From contig NGBS01000007.1 of NCBI GenBank assembly GCA_002245135.1, positions 1 to 64,000 of the forward strand: 64,000 nucleotides of DNA, in the 5' to 3' direction. This stretch comes from Proteromonas lacertae. Lineage: Eukaryota; Sar; Bigyra; Opalinata; Proteromonadidae. This document shows, piece after piece, positions 1 to 64,000 of the stretch; the first letter of the stretch is position 1, and each line of letters begins with the position of its first letter. The translations under genes and the position numbers were made by a program. Below the pieces are notes generated by a model that was given only the letters and a program-made list of their open reading frames with translations, made no database searches and had not been told where the DNA came from.

Positions 1-3000
1 ACTTCATCATCATCAATATATCTACTTGTTAAATTACTAAATTCATCTAAACTACTACCAAATATGAATTCAGGGATTAATAAAACCATTTTTTATTCCT
101 CCATTTGTGTTTATTTCTTGAACTAGCGAATATTCGCGTTAACATTGAGTTTACTTCTACACTTCTAGTTCCTGTTGTATCATGGAAAAATACTAACTTT
201 AATGATTTTGGTCTATATCTTGTGTAATCTTCTTCATCTAATAACCTTGATGATGATGAAGATGTTTCAATTGTCCAATCACATTTATATCCTTCATTCT
301 CAGGGAATATATCATTCCAAGCATCAGCAGCTTCAGGCTGAGATGCATAATCAACCACAGATAAACTAAGATCATTTGACACTTTCACTAAATATATTAT
401 TCTATTGGCAAAACCATCAGTACTCATTTCAATTGTTCCTGATGGACCTACTGATGAGTAACCATACAAAGCGCTTCTAATCTTGACATTATCAAACGAT
501 TTTGTATAAGATGTAATTATATTTGACCATAATGTTACACTTATATATCCATTCTCAGTTTCTGATGTAATAATTGAGTTTTCACCATAACGATCATTCA
601 TCGCTTCAATAAATGATTTACTTGTAGATTTATATGTCATTGTATCAGATGTTTCTAAACCCATTTCTTTAATAAAGGCAGTTAATATATAACTATCAGC
701 TAGACATTTTGCAGGGATATATTCCATTAAATATCTATCTAAAGAAATTGATACAACATATGTTTTTGTCATATTTATATTCTGTTTACACAACCAATTA
801 AACGCTTGAACATTATTTTCTTTAATCACACTTAAAAATATAACTGAATCTTTATCTAAACTTTCAATATCAAAATCATCTGAATATAAGAATCATTTAA
901 ACTACTAAGATTATAAACATGTGTTTGTAATTTTATAGTATCACTCAATATCAACATACTTCTTGAAAACTGAGAACTAAATAGTTCATCATCTTGAATA
1001 ATATATAAATGATTCATATTAGGTAATATATATTTCCAAGCACTTTTCATTAATTGTTCACTAGTAATTTGAGTTGACATCGTATATTTTGGACATGATT
1101 CTGTTGGTGTTTAAACCATTATAGAAGAATAATTTCTTATTATTTTCAAAAATCTCATATACTGAACTACTAATTAATGAATTTCCACCTCCACCAAATA
1201 CTACACTTACTTCAGAAAGTCTACAGAATTCTTCAGCGTAATAAACATATCTTTCTATCTCTGATTGTGCATCTCTTATTAACATTGTAATTTTCCTACC
1301 TATTATTCCGCCACTATTATTAATCTCATCTACAGCTTGGATAATACCTCTTGTTATTGATCTTTCGGTTGTATTGTATTTGCCACTGAATGATGTTAAT
1401 ATACCAATTGTTATTGATGATTCTCTAAATTTATCATAAGCTATATCACCACTTAATTTACATACATATTTTGCATCATTCACCCAATCCTTGTAAGCTT
1501 GAGATTCTATAACTGTAGTAGAACTCATTATCAATTCAAACCCATATTCATCATCATTCTCTATCATTTTTACCAAATAACATATATTGATTTATATAAT
1601 TATCATCTCCCATTGTTAATCTTCCACCACTGGGAGATTTATAATTTAATTCATATAATTTTTTACTCACCAATTGTCCTTTTACACTTTTTACACTTTC
1701 AGCAGCATATATAAATATCTTACTAGATATATAAGCTGTGTACATTACTTCAGTAACAAAATTAGTAACAGATAATATTTCTCTTTTCATTATTTCATTC
1801 TCTGGATTGTCTAAATTAGTAAAATATGTTTCAACTGAATAAAATGGTTTTGCACCTCTATATGCTGCATTTGAAGCAGTATTCAATGAAATTATTGTGT
1901 ATTTATCTCTACTATTACTATCCTTTGTATATTTATCCAATAGTTTATCAACTTGAACATGTATAATAGAATCAGCCAAAAACAATATATAACATCCATA
2001 TGTAGGAGTTGCTGTAACTAATCCTTTCACAATATCTTCAAGTTCTGAGGAAATTGTTGTATCAGAACCATCTTCAGATTAATGCTAATCCACTTGATGA
2101 ATAATCAACTATTCCACCAATAATACTCATGTAACTATTAATATAACTTCCATATTTTACTCCTGCATCACCATTTGCAGTTAAAACGCAATAATGTAAT
2201 GTTTCTGGTTTTTGTTGGTTCAATCAGATAATCAATCACTCTACTTACAAAACTTGGCTCTTTTAACATATAAAACACATTCTTATAGCATTTTTCACCA
2301 CCTGTATAACCAATTTTGGAATAAAAGAATATCTTTCTCTATCAATAATGGACTTAATGAACTAATACAACCATCAGCTGCAGTTGAAAATATTACACCT
2401 TCTTTCACTTGCTTTAAATAATTTGATAATAATTCATAACATACAATATCACTTGATTGAATATCATAGCTTTGTACTGTAACTCTTTTGCCTAATAATC
2501 CATCATTTGTATTTAAAGCATCTAAAACTAATTCAAATACATTCATAACATATTTATCTGTATCTCTTAATCTACCAGATACTGATAAAGCAACAGCTAC
2601 TGTAATAGTTGGAACTACATTACCAGAACCAACAGATGAATCAGTAAAATCACACACTAAACCATTTGTTTCAGGTATATCCCAACTATATGCCAATGGT
2701 TCAAGTATTCTTGTTTGACCATATACATTTGATAAAACATAATTATTACCATCTTTAAGAATTTGCATAACAAAGAATGGTAATGAAAGATGATTATCAG
2801 TAAACATCATTGTAATACCACTACAAGCTTTAAGACTGGCTCTATACAGTTGGTTTGACAATAATTCATTGTTTGTATAATCACCATCTATTTTTGATAC
2901 AGCATTTGACCAATATACTATAGCCAAATATGAACTATGTGCTAATTCATTTCCTTTTATACTTTTACCATAATAATCATCTATATTAGTTCTGAATTTA

Positions 3001-6000
3001 CATTCTGAATTTATTTCGTCATAATATGAACCAGTCAAATAAACATTAACACTTCCTGATAATGTTAAAGAAGGAACTAAATCTCTATCACTTTGAATTG
3101 AAATAATATGAAATCTTTTGTTATTATTCAGTGACAATTTTTGATACTTATCAGCTACTAAACTATCAAAGTAATTGATATAATCAATCGCAGTAACATC
3201 ATCTAATGTTATGATAATTATACATCCATTTTCAATGTGTTTACCTACTATTTCATCTGCATAACTATAAGTTGTACCTTTACCAGATTCTACAAAATCA
3301 TTTCCAATTATTGTATACAACCCTTCATAATTATTAATCAATATCTGATGAATCATTTCATTGGTTTCATCACTTGTTCCTAAGAAATATATTTTCTTAT
3401 CAGATTCAACTTGATCTATAAATGTTGATAATGGTTTTGTAAATAAACTTGGAACTAATCCAGTATAATAGGTATTACTATCACACTCTTGACCTTCAAA
3501 TAATGATGGATACCACAATACTTTTTTAGATTTTCCAGATATTAGCTCTTTATTTATTACATTCTTACAATTTGTATCTGAACAACCAATTATCATTATC
3601 ACATCTTCATCTTTAGCCAATTCTTCACCAATTGATTTAAGATTATTAGAATTTGATGTATCATAAACTGTATAATCTAAATAAGTACCTTTTAAAGTAT
3701 CTCTTTTATTCAAATTCTTAATTGTAGCTATTACAATATCCACTGCATTTAATTCATACTTTTTATTATCACCAGTAATTGAATATAAAAAGGCTATTTT
3801 CTTACTATATCTTGGTATTTTATCACCTCTTATTGTTTTATTATCAACCTTCCATTCACAATAATACAAATTTCCATCATTATTATATTTTGTAGAATAA
3901 GGATTAATATAATTCAATTCATTCAAATGAGTAATTGTTTCTACAGTATGACTGTTGTTGTTTGTATGATAATGAACTTTTACTAAATCACTTATCAATG
4001 ATAATTGATTATTTGTAGTTACTATTGTATCATCAATTATATCACTTAAATTAACATTATGAACAGCATTCAATAATTCTTCAAATGAATATGGAACAAA
4101 TCCTTCTTCACCTGTATCTTCAGTAAAATTTATAGAATTTAAGGCTTTAGCAGCAATTATCACAGATAATAAACCTGAAGAGGATGGTTCTTTATCAATA
4201 AATGTATATTTTTCTTTTGCTATATTATAGACTTCTTGATTCTTAAAATGTGACTTTTGAAGTGTTTCTACAAAATAATGTCCATCAAACAACTCCCAAT
4301 ATTTATTATCATCAATTTCAGTAAGTTTTGTATTAAATGATACGACTGTATATGTATTAGAATCATAATTACTCTCTTTCATTTGTAATAATAAATCTTT
4401 TCCTGCTGATCCTTCTAACAATGATACAATCAATCCTGACTTCATATTACTCACAATGATATTCATCACTACATCCATTTTATAATTTGAAGTTGGTAAT
4501 CTTATCAAATTCTTTACTATTATTCCTTTCTCTTTTAGAAAATATTGAAGATTCAATGCATTTTCATAATCTTTTAAAGTGTCTGAATATAATACTATTA
4601 TATCATCAAATGATTTTTCAGATAAATAAAAATATGCAATTATTGTTATATATTCAGTAAATGGATTTCTCATATATATTACATTCTCACTACATTCATA
4701 TCCTTCAAATGCATATGGAAAAAATAATAACAATTCATTATCATGTAAATCATCTAATACATATCTTCTCATTTTTGAATTTGATAATCCAAATACCACT
4801 CTGTTTCCTGTATCGTTCACAGCTTTTCTAATGAACTCTTTTGCTATATCATTATCAGATTCTGTATTTTGAATTACTGGTAAAATCATTTTGTTGTGTA
4901 TTCCATTATAATGATCATTTACATAATCAACTGCAGCTAAATAACTAAGAAGCAAAGCTGATGAAGAAAATGAAAAAGTTCCTGTAAAGGATATTAAAAA
5001 GTAGAATCTAATTGAATCATAAGTGATTTCATTACCAGTGCCATTGAACCTTGAACAAATTTTATACTCTTCTCTATTAAAATGATTTCTATATACTTCA
5101 GCTTCCCAATTATTCGTAACATTTGATACTACATTGGATGATCCATCTTTATTCTTTTGTAAGACAACAAATGGAAATGGAATACTTGTATCAGTTTTTG
5201 ACATTGTTGTTATGCCAAACGAAGTAGTTAATGAATGATTGCTTAAATATTTGTAAATTCCTAAATTACTAAAATCTACAGTATCAGTATATTCATCAAC
5301 TAATAATTCATAGGCAATGATTGCTCTTGTTTCTACTTTTGGTATTGAATATGATTCACCAAACATATTGATTCCCATATTATATATCTTCGTAGCTGTA
5401 TTTTTATCAGTGTAACATGATGCTAACGAATACTGACCTACATTTCTTACTTTATCAACATCTGGGAATATACTCCAACTAAATATTGGGAAATCTTTAT
5501 GAGCATCTTCTAAACTAGTGTAAACAGTACCGAATATCTTTTGATATTTAATGAAGAATAATTCATAACTTTTCTGGTTTGTTAAATAATTTAAAAATAC
5601 ACCGCCATTGGGTATGTATAATCTATATGAGCTAACAAAATCAGTTATTGAATCTTCTAAAGAATCAGTATCAGATTCATTCACAACTTTATGTTTCTTA
5701 AGATAACCACCTAAACTGGAAATTGTATCTTTTATCATAGTCAATTCATTCTCTGATGTACTGACACTTGTAATTAACATCACATCTGTTGTGTAATGAG
5801 TTAATATATAGGCAATATAAGGGATAATCTTTTGATTTGGAAATGAACCTAATTCCATTCTATAGACATTACAATAATGAATAAAAATATACATTCTATT
5901 ATCACATATATCTCCACTTTTATCAATTATTGATATTAATAGCAAATCTTGTTTTTCTGTTAAGAATTGTTTTTGTTTCTCTAATGAACATGAGGTTATT

Positions 6001-9000
6001 ACTACTGTTGTTATATTTTCAGGATCAAAATCATCACAATAATATTTTGTTAATACCTAAATAAGCAATATAAACAATAAATATCTATATACAATATTAT
6101 AATCTCTTTCATTATAATTGGCTAAATACAAATCCAACAAAAACAGAATTGATTCCTCATTACTATTAATAACTAAATTTATGTTTAATAATTCAGAGGC
6201 AGTTTCTTCTAATTCACATGTTGAAGTATCTCCATCATTTCTCTATAACAAATAAAAACAAAAAATATATATACATAAGCTAAAAATGAAGTCAAAGTCA
6301 TTGGGTTTATGGTTTTCAACAATTTATAGTATTCTCCATTTTGAATTTTTACTAACACATAAGAATTAGAACAAATCATATCATCTCTTACTTTTATTTC
6401 TCCAACTGGTAAATTCAAAACTAAACCTTTAATTTGCCTTTTTAGTTCATCAAAAGTTTCATCTTTTGCTTTTGCAAATGCATTTTTCAGAATCATTAAA
6501 GCAGTATAAATGTTTAAAGTGTGTTCATTCAAAAGATCATCATTATCACCAAATCTTTCAGTAAATTCTGATATAAAATTTTCATTTTCACTATTCGTTT
6601 GACTATCTTTTGTATATGAAACAAAGAATGCATGTCCTTCCCATATTTCTGGATCTACCCATTCAATTAATACATCTAAACTAATAACGGTAAATTTATC
6701 AGATTTCATATTCTTTTCATTCAACATTTCTATAAAATCAGTAGTTTCACTTCCTAACACAGTAAATATCATCAACCTATCAGTGATAATATCTTTCATT
6801 GAATCAGTTATATTATCAAACGAATAAGTAGAATTCAAATAATATCTAGAAGTCTTTAAATCTCTCATTGTATCAGCTGTAATAGCTATTGATTCTCCAA
6901 CACCATGACAAAATGGATTATCACACATAACAATAGCTAATGTCTTTGATTGCGAAAATTGCCAAACAGTTGCTATTGAAGCAAATGCATAATGATTAGG
7001 AAATCTTCCAACTTGAACAATATTTTCATAACATCTCATTCCTTCACTTGGATGAATACTAAAGAGCAATTTATCATGTTTCTTTAATATTGGAGCAAGA
7101 ACATCTCTTTGTCCATTTGTGGTTGTACCAAAATAAGCTAATAAGTTTGGATCATCACTATTCTTTTCTACATATTCTTTCATATCATCAATGGCTGAAA
7201 ATATTTTGGTGGACATTTTCAATAATCTTCCATTTATTCCTTCTTTAATATTAATATAGTCATTTATTATATTATTATAAAGTAAATAATAATTTAAATA
7301 ATGTTGGAAATATGAATCAGTGACATATAAGAAAATAATGTGATAATATGGATAAGATTTACTTACTCCTTCTAACCATTCACATTTAGTACTTACATCA
7401 ATAAATGCATTAGTATACATAACATAAGATGATGATAATTCAACATCTATTCTCTTACTTGCATTATTAACTCTACCAATGTGAAGTTGAGATGAATCTG
7501 TACCTTGCGAGTTCCATTCAACATTCCCACCTGGACCTAACATTGCTGTAGTATATATAATCATTTGGTTAATCTTATCATGATCTAAACTTCTTGCTAA
7601 TCGAACTGCATATAATAACAGTCTAATATTTATGTAACTAAATCCCATTGTTGATGTTATATGTTGTTCTTCATCATAATCTAAATCAAATAGTTCTTGT
7701 TGAAATGTTTTACTTTCTGTTGTATTTAATTCATCAAAATAATATCCAATCACATATGAACCATCATACTATTATAATACATAACAAATACAATATATAA
7801 TACATTTTCCCATTCATTATTGATAATATTTTCATCCAATAGAAATGACAAAACTGGATATGTTTCAGTATCTTTAACAACAGAATGATAATATTTATAA
7901 AACATCTTTTGATAATATCTTTCAACTAAATTTACAACTAAACATCCTTCAGGTAATCCATTCCTTTCAGAACATTGACTTAATATTTTTGTACAAACAT
8001 TCAAAGCTTGTTCTTCATTTACAGCTTTCATTTGTTCATAAACAATCTCCTGAAATGAATCATATTCATTTGTTATATTAATTATAGTGTTTAATGCGTT
8101 TGCTGAGAATAAAGAGTCACTATAAACAATGAACAATCTTTTAGTTGTAACAATATTTGTAAACTCTTGAAGGATGAACTTCCACATTGAATAAATACTT
8201 AATCCTTAAGAAAGAAATTAAAGAAAAATACTTTGCTGTATATTATAAAAAAAATGATATTGGAATCACATTCTTTTTACAGTAATTACTTGCATCAGGT
8301 TTTATTCGAACATATGTATAATCTTTGATATTATTACTTTCAATCATCTCTAAGAAGTTTGTAGCATCTTCAATAGAAGAAGTACTAAACATTGCAATTA
8401 AATTAAACTGTGTTCTGTAATATAAATATTCTTCAAACACTTTTTCAGTACCAACTGATAAATCAATATATAATATTTCTAACCTTCTATTCATAATATA
8501 TCCCTATTAAAGAATAACAATAAAATAATATACTTCCTTGTTAATACTATTCTTTGCTGCTTGAAATGCATATCCTATATTATTATCAGAAATTGTCAAT
8601 TCTTTGATTCTTTCATCTTCACTAAAGAAATTTCTATAAGAAAATAATATAATATTCATTGTATCAGGTTTCATCGATATATTGGATTTTAATTGATTAC
8701 ATATATATTCTTTTGGTAATCCATCAATATATACATAAGATACACCAATTATAGGCTTGAAAGCTTTACTATTCTTCATACTACCTCCTGTATCTATTTC
8801 TCCAAAATCAACTATTCCAATTAATCTATTACCTTCATTTAAACCAACTTCTATTGTTTGATCACCTGCTGTATTTTTATAAATAGTAATATAGTTATTA
8901 TTTCTATATGTATAATACAATATATCACTTCCACTTGAGAAATCATTCAATATTTCTTTTCCTATTGTATAATATAATCGACACATTTCATATAATTGAA

Positions 9001-9899
9001 TAGCAGATAAACTAAAATCTTTATTTGCTAAAGTATCAACAGGATCTTGTGCATTACCTATATCAGTAATTAACTCTGATGGTAGTTCTGTATTTTCACT
9101 AAGAAACCTTGATCCTTTTGCTTCAGATGTTGATAATAATAAATCTCTTGGAACTGTTGGCATATTGATTACAACCACAGTTTGTGAAGATGGAGGTGTG
9201 TAACTATTCCATTCTTTTACTAACTCGACATCAGTATAATAGTTCAATATTGTAACTGCAGATATTTTTGGATTGTTGTTAAAATATTTGTTAATGTCGT
9301 CAAAAAGTTGATTTACTTCAGTTGAAGGTTTATCAAATACAATTATTGGTGTAAGTCTTAAAAAATTTAATACTCTATTCAAATCATTAATCAAGCTTCC
9401 TAATTCCACTTTTTTTGTTGAATCATATGCTATTATTATATTTTGAAGTTGATTTATTTTTCCATTCATTGCTAAATAATATATACAACTATTTATATAT
9501 ACAGAGTAAAATAGACTCTGAAATATCATATCCAAATATGATATTTGAGTAACAAGTGGTATTGGGATATGCTACAGCGTTCCATACATATATACCATAT
9601 TCTACTGCTATTTTATTTATCATATCAAAATCTGCATCTGGTATATAAGCAAAAACAGTGTCAATCTTCTTTGACTGCTGTTCTTTGAATAAAGTTGATA
9701 GTGTACTTTCAGATATATCTATTATTTCCTTATTCAGATTTAAATTGTCAGATTTTGAGATATAGTTGATTAAATACCTCATGTCATCTGGTACATCCTT
9801 ATCAACAACAAAAAGCCTATTTACATCATCTGACAATGCAACAGAAAAATAACATAGAAATATAAAGTAAGATATAACACCAATTTTGTGTAACGACAT
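1..9899 (-). CDS. Giant tandem Venus-flytrap (ANF-receptor-like) surface receptor, partial at left edge, with frame breaks
   Basis: The ATG at 9899 opens a protein with a signal peptide (hydrophobic core VISYFIFLCYFSVAL, then SDDVN). It reads leftward through introns at 9472-9502, 8504-8533, 8205-8231, 7769-7803, 6243-6274 and 6057-6092 (27-36 nt each). The product is a chain of roughly 390-residue periplasmic-binding-protein type I modules. Module starts lie near 9820, 8690, 7370, 6180, 5010, 3810, 2610, 1420 and 200. Recurring signatures are a GG(I/V)xG(K/R) turn after the first helix (for example near 1310), an (E)xC..N..Y segment, and a C-(D/E/N)(W/F) linker between modules. The C-terminus lies outside the window; by analogy with the divergent neighbour a 7TM domain is expected, which is inference. 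Frame is lost by one extra base near 8250 (T8 run), 2322, 2202, 2083, 1575, 1118, 132 and 92, and by one missing base near 870. The run 2400-8200 is clean. It may be a pseudogene, or a good gene with assembly errors. Confidence 0.85.
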
Positions 9900-10291
9900 T
9901 TTTGAAATTGAAAATAATATTTGGCTTGAAGAATAACAAAAATGACATTACTATTCTATGGTATTATTTTATCATTAGTAATTCACAGGTATATGCAATA
10001 TAACATATTGCAAATTATATAACAAAATTATAATTCTATTCATTCTATAAATAGTTGTAGTGTTAAAAATAGGCAATTACTTTATCAGACAAGCTGTATA
10101 TTCTTTTTATATTTTTTCTAACCCTATTGACATACATTTTTTATATACAATGTTTAATAGTAAAGAAAATGATCTACAATTTCTATGTAATTTTTATTTC
10201 ATTCTATGTATATAAAAGTTAATTTGCAGCAATACCTAATTACTATAATTTGAATTATATACTCACTAATCAACTTACTAAAAAAATAAAA
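9900..10291. promoter_or_regulatory. Divergent promoter region between the two giant receptor genes
   Basis: This 392-bp AT-rich interval separates the start codons of two head-to-head genes of the same architecture, so it must hold both promoters. I see no ORF or RNA gene in it. One GGCTTGAA element lies at 9923-9930, about 24 bp upstream of the minus-strand ATG and in reverse orientation relative to that gene. A shared promoter would allow co-expression of the pair, which is inference. Confidence 0.6.
9923..9930 (+). promoter_or_regulatory. GGCTTGAA element
   Basis: One copy of the recurring (A/G)GCTTGA(T/A) element seen near many start codons in this window. Here it lies 24 bp from the start codon of the minus-strand giant receptor and points away from it. 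Function is inferred only from recurrence. Confidence 0.35.
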
Positions 10292-13200
10292 ATGTTTCAA
10301 AAACATATTCGTTGTGTGATGTTGTATATAGAAACTATTTTTGAAAATCTAATGAATAATAGATATTTATATTTGTTTGTAATATTTTGTGTGGAAGTTG
10401 TGGGTATCAAGATTGGTTACATTATTAAAGACGGTTCTTCTTCTGAATTTGAATTTCTTTCTGCATATATATTAAAACTTAACAGTAATCAAAGAGAACA
10501 AATAGAATTAATAAAAATAGATAAAAATAGTAATGATTATATCAAAATCTTGAAAGATCCTGATCTGTCTGTTGCCACATCGTTATGTCAAGAAAATGTG
10601 GATGATAATATGAAAGTTGACCTCGTTAATAACAATGTGGTGTTATGGTGTGCAGATTTAGCAGTAGTTGGTGATTGTAGTCGAGATATGATTAATGGAA
10701 TGTCAGTTACACCATCTTTAGAGCAATGTATAATTATTTGTATAATTTAATAGCCATGTACATACTTGCAACGCAATATCCTCTTAATTTTGCTATTATA
10801 TTGGATAAGGCATTAGTAGTATCACCATTTTACTATGAAAGAATAATTCACTTAATAAAATTCTACAATGGTTCAGTTGTTTTTGACATTCATAATACAA
10901 CATTAACTGCAGACAATTTAGCCAAATACGAAGATAAGTTAAAAGAATATAAAGACGAAGGAGTAACAACTATTTTATTGCACAACAAAATGGATAAAAT
11001 AATGGAAATATTTAATCAAAGAACAGATAAATATTTAGCTCCAAAATATCCTATGTTATTATTAGAGGGTGGATTAACATATGCTGAAATTAGTGCTGAT
11101 AGTAGATATAATAGTAATTATGATGTTGGTAATTTATATATTCGATCTTATCATTCTGAAATTAATAATGAAAAGAATACTCTTTATAAACAAATTCATA
11201 GTAGTGATCCATCTTTTGCTAGTTTAACTGAAAGTAAAGGTGCAGTTTTGTATATATTTATTATTATTATTATTTATAGAACTGGTGTTGTTGATTTAAT
11301 AGGTTATGCAGCTGATCATGTTCCTACAAGTAAGATATACACAATGTTTACTTATTTGTATGATAAACCGTTTGAATTTGCAGGTGGCAATATCATTTTA
11401 AGAACTAATCATATGATGACTTCAACTCATTATATTGGCATTGTCACGAAAGATACAACTAGTGGTGATGTTAAATTAGTATATAAACATATAATTGAAC
11501 CAGATGTTACATTTGAACCAACACAATTTGAGAATGAAATTGTTGAAGTTGGTTGTAATTTTATCAATAACCCTGTAGATGGATCTTATAAACCTGATTA
11601 TTTACCTATTACATTCATGTTAGACATGAGTTTATATCAATCTAAAGTAGTTTATCAATTTATGAAAATGTATTTTGATAATATCAATGCAAATAAGCCA
11701 ATATTAGATAAGATATTATTCCCACTGATGTATAACATACTTGATGGAGCTGAAGCAATTAATAAGAAATTATTAGAAATGATTGACAAATATGACGCTA
11801 GAACAATATTCTTAATGACTTCAGAAGAAGATAGAGTTCAGTTATACACATTTTTAAAGGATTATGATACAGAAATATTCTACATTGGTCCAAATGAAGC
11901 TGAGATTTGTACAAGTGATTTGATATTTGGAGATTTTGTAAATGAAGTTTATGTTGAAGAAATATATAAATATGTTAGGAATATTGGTAAAATAAGAATT
12001 GCTTTAATTGGTAGTCCAATGTCTTATGGTACTCATACAAGGACATTAATAAAAGAATATTTCAATGAACAAGGAATGGATATAAAGATTGTATCTGAAC
12101 AGAATATTCAAAAACCAACAGAATTAGAAGCAAATGTGACTGTTGATTCGTTTATTGAATTGTATGGTTTAGTGAATGATACAGTTGTTATTATTACAGC
12201 AGAAAATGAGTATTTACCATATTTATATAAAGCATTTTATCAAAAAGGTATTAAAACTGCAAATGGTTTTACATTTATTTCATTGAATTTAGATCAATTG
12301 ATTGTAGATGGAGCAGGTAGTGAAAATGTATATAGAAATTTATTATTATTATTATTATATAGTTTAATGGAACAATGTTTATCAGCTACAGTAGTAATGA
12401 AATGAACTCGCAATCATTAGATATATTCTATAAATCATTTTCTGATTTAACTGGAAAAGAAGTACCATTTACACAAACTATTGCTTTTATTTTCAATTTA
12501 GTTTCTATAATTACTGATGCAATATTGTCATCTTCATCTGTTTCACCTGAGTATTATAGAGAATATTTGTATCATACAATCTTAAAAGAACCTTCATATG
12601 GTAAATATGAGATATATTCGAATGGTATTGCTAGAGGTGAAATACATATGTTTCAATTAGATGAGAATAATTTAGCTGAAATTGTTTATTCACCTAATTT
12701 TGTAAGTGAAAGTTATGCATTTGTGAATAAGTCTAAAACTTGTTCTTTTAGTAATGGAATAATGAATGAAGGATATACTGATATTTATTATATTGGAATT
12801 ATCTATAATTTGAATTCAAAAATAGATATTACTACTGTTGATTCGTTAAGTTTAGTTTTAGAATTAATCAATTTAGATGGTGGTTTAAATGGAAGAATTG
12901 TATTACCAGCAACACTGAAATGGATAGTAGGAGATAATGAAGATATGAAGAAAGAAATGGAACATCTATTCAATACAACAAATCCATTATTTGTAGTTGG
13001 AACTGATGATGACAATTCAAAGAAAGTATTATCTCCAATTCTAGAAAAATATGATAAATTATGTTTTTCATTGTTAATTAGTGGAGGTGAAACTGAACAT
13101 CCGAACATAATTCAAATGAATGCAATTCCTAATCAATTATTTTCACTACCATTAATGTATTTTTTACAGAAAACACCAAAATATATCATATTATATGATT

Positions 13201-16200
13201 CATCAGTTGATTATTCAAAGAAATTATATGATTATTTGATTCTATATGTTGAAAGTATTAAACAGAATCCTGCCTTTGTTGTTGATGTAGAAAGTAACAA
13301 AACTTATGATAAGATTGTTGATGATATTGAGGGAATTGTAGGAAATGATGAAGCTTTTATTATTGCATTTATTGATCAACAGACTGAACCATTTCTTACT
13401 GAATTTGATTCAAAAGGATTATCTAAAGATCAAATATCAATTATTCTAATGGATTTAACAACAAGAGTCTATTTAAATGCAAACAATTTGACTGTATTTT
13501 ATGGTTGCTATTTTTTCACATCTTATTCAACAGAAGGAACTTCGTTATTAAATACTGCTTTAATCCAAACAGTAACAAACTATAAAGGAAATCCATTGCA
13601 ATTATTGGATGATGTAACAATGGCATTTTACAACTCATATTTATTTATGAAAGCAGCAATAGGAGTTAATTCAAATGATTTGAGCAGTTATACAATAAAG
13701 TCATATTTCTATTCGCATCCTGTTGATACTCCTGTTGGACCATTGAATTTAGAAACATCGAATTATGTTGATATTTATCCACACATATTGTTATATTTGA
13801 ATGATAGTCAACCTATTATAGCTAAAATGACTTCTGCTGTATCTCCACAAGTGTATTATAATCTATTACATGATGATCAATTTATATCAACAGATTATTC
13901 TAAGAATCCACCAGATATTCAAACAAAAATTAATTATATTGGATTAGCTTTTATGATGAATATCGATGATCGAGTTCATTATCATGCTTATATTGATTTT
14001 GCCTTAGCAATTCAAGAAATTGAGAAATATAATAGTGAGGGAGGAATAAAAGAATACAAAATTAGATATGAATTATATAATTGTCCTACTACAGAAGAAA
14101 AAGCTGCTGGTTTGTTGATAAATATGAAAGTTAGAGGGTTTACTTACATAATTGGTGGTTGTGGACCAGAAACAAAACAGCTTATCCAAAAATCAATTAA
14201 ATCTATCGATATGATTTTATTTTATACCGAACTTAATCCTGGTAAAGAATGTTTACAAAATATTATTTATACAACACTTTCTCCATATCAAGAGATATAT
14301 CCTATTGCTCTTAGATTGTTATATGAAAGAGTAACAAATCCAATATTCGTATATGAAGATTCTTCATATTTAGCTTCAAGAGTTGAATTAATGAGATCTA
14401 TATACACTGGATTTGATGTAAATATAGAATTAGAATTTGCAATAAATACTGAGAATTACCAACAATCTATTATAGATTCAGTAGAACAGTTGAGGAAAAG
14501 AATAGTAATGACATCACATATAATATTGTTATTACAATATGAAAGAGTTGATTATTTCCTTGAAATGTTTTATAAGAAAGTATGTGATATAAATGGAATG
14601 AGTTTAGATGATTGTATTAATACTTATTCAATTTATATTATTGATGAAAGCCAAAGTGTTTATAATGGAGAATATGCAAGAGGAAGAACTGTTTATTCTG
14701 CCTTTATGAATGATGGTTCTGAAGATTTCTTGAAATTCTATGAAGATTCACATAATGTTGGTGGTTCAAAGTTTAATCCTAATTTTTATGATTCATTTTC
14801 TTCTATTGAAACTGATTTTCTGTTGACTTCGATGAAGAATGCATTATCTGTGTCATTATCAGATATAAGAAAACAAATTTATGTAACATCCATGAATTCT
14901 GCAGTTGGTTTAGTTGAAATAGATTCAGGTAATCATGTGATTGATGCTCTATCGATTGGTTATGTTCAGAAAGATGGAACAGTTAAATATCAAGAGACTT
15001 TGACAAAAACATGGGAAACAAATACATATAGAACTACTTTGAATATGAAGGAATATGAATATTGTGATTGGAATCCATCAACTCCTACAGAAGAACAAGG
15101 AAGTGAAAAGATACAAGAAGTTGTAAATATCGGAGTTGTTATACCAATTAGTTCATATTTTATTGAAGAAGGAATTTCATTTATTGCTTCATTATATGCT
15201 GGTTCTGTTGATATTAATAAAAATGGAGGAATAGAAGGAAAGAGATTGAATTTTATATTCTTCTCTGATGGAAATGATCCAGAGATAGCAGCTGATAATA
15301 TGAAGAAATATATTGATGAATATGGAATAAGTGCATTTGTTGGTGGATGGACTACTGAAGTAAGAAAAAGACTAGGTGAAGTTGCTGTTGAAAAGAATGT
15401 TTATATGTTTTATCCACCTGATTATACTGGTGATGTTTGCCAATTTAATGGAATATTCTTTGGTGCTCCACCAGTTTTATATTACATTTTATATCCTTGG
15501 ATTCTAGCTCATAAAATAGGTAAATTGATTTTGATCTATTCAACCACTGAGTATTCTACAACATTTGCTAATTCTTTACAGACTGAATTAGGTTATTATG
15601 CTACTCAATTTGATTATATTTATTCAATTCCACCTGAAAATAGTGATGTCTCTTCTATTATAGAAATTATAAAAACTGTAGCTCCAGAAGGAGCACTTAA
15701 TTATCTCAATATTAGATGGTGATTCAGCAATTAATTTACTCTCACAAATGTATGATGCAGAAATGTCATCTGAAAAGTATGTTGTAATGACTAGAGGTAT
15801 TGTTAGAAAAAAAGTAAATGAAATTGGTATAAAAGCAGCTGGACATTATAAAATTGATTCTTTAGATTTAAATTATGATAATCAAGAAGTACAAAAAATA
15901 ATTGCTAATGAAGTTGAACATTTATCAAATTATTTTACCTATTTGACTGATATTACACCAGTTATGGCAAGAGGTTATTCAATGGTATTGTTCTTAAAGG
16001 AAGTGTTAAGACAAATGATTGTCTACAATGATGATAATATAGGACATTATATTTATAATACAACAGTAATGTCTACTATTGGAAGTTTAGAAATAAATGA
16101 AAATAATAATGTTAGAGTTCCAATAATTATTCATCAAATGACTTATAAAAATGGTAATGTTGAATTTAAACAAACATATGAAAGTAGTTTAATTCAAAGT

Positions 16201-19200
16201 GATCCTTATTATTCAATCTATAGAGATGATACAACAATGAAGAAATGTGTAGCTGAATATAATCAATTATTGGATGTAAAAGTAATGAAATTTGGTCTAT
16301 TCTTCTCCACTACTGGTTCATTAGCTGAAGTTCATAGACCTGTAATTTATGGTGCAATTATTGCTATTCAAGAAATATTAGATGCAGGAGGTGTATTAGG
16401 AATATTACCAGTGGTTGTATTAACTGATTATGCATCTGATGCTTCATTAATTGATGGATTAGCTGAAGATTTATTCTCTGATCCTTTAGTATCTGTCGTT
16501 ATTGGATGTTATGATACTGATTGTAGAGATATATTAGAACCATATGCTAAACCATATGATGCTATTTATTTCTATCCAAGAAAATCTGTTGGTGAACAAT
16601 GTGATAAATATACTTACTACATTGGTCCAGCTCCAAATCAATATGTTGCACAGGTATTGGAATATTTAATTACACTATCAGTCGATAAGAGTTTAGTGAT
16701 GATAAGAACATCTGATGATGATGCAAATACATTATCAAGAATAGTGAAATATGAAGCTGATGGTTTATTTGTAGTTAAAGATAATATAATGATTAATACA
16801 ACTAATCCAATCACAAATGATTTGATTATTCGAATTAAAGGTATGTTACCAATTGGTGGTGTTATAATGTTAATGATAAACGATCAACAAGATTTACAGA
16901 CATTTTTAAGAACTTATAATAATTTAGGAATTGATCCAACACATTATCCAATCGTTGATGTTATGTCTGAAGTGGATCATTATGAACAGTTTGATGCACA
17001 TTTAAGAGCTAATGTCTACTTATTAAATAGTTATTTTTATGATATTAATAATGAAGCAAATACAAATTTCTTAAAAAGATCAAAAGATTATACAACAATT
17101 GAAAAACCAACAGCTGGTACAAATGCAGCGTATGGTGCAGTACAATTTCTTCTACAAGCACTGAAAGATACTGGTGAAGTGAATATTACAGAGATAAGGA
17201 TCAGGTTAATGACAACATCAATCACAGATGGAACAGGTGTTATTACGTTAAGTGAAGCTCATTACCCAAATCTACCAATATTTATAGCAAAATATAACTC
17301 AGATGGAAGTGATATAAAGACAGTTTCAGAGAATTTCAATTTACAATCACCTCAAGCATGGAATTGGGATTTAACAGAAAGTTATGGAAAGAAATGCAAT
17401 TGGTTACCTGAAAAAGAAGATAGTTTCTATGATGTTAATGCTGTTAGATTAGTTTTAATTGCTACAATCACTGGAGGATTATCTGAAGCTGCATTAGGTG
17501 CTGTTGATGCTTTTAAATTAGCAACCAATGAATTGAATGGTAAAGGAGGAGTAAGAGGATATACAATTAAACCAGAAATTGTTGATACACAATCAAATTC
17601 AGATGAATGTGTTAGTTTATTAACAAATTATGTGAATAATTATAAACCACCAGCTATATTCTTCGTAGGAAATGAAAAATGTAGAAATTCTGTTCAAAAT
17701 TTATTGAAGGAAAATAATGTTATGTTATTCCATTTCTTCCAACAAGATTTAGGTTATTGTAATGAAAATGTGATGATTGCATGTCACCATATATCTTTGG
17801 ATAAACCATTGATAAATGCAGTTCGAAATAGATTATACAATGAAATATTAATTATAGCTGGTGATAGTTATTTTGAAGATAGTGGTGAATATATCAAAAC
17901 ACTATTAGATGAAACAAAAGTGCCAAATACTTACTTTAGTAGTGTTGATGAAAATGTGGCAAATAAGATTAAAGAATGGTATGATAAGAATGTTACAAAT
18001 GTTGCAATTATCTACAGAGGTTTCTTTGATGGTTTTGATTTTATAGAAAAGAATTTGACATATTATAATTTAACTGAACCAAGAGTCAGATTAATAGTAA
18101 TAGAACCAACCAGTACAATTTATCTATCAGAATATAGAAATTATGAAGTGTTTGAAGCATATAGATCAAGTGATGATTTTGAAGAGAATGATGCATTTGC
18201 AGATAAGATGAATGCAAGAATAAATAAAGCAACAACCACTGTTACTGATATTACATCAGCTTTATATTCGAGTGTGTTGTTATGGGCAAATTCAGCTGAA
18301 GAATCAGATAGTTTTTTACCTTCAAAAGTAAGAGTTAAGATTAATACAGTTGTGTTTAAAAGTCCAGAAGGTGAAGTGAAATTTGGTGTTAATAATTATT
18401 TAACAAGAACAATTGCAGATTCTTATATAGATGAAAATGGTGAGAATGAATTATTACATTACACTCAATATATGCATACTCCAGATGCATTTGGTAATGA
18501 TTTAAATGGTGGAATATTTAAATTGTGTAACTTTGATGATATTACAATAGAAGATGGAAGAGAAGTAAATACATATGTGATTGGTATTATTTTATCATTT
18601 ACTGGAGCATTAAGAGAAAGTGAAAGTTCAGTTTTTGATGCAATTTTATCAGCTATTATCTATATGAACAATCAAGATAAAGTATTAGGATATTATTTGA
18701 ATTATAAAGTGTATGATATTGCTTCAGATCCAAACAATTATGCTATTCAATTAAAGAAAGCATTTGATACAGATGGAATAAAATATATATTTGGAGGTGT
18801 TAATCCTGATCATTATGATTATATAGCCAATTATATGAATGGAAGATCTGAATATTTCTTTTTCTGTGGTTATACTTATAGTATAACTTGTCCATCCCAT
18901 GTTATATCTGCCCAATTATTACCATCTCAAATAGCTGAAAGCGCAATTAGAAAAGCGATGGAAGAAGCAACATCAATGGTTCTTATCTATTCGTCAAGTA
19001 ATTTAACATCAACAGTAAATGAATTTATATCATCTCGAATGGGTAATTTGAATTTGTTGTTGATGGGTAATATTCTATATGACGATAGTTCAAATGCTCA
19101 ACTAATCGAAAGATTATCAATAGCTAATAGTGGTGGTTATATAATAGCTACATTAGATTCAAAAGAGAAATATATATCATTATATAAAGATTTATGCTCA

Positions 19201-22005
19201 TTTGGAATGCTTCCTCCAAATTGGGTTGTTTTGGCAACAATGTTTGATGAGAATATATTATATGAAGTAGATACAAAGTGTTTGAATGGAAATGAAGTAA
19301 TTGGATCATATTTTGAATCAGTTGGTAATTCTGAAACTAATAGTTTTTCAGTTCCATATTTATCTTCCATATTTAATGAAGAAATTCATATTAATATTGG
19401 CAGTAATAAGTATATAAGATCAGAATATGAATCAGCCTATTCTTTAATGCAATATTGGAAAACACTCATAACAAATGCCAATAGTTTTGATATATCTACC
19501 TTTGAACTATTATATGATTATTATGTAGATACACCATCAACATCAGTTGAATTAGAAGAGAATAATTTCATGAAAAGAATAGTTTATAGTGGTAAAATCA
19601 ACAATAGAGTAATCAGTATTAATTGGATGCCTACTTCATACATTGAGCCAATTCTTTATAATCAATGGGAAGGAGATTTGAGAGGATATACTTGTGATTG
19701 GAATAATGAACTTAGTAATACAAGGAGACAATTGCAAGATAATGGTAATACTGGTGATAATACAAATAATAAAATTGGTCCAATGCATAACAATAATCCA
19801 ATTCATGTTGCATTTATACATGAAAGTGATATTGGTACTCAAAGTGAGAAGTATAATCTATTGATTCAGAATATAGCAATTGATGAAATTAATGATGGAA
19901 ATGGTATTTTAGGTAGATTATTAATTCCAGATCATTATTTTGTAATGTCTTCCAAAGTATATTCACAATTAAGAACAATCATATCTGACACTGAGAATTT
20001 GAAAATGATATTTGGTTGTATGTCACCTAAATGTAGAACTGAAGCAGAAAGATATTTAGAAGCCATTAATAGTAATGTATTGTTTGATTATTTAGGAAGA
20101 GATGATGGTTTTGTATGTAGTACATATATTGTTACAACAGGATTAACAATCAATCAAAAGACAGAACCAACATTAGATTATATACATTCAATGGGATTAT
20201 TGGATTTAATGGTAATAGGTAATAGTGAAAATTCAACAGTAATAATGTCTGAAGTAGTAGAAAGACAAGCAGTGAAATTAGGAATAAATTTCTTAGGATC
20301 ACAATTATTTTCACCATATAATCCAGTGGAACTATCAACAATTATTAATGTATTAGAAGAAATGTTTTCTAAAGCTGAAAGATTTATAATAATTGATTTA
20401 TTTGCTGGAGGTGAACAAGAGAAATTCTTAACAGAATACTTCGCTGCTACTACCATAAATAGAGATTCAATAACATTATTCTTGTTGAATTATGATGCTC
20501 ATGATGTATCTTCATCAAACATTAACTCTTTATCTGGTTCATATATTGTTTCAAGTTATAATGCTGTGATAAAAAGTACAACTGCTGGAGCATTTTCAAC
20601 ATCAGTTCAACAGATATATCAGAATGCAATTACATTAGGTGAAATATTAGAAACAAGTTACAGTTCAATATACTTATGGAAAGCTGCAGTAGAATATGCT
20701 AAAAGTAATGGTGATTCTAATGATGAATGGCCTGATTATAGATATGTAAGATTAAGTATGAAATATGTGAGTTATGATGGTCCAGGTGGTACAATGACAA
20801 TGCAATATAACAATCATGCAAAGAGACAGATTTACATATTTAGAATGTCAGGAACAAATCGTATTCAAGTATTTCCAAATCAAGGAAGAGCTGCTTCATT
20901 TGATGCAAAATTGACATATATGAGTGATGAAGATTGTAATTTAGGTAAGAATATCGTTTTATATGAGTTTAACTCTGCTTTACAATGGACTGTAATTGTA
21001 TTTATGATTGTTGTAATGCTTTGTGCAATTGGTATAACAGGGATTATATTAATGTTTAGAACATTCTAAAAGTAATCCAATAGTGCTTCACCATTATTTT
21101 TATGTTATACACTTTTAGGTGTGATTTTACTAAGTGTTAGTGGTATGATATTTACATTATATCCGAATGATGTAGTTTGTGCAATGAGAGTATGGTGGTT
21201 AGCTTTATCAGTTGATTTCTTATTCAGTATATTGTTCTGTAAAGCATGGAGAATTCATAAATTATTCAATAACAAAGAAATGAAAAGGGTAAAAATTTCA
21301 AATATGATGTTAGTTAAAATTATAGCAATTATCGAATTAGTTCAAGCATTATATTTGATGATTTGGTGGTTAGTTGATAGAGCAGAATATACTGAAACTT
21401 TTAGTGTTGATTATTCCAATTATTTAGATGATTATTACATTAGAGAATGCACAGCCAATGATATATTCACTTATATCGAAATTGTTGGAGTTGTATTACT
21501 ATTTTTATGGGGAGCTAAATTAGCTTGGGATACAAGAAAAGCATCATCAGAGTTTAATGAATCAATCAGTTTAGCATCCACAATTGTGTTGATGATTATT
21601 TTAGGTATATTGGAAATTCCATTGAATGTATTAATGGAGAAACAACCTGATACATTGTTAATGTTAAGAGGTTTAGGTGTAGAATTAGGATCATTTGCAA
21701 CTTTGATTTTACAATTTGCATCAAAGTTAACATACTTATGGGTGAATGTAGTTCAAAATAGTACAACATTAGGTGGATCTTCAAGCTTATCATCAGCCAA
21801 TTCAAAGAGATCAAGAAGTTTAGCAAGGAAAGGAGCAACTAGAGGAAGATTTTCTGTAAAACCTGATGTATTTAATTGTGGAGATATTGGTTTATGTACT
21901 TTATCAATGCCTGATTTGTTTTATATACTTGGTGAAAGTAATTCTATGATGAGATCATCATCTCAAATGTCTGGAAGACATACTTCAACATCAAGGATGG
22001 GTTAG
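10292..22005 (+). CDS. Giant class C GPCR with nine tandem Venus-flytrap domains and a 7TM domain
   Basis: Reading starts at ATG 10292; an in-frame ATG at 10352 would give a more classical signal peptide (MNNRYLYLFVIFCVEVVG). Introns of 26, 30 and 35 nt lie at 10728-10753, 11250-11279 and 12328-12362. The ectodomain is nine VFT/ANF-receptor modules beginning near 10410, 11590, 12800, 13930, 15125, 16280, 17440, 18570 and 19800, about 1.15-1.2 kb apart, separated by linkers with C-(D/N/S)(W/F). TM1 is at about 20,985-21,060 and the other six helices at 21,095-21,770, with a class C-like SPLFLCYTLLG at TM2 and an MRVWWLALSVDFLF TM3. A Ser/Arg-rich cytoplasmic tail follows. Animal and Dictyostelium class C receptors normally carry one VFT, so about 3,850 residues with nine is exceptional. 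Frame breaks: one extra base near 15,697, one extra near 21,066 and one missing near 21,091; the last two compensate each other and restore the family motif NPIV in the TM1-TM2 loop. It is likely a plasma-membrane receptor; ligand unknown. Confidence 0.9.
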
Positions 22006-22284
22006 TTTTTTATATATTCTAAATGAAGTGTTTAATATTTCATAGATCTAGTAATTTTATAGAATATAGAAGTAGTGTTGTGATTTGTAAATAATAATAC
22101 CTGTTATTATTTGCTTTTCGTTATTATTTATTCTTATTTGTGAGAAATAATTAATAATTCATAACTATCTCCTGAGATTTTTTAAAAATTTTATTATCTC
22201 TTCTCTCACATATACAAACACAACATAATATATACACACACAAAGATAAGTTATAAATGCATCTTAAATTATTCAAACTAACAA
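22006..22284. other. Convergent intergenic spacer
   Basis: AT-rich 3' flank shared by the giant GPCR and the DUF3431 gene, which face each other. It contains short homopolymers and a CA-rich tract (about 22,208-22,243). I see no ORF or RNA gene. It probably holds both polyadenylation regions. Confidence 0.5.
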
Positions 22285-23169
22285 CTAAGTTAACAAGAGT
22301 GGTAGAAATATTTCATTTGTAAATGATTTACAATATGGAGGGGTTTTCACTAACTCTATATTACTGACTATTCGATTCCACATCATTTCATATACTCTTC
22401 CACATACATATCCAGGATCATTTCTAATATACGATTTATTATAATTATTAACAGACCATTGCTCCATATTATTCAAAAGTGAAATATATTCATCTTTAGA
22501 ACGAATCTTCAAAGAGTTTGCATTAACAAAGAATGAACTACAACACGGATAAGAAAATTTTGTAGGTATTTCTGAAGGAATAGAAGTGTTCTTAAATAAA
22601 TCAACAAAAATACTTGATAATACATTACCTTTTAATGTTGGACAATAATTCCAAACACATTCAATACCTCCATATAATTCTTTTGATAAATAATTACTAT
22701 AAGAATTTAACAGTTCTCCAATCATTCTTTCTATGGGTTGAATATAATGCCAAGATTTTGAATGTCCATGAATAAAAATATAATTTTCAGCTAATGGCAC
22801 GTCATAATTGTCAATAATAAATTTTATGTAAGGGCCAGACTCTTTACATTGATAGTTCTTTTTTTCTTTATCACATGATAATTTAATCACTGGAAGGTTT
22901 AAGTAATTTAATTTGAAAACCTTATCATCACATGATGAATATAGAATCATCACTCTATGCTTGGGTTTTACGGATTGTGTTGTGTTTATCTGATTCAATG
23001 TATCCTGTAACTGTGTATTATTTTGTAAATAAAATACTTCGTTTATACTACCACTTGTCCTGTTATACTTCATCTTCTTATAATGAGCTGAATACCCTTC
23101 TTTAAACAAATAATATGAAAGAATTATAAATGAAATAATAATAACTATTGAAAACAACACAAAATTCAT
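22285..23169 (-). CDS. DUF3431-like type II membrane protein
   Basis: Single-exon gene of 294 codons. The N-terminus is a signal-anchor (FVLFSIVIIISFIILSYYLF, residues about 3-22) preceded by no basic cluster, so the bulk is probably lumenal or extracellular. The core contains YIKFIIDNYD, then YIFIHGHSKSWH around residue 140, the His-rich signature I associate with the DUF3431 family, which is common in fungi and has no established activity. About ten cysteines after residue 90 suggest disulfides. The conserved HGHxxSWH could be metal-binding or catalytic, which is inference. The family assignment rests on this motif and the overall layout only. Confidence 0.65.
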   Translation of the reverse strand: MNFVLFSIVIIISFIILSYYLFKEGYSAHYKKMKYNRTSGSINEVFYLQNNTQLQDTLNQINTTQSVKPKHRVMILYSSCDDKVFKLNYLNLPVIKLSCDKEKKNYQCKESGPYIKFIIDNYDVPLAENYIFIHGHSKSWHYIQPIERMIGELLNSYSNYLSKELYGGIECVWNYCPTLKGNVLSSIFVDLFKNTSIPSEIPTKFSYPCCSSFFVNANSLKIRSKDEYISLLNNMEQWSVNNYNKSYIRNDPGYVCGRVYEMMWNRIVSNIELVKTPPYCKSFTNEIFLPLLLT

Positions 23170-23296
23170 AGTAGCTATTAAATAAATTAATAAATGTACA
23201 ATCGTCTAAACAACCATCGATTGTTTATATTTTATTTATTTCATTAAAAACAACAATAAATACAAAAAATAAGTAAATAATAATAACAATAATAAT

Positions 23297-24466
23297 CTAT
23301 TGACAAAGCCTAAATAATTTAATCAATTCATCAGAAACAGCAGAGGGAGTAAATACACCCTGATCAGTCAGTAATAGAGTTATATATTGTGGTGGCGTAT
23401 AATCTTGTAGAACACATACCTGATCAACTAATTTTTCTTCTTCTACAGCCTTCTCTTCTTTATTGTATCTTTTATTCAAATCCTGAACAAATCTATCAGG
23501 TTTAAATGTATATTCTTTATTAGCACCGTGTGGAAGATCAGTCTGAGATAATGGAAATAGTGTAACAAATTTTGAACTTTCTATTAATAACATTATACAT
23601 ATATAAAAATATACCTGTAACAACATACACTGGTTTATTCAATGCCTTTGCAATTATTGATATTTGATAACTTCCAATTCTATTAATAATACCTCCACTT
23701 TCTGACACACAAGTAGCGCCAAAAAACACCATATCAATTTTATCCATATAATAACCAACAGAACAATCTAATATTATATCAACAGTGATATTCTTGCTAT
23801 TAGGATTATTTGAGAGTAATTCATCCATTATTTTAATACCATGACCTCCTGGTCTTCCTTCTGTAGCTAAAACATGAAAACGTTTCGTTTTTGATGCATG
23901 TACAAGTAATGCAATTACAACACGACTATAACCATGAACTAATATTGTCTATTAACCAAATAATAATTTGAAGAATAATATACAGAATTGTTTAAAATAA
24001 AATCTTCTCCATATTGACAGATCTTTCCTTTACTAAGAGCAGATTCTTCTGCTAATGTCTTTGCACGGGTTTTAAGAACATTAATAGCTTCATCTGGATT
24101 TACTATATCATTTGCTTTTATCATTACATATCTCTTGAATATTTCACAACCAGTTTCTACAGATAGTTTCTGCAGACCTTCATTTTCCTTTTCTAATGTT
24201 GAAGTTAGTGTCTCAGATAAGGTTCTTAACAAATTTGAAACATCCATGAAAGTTGTAGCTTTATAATTTCTTACAACTACAGATAAACTCTATTCAATTA
24301 AATAAAACAGCCATTATTAAATAAAATTTAATAATACCTGAATAGCGGCACTTGAAGGTGTTGAATCTTTTTGCTCTTTCAAAATAGATTTGTATAAAGG
24401 TACAATTTCTAAAAATCATAATTAATATGGAATACCATCATTAGCTTTCTTGAATTCTTCTTCCAT
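23297..24466 (-). CDS. EIF2B1: Translation initiation factor eIF2B subunit alpha
   Basis: Regulatory subunit of the eIF2B guanine-nucleotide exchange factor (Gcn3 in yeast), cytosolic, acting in recycling of eIF2-GDP and its control by eIF2 phosphorylation. The protein starts [10 protein letters not shown] at 24466. It is assembled from five exons split by introns of about 27, 48, 35 (23,949-23,983) and 34 nt (23,581-23,614). Family hallmarks are the helical N-terminal half, the Rossmann-like segment [40 protein letters not shown], and the C-terminal [18 protein letters not shown]. The C-terminal ending and overall length (about 320 residues) fit alpha better than beta or delta. No frame breaks. 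Its start codon is only 42 bp from that of the divergent RIB7 gene, so they share a promoter. Confidence 0.88.
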
Positions 24467-24508
24467 TTCTTTTTGTTTCAAAAATTAGAGTAGTTTCTAT
24501 TTTTCATA
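24467..24508. promoter_or_regulatory. 42-bp divergent promoter of EIF2B1 and RIB7
   Basis: The two divergent start codons are separated by only 42 bp of AT-rich sequence. Either the 5' leaders are extremely short or transcription of each gene starts inside the other. No recognised element is present. Confidence 0.5.
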
Positions 24509-25363
24509 ATGGATTTGAATTATTGTCAAAAACTGCAATCATTGAAAGATTCACATCAGTATATTATTATTTTATTATTATATGCAGTTTTGCAGTGACA
24601 TTGACATATGCACAAAGTCTTGATGGAAGTATTGCAGTTGACAAGAGTAATATTCTCTTTCTATAATGTATTTAAATAGATTCAGAAACCAAAATAAGTT
24701 GTTTAGAAACATTAAAATTGACACATTATATTCGTTCGATAAATGATTGTATTCTTGTGGGAATAGGAACTATATTAGCTGATAATCCATCGTTAACCAC
24801 TCGATTTATTGAAGGTAAAACACCAAAGCCTGTTATACTAGATTCTAACTTAAGAATTCCACTTGATTCTCGTATTTTGGTTAATCCAGAGTGTGCTCAT
24901 CCAATTTTATTTTGTTCAAAGGGTAATATTAAACTAATATAATGTGAATAGATGCGTTTCATAACCAAACAGATAAAGTAAATCAATTAATTAATTTAGG
25001 TGCTGAAGTGGAATATGTAAACTTGGATGAAAGTAGTCATCTTAAATTTGATGAAATATTTGATAAATTATCAAAATCATATACATCTATAATGATTGAA
25101 GGAGGAAGTGAAGTAATTACTAAGTATTTTATTATTTTTATACAATGAATTAGTTTATTAAATAAATATTCACATTTAATAGATATTATATTAATTACAA
25201 TATCACCACAATTTGTATTTATACATAAGTTATTAATTCTTATAAATAGATTGGTGGATATAGATGTATAAATCGTTTATTGAGTAAGAGCATAGAAGTG
25301 AAGAATAATAAAACAATGGTTGTAGGGAATGATATTGTAATAATGGGATATTTAAATAATTAG
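24509..25363 (+). CDS. RIB7: Riboflavin-biosynthesis reductase, RibD C-terminal domain type
   Basis: Predicted NADPH-dependent reductase acting on 2,5-diamino-6-(ribosylamino)-4(3H)-pyrimidinone 5'-phosphate in riboflavin synthesis. Six exons: first exon 24,509-24,558, intron 24,559-24,587, then introns of about 33, 29, 30 and 35 nt, all in frame. Signatures are VTLTYAQSLDGSIAV near residue 20 (substrate and dinucleotide site), LVGIGTILADNPSLTTR, and MIEGGSEVITN near the C-terminal third. There is no deaminase domain, so it is the stand-alone form known from fungi and archaea rather than the bacterial RibD fusion. About 235 residues, matching family size. No frame break. Confidence 0.82.
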
Positions 25364-25453
25364 TTTATTAGGTTAATACCTTTAAATAAAAATGTTTATA
25401 AAACAACTTAAATATTATTAATTGTGACAAAATTGTTGATTTTTCTACTTAGA

Positions 25454-26592
25454 TTAAACTAAATCAGGAACTTCTTCATCATCATCTTCTTCATCATCAT
25501 CTAACTCTTCAACACGTGGATCATCATCAGGAATAAATGGATCAACATAACGGTCTTTCTCTCTAGCTTCATCACCCATTATTCTCTCAACTAATTCGAA
25601 GCATAAATCATCTATTTTTGGATCAATGTTCTTTTTACTTGCTGTATGGAAATTTCGAATAATTGGATATGCTTTTCCTCTTCTTAATTCATTTCTACCT
25701 GTCAATGATCCTGTCAACAATAATAAACTTTCTAGTATATTCTTCAATACATCAATATTCTTCTCTCTTTTCTTCTTTTTTCCTTCAGCTATTACTTCTT
25801 CAGCTAATCCATATCTATCTCTTGCAGACAATCTTTCTGGTCCTGCAATTGGATATAGTAACTTTGGAAGTATATTTACATCAGGTGAAAAGAGTAAATA
25901 TTGATGTTGTTCTAGATCTATACAAATATTTCTGATTGTTCCACTTATTCCAATTCTTCTAATTTCATTAGGTGATTTTAAAAAGGGGAGGATTTTAGGT
26001 AATATATTTCGTTTTTGATCAACCAGTAAGTGTCTTCCTTCGTCTAATTGTGTTATATTGTTTAATATTGTTGCAACATATTGTAAAGAATCACTTGGAT
26101 TTTCTTCTGTTACATTCTTTAGGTTTTCTGGATCTATAAACCAACTCACTAGCCTACAAGACATTTAAACCCATCAAAGCACCTCCATTACTTCTCATTT
26201 GTAATACAGCACCTGCTCCTACTTCACTTTGACTTAAATTACTCAACAACATCAAACACAAGTTTTTGAGTGGGTAATTTTGATCTTTTAAATTTTCCAT
26301 TACACTTTCAACAATACTATCTTTACTCATATTAGCTCTTAGTTCACTGTCTTCACACAAATTAATTAATGTTGTTAGAACAGGTTTTGATATTATCAAT
26401 TGATCTCCTATTAAACGGCATAATTCTTTTACTACATTAGTATTCTTCAATGCTTCTCTTCCTTCTTGAGAAGAGCTTAAACCCATTATTATTTCAACAG
26501 TTTGTTTTCTAACCTCTGGTTTTGGATCTCTATTTACATAAAATCATGTAATCATACCTCAAAAACCCTATTAACTCTTCTAATTCAGACAT
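25454..26592 (-). CDS. HGH1: HGH1-like armadillo-repeat protein, one frame break
   Basis: Starts MSELEELIGFLRDPKPEVR at 26592; one 28-nt intron near 26,530-26,558. The first half has HEAT/ARM-like helices (EGREALKNTNVVKELC, LTTLINLCEDSELR). The second half matches the HGH1 family layout, with WFIDPEN, LLVDQKRNILPKILPFL and GTIRNICIDLEQH. The end is a very acidic tail (DDDPRVEELDDDEEDDDEE). HGH1 is a cytosolic chaperone-associated factor linked to eEF2 folding, which is family knowledge. At 26,154-26,157 the frame meets TTG TAG G; skipping one base gives GLNVLRLVSWFIDPEN, exactly what the family needs. The break is therefore either one extra base in the assembly or a +1 frameshift at a stop codon. 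Confidence 0.82.
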
Positions 26593-26721
26593 GAAAAAAA
26601 TTATGGTGCAAAAATGTTGACCCAAAATACACCAAATCAAACCATATTTTACATTTTGTTATTTTCATCGATATAACAACAAATACAAAATAAATATACT
26701 CAAAAGAATTAATAAATCCTT

Positions 26722-27884
26722 TTAATGTGATTGATTTTCAACATACTTTTGTCTAGCTGCAGCAGCAGCACCTATAATACCAGCATGAGGTCCAGCAGTA
26801 GCAGAAACAATTTTAACCAATGGTTTCATAATAGTCCAATTATATTTTGAATATTCTTCATTAACTTTATTAAACAACAAATCACCTGCTTCAGCCATTC
26901 CGCCTGTCATAACAATCACTTGTGGATCAAATGTTCTACAAACATTCACACAACCAACTGCTAAGTAAGATACTGCATAATCAACTACATCTTTAGCTAA
27001 TTCATCTCCTTTACCATATGCTTCAAATACATCTTTACAAGTGACTTCTTTATTTTCTTGTTGAATTGTTCTTAAAACTGATGGTTTATTACTTGATTCT
27101 ATCTTTTCTTTGGCAATTCTTGCTACAGCATTGGCAGATGTATACTAAATATATAAAGCATTAATTATTATATATACTGTTTCTAAACATCCTTTCTGTC
27201 CACAACCACATTTTCTTCCTTCTTTTTCTACAATCATATGACCAGTTTCAGCTCCCATATCAAAACCACCATGTAATATTCTACCTTCTTCTACATAACC
27301 ACAACCAACACCACTGCCTAATGTTAACATTACTAAACTCTTATATCCTTTACCACTTCCTACCCAATACTCTGCGGCTGCTGCTGCATTACCATCATTT
27401 TCTAAAGTACAAGGAATGCCTGTCTTCTTGGATACATAGTCTGTAATTGGAGCATTCTTCCATGGGAAGTTTGCTGCTGATTTTAATACTCCGTGCTATA
27501 TAATATTATATTAGAATTCAATTATATACTTCATAATCTAAAAGTCCTGGACTTCCAATACCAATTCCAGCAACATCTTTCATATTAAGATTGGATGAAG
27601 ATAATGCATCTTTTGTTACTTCAACTAATAAATCCATTACAGACTCAAATTTGTAATCATCAATTTTCTTTGAACTTCTGCTTATTAATTTTCCTGTATT
27701 ATCAACTACACCAGCTTTTGCATTAGTAGCACCTAAATCAATTCCAATAAACAATGGATTTGTCTTTGCATATACTTTATTGTTTCTGTAACATATATAT
27801 CCAGCATAACCGAATGCTAAAACACTTGATGCTCTATAAAAAGAATAAACAATAAATATTATACCCAATAACTCTTCTAAACAT
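26722..27884 (-). CDS. ROK-family sugar kinase (glucokinase-like) with N-terminal hydrophobic segment
   Basis: Bacterial-type ROK kinase expected to phosphorylate glucose or a related hexose with ATP. Four exons with introns of 31 (27,834-27,864), about 35 and 33 nt. The start is ATG 27,884 (MFRRVIGASSVLAFGYAGY), where basic residues and a hydrophobic stretch suggest a membrane anchor or organelle targeting. Motifs are the phosphate-binding GIDLGATNAKAGVV, catalytic ENDGNAAA, LTLGSGVGCG, the ROK zinc signature CGCGQKGCLET, and the C-terminal FDPQVIVMTGGMAEAG. Length of about 350 residues is usual. It is intact. Eukaryotic hexokinases are normally of a different family, so bacterial ancestry is plausible, although intron content shows it is long established. 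Confidence 0.85.
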
Positions 27885-27919
27885 GGCAATAAGAAAGATT
27901 TTTAAAAAACACAAGAATT

Positions 27920-27927
27920 AGCTTGAC
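27920..27927 (+). promoter_or_regulatory. AGCTTGAC element between ROK kinase and SET/MYND gene
   Basis: A weaker copy of the recurring (A/G)GCTTGA element, lying 41 bp upstream of the SET/MYND start codon in the 83-bp divergent spacer shared with the ROK kinase. Confidence 0.3.
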
Positions 27928-27967
27928 TATCTCAAACTTAATATTTTCATATTTATTCATTTAAGTA

Positions 27968-29506
27968 ATGTCCAGCAAAGTTTCAATACTAGATCACCCT
28001 ACTACAATAAAACAACAAAATTACCTATCCAGATTTGGATTGTCTATATCTTATACAAAAGATAAAGGCAGAAAACTGATAGCTGAGAAAGATTTTTCAA
28101 TAGGTGATACAATACTAGTAAATCAATGTTTTAGTAAAATTTTAATCGCAAAGTTCAATCCAACTAGGTGTTACAGTTGTTTTGCACAAGGTGACAATAT
28201 ATTGAGATGCAGTAAATGTAAATATGTTTATTATTGTATGATTACCATATTCATCTGTTTATATAATATATATAGGTAATAGGGCTTGTCAAATGAAAGA
28301 TTGGAGATTTCATAAAAGAGAATGTGAAAGAATAGAATTATTTAAAACACTTCCCCCAGAAGCAAGAGATGATTTAATGCTTGTTGGAAGAATCACTTTA
28401 GCAAAACAAAACCATACCCAAAATGTATATATAAATTTAATGTAATAATAGAGTTGTTTTATCAATGATATTGAAACAATTCCGTGTAGTGGAGATGATG
28501 TAAATCTTATGTGTACAAATAAAAGCAAAGTAATTCAAGAAGAACCAGATAGAATTACCAGTTATTTCTCTTTAGCTGATTTTGCTATTAAGAATGAAAT
28601 GTTACCTTCCAATATAAAAGATCCTGAAGAAGTAGTTGATATTTTATTAAAAATAAATTGCAATAATTTTGGAATAGTGGATAGTTTGTATCAAATATAT
28701 AGTAGTGGAGTTTATCCAATTGGATCATTAATTAATCACAGTTGTTGTAGTAATACTGTAGTAACATATGACAAATTTTATGTATTTATTTTTAATATTA
28801 TATGTTTTTTTATAAATAGAATCAAATATTTAGATGTATTTCACCAATAGTAAAAGGTGAAGAAATTACTCATTCATATATTGACAGTATGTGTCCACGT
28901 GAAGAAAGACAATTAGCATTAAGAGATTATTCGTTTATATGTAATTGTCCAAGATGTAGTGATGATATAGAAAAGACAATAGATTTTGATTTAATCAGTG
29001 ATGTTAAACATACTATGATAAAACTAGATGATGAAGTTTTAAATAGTAAAATTGAGGAGATTAAAAGGTTGAGAGATGAAAGTGAAAGTTTGGATTCAGC
29101 TGATGAAAGAATAGAAAAACTAAAAGAAGCTTGTGATTTGTGTAATAAATATTTATATAAGTATCATTATTTGACTTTGTCTGTAAAAAGTGCATTATTA
29201 ATTGCATACAGTGAAGCTAATTTGATTGGTAAAGCATTGTTTATTAGTAATGACGTAGTTGAAGGGTTTAAATATGTTTATGGTGAATATCACCCTGTTT
29301 ATGCTTTACAATTATACACTCAAGGTAATTTAAAGGATTTATTAGGTCAACATCATGATGCATATGTTGTATTAAATGATGCGAGAACTAAATTGTTGTT
29401 ATCTTATCTTCCTAGCGATCCAATGATTGAAGACCTTAATACTTATATAGAGAATGTTAAAGAGAGTATTGATCAAGTAAAAATTAATCATAAGTTGGAT
29501 TCATAG
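27968..29506 (+). CDS. SMYD-type SET/MYND-domain protein (candidate lysine methyltransferase)
   Basis: Four exons joined by introns of about 38, 27 and 38 nt. Order: N-terminal SET half (GRKLIAEKDFSIGDTIL), MYND zinc finger (CYSC...CSKCKYVYYCNRACQ...HKREC), then the SET core with IGSLINHSCCSNTVV and GEEITHSYID, post-SET cysteines (CNCPRC), and a helical TPR-like C-terminus ending at 29,506. The NHSC and GEExxxSY motifs for S-adenosylmethionine binding and catalysis are present, so it is probably active. The target may be histone or non-histone protein. About 480 residues, normal for SMYD proteins. Intact. Confidence 0.88.
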
Positions 29507-29556
29507 AGTAAAATTTATTAATAGAAATTTTTGTTTGTTTTTTGAAAATGTAACTG

Positions 29557-29564
29557 GGCTTGAT
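29557..29564 (+). promoter_or_regulatory. GGCTTGAT element
   Basis: Core of GGGCTTGATG, 50 bp upstream of the ATG at 29,614. The SET/MYND stop at 29,506 leaves only about 107 bp of spacer, so this is a strong candidate promoter element for the LRR gene. Confidence 0.45.
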
Positions 29565-29613
29565 GCTTGTTTGATTCATTCATATCAAAATAAACCATTA
29601 AGACTTCATTACT

Positions 29614-32600
29614 ATGCTATCAAGGTTGGCTTTTGTGACCAGTATAGGAGTTAATATACTGTAAATAGAGAGAATTCGTTTAAATGGTCTTAGAAGTATT
29701 TCTACTTTGAAGGAAGTTCCAGGTTCTTTATCATTATACTTGAACAGTATATACTAAATATTGCATTTATCATTTTATTTTAGATTGTGCACTAAAAGAA
29801 CCCAATTATTCTTCTAAACTTGATTCTTACACTCATGATGAACTTCTCTATTCATTGCAATCAATACAAAATACAAAATTGAATAATTTAGATGATAAAG
29901 AATTGGAGGGATTAATAACTAATCCAGATTTTACAGGTGTAAAATTAGAATTTCAAGAAGTAGTAGTAGAAAATGAAAATACCAAAGAAGTACTAAATGA
30001 ATTAGGTATGATAATAAAGGAAAATAAATTGAAAGATCAATTAATTTGGAAGGAATTAGTCAATACAATAGAAGTGGATAATAATAAGAGATATTTGAAA
30101 TGGAAAAGTTTAAATGGATCAATAAATCCATCAATAAAAAGTGAGAACAATGAAACATATAGACTATCAATAAGCAAGACATTGGAAGAAATCACATCTA
30201 CAAATAAAGAGAATGAAATTGTTATAAGTGATAATATTACAAATATAGGATTAATACCTTATACTATATACAAATATATAAAAAATAACAATAATGGTAC
30301 AAAGAAAATATTAGAAATACATATGAATAGTAATAATAATATGACAATAGAAGTAGAATTGCCAACAAAAGATTTGATTGTTAAATACAAACCAAAAACA
30401 ACAATTCCAACATCAACAACAACAATTTCAGAGAATATTACCAGAATCATTATGAATGATAATAATCTAAAAAGAATAAACAATACAAATGAAATTCATT
30501 ATTTATCTTTCAATAATAAAGATTTGAAGTCAGTCTTATCAAAAGATATATTACAAAGATGTAAGTTATATTCAATCAATAATGAAGATTTAAATAGTTT
30601 TTTAAAATGTATGAATAACAGTAAATCTGACTTAAAAATCAAAGAATTATATTTAGAGAACTTTTTAGATATTTCTAACCAGAAATTATCATTATATTCA
30701 GATATTAAATCTGTTTTACCAAGAATCAATAAAGATCTTGAATATGAAGTAGATCATTTGAATAAACAGTTGAAAAATGTAATGGATTTTGTAACAAAGA
30801 GTATATTTATTGTTTATTATATATATAGATGTTGAAGATTCAAATGTTATAGCAAATTCATTTGAAAAAATTATGAAAGAGTGTAACTTGTCAAGAGTGT
30901 TAAATGTAGAGAATTTATTTTCGAAACAAAAGAATATCTGTAGCTCATATGATGAACTTATTAGTCTAAATGATAGAGATTTAGAAGAAATAGATACTAT
31001 TGCATGTATTATATATAATTTTATTAAATTATTAGTTGATAATAATGAGAATATAAATTCAACCAAATTTGAAGAAATCTTAAAAGTTTTACCCAAAATA
31101 CCCAATTTGAAATCTATTGAAATACTCAGTATAGATTGACTTATACTTATATTGATAATAGAGAGTGATATTATTGATCCAGACTTATTAGAATTTGACG
31201 AATATTTAAAGACTAACCCCAATCTTGAGAAACTCAAAATTGTTAGCCATAAATTATCATTTCTTAGTTTTTCTTCTTTATTATCCAATATTAATCCTCA
31301 TATTAAAGAATTGTCAATGTCTAGTGATTTGTATAATGATGCTGTAACATTAATACTTAATAATCATCTTCCAAAACTTCCAGATTTAGAAAGATTAGAA
31401 TTATATGGATATAAACTAAGTGCAACTGAATTGGAGAAAGTTTATAAGAATGTTGATGCTTATTGTCCAAATATGAAATATCTATCATTACCATGTATAA
31501 TTTACTAATATGTTTATATTGGTTTAATAGATGTAAAAAACTTAAAAAATGAAACAAATTCTGTTATTGGTAGATATGGTATACATAATTATGAGATTGG
31601 ATTTACTGATGCTTGTATCACTGTTCCTGAAATGCAAGAGTTGTACGATATTCATCCAAATCTACAGTTTGGATATCTTGAATGTGTTGGCTTGAATAAT
31701 GAAAATGTTAGAAAATTTTCTGAATATATGAAAATAAACAAAAATCTCAGTCATTTGTTTATTACTGGTATTTATAATATTATATTCTTTTATTGTTATT
31801 TTATTTTTATGAAATAGAAGGTTCAATTAGTTCAGAGAATATCAACTGTTTATTTGATAGTATTGACAAGTTGAATATAGAAGTTCTTTCATTCAAGAAA
31901 TGTAAATTTAATGAAGAAGAGTTAATTAGGTTGTGTGAAAGAATTAATGAATTTGAGATTATTGATGATTTAGAAATAGAAGACTGTAATATGACTGCAA
32001 AGAGTTTATCTCTTTTATTAGACAGTGTGAAAAGTTTAAAGAATATAAGAAGATTAAACATTGCTGGTTTGAAAATAAACGATGAAATTGTCAGTGTATT
32101 GAAGTGTTTCAAAACAATATCTCCAAAATTTGAAAGTTTAGCTCTTGGAAATAATTCAATGAATCCAGAAGTATTAATTGATTTAATTGGCAGTGAATTA
32201 TTCAATAAAACTATAGTATTGACATTAAAAAACCTAAATATCAAATCTTATCAAACTCATAAAGTATTTAATGCATTAGAATCTATGCCAAAGATTGGAT
32301 TTGTTATTTTAGATGGATGTGAAACTAATGAAGGAATGATGAAAGATATAAATGAATTGAATTTGAAATATGAAATAGTACAACCAGAAAGAACTACTAA
32401 AAAAACAAACTGGTTGACATTAATTTTGGGTTTTGTTGGCTTATATCTTGTAATGGATTACTTTGAAAGAAGTGATAATCAGAATAAGAATAATAATAAG
32501 CAAATCAACAATCATAATGAAGCTACAGAAGTATTACCAAATAATAATGATGTCCACAAACTTCAAAGTTATGATGATCATCGATACTATAATAATAACA

Positions 32601-32708
32601 ATGATGGGTATTATTTGCAGGCATAACAATAGTAATTATTCAACCTCAGAAGATTTGTCAGCTGATGAATATTCAGGAGGATCAGCACCTCATGGTTTTA
32701 ATCGATAA
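29614..32708 (+). CDS. Membrane-anchored leucine-rich-repeat-like protein
   Basis: The start MLSRLAFVTKRIRLNGLRSI is basic and amphipathic, like a mitochondrial presequence. A 27-nt intron lies near 29,640 and others near 29,754, 30,808, 31,130, 31,497, 31,770 and 32,610. The first third is polar and Asn/Lys-rich without a recognised domain. From about 31,150 divergent LRR-like units appear (LEKLKIVSHKLSFLS, LERLELYGYKLSATELE, LNIAGLKINDEIVS, LALGNNSMNPEVL). A single TM (WLTLILGFVGLYLVMDYF) is near the C-terminus, followed by an Asn-rich tail. If the 25-nt intron at about 32,608-32,632 is spliced, the tail ends HGFNR at 32,708; if not, it ends at 32,626. No specific function recognised. Confidence 0.72.
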
Positions 32709-32862
32709 ATTAGAATAAATTATTCTAATATCAAAACTTTCATTTCTTTTGTGTTCTTTATTTACTATTAAACCATAACAATCATCAAACATTTTGGTTT
32801 GAAATAAAAATTAAAAACTTTAAAATATTCGCGAATTAATCATTTTGAAGGAATATTATCTG

Positions 32863-33979
32863 ATGAAATACAAACTAGACTATGATAAATATATATTCAA
32901 ATATTCAATGTAAGTTATATTCACTCTATTATAGAATTTTGCTATTTTGTCCAGTTGGAGTGTGTTTAAGGATATATTTAAATAAATTAATGGAATATGT
33001 CGATATTAATCCATCTTCATTATTGCGTTATTCTGTAATTAATTTAATAGGAAGGTACTTCATATTATAATTTTTCAGTTCTATTCTAGGAATAGTAAAC
33101 GCATTAAATAGCAAATACAAAGATAATTTAATCATTCGTAATTTATTATCAGGAATTGGAACTGGCTTTTGTGGTTGTCTAACGTCTTTTAGTTCATGGA
33201 CAACTTACACAGGAATTTCAATAATTTATGATGGTTTGTATATCACCTCATTGTTTTTATTGTTCATTGGACCAATTTCTTGCTTTTTTTCCTATAATGT
33301 ATGTCTAGTATAACATTTTATTGAATTTCATTAGCTCTTTTATGGTGCAATTAATATATTGTATGATTATTTGAATGAAAAGACTATTACAGAAGAAATA
33401 GAAATGTCAGAAATAAAGAATGATAGTGTTAATACAAATACTTCTCAAAATCAAATAATTCCCTCTAATTCAGCAGCAGTATCATCAATATTACCATTCT
33501 ATATTTATATTTCAATTGTAATTATACTACAGATTGTTATTTTGATTGTTTTAATCTTTTTGACAGCGTTTTATAAACAATCAACATTAACATACATATT
33601 TGGATATATTGGTGCAACAGTAAGATATTTTTTATCAATATACTTTAATAAACCTAATAAAATACCATATGGAACTTTTTTAGCAAATATTATAGCAACT
33701 ATTATAATGTCTACGCTTGATTCATTGATTGTATTTTTTTGATATATATTTTATGTTAATATATAGATTACTAATAAATTGAAGAAAACATATGTTATCA
33801 ATGCAGTATTTGATGGGATAAACAGTTCAATGAGTACAATGTCAACTTTTGTTTCTGAATGGAATATATTCTATGAAGTTAAACTTATTAAAGAGAAAAT
33901 GAAGATTGTGTTTTATGTTTTATCTTCATTAATTATTGGAGCTATTTATTCAATCATCATTTTTGCTGTTTTTAAGTAA
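32863..33979 (+). CDS. FEX: FEX-type fluoride export channel (two fused CrcB domains)
   Basis: Exports fluoride through the plasma membrane. Five exons with ultra-short introns (25 nt after the first exon, then about 25, 36 and 36 nt). Domain 1 has VGVCLRIYLN, VINLIGSSILGI with the conserved Asn, and the CrcB hallmark GTGFCGCLTSFSSW. An Asn/Ser-rich loop and a linker helix (PFYIYISIVIILQIVILIVL) follow. Domain 2 has FGYIGATVRYFLS, FLANIIATIIMS and a degenerate NSSMSTMSTF box. The inverted-repeat, single-chain layout with a linking helix is the eukaryotic FEX form; bacteria use homodimers. One half being degenerate is also typical. About 320 residues. A palindrome TTCGCGAA lies about 30 bp upstream of the ATG. 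Confidence 0.85.
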
Positions 33980-34120
33980 ATTTAATTATTTATTTATTAG
34001 TTATTTAGTTTTTTTAATAAATACAGAAATACAAATAACGAATATATTTTTGAAATGATTTTTCATAACCCCAAATTCTAAAATCTTTTGTATCTTATCA
34101 TATAATCATCTGGACACTAA

Positions 34121-36950
34121 ATGTATATATTCCATATAATAGATGTACATACAAATAAAGTAATAACACTAACAACTTTAGATACATCTTCAAAAGAATA
34201 TCAAATCTTGTTAGAAAAGGTTAAACGATTAGTATTATTGTTTATATTGTGTTATATAATAGAATAATGATGTATATTATGGTGTAACATATTTAAGTTC
34301 TTTTGAATTAAAAATGAAAAGTGATCAAAACTTCATTGTTGAATATCAAACAAATGAAATGTAGTATTGAAGAATTATTATACAGTTTTAAAACTGAAAT
34401 GTAATGAGAAAATATTAGTCAATCAAATAGGTGAAGCATTAGTCAAATTACATAGTTTGTCAATAATCCATAGTAATTTAAACCCTTCAAATATATATCT
34501 TGATTCTGAAAATAATATCAAACTAATAGATTATTTCTTTACACCTATAATTTATGATTTAAATTACCATAGTAGTTATTTTCAAAGTATAGAGATTTTG
34601 TTAGGAAAAGAATATACAGAATCAACGGATAGTTGGTCATTTGGTTGTATTATATATTATATATTGACACAACAATATTTATTTTCATCTAAATCAATTA
34701 AGAGTTTGGCAAAATCAATAACCCATTTTGCTTATTCTCAACCTAAATACAATAATTCACAAATATTCAATATTCTACCTTATCTACTAAATACTTCACC
34801 TTCAGAACGTATTACAATTCAAGAAGCTGTTGATTTAATTAATCGTATAAAATATATTCTTTATGTTGCTATAGAACCTGATTTCCCGCCTATTCCTCCA
34901 CTGTCTACACAAACGTATCAATCGATTGCTTCATTGAATGATGTAAACATACATAAAATGTTAATGGAATACTATAGTAAAAACCAAAATGATAGTTTAA
35001 GTCAATTTACATATAAACAGTGTGTTAGAAAACCATCAGTATTTTCATTACTACTCCCTAAATATGCATCTTTTATAAACATTATTAACACTATAGAAAA
35101 TGAAAAGCATAAGTATAATAGTCTGTTTGAATCTGAAATTACATCTATTTATTATCCACCTATTGGATTGAAAAAACTTGTAGAGAAAGTGTTTAATAAA
35201 TTTGAGGTATTTGATGTAAATAGTATTGATATTATTATATTTATTATAGATGATTTAAAAAATCTTTATACAATTGATTGTTTGTCTCAATCATTATTCC
35301 ATTTAACTAATTTAATTGAGCTGAATCTGGAATGTAAGAATGTATTATAATTATAACTATACTAGATTCTAATATTGGCTCATTGGGCATTTCGAAATTA
35401 GCTTCACAATTCAAATATATTCATAAATTGGAAGTGTTAAATTTGAGAGATAGTAATATTTCTGATAAAGGTGCAAAGTATTTAAGCAAGTATTTAACAG
35501 AACTTACAAACTTAAAAACACTTATTTTAGAAGGTATTTTTTTAACATTGTGATGTGTTATAGACAACGATCTAAAGATTCAAGGTATAAAACAATTATC
35601 AGAAACAATAAGGCAATTAACAAAACTAGAATTCTTAAACGTTGCATGTATATTATAATATGAATAATTACTCTGTATTAGATAATTCAATGTCAACATA
35701 TGGTCTTATTTATTTGACTAATGTATTTGGGTTTTTGACAAATCTCAAACACATTAGTTTACCTGCTATTAATAGTAGTATTGCCATTCATCAACAAGGA
35801 TTATTACTATTTTTTAGAAGTATTAAGCATTTGAATAAATTGGAAATTTTGAATTATAGGAGTAAAATTCATTCGATATATATATATATATCTCTAAATA
35901 GCTAATGAAATTAATACAATTGGTTGTCAATACTTATCAGAATCATTGCAATATTTTCCTTCGCTTAAGAAATTGATCATTAGAAGTATATATATTATGA
36001 TATATTCATTATTGTTATACTTTTTTAGCAAATAAAATAAACGAAAATGGAATTATTTTCATTGCAAGAAAGTTTTCATATATTACCAATTTAGAAAAGT
36101 TGAACTTAAGAAGTATATACAATTATATATTATATTTGATCAGATAATCCTCTTGGCTCAAAAGGAATTGAAGTTTTGGCTAAGCATTTATCTCAACTCA
36201 AAAATTTAAAGAATCTTAATCTAGAATGTATTATACAAATCTAATAACATTTATTTAATAGTATGTAAAATTAATGATGATGGAATGAAATATTTAGTCA
36301 AACCATTACAGCTCTTGACAAATCTACAGATACTTGATCTAGAAAGAAACAAATTATCTGCAATTGGTATTGGTTATTTGTGTGAAGTATTATCTTGTCT
36401 AAGAGAATTACAGGTGTTAAATATACCTGGAAATCAATTAGAATATGATGGATCAGAGTGTTTGTCAAAGCAGTTCAAACACATAACAAATTTGAAGGTA
36501 TTGCATTTAGAATCAACTGATATTAGACCAGATGGATTATCATTAATATGTGATTCAATTCATTATTTATCTAATCTTATTGCATTGAAATTGGGAAGTT
36601 GTCAAATAGGAGATAGAGGTTTATCCTATTTTTCATTAATTGTGTGTTTTGTAACATTATTACAATCATTAGATTTAGAAGATAATAACATAACTGATAA
36701 TGGAATTAAAGCATTTTCAGCAACAGTAACATTACTGACTAATTTGCAATACCTAAACTTAAACAAAAATGATGGAATTACAAGAATAGGGATAAATAGA
36801 TTAAGTCAACTTCTTAAGTTCAAATTCATACCAATAATATATTTGGAGAGTATTTATTTATTAATTACATCTTTTTTAGATAGCAAAATGGAAGTTTCTT
36901 CAATTGATGCTATTTGTAAAGTTTTCAATCCATTTGAAGCAATAAAATGA
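34121..36950 (+). CDS. Pseudokinase with C-terminal leucine-rich repeats
   Basis: N-terminal protein-kinase fold followed by RI-type 28-residue LRRs. The catalytic HRD Asp is lost (IIHSNLNPSNIY), and the DFG position reads DYF, so catalysis is unlikely. The C-lobe WSFGCIIYYILT and a kinase-like PSERITIQEAVD are present. About nine to ten LRRs follow (LDLERNKLSAIGIGYLCEVL, LDLEDNNITDNGIKAF). Introns of 25-44 nt interrupt most LRRs at the same position (after the first base of the codon following L-x-L-E/R), so one exon encodes about one repeat. The apparent frame change at 34,366 is explained by a 25-nt intron. A paralogue lies at 46.2-49.2 kb on the other strand. Probably a scaffold; partners unknown. 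Confidence 0.8.
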
Positions 36951-37051
36951 ATAAATAATATAATATAATTATTTAAGTTATTTATCTTTGTTGTTTTTTT
37001 TATTTTTATAAAACAGCTAAACACAATATCATATTTCTAAAATTACAAATT

Positions 37052-38209
37052 TCATATATTAATAACATTCAAAATGTTTTCTAATCTAGTAATATTCACT
37101 ATAAACATTCCATTTTTCATACTTTCATATGTTCCATAATACTCCAATCCCATACTTCTGGCCAATGACATATAACACAAATTACCACTTAAAAACTCCA
37201 CTATTTTACAGTTTTCAGATAGAATAGCATTAGACAAACCAGCACCATGAGGAGTAACAATCAATTTTGCATATTTGAAATAGTTTAACGTGTCTTGGAA
37301 TTTAGTATTTGGATAAAATATAGCCATTTTCTTATTACTATATCTGTTCTTTATCGTTGTTTCCACTTCTTTAAAATTAATAATATCTCTAGTACCAAAT
37401 CTTTTTATTAATATTATATCATATTCTGGTTTAGATGTTATTCTACTCCTTAAATAATTTCTTATTGATTGTATATAAATTATTGGAGGAGTTGAACCAC
37501 ATCCTCCTTTCTCTAATACTAATAATCTCTTCGCATAAATATTACCAGATAGAATTCTAGAATCATTAAATCCAAGAAAATGTAAATAGTTAAGACTAGC
37601 TGCTCTATAAGTATGTATTTTTATAGATGGATCCTTCAGTAATTCTGGGATATAATACCCTATTTTTGATAGACATTCAACAATAGAATGAAACACAGCA
37701 TTTCCCCAGTGGTGAGATATTGATATTACTTTATCGAACTGAAAATGTTGAGGCTTTTTGTATAACTTTTTTGGTAGCTCTGAACATTTGCATCCTCCCA
37801 CTGTTGTTAAATCCCAACAATTAGAATGAATACTACCATCTTGTGCTACTATTACATCTTTAAACCCAAAAGCTTTTAGATTAAATGTTTGATTTACTAG
37901 TCTAACACTATTTCCTATATTACCTCTGATCTGTGTATTAGATCTAATTAATTGAAGTGATGATTCCTCCACTTGAATCCTTAAATTATTAGACTGGAAA
38001 TGAAATACGTTTTTTACTCCTATATTACTGAACTTAAGACATGCTATGCTAGAAACATTGCTGCATTGAATCAATTTCATTTGCTCCAACTGTTTAAAAG
38101 ATTCTCCTATAAATGTAGTAGGGTTTATTTTTGGAACTTTCTTTACCTTTTTCTTTTTGTAACTATACAAAAAGTACATTACACATACAAACACCATCCA
38201 TTCCAACAT
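37052..38209 (-). CDS. GT61/DUF563-like glycosyltransferase, type II membrane
   Basis: Uninterrupted 385-codon gene. Short cytoplasmic end, signal-anchor MVFVCVMYFLYSY, then basic KKKKVKK, typical of Golgi or ER type II transferases. The catalytic region has HHWGNAVFHSIVECLSKIGY and the C-terminal TPHGAGLSNAILSENCKIVEF, the DUF563/GT61 signature (G-H-G-A/G-x-x-N). A cysteine-rich middle (CWDLTTVGGCKC) suggests disulfides. Donor and acceptor cannot be told from sequence; eukaryotic members include EOGT and plant xylosyltransferases. Its start is 23-66 bp from CDC7 on the other strand. A second member follows at 39,747. Confidence 0.78.
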   Translation of the reverse strand: MLEWMVFVCVMYFLYSYKKKKVKKVPKINPTTFIGESFKQLEQMKLIQCSNVSSIACLKFSNIGVKNVFHFQSNNLRIQVEESSLQLIRSNTQIRGNIGNSVRLVNQTFNLKAFGFKDVIVAQDGSIHSNCWDLTTVGGCKCSELPKKLYKKPQHFQFDKVISISHHWGNAVFHSIVECLSKIGYYIPELLKDPSIKIHTYRAASLNYLHFLGFNDSRILSGNIYAKRLLVLEKGGCGSTPPIIYIQSIRNYLRSRITSKPEYDIILIKRFGTRDIINFKEVETTIKNRYSNKKMAIFYPNTKFQDTLNYFKYAKLIVTPHGAGLSNAILSENCKIVEFLSGNLCYMSLARSMGLEYYGTYESMKNGMFIVNITRLENILNVINI

Positions 38210-38232
38210 TATAACAAATCAAATATGGTTTG

Positions 38233-39610
<1,378 letters not shown>

Positions 39611-39715
39611 TTTTTCTCACTAATAATTTAAACATTATTTATTTAGAAATATAATTTTGGGAGGAAACACTTTGGAATGTGAGATAAAACCAAAAATAAA
39701 GAATGATAAAAGCTT

Positions 39716-39723
39716 GGCTTGAT
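39716..39723 (+). promoter_or_regulatory. GGCTTGAT element
   Basis: Within AGCTTGGCTTGATT, 31 bp upstream of the ATG of the second GT61-like gene. Same motif and spacing range as at several other genes here. Confidence 0.45.
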
Positions 39724-39746
39724 TCTATAAAAACATCAAAAAATCA

Positions 39747-41177
39747 ATGAAGAAGAGTGTTATTCTAGTGATAATGCTAATAATTGGATTATTGGCATAT
39801 TATCAATATATTCATATCTCCAATTTAATCATTACTATTGATGATCCTGATGAAGAATATTTTTATCTTGATCCATCAATTCCTTTGAATGGAACAAAAA
39901 TAAAAATTGGTTTACCAGATCAATACAAGTATAGAATTATATTTAAATACCCACCATACGTAATTCCTCCTCCTTTACCATATGGTTCAGTAATAACATC
40001 AAGTTTTGTAAAATCAATATTTTTTACAGAAGAACTTTCTTCAACTAAGAGAAGATGTATTAAAGATATTTGTCAAAATCCTTTAAATTACATCAACAAA
40101 TATTCAAATTGGAAATGTACATATTCAGATAGTAGTTGTGGATTATTAGATAATTATGCTATATATCACGATAAAAAATATCGTCGTGGTACAGTAGATG
40201 CTATAAGAAATGGAAAAATAAAAGAAGGATTTAATTGTGGTTGGAATAGTAATAATGAAAAAGAAATATTTCAAGTAAACGCACCAGCTTATAAAGGAAG
40301 ATTAATATACTTAGATGTACCAGAAGGTTGGTCATTTCAACACTTTATAGATGGAATATTACCAAAACTTGTACAAATAGAATCCTATTTAAAAATAACA
40401 AAAATCAGAATATATATGCCATTACCTGAAGGATTTGAAGCTAATAGTAATCATATAGTGTATGATTTATTAGAAAGAATAGGAATAAACCGTAATAGAT
40501 TAATACAAAGTAGAGATAGATATAGCATATCTGCTAGATTATTAATAGTTCCATGTGTTTCACCTCCAACACATCCTTATCTTTGGAGAAGAGGACAATA
40601 TCTATTGAAATTACCATTTTTACAACCTGGTTATGTTGATATGGATGATAAAATCATATATTTCAGTAGAAATCGAGGTACTAGTCATATGGAAAGAAAA
40701 GTATTAAACGAAAAAGATGTATTATCAACAATAAGACAAGCAATGACAAGTGATTCAATGTTAGAATTAGTAGAATATTATTCTGAAAATTATAATCTCA
40801 ATCAAACTATTGATTTGTTATCTCATGCAAAGTTATTAATTGGACCGCATGGTGGTGCATTGTATAATATGATATTTGCACATCCTGGTGTTTCAGTGAT
40901 AGAATTCTTACCTGATGAATATTACTTCATGTCTGAACCAGTTCATAGCATTAATTATGTGCAAGCTATGACTTTAGGACATAATTATTATGCTTTAATG
41001 TGTCAGTGTAATAAGTCTATGATGGGTGATGGGCAAGTTGGGGATGATAATGAGGGAGTACGTATGTTTGATAATGATGATATGAATGGTGGAGGAGGTG
41101 GATGGGGATATAGTTACGATATGACTGTGGATTTAACACATCTGAAAATGGCTGTTGAACAAGCGTTATTGAAATAG
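39747..41177 (+). CDS. GT61/DUF563-like glycosyltransferase, type II membrane
   Basis: Intact single-exon gene, 476 codons. Signal-anchor VILVIMLIIGLLAYYQYI directly after MKKS. The luminal region has cysteines near residues 105-135, then GWSFQHFIDGILPKLVQIES, and the C-terminal LIGPHGGALYNMIFAHPGVS followed by VIEFLPDEYY, the DUF563 signature. It shares layout with the minus-strand gene at 37-38.2 kb but is clearly diverged, so the pair is not a recent duplication. A Gly-rich insertion near the C-terminus (GGGGGWGYSY) is unusual. Substrate unknown; expected in the secretory pathway. Confidence 0.8.
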   Translation: MKKSVILVIMLIIGLLAYYQYIHISNLIITIDDPDEEYFYLDPSIPLNGTKIKIGLPDQYKYRIIFKYPPYVIPPPLPYGSVITSSFVKSIFFTEELSSTKRRCIKDICQNPLNYINKYSNWKCTYSDSSCGLLDNYAIYHDKKYRRGTVDAIRNGKIKEGFNCGWNSNNEKEIFQVNAPAYKGRLIYLDVPEGWSFQHFIDGILPKLVQIESYLKITKIRIYMPLPEGFEANSNHIVYDLLERIGINRNRLIQSRDRYSISARLLIVPCVSPPTHPYLWRRGQYLLKLPFLQPGYVDMDDKIIYFSRNRGTSHMERKVLNEKDVLSTIRQAMTSDSMLELVEYYSENYNLNQTIDLLSHAKLLIGPHGGALYNMIFAHPGVSVIEFLPDEYYFMSEPVHSINYVQAMTLGHNYYALMCQCNKSMMGDGQVGDDNEGVRMFDNDDMNGGGGGWGYSYDMTVDLTHLKMAVEQALLK

Positions 41178-41331
41178 AAAGTTATCATTAGATAGATTTT
41201 TAATTTATTGTCATTAGTTTATGTTATATATATATATATATATATTTAATCAACAAACAACAAACACATATATAATACATAAATAAGAGACATTTAATAA
41301 TTATTGTTATTATTTACTAATTGATATTACC

Positions 41332-42436
41332 TTAATGTGATGGTGGTGGAACTTGTTTAGCACTATTCATTTTAGTAGGAGGTGGAATAGCAGGTGTAGA
41401 TCCAGTAGTAGCAGGAGGAGCTGCATTGGTTATATCTGATGATTCATATCCAACACGATCTGTTCTCAGCACATCTCTCATTTCAGGACAATGTGAAGGT
41501 AAACAGTGTGCAGCATGTTCTACTTTAGAATCTAACCAATCAAAAATTCCATCATTTATATAATGTTCTCTTGCCATTACATCTTTGAACAATCTTTTTA
41601 GGAAGAAATAGTCAGGTTTATCATCAAACCTTAAGGCTCGACAGTATTCAAAGTATTGCCTAAATTCATCAGGATATCCTCTGCATAATTCTTCAAAAGA
41701 TACTCTTATTTTTCTCTCCATAATTTTCTGGTATTTCTGTGTTCTATTTGCTGCTTTTAAACCTTGCCATGGTAAAGATCCTCTTAAAAAATACATCATC
41801 ACATATCCTAGCGATTCTAAATCATCTCTTCTAGATTGTTCTATTCCTAAATGATTATTCAATGAAGCATATCTTGGAGTTCCTGTTAAATGCTTATTTT
41901 CCTTGTAGGGAATATGTACATGTGTCTGAGGGTTTCTATATCTTTTAGCTAATCCAAAATCTATGATATAAACAGTGTTTGACTTTTTACCTAAACCTAT
42001 AGCAAAATTATCTGGTTTTATATCTCTGTGAATAAAACTCTTCGAATGGACATATTCAATACGACTGATCAAAGAATCAGCCAACATAAGTACTGTCTTA
42101 AGAGAAAAATGACGTTTACAATAATTAAACAGATCTTCAAGAGAAGGACCTAATAAATCCATTATCATAATGTTATAACCATCTTCAACTCCATAGTAAC
42201 GAACAAAAGGTATTCCCATACCATTTTGAAGTAAACGATAAAGTTTTGACTCATAGAGTAGTTGTGGATGTCTAGTTTTTGCGCTTTCTAATTTTATAGC
42301 AACTTCTTCATCTAATTGAATATAATAAAGAATTATTAATACTATTCGTTACATTTATCCCTAAATAAATATCACCAAAAGCACCACTTCCAATCTTTTT
42401 ACCAAATCTGTATTTTTTACCTACTCTTAATTCCAT
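41332..42436 (-). CDS. Casein kinase 1
   Basis: Ser/Thr kinase of the CK1 family. Start [18 protein letters not shown] at 42,436; one 31-nt intron within the N-lobe yields [14 protein letters not shown]. Motifs: glycine loop [17 protein letters not shown] lysine, [21 protein letters not shown], the CK1-specific [13 protein letters not shown] in place of APE, and the [14 protein letters not shown] substrate region. The C-terminus after the kinase domain is short and Pro/Thr-rich ([15 protein letters not shown]). About 345 residues, similar to CK1 delta/epsilon without the long tail. Intact. Confidence 0.92.
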
Positions 42437-42652
42437 TTTTAATACTAGCCGATATGTATACTATGTTTAAAAATAAATTTAAAAAATAAAACTGAAGTTT
42501 TAGGGGGTACAAATTTCAAGAAATTTATATAGCCAAAGTCTATACAAAATTTGAAAATTACCAAACTACTAAAATGCTTTGATTATTATGAATTGGGGGC
42601 TGTTTAGTTATACCAAAAAAAGATTCTTTTTGGTTTTATTATCTCATAAATC

Positions 42653-44120
42653 ATGAGTGAAGGGATCAAAGTATCAGTAGGTGGTAAAACCCTTTTGATT
42701 GATAAAAAGATCGGTGAAGGTATAAATGCAATATACATATATTTAGGTGGTTTTGCTACAATTTATTTAGCACATGATCGAGCTAATGAGCAATATGTAC
42801 TTAAAAAGATGATTCTTAGAGTATTATATGGAATAACTATTATATATATAGAATGAAGGAATTAAAAAAGCTGTTGAGACAGAATTTACTGTATTTAAAG
42901 CAATAAACGGTAATGTGAATTTATGTAGAGCATTTGGATTAGATAGAAAGAAAGGAGCAGCAGGAAGAGAAGCATATATTCTAATGGAGTATTGCCAAGG
43001 TGGTGATTTAATGCAATATCTTAAAAAGGCACAAGCAGAAAAAAGAAGACTTACAGAAAATGAAGCTTTATTGATTATGTATGATATCTGTCAAGGAGTT
43101 AAAGTTATGCATGAAGTATATTATAATTTTATTGCATATCTATTTGTATAGCAAGATCCACCAATAGCACATCGAGATCTAAAACCAGAAAATGTAATGT
43201 TAGATAAATGGGGTAATTGGAAGTTAATCGATTTTGGTTCATCTCAAATAGGTCCAGTAGAATTAACCACAAAAGAATCCCTCAAAAAAGAAGAAGAAGC
43301 AATTGAAAAGAACACCACGCAACTATATCGTGCTCCAGAAGAATGTGATTTCTTTGGCATTGAACAGATAGATGAAGCTGTTGATATCTGGGCATTAGGT
43401 TGCATTATGTATACATTAGCATATATGACTAATCCATTCCAAGCAACTGGTAAATTGGGGGTAATGAACGGAAAATTTACATTCCCCAAGAATGATTCTA
43501 GATTTAGTGAACAATATCAAAATATAATTAAAAAGATGTTAACTCCAGATGTTGAAAAGAGAATTGATATTAATGGAGCAATAAAGATGATTAAAAAGAT
43601 TGTAGAAATAGATGATGATAAAAAGAAAGGTATTAAGAAATGTAAAAAAGCAATTGAAAAAGATGAAGTTGATTTAGAGAATACTGGTGATGGAGATGAT
43701 GATGATGAAGAAGACGAAGATGAATCACCTAAGAAGAAGAAGAAGAGTAAGAAGGACAAGAAGAAGAAGCATCATCACGATGAAGATGAAGACGAGGAAG
43801 AAGAGGAGGAAGAGGAAGAAGAAAAACCTAAAAAGAAGTCTAAAGCTAAAGCTAAATCAAAGAAGAGCAAGAAATCAAGAGATGAGGATGAAGATGAGGA
43901 GGAAGAAGAAGAAGAGGAGGAAGAAGAAAAACCTAAAAAGAAATCCAAGGCTAAAACAAAGGGAAAGAAGAGTAAGAAGTCTAGAGATGAAGATGAGGAT
44001 GAAGATGAAGAAGCAGATTTTGGATTTGGTGATGACGCAGGTGGGTTTGGAGATCAAGATAATGATGCTGATATTGATGCATTTGGAGGAGGTGGTGGTT
44101 TTGGAGGTGATTTCTTTTAG
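42653..44120 (+). CDS. NAK-family (AAK1/GAK-like) protein kinase with charged repeat tail
   Basis: Kinase domain from MSEGIKVSVGGKTLLIDK through about residue 310, interrupted by three introns of about 27, 31 and 36 nt. Motifs: GEGGFATIYLAHD, VLKKM lysine, PIAHRDLKPENVML, LIDFGSSQ, LYRAPEECD. The KLIDFGSS and RAPE context together with LMEYCQGGDLMQYL resemble the Ark/Prk/AAK1/GAK group, which regulates clathrin adaptors and actin; this is a family-level inference. The C-terminal 150 residues are alternating acidic and Lys/Ser blocks with two near-identical copies of a unit containing EEKPKKKSKAK (43,790-44,010). It ends in a Gly/Asp/Phe-rich tail (FGGGGGFGGDFF), which could hold adaptor-binding DxF-like motifs. 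Confidence 0.83.
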
Positions 44121-44293
44121 TTGAAAAACCTATGTAATAAATTTATCAAATATATATTATTAATTGTCGGTGTTTTTATAAAATCGAGTTAAATCAAAAG
44201 AAATGTTTTTAGATTGTAAGATATATGAAAGATTTTACTTTGATCCAAAAAAATATCCGTTTAATCACTTCATTTTTCATTTTCTAATTAGCA

Positions 44294-45601
44294 ATGTTTG
44301 GAAGATCTATTCATTCATTTAGAAATTGTGGAGCATTTGCTAGACAATTCGGTCTTCGTTCATCAGCATTACGTGCTTATTCAACACAACAATCAAAAAA
44401 AGCTTATAACCTCATTCCATTTGGATTTGTATCACTGATAATTCTTATTGAAATAGGGTATTGCTGCTGGACTTGTAGGTACTGGTTTATTTGCTTACTC
44501 AACACTTAATGCAAGTGAAACTAAACCTGAACCAGTTACTGCTAAACCATGTTGTTCTGCTTCTTCATCGTCGTCATCCAAGAAAGACAAAAGTATTGAT
44601 ATTTATAGATATTTTTTATATTAGGCCATCTTAGCAATTTACAATTATATGCAGGAAAATCCAATAGACCTCTTGCTCAAGAAGTTGCTCAAAAACTTGG
44701 TGTACCATTAGAAGCCTTAACCATTGAAAAATATGCTGATGAAGAAATGAGAGTTGAATTAAAGGGTGATGTAAGAGGAAAAGATGTATTCATCGTCCAA
44801 TCCACCTGCCGTCCAGTTAATGAAAATTTAATGGAACTTATGCTAATGATTTCAACAATGAGAAGATCAGCAGCTAGACGTATTACAGCTGTCATACCAT
44901 ATTATGGATATGCACGACAAGACCGTAAGATGCAATCACGTGTACCAATTTCAGCAGCTGATGTTGCTAGATTATTAGAAGCAATGGGTGTAGATCGTGT
45001 AGTTGCTGTTGATTTACATTGCGGTCAAATTCAAGGTTTCTTTGGACCAAGAGTACCTGTTGATAACTTAGAAGCTGGATCAATTGGTGTTGATTATTTT
45101 GCACATATCGATTTACAAAACCCAGTGATAGTTTCACCAGATGCAGGTGGTGTTTATAGAGCTAAACAATTTAGAGATTTATTATCATTAAGATATCATA
45201 CTGACGCTAAGATGGCTATGATAATTAAACAAAGATCAGCTCCAGGTGAAGTAGAATGTATGGATTTAGTAGGTACAGTGAAAGATTGTGATGCAATCAT
45301 TGTAGATGATATGATTGATACAGCTGGTACTTTAGGTCATGCTGCTGGTGAATTAAAGAAGAATGGAGCTAGAAGAGTATATGCATTTGCTAGTCACGGT
45401 GTATTCAGTGGTAATGCTAATAAGAATATATCTAAATCATGTATGGAACAAGTTGTTATTTGTAATACTATTCCAATTAATGAGGAAATGCAACAAAATC
45501 CTAAGATTAAGGTGTTGACTGTTGCTTCATTATTAGCTGCTGCTATTCGTAGAATACATTCAAAACAATCAATGGCTAATATATTCTCTGGAGAAGAGTA
45601 A
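44294..45601 (+). CDS. Ribose-phosphate pyrophosphokinase with mitochondrial presequence and TM anchor
   Basis: Makes PRPP from ribose-5-phosphate and ATP for nucleotide synthesis. Three exons (introns about 28 and 32 nt). The catalytic part has YADEEMRVELKGDVRGKDVF, the ATP-site loop YYGYARQDRKMQSRVPISA, the divalent-cation region VVAVDLHCGQIQGFF, and the PRPP-binding DAIIVDDMIDTAGTL. Ahead of it lie about 100 extra residues: an Arg/Ser/Phe-rich presequence with a likely cleavage near LRAYS-TQQ, then a hydrophobic FGIAAGLVGTGLFAYS, then a Cys/Ser/Lys linker. This predicts an inner-membrane-tethered mitochondrial PRPP synthetase, which is unusual. The catalytic domain is of usual length and intact. 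Confidence 0.9.
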
Positions 45602-45707
45602 TTGTGAAGATTATGTTTTTTTAAATTATTATTAATATGGAAAATGAAATGATATGATTATTAGAAATGTTTTTTTATTATAATAGTTATTCATAATTGT
45701 CAATTTC

Positions 45708-45738
45708 ACACAATAACACAGTTTGACCATTATTGTGT
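45708..45738. repeat. Inverted repeat upstream of LAMTOR5-like gene
   Basis: Perfect 9-bp arms, ACACAATAA (45,708-45,716) and TTATTGTGT (45,730-45,738), with a 13-bp spacer, centred about 55 bp upstream of the start codon at 45,777. It could be a dimeric transcription-factor site or a transcript hairpin. Chance is possible in AT-rich DNA but the arms contain C/G positions. Confidence 0.4.
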
Positions 45739-45776
45739 AATTTTAAGTAATTATTACCAATATTAATTTTTGTTGA

Positions 45777-46127
45777 ATGGCTGATCTACAAACATTGTAT
45801 TGATGTTTTTAAAATATATTTAGACAAAAAGACAATAATCTCAAAGGAATGATGATAATAGATAAATCTGGATTGTGTTTAGAATGTATTTCTTTCTTTA
45901 TTTATTTTTGAAGCATCAGGAACATTGAAATCAAGATTTGCAATGAATCAATCAGGATTATTTAGAGATATGTCACAAAAATGTGCTTCACTTTTAGATG
46001 ATGATGTTTCTGATGCTATAATAGAAATTCGAACAGATAAACAGTATTTATGGTTGTAATATATTTTATTAATAGTAAATATTTGCTAAGATCTACCCTA
46101 GAAGGCACTAGTATTTTTTCTACTTAA
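45777..46127 (+). CDS. LAMTOR5: LAMTOR5-like Ragulator subunit (roadblock fold)
   Basis: A small four-exon gene. Exons start MADLQTLQKDNN at 45,777, and introns of about 27, 28 and 32 nt are removed. The product is about 89 residues. It matches the LAMTOR5/HBXIP pattern: hydrophobic strand KGMMIIDKSGLCLESSGTL, an amphipathic helix ending CASLL, a strand AIIEIRTD, and a final strand KYLLRSTLEG. If the last intron is retained the protein would end early at QYLWL (46,059); splicing restores the expected final strand. LAMTOR5 is part of the lysosomal Ragulator complex that activates Rag GTPases and TORC1. Identification is by size, strand order and the SGxCLxSxGTL motif only. Confidence 0.66.
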
Positions 46128-46198
46128 TTTATTTCTGTTTTAATTTGTTTGTTGCTTAATGTTTAAAAATAAAGTTATATATCATATCAATGAGAAAA

Positions 46199-46789
46199 TT
46201 AATAAGTGTGATAAGTAAAAGTAGGAATATGTGAATACTCATCTCTTAATTCACTAATTACAGGCAAACTAAACAAGTTATCTATACACATAAAGGTATT
46301 TTGTATATATACTTGATAAATCAACATGTCTCAAATTCGGCAAATCTCTTAAATACACTTGAAAGAATTTCAAAGATTCATCATTGACATAATCATCTAT
46401 TCAATAAATTCAATGAAATATATATATTATACGATTAAAGAATAATTGCTGTAGTCTTGGAATATAATGAAAACAAGATGTAATACTCTTCAAACCATTC
46501 GAAGTGATTGCACAACCTGATAAATTCAATGAAACAATATTTGGCATAAACTTAAAATCATTTCCTAAACAAGTGCAACATGAATCATTAAGTGCATTTT
46601 TTGAAATATTAAACTCTTGCAAAACAGGTAAATTACGAAAACTTGATATTAATGATTCTAAACCAGGATTTGTGATTTTTGTTTCTGATATATCTAATGA
46701 CATGAGATTTGGTATAAGATGAATGTTTCTACTTAACATTGTTGCTCCATCACTACTTAATTTGTTTTCTATCAATTAATACATAATGT

Positions 46790-46823
<34 letters not shown>

Positions 46824-49170
46824 CTTGATAATACTAATCTAACTAGATTAGGTGTATTAACTAAGCATGATGCAAAATAGGAAATGTCACTTGCATTGAG
46901 TTTGTTTGCTAAAATGAATATATAATAACATATTATTATTATTATACATGAAATATCTAAATCACATAGACTTGCCAAGTTATTAGCTTTTGCACAAAAA
47001 TATTTCATTCCATTAGTTTCTATAACATTTCCAGCTAAATTCAATTTTCTTAATGATTTTAAAAATATAAAACTGTCACTAAGATGAACCATTCCTTTAG
47101 GTCCTAATTTACAATCTATTTAAATAATAATATAAACAATATATTAATAATACACTTCAAATCCAATTCTCTCAACTGTGGGAAACATGAAAAAGCTTGA
47201 CATAAATAGTATATATTATCTCCTTTAATATTATTATCTGATAAATTCAGCACCATTAAATCTCTAAAGAATCTAATACTTGAACTTAGACTCCTTATTA
47301 TATCAACATCATCTATATTACATTTTGATAAATTCAATTCTCTTACACATGGAATATATGGGAAATGAAGAATAGTTTGTAACATTGTGGATGAATTAAA
47401 TCCTGACCACCACAAGTTGATTTTTGCATTCTGTTGTATCGAAGCAATCATTTTAAACTCATATGATTTTAGACCACAATTTAATGCTTGAACAACAACT
47501 TGTCGAAGTTGTGGATTATATAAACATACATTCATTAATAAAAATAAATAATTATAACGTTTTGTATTGGATCTAAATATTGATAAAAATCCATTTCCTA
47601 ATTCTACATATTTACTGGCAATTGATTTAATCAAATCTATTCAATTATATACACATAGTTATGAATACTTAAATCTTCTGATATATATTTGATTATTTCT
47701 AGATCATTAATTACCCTATTATCTTCAAGTTGTTTTACTATAAAATGCATATCAACTGGTTTTGAAGCTACTGCTGATGATGGTAAAGTATATAAACTTT
47801 CATTTAAAGACGTATTATTTACATTCTCTGGAGGTTTAGATGAAGGGTTTACATTCTCATGATGTGTTAGCGCAGGATCTGAATTTGATGATGCTGGTGA
47901 ATCATTAACATGTTCTTTTGATTTTCTTCGATTTAATACAGTTTGTGATAAATCTAATATGAAATAAAATATTAAAAAAAAATTAATATATACTCTTTGG
48001 TTTATAAGGTATTGGAGGTGCAATTGATGGTTGAGGCGCAGATAATCCAACCATCATTGACTTTGGTTTTCTTGGAACTACTAAATGAGGATCACTTACA
48101 TTACTACCATAATTAATAATAGGTGGAATAGGAAGTAATTTATTGGAACATGGTAATAGTATCTTTGTATGATCCTCATTATAACAACTCATTTCATTAC
48201 CATCTCCTTCATCATCTTCATCTTCAATATGATTATTTTCTTCGTTATCATTAATATTCATAGATCCATTCATATTTTCAATAGCATCTAACATTTCTTG
48301 AGGTGTATATCTATCATCAGGATTTATAACAAACAAATGACTTAATAATTCATTCAATTCCATAGAATTTTTTTCTTGATAATCAATTGGTTTGAAATTT
48401 CCATTTAATACATTGGATGTTATTGTATCTGATGTACTTGATGAAAATGGCGAAGTTCCAGTGTAAATATAATATATTATACAACCCACATTCCACATAT
48501 CAGTTTTTATTGTTATATTATTATTCTTATATTGTTCTGGACTTAGATATTCATAATTTGTTAATTTAACTAAAGCAAATGGATCAGTTATCATATATTT
48601 ACAATAATCCATTAATTTATAATGCCCATCTTCTATCATAATGTTTGAAGGCTTTATATTTCCATGTATAACATTCAAATCTGAAAATGTCTTTAAACAC
48701 TCACATAAATCATTCAATAAATCCATTACACGATTATTTCTAAAGTATTCCTTTGTGTTTATATTTAATAGTGATAATTCTGAATAATATGGAGTAATTT
48801 GAGCTATTATAGTTTCTGATTGAAGGAGATATAAACTAACTGGTGTGATTGTTACATTCTTACCACTAATTTTTTCACATTCATTAATCTATTTAGGCAG
48901 TAAATAGTGCATTTATATACATATTTATTAATATTTTTAGATACTTCGTCTGAAATAATGATTAACTTTAATACATAAGATTCATCCATGTTTTCTTCAT
49001 CTTTCACTATATAATTTACTGATTCGCTTATTTCAGGTATTTTTTTGTCAATCTGAATGATAAATTATAAAATACATACAATGTAATGCAATCTTTCATC
49101 AATATCTTTCTAATCCGTATAAAATATTATAAAATACCAAATGAAAGTCTTCTGTGAAATTATAACTCAT
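46199..49170 (-). CDS. Pseudokinase with C-terminal leucine-rich repeats (paralogue)
   Basis: Starts MSYNFTEDFHLKDIDERL at 49,170. The N-lobe is split by introns of about 27, 27 and 56 nt. The kinase-like C-lobe has VIHGNIKPSNIMIEDGHYKL (HRD changed to HGN) and MDYC at the DFG position, so it is a predicted pseudokinase. SPEQYKNN replaces APE, followed by WNVGCIIYYIYTGTSPF. An acidic linker and Ser/Asn/Pro-rich linker (about 47,750-48,250) precede LRRs from about 47,500 (LNLSKCNIDDVDIIRSL, LNLAGNVIETNGMKYF, LNLSGCAITSNGLKSI). Introns again fall at the same phase-1 position between repeats; one contains a long TA dinucleotide run (46,790-46,825). The layout mirrors the gene at 34.1-37 kb. Confidence 0.78.
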
Positions 49171-49347
49171 TTTATGTAAGTTTCGAATTTTTTAATAATA
49201 TATTCGTTTCAAAATGTTTAATCATTGTTTCTTTTTGTTTTTCGCATAATTGTCAAATTGGCTTTTACAAAATAAATTATAAACCATATAGTAAAAAATA
49301 GATAAAAGTAAAATTTAAATATGTATATGTGAATGATTACAACAAAA

Positions 49348-51786
49348 TTAGTCATTTGGTGTAAATGCCTCAATAAAATCTTCTCCATCCGCCTTAGTCT
49401 CTGGTTCATCGCCTAAATGCTTTTTTAAACCTTCTGTTTCTTGGAGGAGTAAACACAGGAATTTGATCGTCATTTATATCTCTTGGTGAGTCAGAAGGTG
49501 AAATAAACCCTTGCGCGATTGGCATAGGTCTATTTTCATCATAATTATTATTATCACTTTCACCATAAGGATATTCTTTCGATTCATCAAAGTCTCCTCT
49601 TCTCATATTAGATGAATAAGGTGGATGTTGCGGTGTAGATGCAGATCATCAGGATAATTAGGATTTGGCATAGATGTACTACTTTTCTCATACATTCCTT
49701 TCCTTGTAAGACTATCATATCTATCTGGTCTTTGACTCTTCACTTGAATCGGAGCATTATTATTATTATTATTATTGGTTAAATGCATATTACTATTAAA
49801 CACATCATCTGTTATATCAGTAACTTCAATCTCTTCATGCTGTTCATGATATTTGTTTATTGATAGTGCAGGATTAGTTGATTCAGGTACAAATGGCTCT
49901 CCTGGTCGCATTGGGTTATTATTTCTATTATCCATTATTGTACCAGGAGTTAATGTTGTTGTTTCTTCTTTCTCTAAAGGTCTAATCACATTTTTACCAC
50001 CATGGTGTTTATCTTGGTTGGGAGATAGTAATAATAATGAATTAGCGACAATGTTAGTATATAGATTAGGATCTATATCAATACCATATTCAGTGATTAT
50101 ATTCTTCACTTGTTCACCTAATATTCCAGATTGATCTTCTAATTTATCAAGTATTCCTTTGATTTGTTTTAATAATTGCCATCCCATTTGAACCTTATTC
50201 TGAGCTTCTTTTGATCGAATACATTTTTCAATTTTGCTACTCATTTGACCTTTGTTGGTGAAATATGGATATTTCAATACAAAATTGAAATTTGGATTAT
50301 ATAATGATAATAATATGCAATATACTACGAATATTATTCCTGTATCAACACCATCAACAACTGAAGAAACTACATCTCTTGGAGCGATGTATAAAAACAA
50401 CAACATTATTGGATAACCTGTATATAATAAAAGAATAAATGAATAAGTGTTATAAAACATATGATCTCCTTTAGATAAATAATGTAACAGTGTTTTATTA
50501 CCAAACCAATAGTATAATATACATATTACCAATCTAATGAATATTACTATGTAATAATTGCCTGAATGAAGTGGAGATGGAATATCACTTGTATCTGTAA
50601 AATATACTATTTAAATAATAATAATAATATACAATGATAAAAATCACCAATTAATAAGAGAAAGAAATAAGATAGTGTAATTGCAGTAACAATAATTCTA
50701 GCATTTGCACTAATCTTCACTTTAGTGATTTTCAATCCTTTAGCTACAACTAATATATGTAGAATAAAGAATGTTTCAGCTAATGCTCTAATGATATTAT
50801 AAAAGACAGTATAACCAGTAGTATCTTTACCTGAGGAACATTGTACAATAATATCAATAACATATAATATTAAATAAAAAAAATAAGTGAATATTGATAA
50901 GACAAGACAAAACACTGGGATTTGGAAATTATCTTGAGCTCTTAAACGATATACAATCTATAATAATAATAATATATAACATACTTGATAAGTATAAGCA
51001 CATAATAATACAAACAATAGCAAAATAACAATTCTCAATATTAATAATGACAAATTTTCACCTGACATTTGTGGGCATAACGATTGATCATGTTTAACTT
51101 CAAATGAATAACTCTTCACATGGATTGGAGCAAATCTATAGGCTGAAGATGTGTTCGTTGATAGTATTGACAATGATTCTTCTTCATCACTTAAACTCAA
51201 TAATCTGTTATTACCAGGTTCATCTGTACTATCATCTGATTGTGTTGGTATTATTATAGTTGAGCTGTTGGAGGAACATGTGAATAATGCGAAAAAATAG
51301 TAGGTCAATCTACTAGGATGAGTAAACTTAATAGTATCAGAAACACTATTAAAAATAATTTATTACTAAATATACCGACCCTTGTCTAAACCAGCTAATT
51401 CATCTAAATCGACAATAAATGACTCACTTTCCATCTCCTTTCCTTTTGTATACAGATTTTCTATTTTAGTTTTACCTGAACAAGAGTCTTCTTTCATTAA
51501 TCCCTCATTACCTTTATACACTGCTAATTTCAAATTAATATTAGGTTCATAGTCAAAAGTAAAACTAGATTAAAAATATAACATATAATTCAATACCTTA
51601 TTACACCTCCAGAAGATTCTGTAGAATCAAAAGCAAAACGAGCTAATATTTTCCATCCTTGTCCTGATTCCCATGTCTAGATAAATAGAAAAGTATGAAA
51701 TATACATCTCCTTTTAGTACTGAGCAATTGACTAATACCATAAGAAAAACAAATATTAATAGTCTTTTTGTATAAACATTAACCAT
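49348..51786 (-). CDS. GOST-family 7TM protein, GPR180/TMEM145-like, with frame breaks in the tail
   Basis: Signal peptide at 51,786 (RLLIFVFLMVLVNCSVL), then an ectodomain with TWESGQGWKILARFAFDSTE, an Asn/Ser-rich stretch, and seven helices from about 51,030 to 50,260 (IVILLLFVLLCAYTY, VFCLVLSIFTYFFYLILYVI, IIVTAITLSYFFLLLIGDFY, SFILLLYTGYPIMLLFLY). The order of ectodomain then rhodopsin-like helices resembles GPR180/TMEM145 of the GOST group, in which many members act in Golgi or secretory traffic; the assignment is moderate. The cytosolic tail is Asn-rich. Near 49,640 one base appears to be missing, and near 49,443 one extra (CTCC). Without the second correction the protein ends at 49,406 (KKAFRR). 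With it, an acidic tail ends at 49,348. Confidence 0.62.
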
Positions 51787-51943
51787 TTTAAAACTTTCGG
51801 ATAATATATAATACTAATAGAATAAAAAGAAGGAAGAAAAAAGAAAAAACCACTTCAGAACAAAACGAATAGTATTTTTTAAATTTCAAATTTTTAAAAA
51901 TACACTGAATACAGAAGTATTAATGTATTAATGAAGATTTTTT

Positions 51944-54095
51944 ATGGATTCTAAGAGTATTGTCTTGTTGCCTATTATTTTTAGATAACGAATTTAATAA
52001 TATCGCTAAAAGCGAAATAGCAGCTTTACCAAACGATGATGTATGAGATCTATTTTAATGTGTAGATATATTCAGTGTTGAAAGTTCACAGTGTTAAATT
52101 AAAAAGAAATGACTGTAAAATTCAGACAAATATAGATAGATCGCTGTTGTCTGTGAATTATGACCCACCTTTTCAGTCGAATGATGATCCTTATATATCC
52201 GACATAATGATTATTGGTAAAGTATATTTTCATCATTATTTATCCATAGAACGAAGAGTGTCCAGAAGGTTATCATCAGTTGGTTTCTGAAGTATTTTTG
52301 TTATTTATATTATCATAGTACTGTTTTACAAAACAATTCATATGTATAAGAAAAGGAAAAAAGGATTGTATTACAGATGTAATCGTAATTTACCCTGATC
52401 AACATGAAAAAGCACCAAGAGGCTATAGAATTTTAACAAACCTAGCAACAAACGAACCAATCAATATAAATGAATTCAACCAAGGTCCAAAAGCCTATCT
52501 ATGTTTCTGTAGAGGAACTGGCCCTCCATTAATTGATATATTAGTAGAAAGAGATAAAAATAATCCAGAAATCCATATACCTTATGGATATATTCCATTA
52601 TCAGAGACACCAACAGGTAGAGAGATCTTATTAGGTAATCACAAAGGTGATTTATTAGGTCAATTATGTATAGCAAAGAAATGGGCTTATTTATTCAGTT
52701 GTAAGTTAGAAGAGAAGGAAGTAATGAATTTGAGAAGTTCAGTTATACCAATATCAAAGTTCCAAGATATTCCAACACCCCGTAGTAATAATGGTAATAA
52801 TAATAATAATCATTTTAAAGAAAGTACTGAAATATCCACACCATTTAAAGGAGATAAAGCATCCTCCTTAACACAGTTGAACGATGAAGATGAGAATAAT
52901 AACAATAACAATAACAGTAGTGAAAAGAAGCATAAACATAATAAACGAAGAGATCCACCATTATTAGCACCACCAGGAATGCAACCTAAACCAATTAAAG
53001 AAGATGAAGAGAGAAAACCTGAAGAAGTGAAGAAAGAAGATAATAAACCCAAAGAAAAAGAAAAAGAAAAAGAAAAGCCTAAGGAAGAGGATCGTAAGAA
53101 ATCAATTGAGAGTGATGAACATCATCATCATCACCACCATCATGGTAAGAGTAAAGATAAAGATAGAAAGGATTCTACTGATCCAAAAGATTCACATCGT
53201 AAAGACTCTAAAGATCCAAATGATAGTCAAAGAAAGGATTCACATAGAAAAGATTCAAAAGATGAATCATCAACTCATCATTCAGATAGAAAAGACTCTA
53301 AAAGAAAAGATTCAAAAGATTCACATCGTAAAGACTCTAAAGATGGTAGAAAAGATTCAATTGAAAGAAAAGATTCACATCATCGTAAAGATTCAAAGGA
53401 TCCAAGTGAAAGTCAATTTCATAGGAAAGATTCAAAGGATAATAATAATAATAAGAGAGAATCATCAGCTGATAGTCAATCATCAGTAATAATACATAAA
53501 GATGAATCAAGTAAACATAAACATAGTAGGCCATCTGAAGATATTAAACCAGGTGATTTACCTCCAAGAAAAGAAGAATCATCTAAACACCATCATCACC
53601 ATCATCATAAGGATGATAAGAAAGATGAAGAAAAGCCAAAGGAGGAAGAAAAACTAAAGAAAGAAGAAGAAGAAAAGTCTAAAGAAGATGATACTAAAAA
53701 GGAACATCGTCATCATCATCCCCATGATAAAAAAGAAGAAGAAAAACCAAAAGAGGAAGAGAAACCAAAATTAGAAATAGATACAACAAAGCCAATTTCT
53801 GCAATACCTCCAGCATTCCGTGAAGAAGTTAAACATGCTCATCGTCCTTCCATATCAGATCCAGTAGATATTAATACACCAATAGAATTCTTAACACCAT
53901 CTCCAGATGAAGAAATCAGTGAAATAATCTATTTAGAACCACCAGATTATGCTGATATTGGTATATGTTCAATGAGTGTTGGAACATTGTTATTATCAAT
54001 ATATGCACATAACTCAATGATGATTGTGAAAGGTATAAAGACATTTATTGACTTGTTGAAAGTACAACCAAATTTCTATGATATGTCTGGAAGTG

Positions 54096-54126
<31 letters not shown>

Positions 54127-57100
54127 AATAGAAAGGAGGAAGACCATTATTTGATATAATTGTTGAACATATTACCAACGCCTGTTGTTGTCATCCAGTA
54201 GCTACTTGGAATTCATTAGTTTCATTCTTCAAATCATCAGTGGATATATATAATAATGGAATGAGTAATAGATCATTATTTTTATTATTAATTACTTTAG
54301 TTGATATGTATTTAGCATTATGCAGAAATGTATAGTTTTTTTATTTTTTTTAATTATAGAATAATGAACGTGTTGATGAAGAAATGATATTAACAATGAA
54401 AGATTGTATTACCTTATTATTCAAGAAAGCTGATAAGGATGAATGTAAAATACCATTATCATTATATCGAATTACCACATGATGTATAGTTATTATTATT
54501 ATATCTGTTATAGTTATCTAAAGTATATACATTAATGATTGGTCAATCTCCATTATCTTATGATTATTATAAAGCTTGTACATCATTATGTGATGCAATA
54601 ATGACCAAACAAATCAATAAGAATTGCTTATTTATTTTCTTTGAATGTATTTCATTATTGTCTGTTTCTATTTATTATAATGATGATATTTATGATATTG
54701 TATATATATATATATATAATTATTATATATTTAGTTACATTGTCGTGCTTTAGCATTGGAATGTTTAACAGCACTTTATACTCAAAAGAATGAAAATGAT
54801 ACTTCACAGTTCCATTTACCTGATGTATTACCTTGTTATCAACCAATCACCAACATTGGAGTAGTTCAAGCCATGCTTGAGAATGTATTTATTAGACCTG
54901 AATATATCCATTCAATATTACCACCATATATGGATTTATTGAGTAGTATATGGCAACATAGAGAACATTTATTATATGATTCAAGTGTATTATTAAAAGC
55001 AACAAATAGTTTATTAACAAAGTATATTATCATATATTATTATTATTATTATTATTATAGTACTCATTTATCAATTAATCATAAATTATTAATATTAAGA
55101 CAAATGGATGCTTTCTTTGAAACTCCACAATCTACAATTGAGATATTTATTAACTTCGATATGGTTCCTAAGATACCTTATAAAGTGTTACAAGGTACAT
55201 GTAGTGCACTTGGTTCAATGATTGAAAATACATTTACAAATCGTACAGATGAAGATACAGAAGAATCAGTATATTATTATTATTTTATTATTATTCTAGA
55301 TTGTAATTGCAAGAGAATTAGCATTGAGTTTATTGAACAGAGTTCAAAAAATCGCATTAAACTCATTAGCATCTGTATTTTTAGATATTAAAAAAGGTTG
55401 GAAAGAAGATAAAGAGATTATAGTGAAAAGTGAAACAACAACACCAAATTCACCAGACAGTGGTGCTAATAAAGATGGTACAGTTGCTCCAACATCAACA
55501 CCAACAACTACATCATCATCAGCTGATAAACCACCCAAACGAACATCTGATTTCTTCAGAAACCAAACAATGTCGTTTGTAAGATCCTATCATATGCAAT
55601 CAAAACAAGAAGAAGAATATTATGAAAAAGCAATGGAAATAGCCAGAGAAAAAGAATCATTAAAAAAAGGTATTAAATATTTAATAACAATGGGAATAAT
55701 CCATCAAGATGAAGATGAAATCGTTAATTTATTCCGTTTACATCAAGATAAGATAGATGATGCATTACTTGGTGATTATTTAGGTGAAGGAGGTGATACT
55801 CCAGAAGAAGAACAATTCTATAAGAATGTAAGAGAAATATTTATGAAAGGTACAAGTTATGCTGGTGTTCCATTTGTAGAAGCATTAAGAATGATGTTAA
55901 CACAAGGTGGATTTAAGTATATATTATTATTATTATTATTAATTATTATTATTATAGATTACCAGGAGAAGGTCAAAAGATTGAACGTTTTGTAGATTCA
56001 TTTTCAAAGACATATTATGATGATAATCCTAACAGTTTTGAAGATAGTGATGTATGTATGGTGTTAGCCTTTAGTACAATTATGTTGAATACAGATGCAC
56101 ATAATCCAAATGTAAGAAAAGATAGAAAAATGACAAAAGAAGAATTTGTTAAACAAAATAGAGGTATTGATAATGGTAAGGATTTACCAAGAGAAATGTT
56201 GGAAGATATATTTGATACTATTGTGAATAATGAAATTAAAATACCCAAAGCCAATCCATTAGGTGGTGAATTGAATAGACCATCCAGTCCAGCTGAATTA
56301 TTTGAATTTGAAATGGTTAAAACATGTAGATCTTGTCAAGCTATCTTAAAATCAAAAGTATATTTTAATCTTATTATTATAGTTGGATAATCCACCCAAA
56401 TACACTAAAGAACCATCGCCTGATCTTGCTCGTTTAATAGCAGAAGTATTAATTCCAATTGTATTGCCATTGGCTGAATCTGTATTTCAATCATATGATA
56501 AATATCGTATTGCTACTGCCAACTTAGTATTAATAATGAAATTATTTATATAATGTTGTAATAGTTGTGTGATACAAGTGACTTATTAGTAAATTGCATT
56601 TCAACCTGTTTATTCTTAGATGATAAAGCATCTACCAAAATTGGTGCAAATATATTAAAGAACTTTGAAACATTAGTATTATTCGAAGTAGGTCAAAACA
56701 GAGCATTAGATACAGCAAATGATTTTGATTGGTATCAACATATTACAGAATGTACTCCCGATATTGTATTTGATGTAATATCCATGTTCCAGACGAATAT
56801 GTTCCAGTTTAAATACATATTAGAGAAGCACATTAGAGTTAGTGAAGTACAACAGTTGAGAAGTAGATTTGTAGGTGATTTATCAATCTTTACAGCTAAT
56901 AGAAAGTTGATAAAAGAAGGTGAAATATTTTTATTATATACAAGTGAAGATGGAGATGAAGACTTTGACAAAGAGAAATTTACCTATTTCTTATTTGGTG
57001 ATTTGTTAATAATTGCTGAATTGAATGAAAAGAGTAATAAATATCAAATTATTTATGAATTCAAAACTGATGATGTTAAAGTCAATTATGATGATTCTAG

Positions 57101-57701
57101 AGATAAACAATTCTCTGTATATATTTATATTTATATTTATTTATTATTTATGTATTAGATCACTTCATATTCTACAACTTATACATTCGAATTAGGCAAT
57201 CAATTCGATGTAATTGATTTGATTGGAGGATTAAGAGATAATACTTCCAGAATGAGAACAGAATCTTGCACAATCGATCAAGTAGAATATCAAGAACAAT
57301 TGGAAGATTATAAGCCAGTTATAGCTAAACATATCTCTAATGCTCCTAGTAGAATAAGACAAACATCAACTATACCATGTATTAACTTAGATGCACAAGT
57401 AAAATTCCTTTCATTTGAAACAACAGAGTATGAAAAAGTATGTAGTTATGCTTATAAGAATTTGAGTAAAGATACATTCCCGTATTATTATCAGATGAAA
57501 TTTGGTGATTATAGTAGTAAAGGATTAGATTTAAGTAAGTATCAACAAGATTGGATTAGTGACTATCAGAAGAAATGTAATATGAGTTTTGAAGAAGCAC
57601 TTATTCATCTATTGTATGATATATTGTATTGTTTATATTATTTATATAGCTTATTATCAAAGAAAAATGGCTATGAATATAAGAGTGAAAGTGATGAGTA
57701 G
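51944..57701 (+). CDS. Large ARF guanine-nucleotide exchange factor: MABP - charged linker - helical repeats - Sec7 - PH-like
   Basis: The N-terminus is a full MABP domain (about 52,060-52,690; ITDVIVIYPDQHEKAPRGYR, GPKAYLCFCRGTGPPLIDIL), otherwise known from DENND4 and MVB12. Next is a 350-residue linker of His and Asp/Lys/Ser repeats (RKDSKD units, 53,100-53,800). Then come helical DCB/HUS-like sequences (53,940-55,270) and a Sec7 domain from about 55,660 with RLPGEGQKIERFVDSF, whose Glu is the expected catalytic finger. A PH-like region follows (FLLYTSEDGDEDFDKEKF, about 56,880-57,230). About 15 introns of 24-40 nt. One extra base near 54,465 breaks the frame; without it the sequence reads LSLIELPHDLSKVYTLM. 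Predicted to activate ARF GTPases on Golgi or endosomal membranes. Confidence 0.85.
53100..53480 (+). repeat. Degenerate RKDSKD coding repeat in the Sec7 protein linker
   Basis: Many imperfect copies of a six-codon unit read RKDSKD, RKDSHR or similar in frame, flanked by poly-His blocks (53,119-53,144 and 53,590-53,609). The unit is rich in Lys, Asp, Ser and phosphorylatable. It looks like slippage-driven expansion of an intrinsically disordered linker. Confidence 0.75.
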
Positions 57702-57800
57702 TTTACCTTTTAATACTTTATATATCTAATTAAATAATATCTAATTTGTGTTTATTTGAATGAAAAAATCAAAAAATAGATTTATTGAAACGAATAGTTG

Positions 57801-57819
57801 GGCTCGAAGCTGGCTTGAT
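57801..57819 (+). promoter_or_regulatory. Tandem GGCTCGAA and GGCTTGAT elements
   Basis: Two copies of the recurring element (57,801-57,808 and 57,812-57,819), 31-49 bp upstream of the NDUFV2 start codon. The double occurrence in a 148-bp spacer is the clearest support for this motif as a promoter element. Confidence 0.5.
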
Positions 57820-57849
57820 TTTTATTTTCATCTTTGATTTTTGTTGTTA

Positions 57850-58751
57850 ATGTTTGCTCGTTTAGGTTCTAGACAGTTGCTATCCACTGTTACAAGATGC
57901 ATACAACCACAAGTATTATCTTTATTGTGCTTATTTTTTATCATTATAGGTGTTTCAAGCTCCTCGTTGTCTATCTCACACTCTAGTTCAAGTATATTTT
58001 ATACTGATTTTATTTATTAGCATGTAAATACCATTGACAATAATGAAGACACTTATTTCGATTTTACTAAAGAAAACTATAAAAAAATTGAAGTAATAAT
58101 GCACAGATATCCCAAGAATTATCGAGCATCTATAATCATGCCACTTTTGGACTTAGCTCAACGTCAAGTATGATATTTTCATTTTTTACTCAAAAATAGT
58201 GTAATAATTTCCTTCCATTAGCAGCAATGGATAAAGTAGCTCAAATAGCTGGAGTTTCTCCAATGCAAGTATATGAAGTCGCAACATTTTACACAATGTA
58301 TCATCGTGAGAAAGTCGGGAAATTCTTTATTCAGTTATGTGGAACAACTCCATGTATGGTAAACGGTGCACAAGATATAAAGAAAACAATTTGTGATTAT
58401 TTAAAAATAAAAGATGGTGAAACAACTAAGGATGGAATGTTTACTTTATTAGAAGTTGAATGCTTAGGAGCCTGTGCCAATGCACCAATGGTTCAAATAA
58501 ATGATGATTATTATGAATGCTTAACTGGAGAAACAATGTTAGAAATTATTAAATACTGTCAAGAAAAAGGTAAATTACCACCTTTAAAGAGATGGGCTTC
58601 TTTACCAATGAATGGACAATTGAGTTGTGAAGGACCTTATGGTTTAAATCATGTATTAACAGAAGAACCAAAACCATACTGTCGTGAACTAGATGGTAAA
58701 GTTGATCCAGCTTCAGTAAAGAAAGCTATGTATCCAGCTACTGAGAAGTAA
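57850..58751 (+). CDS. NDUFV2: Mitochondrial complex I 24-kDa subunit NDUFV2
   Basis: Iron-sulfur subunit of NADH:ubiquinone oxidoreductase holding the [2Fe-2S] cluster N1a, in the matrix arm. The presequence MFARLGSRQLLSTVTRCIQP is rich in Arg and hydroxylated residues. Introns of 37, 29 and about 30 nt. The mature part has FLPLAAMDKVAQ, VYEVATFYTMYHR, cluster ligands in LCGTTPCM, and the second pair in EVECLGACANAPM. Length of about 255 residues is standard. Intact. Its presence indicates either aerobic respiration or a hydrogenosome-type NADH module; other subunits would decide. Confidence 0.93.
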
Positions 58752-58918
58752 AAGAAATGTAATTAATAAAAGTTTAATTAATTATTAAATATTGATAACA
58801 CAGTTGTCATTATAATGTTTTAAAAAGTAATACTGAAGTTTTATTATTTCGAATGTTTTATTTGGTTATATGGAATCTAGAAACAGTTTAGATTATAAAA
58901 TGAATTAAATATCAACGA

Positions 58919-60247
58919 TTAAGAAAAAAATGAAGTAATATTTGAATTCTTCAACGCTTTCTTATTGTTATACTCACTAGCATTCATTAATAACTTATCA
59001 AATCTTAAATTACTATCTCTAGTGGAATTTAGTTTAGTAATTCCACCAATTCCATCAAATCCTTTCCTAATGTAACTTCCATCACTTGTTATATTACCTG
59101 AATAATGTATTAAACTACTCTTCTTCTTAATTTTCACATTATTGTTATTACTACTAGATAACAAATGATTTTCATTATCCTTGGGCTTGTTGTGATTATC
59201 AATAATATCATTATTATCATCTGAATCTATATTAATAATAGTATTATTATTAATATTACCACTCAGTTTTCTCTTTTTTGGTTTTATTATGTTATTATAT
59301 TCATTTTGTATTTCATCTAGAATATTCTCTTTATAGATTTTGTCTTTACTATTCTCATCCATTTTACTATGATTATTACTATTATTACTTTTATAAATGT
59401 TATTAATTAGCTTTTGTTCTTTTAATTCGTATTTTAATTCATCTATTGTGTTATTTAGTTTGTTTATTAATTCACACGATTTGCTATATTCTCTATTATA
59501 TATATAACAATATATACAATCTAGATTTCTGTAGTGATATATGTTGAACATAATATAATTTCTCATTAAAATCAGTTTCCTTCATTGATTTTATTCTTTC
59601 TATTAATTTTTCTAAATTCATTTCCTTTATATATTCATCACTATAATCTTTTGTTTTATAATTGTTTAGTTCATTACATATCTTCTGATTATATAAATCT
59701 TTTTTCAATAACTGCTTTTTGATTGTATGTAATTCTTGTTCTTTGCTTTTTAACATCTCTTTAAAGTATTCTAATGAATCATGAAGTTCTTCCATTTTCT
59801 GTTTTAAATCTCTCAATTTTTCGTTTTCTATTAGAATTTTAAAATGTATAAAGCAATACTTTCAATAAGTTCTTTCTCTCTTTCATTTGCTTTTACTTGA
59901 AATAACGATCGTTCCTTCTTTAAAATCATCATTTCTTCCTATATCAATTATAATATTAATATATTTACATATAATACCTTTATTTCATTTGATTCAATTC
60001 CTTCTAATTTTTTATCTTCTAAACCTTCCTCATTCAATTTAATTTCTTCAAATAATCCATAGACTTTATAAACTGCATTTATTCTTGTTTTACATATGAT
60101 ACATTTCGTTCCATGTTTTTCTTTCCACATCTCCATACAGCTTGAATGAAATACATGACCACAAGGTACTATGATAGAAATTTCTTCTTTTATAAGTGGC
60201 TCCAAACAGAATAAGCATGGTGATATATATTTTATTAATGAACTCAT
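58919..60247 (-). CDS. TRAIP: TRAIP-like RING E3 ubiquitin ligase
   Basis: N-terminal RING-H2 finger (CLFCLEPL, PCGHVFHSSCMEMW, CIICKTRI), immediately followed by the NAVYKVYGLFE segment that in TRAIP follows the RING. A long coiled coil follows (ELIESIEKNEKLRDLKQK, LEYFKEMLKSKEQELHTIKK), then an Asn-rich region and an extreme C-terminal NSNITSFFS. This resembles a PCNA-interacting (PIP) box with Asn in place of the usual Gln, in the position where TRAIP carries one. Three introns (about 39, 32 and 25 nt) join cleanly. TRAIP unloads CMG helicase and acts at stalled forks, which is family knowledge. The E2F-type site 42 bp upstream supports a replication role. Confidence 0.68.
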
Positions 60248-60288
60248 GTTATCTCATCATAAATAATGAAAATTAGTTTGAATAAGAA

Positions 60289-60300
60289 TTTTGGCGCGAA
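60289..60300 (+). promoter_or_regulatory. E2F-type site upstream of the TRAIP-like gene
   Basis: TTTTGGCGCGAA, essentially the full palindromic E2F/DP consensus (TTTSGCGCSAAA), 42 bp upstream of the start codon at 60,247. It is among the most GC-rich dozen bases of the intergenic DNA here. Confidence 0.6.
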
Positions 60301-60429
60301 GAGAAATATTTATTTAATCAGCCATTTAAATTCTTCAAAAACATGATATTATATATTACATACAACATAAATATACTAATCAATAAAAAAAATAGTAAAA
60401 ATCATGAAATCTAAAAAATAATATAAACG

Positions 60430-61060
60430 TTATTGAATCATTTCATTAAAAGGAGCAGGTATCACATAAGATGAACAAAACCAACTTCTTTCAACATACT
60501 GCCTAGTTATTTGATTATATCTATAAAGTATTAAAAATAACATAATTTTTAAAATTTGATTATTATACTTCTTTCTATCCATTTCATAGAGTTTTGAAGC
60601 GACAGGATTTGCAGGTGACTTTGTATTTGGATCTGGTAGTAGTGACTATGTTATAATAATCATATTCTATTATACTTGTATAGAAGTAAGTACTGAAAAA
60701 ATATTCATCATTGGACTCCATTGATTTTGTAATATATCAAGACAAATCTTGCCATCTGTATATACTATCCACATATAAATATCTCACTAATACTATTAGG
60801 GTGGAACATTGGTGTTTTAAACAAAATTATTGGAGGTTTCTTTGGATATTCCTCTGTAAATTCTATAGATAGTTCAAATGTTCCTTTCTCCCAAACTGTT
60901 TCATCCGGCCTAATTTATATTACAACTAAGTCATATACCCAATGATACAAGCTCTCCAGTGCATTAAACTAGACGTAGGCTCTGCATATATTCCTGGAGG
61001 TAAATTATTCTTCATATTTTTCATTTCTTGAATTATCCTTCTTCGCGCTGCTGTACTCAT
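60430..61060 (-). CDS. RAD6: RAD6/UBE2A-like ubiquitin-conjugating enzyme E2
   Basis: E2 enzyme of the RAD6 type, working with RING E3s in post-replication repair and histone H2B ubiquitination. The N-terminus [19 protein letters not shown] has the MST-x-ARRR start typical of RAD6. Introns of about 29, 29, 30 and 47 nt are removed. Core: [58 protein letters not shown] with the catalytic Cys, then [19 protein letters not shown]. The tail is extended by about 16 residues ([16 protein letters not shown]) beyond the VERSW at which UBE2A ends. Each exon is short, so the gene has no single long reading frame. Two (A/G)GCTTGA elements precede it. Confidence 0.86.
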
Positions 61061-61081
61061 AGAATAAAAATGAATTATAAA

Positions 61082-61103
61082 TTCAAGCCTTTTTTATCAA
61101 GCT
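61082..61103 (-). promoter_or_regulatory. Tandem GGCTTGAA and AGCTTGAT elements
   Basis: On the minus strand, AGCTTGAT (61,103-61,096) then GGCTTGAA (61,089-61,082), in the sense orientation 22-43 bp upstream of the RAD6-like start codon. A second case of paired copies, as at NDUFV2. Confidence 0.5.
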
Positions 61104-61717
61104 TATTTTGTAATTTTGAATATATTGAAAAATAAGGCAAAACTGTACATTTAAAAATATTCCAATTCTCCATATCAACGTACACAATAAGTAATTAATT
61201 AGTAAAATAGTGAACTTTTTGAGACTTAGATTTTATATGAATTAATTATGTGTTGATTATAAAAAAAATAATTAATACATTTAGTATGACACATATTACT
61301 ATTATATCATTATAAACTCGATTAATAGTCCTTAACATAGAGTAATATACGTAAATAACAAAAGTTAATATTATTTAAATATAAATATATTTTCTCACTC
61401 TTTTATAGTATTAGTTACACTTACTAATAATAGTACGATAGTTATATTCATAGGAAGTTGAGTTAAAGACTATCTTTTTATTCTTTAAGAATTGAAACTT
61501 ACAAAAATAATAACACAATATAGCAACATATGCAAGTATTATACAGTTTCCTAAACCTAACTGTAGTTGTGAAAGGAAAAAATAACTCACATGAAGAAAT
61601 AATTACCCTTTGATATGTGTAGATATTATATTATAAAAGTGTATTATAGGAGTCAGCATATTATGTAAGCATTATTATTAAAACATCCAACCATCTCTCA
61701 CTTTGTCACAAACATTA

Positions 61718-61725
61718 AGCTTGAT
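61718..61725 (+). promoter_or_regulatory. AGCTTGAT element
   Basis: Within AAGCTTGATA, 14 bp upstream of the FYVE-gene start codon at 61,739. Same motif family as the other promoter elements listed. Confidence 0.4.
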
Positions 61726-61738
61726 ATAATTCTTTTTA

Positions 61739-62676
61739 ATGAATGATATTTATTCAAATAATTCACCTCAAGGGGGGATAGATCAAATAGATGTATTATT
61801 GAATGTTTCCTTATACTATAGATATCAAATCTATCTCCTGAAGCTTCTCAAAAAATAATAACACAACTTTTCTCTATAATAAACTATTGGAAAGGGGAAG
61901 CATCTAAATATCAAATTCAAGTTTCTCAAGTAGAAAACAAGCTTCAACAATGTGAAAAAGCGTGTTTATATTGGAAGTCACAGTATCAAGATGCAGAAGA
62001 TGATCTAGAAGCTGCTACAGACCAAATAAATCGCGATGAACAAATTAAAATTGATTTAATGACAAAAGTTACTTCGATTAATAATCTATATGACAACTTA
62101 AGGCAAGAAAATGTTAATATAATTCATGAAATAGAAAGATTGCGAAATAAATATGAGCCAATTATGAATAATTCCAAACAAACCTACCAAGTGGAAACAT
62201 CAACACAAACAGATTACATACCATTGAGCATATTTAAAATCACAAAATCTAATAGTTTCACTTCTAAAGTAAATGTAAATAATGAAAATGAACAATACTC
62301 GAAAATAAGAAGTCAATCATTAGATAAATTTGAAATAGAACCGCAATGTGCTAACATATTGAGGAGGATGGAGCATGAGTTAAGGCTGCTGGAGTTCAGC
62401 CATCTTTCAGACAATCAACAGAATATATACTTATTACTATCAGAAATTTTAAATAGATTACAGTTTATTAGGAATAGTGTGTATCCTGAATGGGAGATTG
62501 ATGAAGATGTATCAAGGTGTCACATATGTAATAGGGAATTTACTGTTATACATAGAAAACATCATTGTAGGCGATGTGGAGTAATAATTTGTCAAAACTG
62601 TTCAAAAACATTGCCATTTTATGAGAATAGCCGGACTTGTATATTATGCTTCTTAATACTCTCCTCGATTTTCTAA
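61739..62676 (+). CDS. Coiled-coil protein with C-terminal FYVE zinc finger
   Basis: Starts MNDIYSNNSPQGGIDQID; a 28-nt intron follows after codon 18. The middle is coiled coil (QIQVSQVENKLQQCEKAC, QDAEDDLEAATDQINRD, LRQENVNIIHEIERLRNKY). The C-terminal FYVE finger shows all signatures: WEID (WxxD), CHICNREF, the basic RKHHCRRCG loop that binds phosphatidylinositol 3-phosphate, CQNC and CILC. About 300 residues. Expected on endosomes, where coiled-coil FYVE proteins act as tethers or Rab effectors (inference from the EEA1/rabenosyn type). No partner identifiable. Intact. Confidence 0.86.
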
Positions 62677-62841
62677 AATAAGTATATATAGTATTGACTA
62701 ATTTAATCAAAGAAATATTTATATTTTTTATTTATGTATTACTAATTTATTTGGTTAAATTATTATCTATTTGCAGTAATTGGCAGAATAATATCATTAC
62801 AAGAGGAGAAAAATAACAAAACAGATTTATTAAAAATATTT

Positions 62842-62849
62842 GGCTTGAT
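62842..62849 (+). promoter_or_regulatory. GGCTTGAT element
   Basis: TTTGGCTTGATTAAC, 37 bp upstream of the start codon at 62,886. Same motif and spacing range as the others. Confidence 0.45.
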
Positions 62850-62885
62850 TAACAACAAATCTTTTTTGTTTTTCGAAAGGTTTTA

Positions 62886-64000
62886 ATGTCAAGAACAGAA
62901 GAAAGTATAATTCAAATAATATTTTAACTTATATTCAGTCAATCCAAATCTTTTTGTGCATGGGCCTGAACAAATTGAGTTAGAACATCGAAGGGGTTAT
63001 AGATATTGGATATATAAATATACAGAGTTCTTTCCAAACCAAAAACCTCTCAATGACAGATTGTCTGGCTTTCCATTTGCAGTTTTTCCAGGATTAGGTC
63101 GTCATCCTTCACAATGTCCAATTGTGTTTATATTTCAAGTATAATATTAATTCAAAGGATGTAATAAAATAATAATTTTCAAATAGAACTTCGGAACATC
63201 TTACAAAACAAATGCCTTTTTAATACCTACTCTTAATGATATGGGAATAACAGTTTATCTATATGACTTTCCATTTACAGGAGAACGTACAATAGTAGAA
63301 ATGCCTTTAACAGCCAGTCCTTTAGAGATATTTGAATCATCTTGTTCAGTGATAGGATCATCAGAATTGAATGAACGATTCATTTCTATCTTCTCAGAAC
63401 GACTATATCGTGATTTATATTATATGAGAGGTGTTGGTGCAAGATATCATGGGTATAATAACCCAAATATAGCATTTATTGGAGTTGGAACAGGAAGTAT
63501 ATTATGTGGGTATATATATATATAAGATATTATTATTCTTATTATTTAAATAGTAATGCATATACTCGATTTGGAATAGGTGATAAAATCTGTTGTATTG
63601 GTGGACATTTAGATTTATCTAAATTCGCAACATCATTTTTCGCTTCAGCTTTACCAGGATTAGGTTCAACATCTGTTGATCATGTAGATGAATGGTTAAT
63701 TAATAATCATCCATCTTGGCCTAAAGGATCATTACAAGTGGTGAAACTATGTAGAGAAATGATGGAATCTGCTTCAACTATTTGTAGAATATTTGATCCA
63801 ATGGGTAATTGTAGTTCAATATGTATTGATTTTATGTTATTTTTAATTATTTATTTATTTAGCTAAATCTATAAGAATTATTATTGGTGAGAAAGATTCA
63901 TTTTGTAATGCGGATGATGCAAAGAAATGTGTTAAAAGGTTTACAAGTGGAGATTGTTATGTAGTACCAGATTTAAATGTATAAATATTTTTTTATTTTC
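62886..64000 (+). CDS. Alpha/beta-hydrolase-like protein, partial at right edge
   Basis: Start MSRTEE at 62,886; introns of about 34, 48, 43 and 51 nt. The sequence runs INPNLFVHGPEQIELEHRRG, GFPFAVFPGLGRHPSQCPIV, GITVYLYDFPFTGERTIVEM, then an elbow-like AFIGVGTGSIL, FASALPGLGSTSVDHVDEW, and IRIIIGEKDSFCNADDAKK near the window end. The order of strand-turn-helix motifs and the late G-E-K-D-S (a usual acid site) suggest the alpha/beta-hydrolase fold. However, the elbow reads G-V-G-T-G with no Ser/Cys/Asp nucleophile, so it may be non-catalytic. I cannot name the family. At 63,981 either GTA TAA ends it or another intron begins. Confidence 0.6.

Follow-up and report, generated by a model that had tools for sequence, protein, structure and literature searches.

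Nine Venus-flytrap modules and one 7TM domain in a single gene

Positions 10292–22002 on the forward strand of the window (the whole 64,000-nucleotide stretch of Proteromonas lacertae DNA that was analysed) were found to encode a single receptor of roughly 3,850 residues, with nine periplasmic-binding-protein (PBP) modules, i.e. Venus-flytrap (VFT) modules, followed by one class C 7TM domain. Such a single gene had been proposed in the initial annotation, and it was confirmed by an HMM derived from the family's own sequences, by Pfam matches and by the open frames of paralogues. The features of the gene and its neighbour are as follows.

1–9947, reverse strand: head-to-head neighbour, a second multi-VFT gene, with the contig end at window base 1 (seven modules matched, some in pieces)
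10292–10727, forward strand: exon 1, leader and beginning of VFT module 1, with the ATG at 10352 as the likely start (reading frame, splice joint)
10728–10753, forward strand: intron 1, 26 bases, GTATA..TAG
10754–11249, forward strand: exon 2, VFT module 1
11250–11279, forward strand: intron 2, 30 bases, in frame, GTATA..TAG
11280–12327, forward strand: exon 3, completing VFT module 1 and covering most of module 2
12328–12362, forward strand: intron 3, 35 bases, GTATA..TAG
12363–12725, forward strand: end of VFT module 2 (family HMM)
12777–13859, forward strand: VFT module 3 (family HMM)
13929–15032, forward strand: VFT module 4 (family HMM)
15114–16212, forward strand: VFT module 5, with a one-base frame break near 15690 (family HMM; P0001 open across the break)
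16276–17364, forward strand: VFT module 6, UrtA-like (family HMM; PDB 7s6e, E 5.3e-18)
17434–18495, forward strand: VFT module 7 (family HMM)
18565–19662, forward strand: VFT module 8 (family HMM)
19792–20919, forward strand: VFT module 9, membrane-adjacent (family HMM)
20923–21933, forward strand: short linker, class C 7TM and start of the tail, with a local break near 21060–21080 (PF00003 match at 20968–21726)
21934–22005, forward strand: C-terminal tail and stop codon TAG (22003–22005)

The ATG at 10352 was considered more likely to be the start than position 10292, and it is followed by a signal-peptide-like stretch, MNNRYLYLFVIFCVEVVG, as judged by eye. Intron 2 is probably spliced, because its sequence style is that of introns 1 and 3. 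The length of intron 3 differs from that in the paralogue L021 by 12 bases of a TTA repeat. Genes for DUF3431 and GT61 were among the neighbours, which had raised the idea of a fungal host. However, an EF-1alpha fragment aligned with 12 residues fewer than the mammalian and 10 fewer than the yeast chains, so that the insertion typical of opisthokonts is missing, and the host is probably not an opisthokont. The nearest chains were those of Tetrahymena and plants for uL3, a plant-type chain for CK1 and the human chain for NDUFV2.

With the family HMM, five modules were recognized in the first part of the gene, the last of them truncated at a frame break, while the second part matched the rest of module 5 plus four further modules; the HMM gave 0 matches among 244 shuffled or reversed sequences. 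The Pfam family Peripla_BP_5 (PF13433) was matched in three stretches of the frame 12363–15719 (E 9.8e-48) and in six stretches of the frame 15682–21066 (E 2e-111). The part 3' of the second break matched 7tm_3 (PF00003) with E 4.9e-33 and 115.3 bits against a cut-off of 33.5, and the score rose to 126 bits when the break was read through. Of the other two Pfam families that the initial annotation suggested for checking, PF13458 exceeded its cut-off, as did PF13433, giving a type I PBP (Venus-flytrap) region at the N-terminus; the modules do not belong to the animal ANF_receptor family (PF01094), whose best score of 22.4 bits was below the cut-off of 25.4. The cysteine-rich domain NCD3G was not among the Pfam matches of the five pieces at E 0.01, and only 16 residues separate the end of module 9 (20919) from the PF00003 match (20968).

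Among solved structures, those nearest to the VFT modules were UrtA (7s6e/7s6f/8hic), 8tg1 and AmiC (1pea, E 7.7e-15 with module 6). The cut-off of the UrtA family TIGR03407 was missed by the six window modules scanned (best 121.1 of 492.75 bits). The 7TM domain was nearest to GABA-B2 and then to GABA-B1; the best 15 of 54 PDB matches were GABA-B chains, and 7ca3 chain B was matched with E 2.1e-16.

Frame breaks and selection on the gene

Four frame breaks were observed. Two of them are short introns, the frame changes being due to introns 1 and 3, with intron 2 in frame. At the remaining two the frame is shifted locally by single bases, without counterpart in the nearest paralogue, L021, which shares 96.8% DNA identity with the window gene over 9.9 kb. 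At the breaks near 15,690 and 21,060, L021 showed four single-base differences and an open frame, and P0001 was also open across the former. Judging from this comparison, these two breaks resemble neither an intron nor a boundary between genes, and the real stops between ectodomain and 7TM part considered in the initial annotation are not there in L021. Programmed frameshifting, reassigned stop codons and very short introns were rejected for the same two sites, because the paralogues read them plainly. L021 is more probably a paralogue than an allele, because the similarity ended at 21926 although L005 (same locus) continued for 1.3 kb more.

The single bases out of frame at two spots, together with two stop codons in frame within the 7TM part, might suggest a functional family of which this copy has become a decaying pseudogene. 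We consider this unlikely. Each of the four departures is one extra base, in most cases within an A run, and three fall within about 20 bases; an assembly error would account for them equally well. The 9.9 kb compared with L021 showed no further frame change. The dN/dS between the two genes was 0.26, with 0 nonsynonymous changes in the 215 7TM codons compared. These results showed that the gene is under purifying selection.

A large gene family and nine-module homologues in other assemblies

The receptor, described in the initial annotation as a single class C GPCR, is not an isolated oddity. The window gene is a member of a large gene family: a six-frame search of the genome (50.2 Mb) gave 132 7TM matches, 32 of which lay in frames that run for 2,000 residues or more without a stop (hand count). 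The nine-module plan also recurred in predicted proteins from other assemblies (P0003, P0005, P0007 and P0008; 3,745–4,080 aa), each with nine VFTs and a 7TM domain. Together with the window protein and the paralogue C283, nine VFTs and a 7TM domain were counted in 6 of 6 proteins countable at nearly full length, a count that is biased because the protein searches took only candidates of 0.55–1.75 times the query length and so kept out short arrays with one to four modules. P0008 and C283 were without the beginning of module 1, and some modules were matched in two pieces (modules 3 and 9 of P0005, modules 8 and 9 of P0007, and module 2 of C283).

In a tree of modules from the window gene, three paralogues and P0003, the modules formed position-specific clades with 99–100% ultrafast bootstrap. 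The modules of three paralogues and one foreign homologue thus cluster by position, and the array is therefore older than their split. The position pattern was not followed throughout by the divergent paralogues L037 and L039 (two in the tree), whose ninth modules fell in the position-4 clade on long branches. The same genome gave 12 G-alpha matches (5 above 200 bits; among the weak ones, 3 that also matched Arf), 85 RGS matches and 13 cyclase matches.

Conservation along the chain and retention of UrtA motifs

In the window lineage, conservation peaked in the membrane-proximal modules and the 7TM domain. The identities between the window protein and L024 for modules 3–9 were 41, 35, 35, 52, 60, 61 and 71%, respectively, and 84% for the 7TM domain; those with P0003 were 24% for module 1, 41% for module 9 and 51% for the 7TM domain, with dips between. 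The dS between the window gene and L021 was 0.12 in the 5' part and 0.02 in the 7TM part, and the high 3'-end identity between recent paralogues could partly reflect gene conversion; yet the trend holds against the foreign P0003.

The retention of UrtA motifs was counted over 47 letters, in stretches chosen from UrtA after P0005-type sequences had been viewed, so that the count is not blind, and the stretches are sequence motifs rather than established ligand contacts. P0007 kept 35–42 letters in modules 1–8 and 12 in module 9. P0005 kept 34–40 in seven of modules 1–8, but only 12 in module 3, which was as degenerate as module 9 (10). In P0008, the values were 34–41 for modules 1–3 and 5–7, 28 for module 4, 21 for module 8 and 14 for module 9. 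Pooling the three proteins, 34–42 letters were retained in 21 of the 24 modules at positions 1–8. Whole-module identity to UrtA in these distant relatives was 41–52% for the retained modules and 20–23% for module 9. All modules of the window lineage have drifted from UrtA and kept only 5–18 letters, so that module 9 does not stand out as degenerate in that lineage.

It is conceivable, though doubtful, that many equal sites serve avidity, making the receptor more sensitive to a single solute, for example urea or an amide. P0007 would suit such a repeated site, its modules 1–8 being 44–58% identical among themselves and rich in UrtA motif letters. However, 34 of the 36 module pairs in the window protein were only 18–30% identical (local alignments), and position-specific signatures common to paralogues suit different jobs better than one. 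That the window lineage has lost UrtA motif letters might instead mean that its modules have given up solute binding and merely reach out from the cell as an adhesion or spacer stalk, which we regard as quite improbable given the conservation by position in paralogues and in one foreign gene, the purifying selection, the GABA-B-type 7TM domain and the G-protein genes in the genome. That a set of distinct genes, or a false join in the assembly, was mistaken for one gene, as the frame breaks in the window might hint, is hardly credible, since genomic open frames hold modules 3–9 and the 7TM domain in L021 and modules 2–9 and the 7TM domain in C283, and the full plan is found in P0003, P0005, P0007 and P0008 (module 1 shortened in P0008), which are known from protein sequences alone.

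Proposed working of the receptor

The variable distal modules, set against conserved membrane-proximal modules and 7TM domain, seem to favour a division of labour over pure adhesion, and they would fit one ligand as well as many. Several ligands, avidity, an intramolecular VFT stack and adhesion had been put forward in the initial annotation as possible roles of the array. The protein is a class C receptor of GABA-B type with a nine-VFT ectodomain of UrtA/AmiC type, and we consider it probable that sensing falls to the distal modules and coupling to module 9. The distal modules would close around small solutes such as amides, urea, amino acids or related compounds, possibly different ones in different paralogues, and closure would be relayed down the chain toward the membrane. 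Module 9, whose UrtA motifs are gone in three distant relatives, may be a non-binding coupler that moves the 7TM domain, which would then activate a G protein. By analogy, the division of labour between GABA-B1 and GABA-B2 might be fused within one chain.

More tentatively, the receptor might represent a distinct and ancient eukaryotic class, in which eight sensing modules and a ninth, ligand-free coupler are fused to a GABA-B-type 7TM domain in at least two far-apart lineages, and which in this protist has expanded into a combinatorial nutrient-sensing system. A nine-module array, equal in number in distant proteins and with position-specific modules, would offer a test of allosteric coupling along a chain and of the need for a dimer, and would bear on the relation of animal GABA-B receptors to bacterial nutrient-binding domains. 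It is also a natural scaffold carrying many sensor modules on one 7TM domain.

Comparison with known systems

Class C receptors are generally described as having one flytrap per chain and working in dimers. The window protein departs from this in having nine flytraps in its chain, but membership of class C stands, as a variant, because one VFT per chain is usual and not defining. The nearest solved relatives of its modules, the bacterial urea-binding UrtA and amide sensor AmiC, are single soluble or lipid-anchored domains without a 7TM domain.

Outside animals, anaerobic gut fungi and Allomyces have large class C families whose binding domains are of bacterial type, with N-termini of 200–1600 and 57–1667 residues, respectively; the gut-fungal binding domains are type II PBPs, unlike the window modules (PMC5168858, PMC3251606). 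The present host, by comparison, is probably not an opisthokont. The protist Grl family has 17 members in Dictyostelium discoideum and 37 in Physarum, with ANF or BMP domains or none recognized at the N-terminus, and arrays are not mentioned in the accessible portion of that source (PMC10445921). Diatom candidates combine a class C 7TM and a PBP domain, and the N-termini of some resemble ABC transporters; the sections available mention no arrays, compared with nine modules here (PMC3727952). The statement in the initial annotation that no receptor of this architecture had been described agreed with the partly available literature searched on arrays or on large non-animal class C families, which contained no class C receptor with such a VFT array, and a literature query pairing both Pfam names gave no match.

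Receptors of the mGluR/CaSR/T1R subfamily carry NCD3G between VFT and 7TM, whereas the Pfam matches of the window gene lack it. The metazoan GABA-B receptor (GB1/GB2) is closer: its 7TM domain is nearest by sequence, and the two share a short VFT–7TM linker in which the nine-cysteine domain was not found. The GABA-B VFT belongs to another PBP subtype, and GABA-B is a GB1/GB2 heterodimer with one VFT in each chain, whereas the window receptor carries nine in one.

Module composition of the receptor gene

The receptor gene (~3,850 residues) and the neighbouring genes considered here are listed below.

Receptor gene and neighbouring genes in the window
1–9947, minus strand: second gene with several Venus-flytrap (VFT) modules, head to head with the receptor gene; seven modules matched; starts at ~9.9 kb and is cut off by the contig end
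10292–22005, plus strand: receptor gene, a single gene by reading frames and splice joints
22288–23205, minus strand: DUF3431 gene, adjoining the receptor gene
37055–38218, minus strand: first Glyco_transf_61 gene
39723–41174, plus strand: second Glyco_transf_61 gene, near the first

By use of a VFT profile built from the receptor family itself and seeded with one module of the window gene, nine modules were found in this gene at a spacing of ~1.1–1.2 kb, the weakest match being module 1 (E ~1e-7; numbering runs toward the membrane). The profile had no matches on shuffled or reversed sequences (0 matches, n = 244). In Pfam, the modules were assigned to Peripla_BP_5/6 and the seven-transmembrane (7TM) domain to 7tm_3. 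The profile and the Pfam search, a check proposed in the initial annotation, thus confirmed its reading of one gene with nine VFTs and one 7TM. No Pfam family was found for exon 1 alone, nor a cysteine-rich domain in the gene; only 16 residues separated module 9 from the PF00003 match. The 7TM best matched GABA-B2 and GABA-B1, followed by mGluRs. The solved structures nearest to the modules were those of the bacterial urea-binding protein UrtA (7s6e, 7s6f and 8hic), 8tg1, and the bacterial amide sensor AmiC (1pea). NCBIfam returned UrtA for all six modules scanned, each far below the UrtA cut-off.

Introns and frame breaks

The stop-to-stop frames of the window gene formed five pieces with four breaks between them. 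Introns account for two of these breaks (26 and 35 bases), and a further stretch that looks like an intron (30 bases) lies in frame; all three start with GTATA and end with TAG, and their removal gave an uninterrupted protein from the leader through the fifth module. Near 15,690 the frame shifts by one base, and the homologue P0001 reads across this break uninterrupted (identity to the window gene of 41% before the break and 56% after it). The break near 21,060–21,080 brings two in-frame stops into intracellular loop 1 of the 7TM.

The initial annotation had considered that real stops might separate the ectodomain from the 7TM. The closest paralogue, L021 (contig C713; 96.8% DNA identity over window 12034–21926), was found to remain open for 3,219 residues, through the sites near 15,690 and 21,060–21,080 alike. 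Within 9.9 kb, the two copies differ in length at six sites. One is a TTA-repeat change in intron 3 and another a complete codon; the remaining four are single bases, each extra in the window copy, and all of these lie at the two breaks in question. These single-base departures fit sequencing or assembly error, and also fit very recent decay of the window copy. The architecture of nine VFTs and a 7TM is independent of their cause.

Conservation along the array

The dN/dS between the window gene and L021 was 0.26 over 3,164 codons. The stretch between the end of module 2 and the first part of module 5 gave 0.33, and that from there to module 9 gave 0.19; no amino-acid change was observed in the 215 7TM codons compared. 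In seven of eight module-wise pairwise comparisons identity peaked in modules 8–9 and the 7TM, although the rise was not strictly steady. Against the paralogue L024 it was 41, 35, 35, 52, 60, 61 and 71% for modules 3–9 and 84% for the 7TM, and against the homologue P0003 it was 24% in module 1, 41% in module 9 and 51% in the 7TM. The exception was L021, nearly identical throughout (lowest in module 4, 84%). Synonymous divergence to L021 (window 12363–21730) is 0.12 in the 5' part and falls to 0.02 in the 7TM, a drop suggestive of gene conversion between receptor genes at their 3' ends.

A receptor family in the host genome

The initial annotation spoke of a single such receptor, which did not hold. 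A six-frame PF00003 search of the host genome gave 132 matches, among them pieces of exons, degenerate copies and hits on duplicate contigs; by hand count, 32 of them lay in stop-free frames of at least 2,000 residues and seven in frames of at least 3,000. For PF13433, 112 of 683 first-look candidates were scored matches. The paralogue sample comprised 23 stretches (20 around the best 7TM matches and three with long frames), the 10-kb stretches extending back to module 2 at most. With an extra 1.35 kb, the C283 paralogue, ~20% identical to L021 in the last modules and 7TM, formed a single open frame of 3,666 residues containing the end of module 1, modules 2–9 and the 7TM. The minus-strand neighbour of the window gene has close copies, since its module at 2688–3800 (103.3 bits) scores like modules lying ahead of a 7TM match on contigs C1106 (103.3 bits) and C842 (103.1 bits).

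Pairs of matches with equal scores and inverted orientation, separated by a few kb, were observed at G000:C1171:149811–150560 (+) and 153784–154533 (-), and at G000:C116:10715–11350 (-) and 15886–16521 (+); they resemble inverted duplications or palindromic assembly joins.

Homologues and age of the array

Protein searches returned four full or nearly full-length homologues from other assemblies, plus P0001 and the shorter P0004. The four predicted proteins, P0003 (3,886 aa), P0005 (3,909 aa), P0007 (4,080 aa) and P0008 (3,745 aa), each contain nine VFT modules and a 7TM. P0008 has a shortened module 1, and the matches to P0005 modules 3 and 9 and to P0007 modules 8 and 9 were each split in two. 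Nine modules were therefore counted in all six countable proteins (these four, the window gene and C283), which is no proof against shorter arrays because proteins far below the query in length were beyond the reach of the searches.

Likeness to UrtA was scored as letters kept of 47 over six UrtA stretches, picked after the relatives had been seen. In P0005, P0007 and P0008, 21 of 24 modules 1–8 showed 41–52% identity to UrtA and 34–42 letters, the exceptions being module 3 of P0005 (12) and modules 4 and 8 of P0008 (28 and 21). Their ninth modules kept 10, 12 and 14 letters, respectively, at 20–23% identity. In the window family the letters were down to 5–18 at every position, module 5 having drifted least.

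A maximum-likelihood tree covered 80 modules, one of them bacterial and the others taken from the window gene, the four full or nearly full-length homologues and five of the 23 paralogue stretches. Modules 3–9 of the window gene, L021, L024, L038 and P0003 formed position-specific clades (99–100% ultrafast bootstrap), and window modules 1 and 2 each paired with their P0003 counterparts (99–100%); the module 1 pairing was flagged as long branches meeting, and inner forks at positions 7 and 9 were weak. Judged from these clades, the array is older than the split of these five genes. The divergent L037 and L039 did not fully fit the position pattern: their modules grouped as pairs at positions 6, 8 and 9, and the ninth modules fell on long branches in the position-4 clade. 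The P0005, P0007 and P0008 modules clustered more loosely; the bacterial P0002 module fell within this cluster, and the ninth modules of the three proteins were set apart. The count of nine may reflect common inheritance or have been reached twice.

P0002 (1009 aa, source ncbi) has one module of the window-gene VFT type at residues 614–975; its listed domains are presumably TPR and AAA-type Pfam families. P0006 (run SRR837773) has several UrtA-like modules and Ephrin_rec_like repeats (PF07699), with no PF00003 listed, and may represent a second type of membrane protein with multiple VFTs. The run is assigned to the dinoflagellate Pfiesteria in PMC3712967, but its number is also found in a paper on trypanosomatids.

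Comparison with known class C receptors

The available parts of PMC5168858 and PMC3251606 describe large class C families outside animals, whose ectodomains reach up to ~1,600–1,670 residues; those of PMC10445921, PMC3727952 and PMC12716839 make no mention of VFT arrays. As the initial annotation had supposed, no description of a nine-VFT receptor was found in the literature searched, so far as its accessible text goes; within that scope, the window gene is a variant of class C GPCRs in an undescribed nine-VFT form.

The host genome contains G-alpha, RGS and cyclase genes. Tandem RGS matches were observed in open frames (five in 939 aa on C371, four in 569 aa on C633 and three in 510 aa on C85), alongside few G-alpha genes.

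Most likely, solute sensing by the distal modules would be relayed to the 7TM via module 9. The distal modules, which would differ between paralogues in this respect, are predicted to bind small solutes, and their closure would pass along the chain to module 9. In GABA-B receptors, the GABA-B2 flytrap couples to the 7TM for GABA-B1; by analogy, module 9 may play the same coupling role for the modules distal to it.
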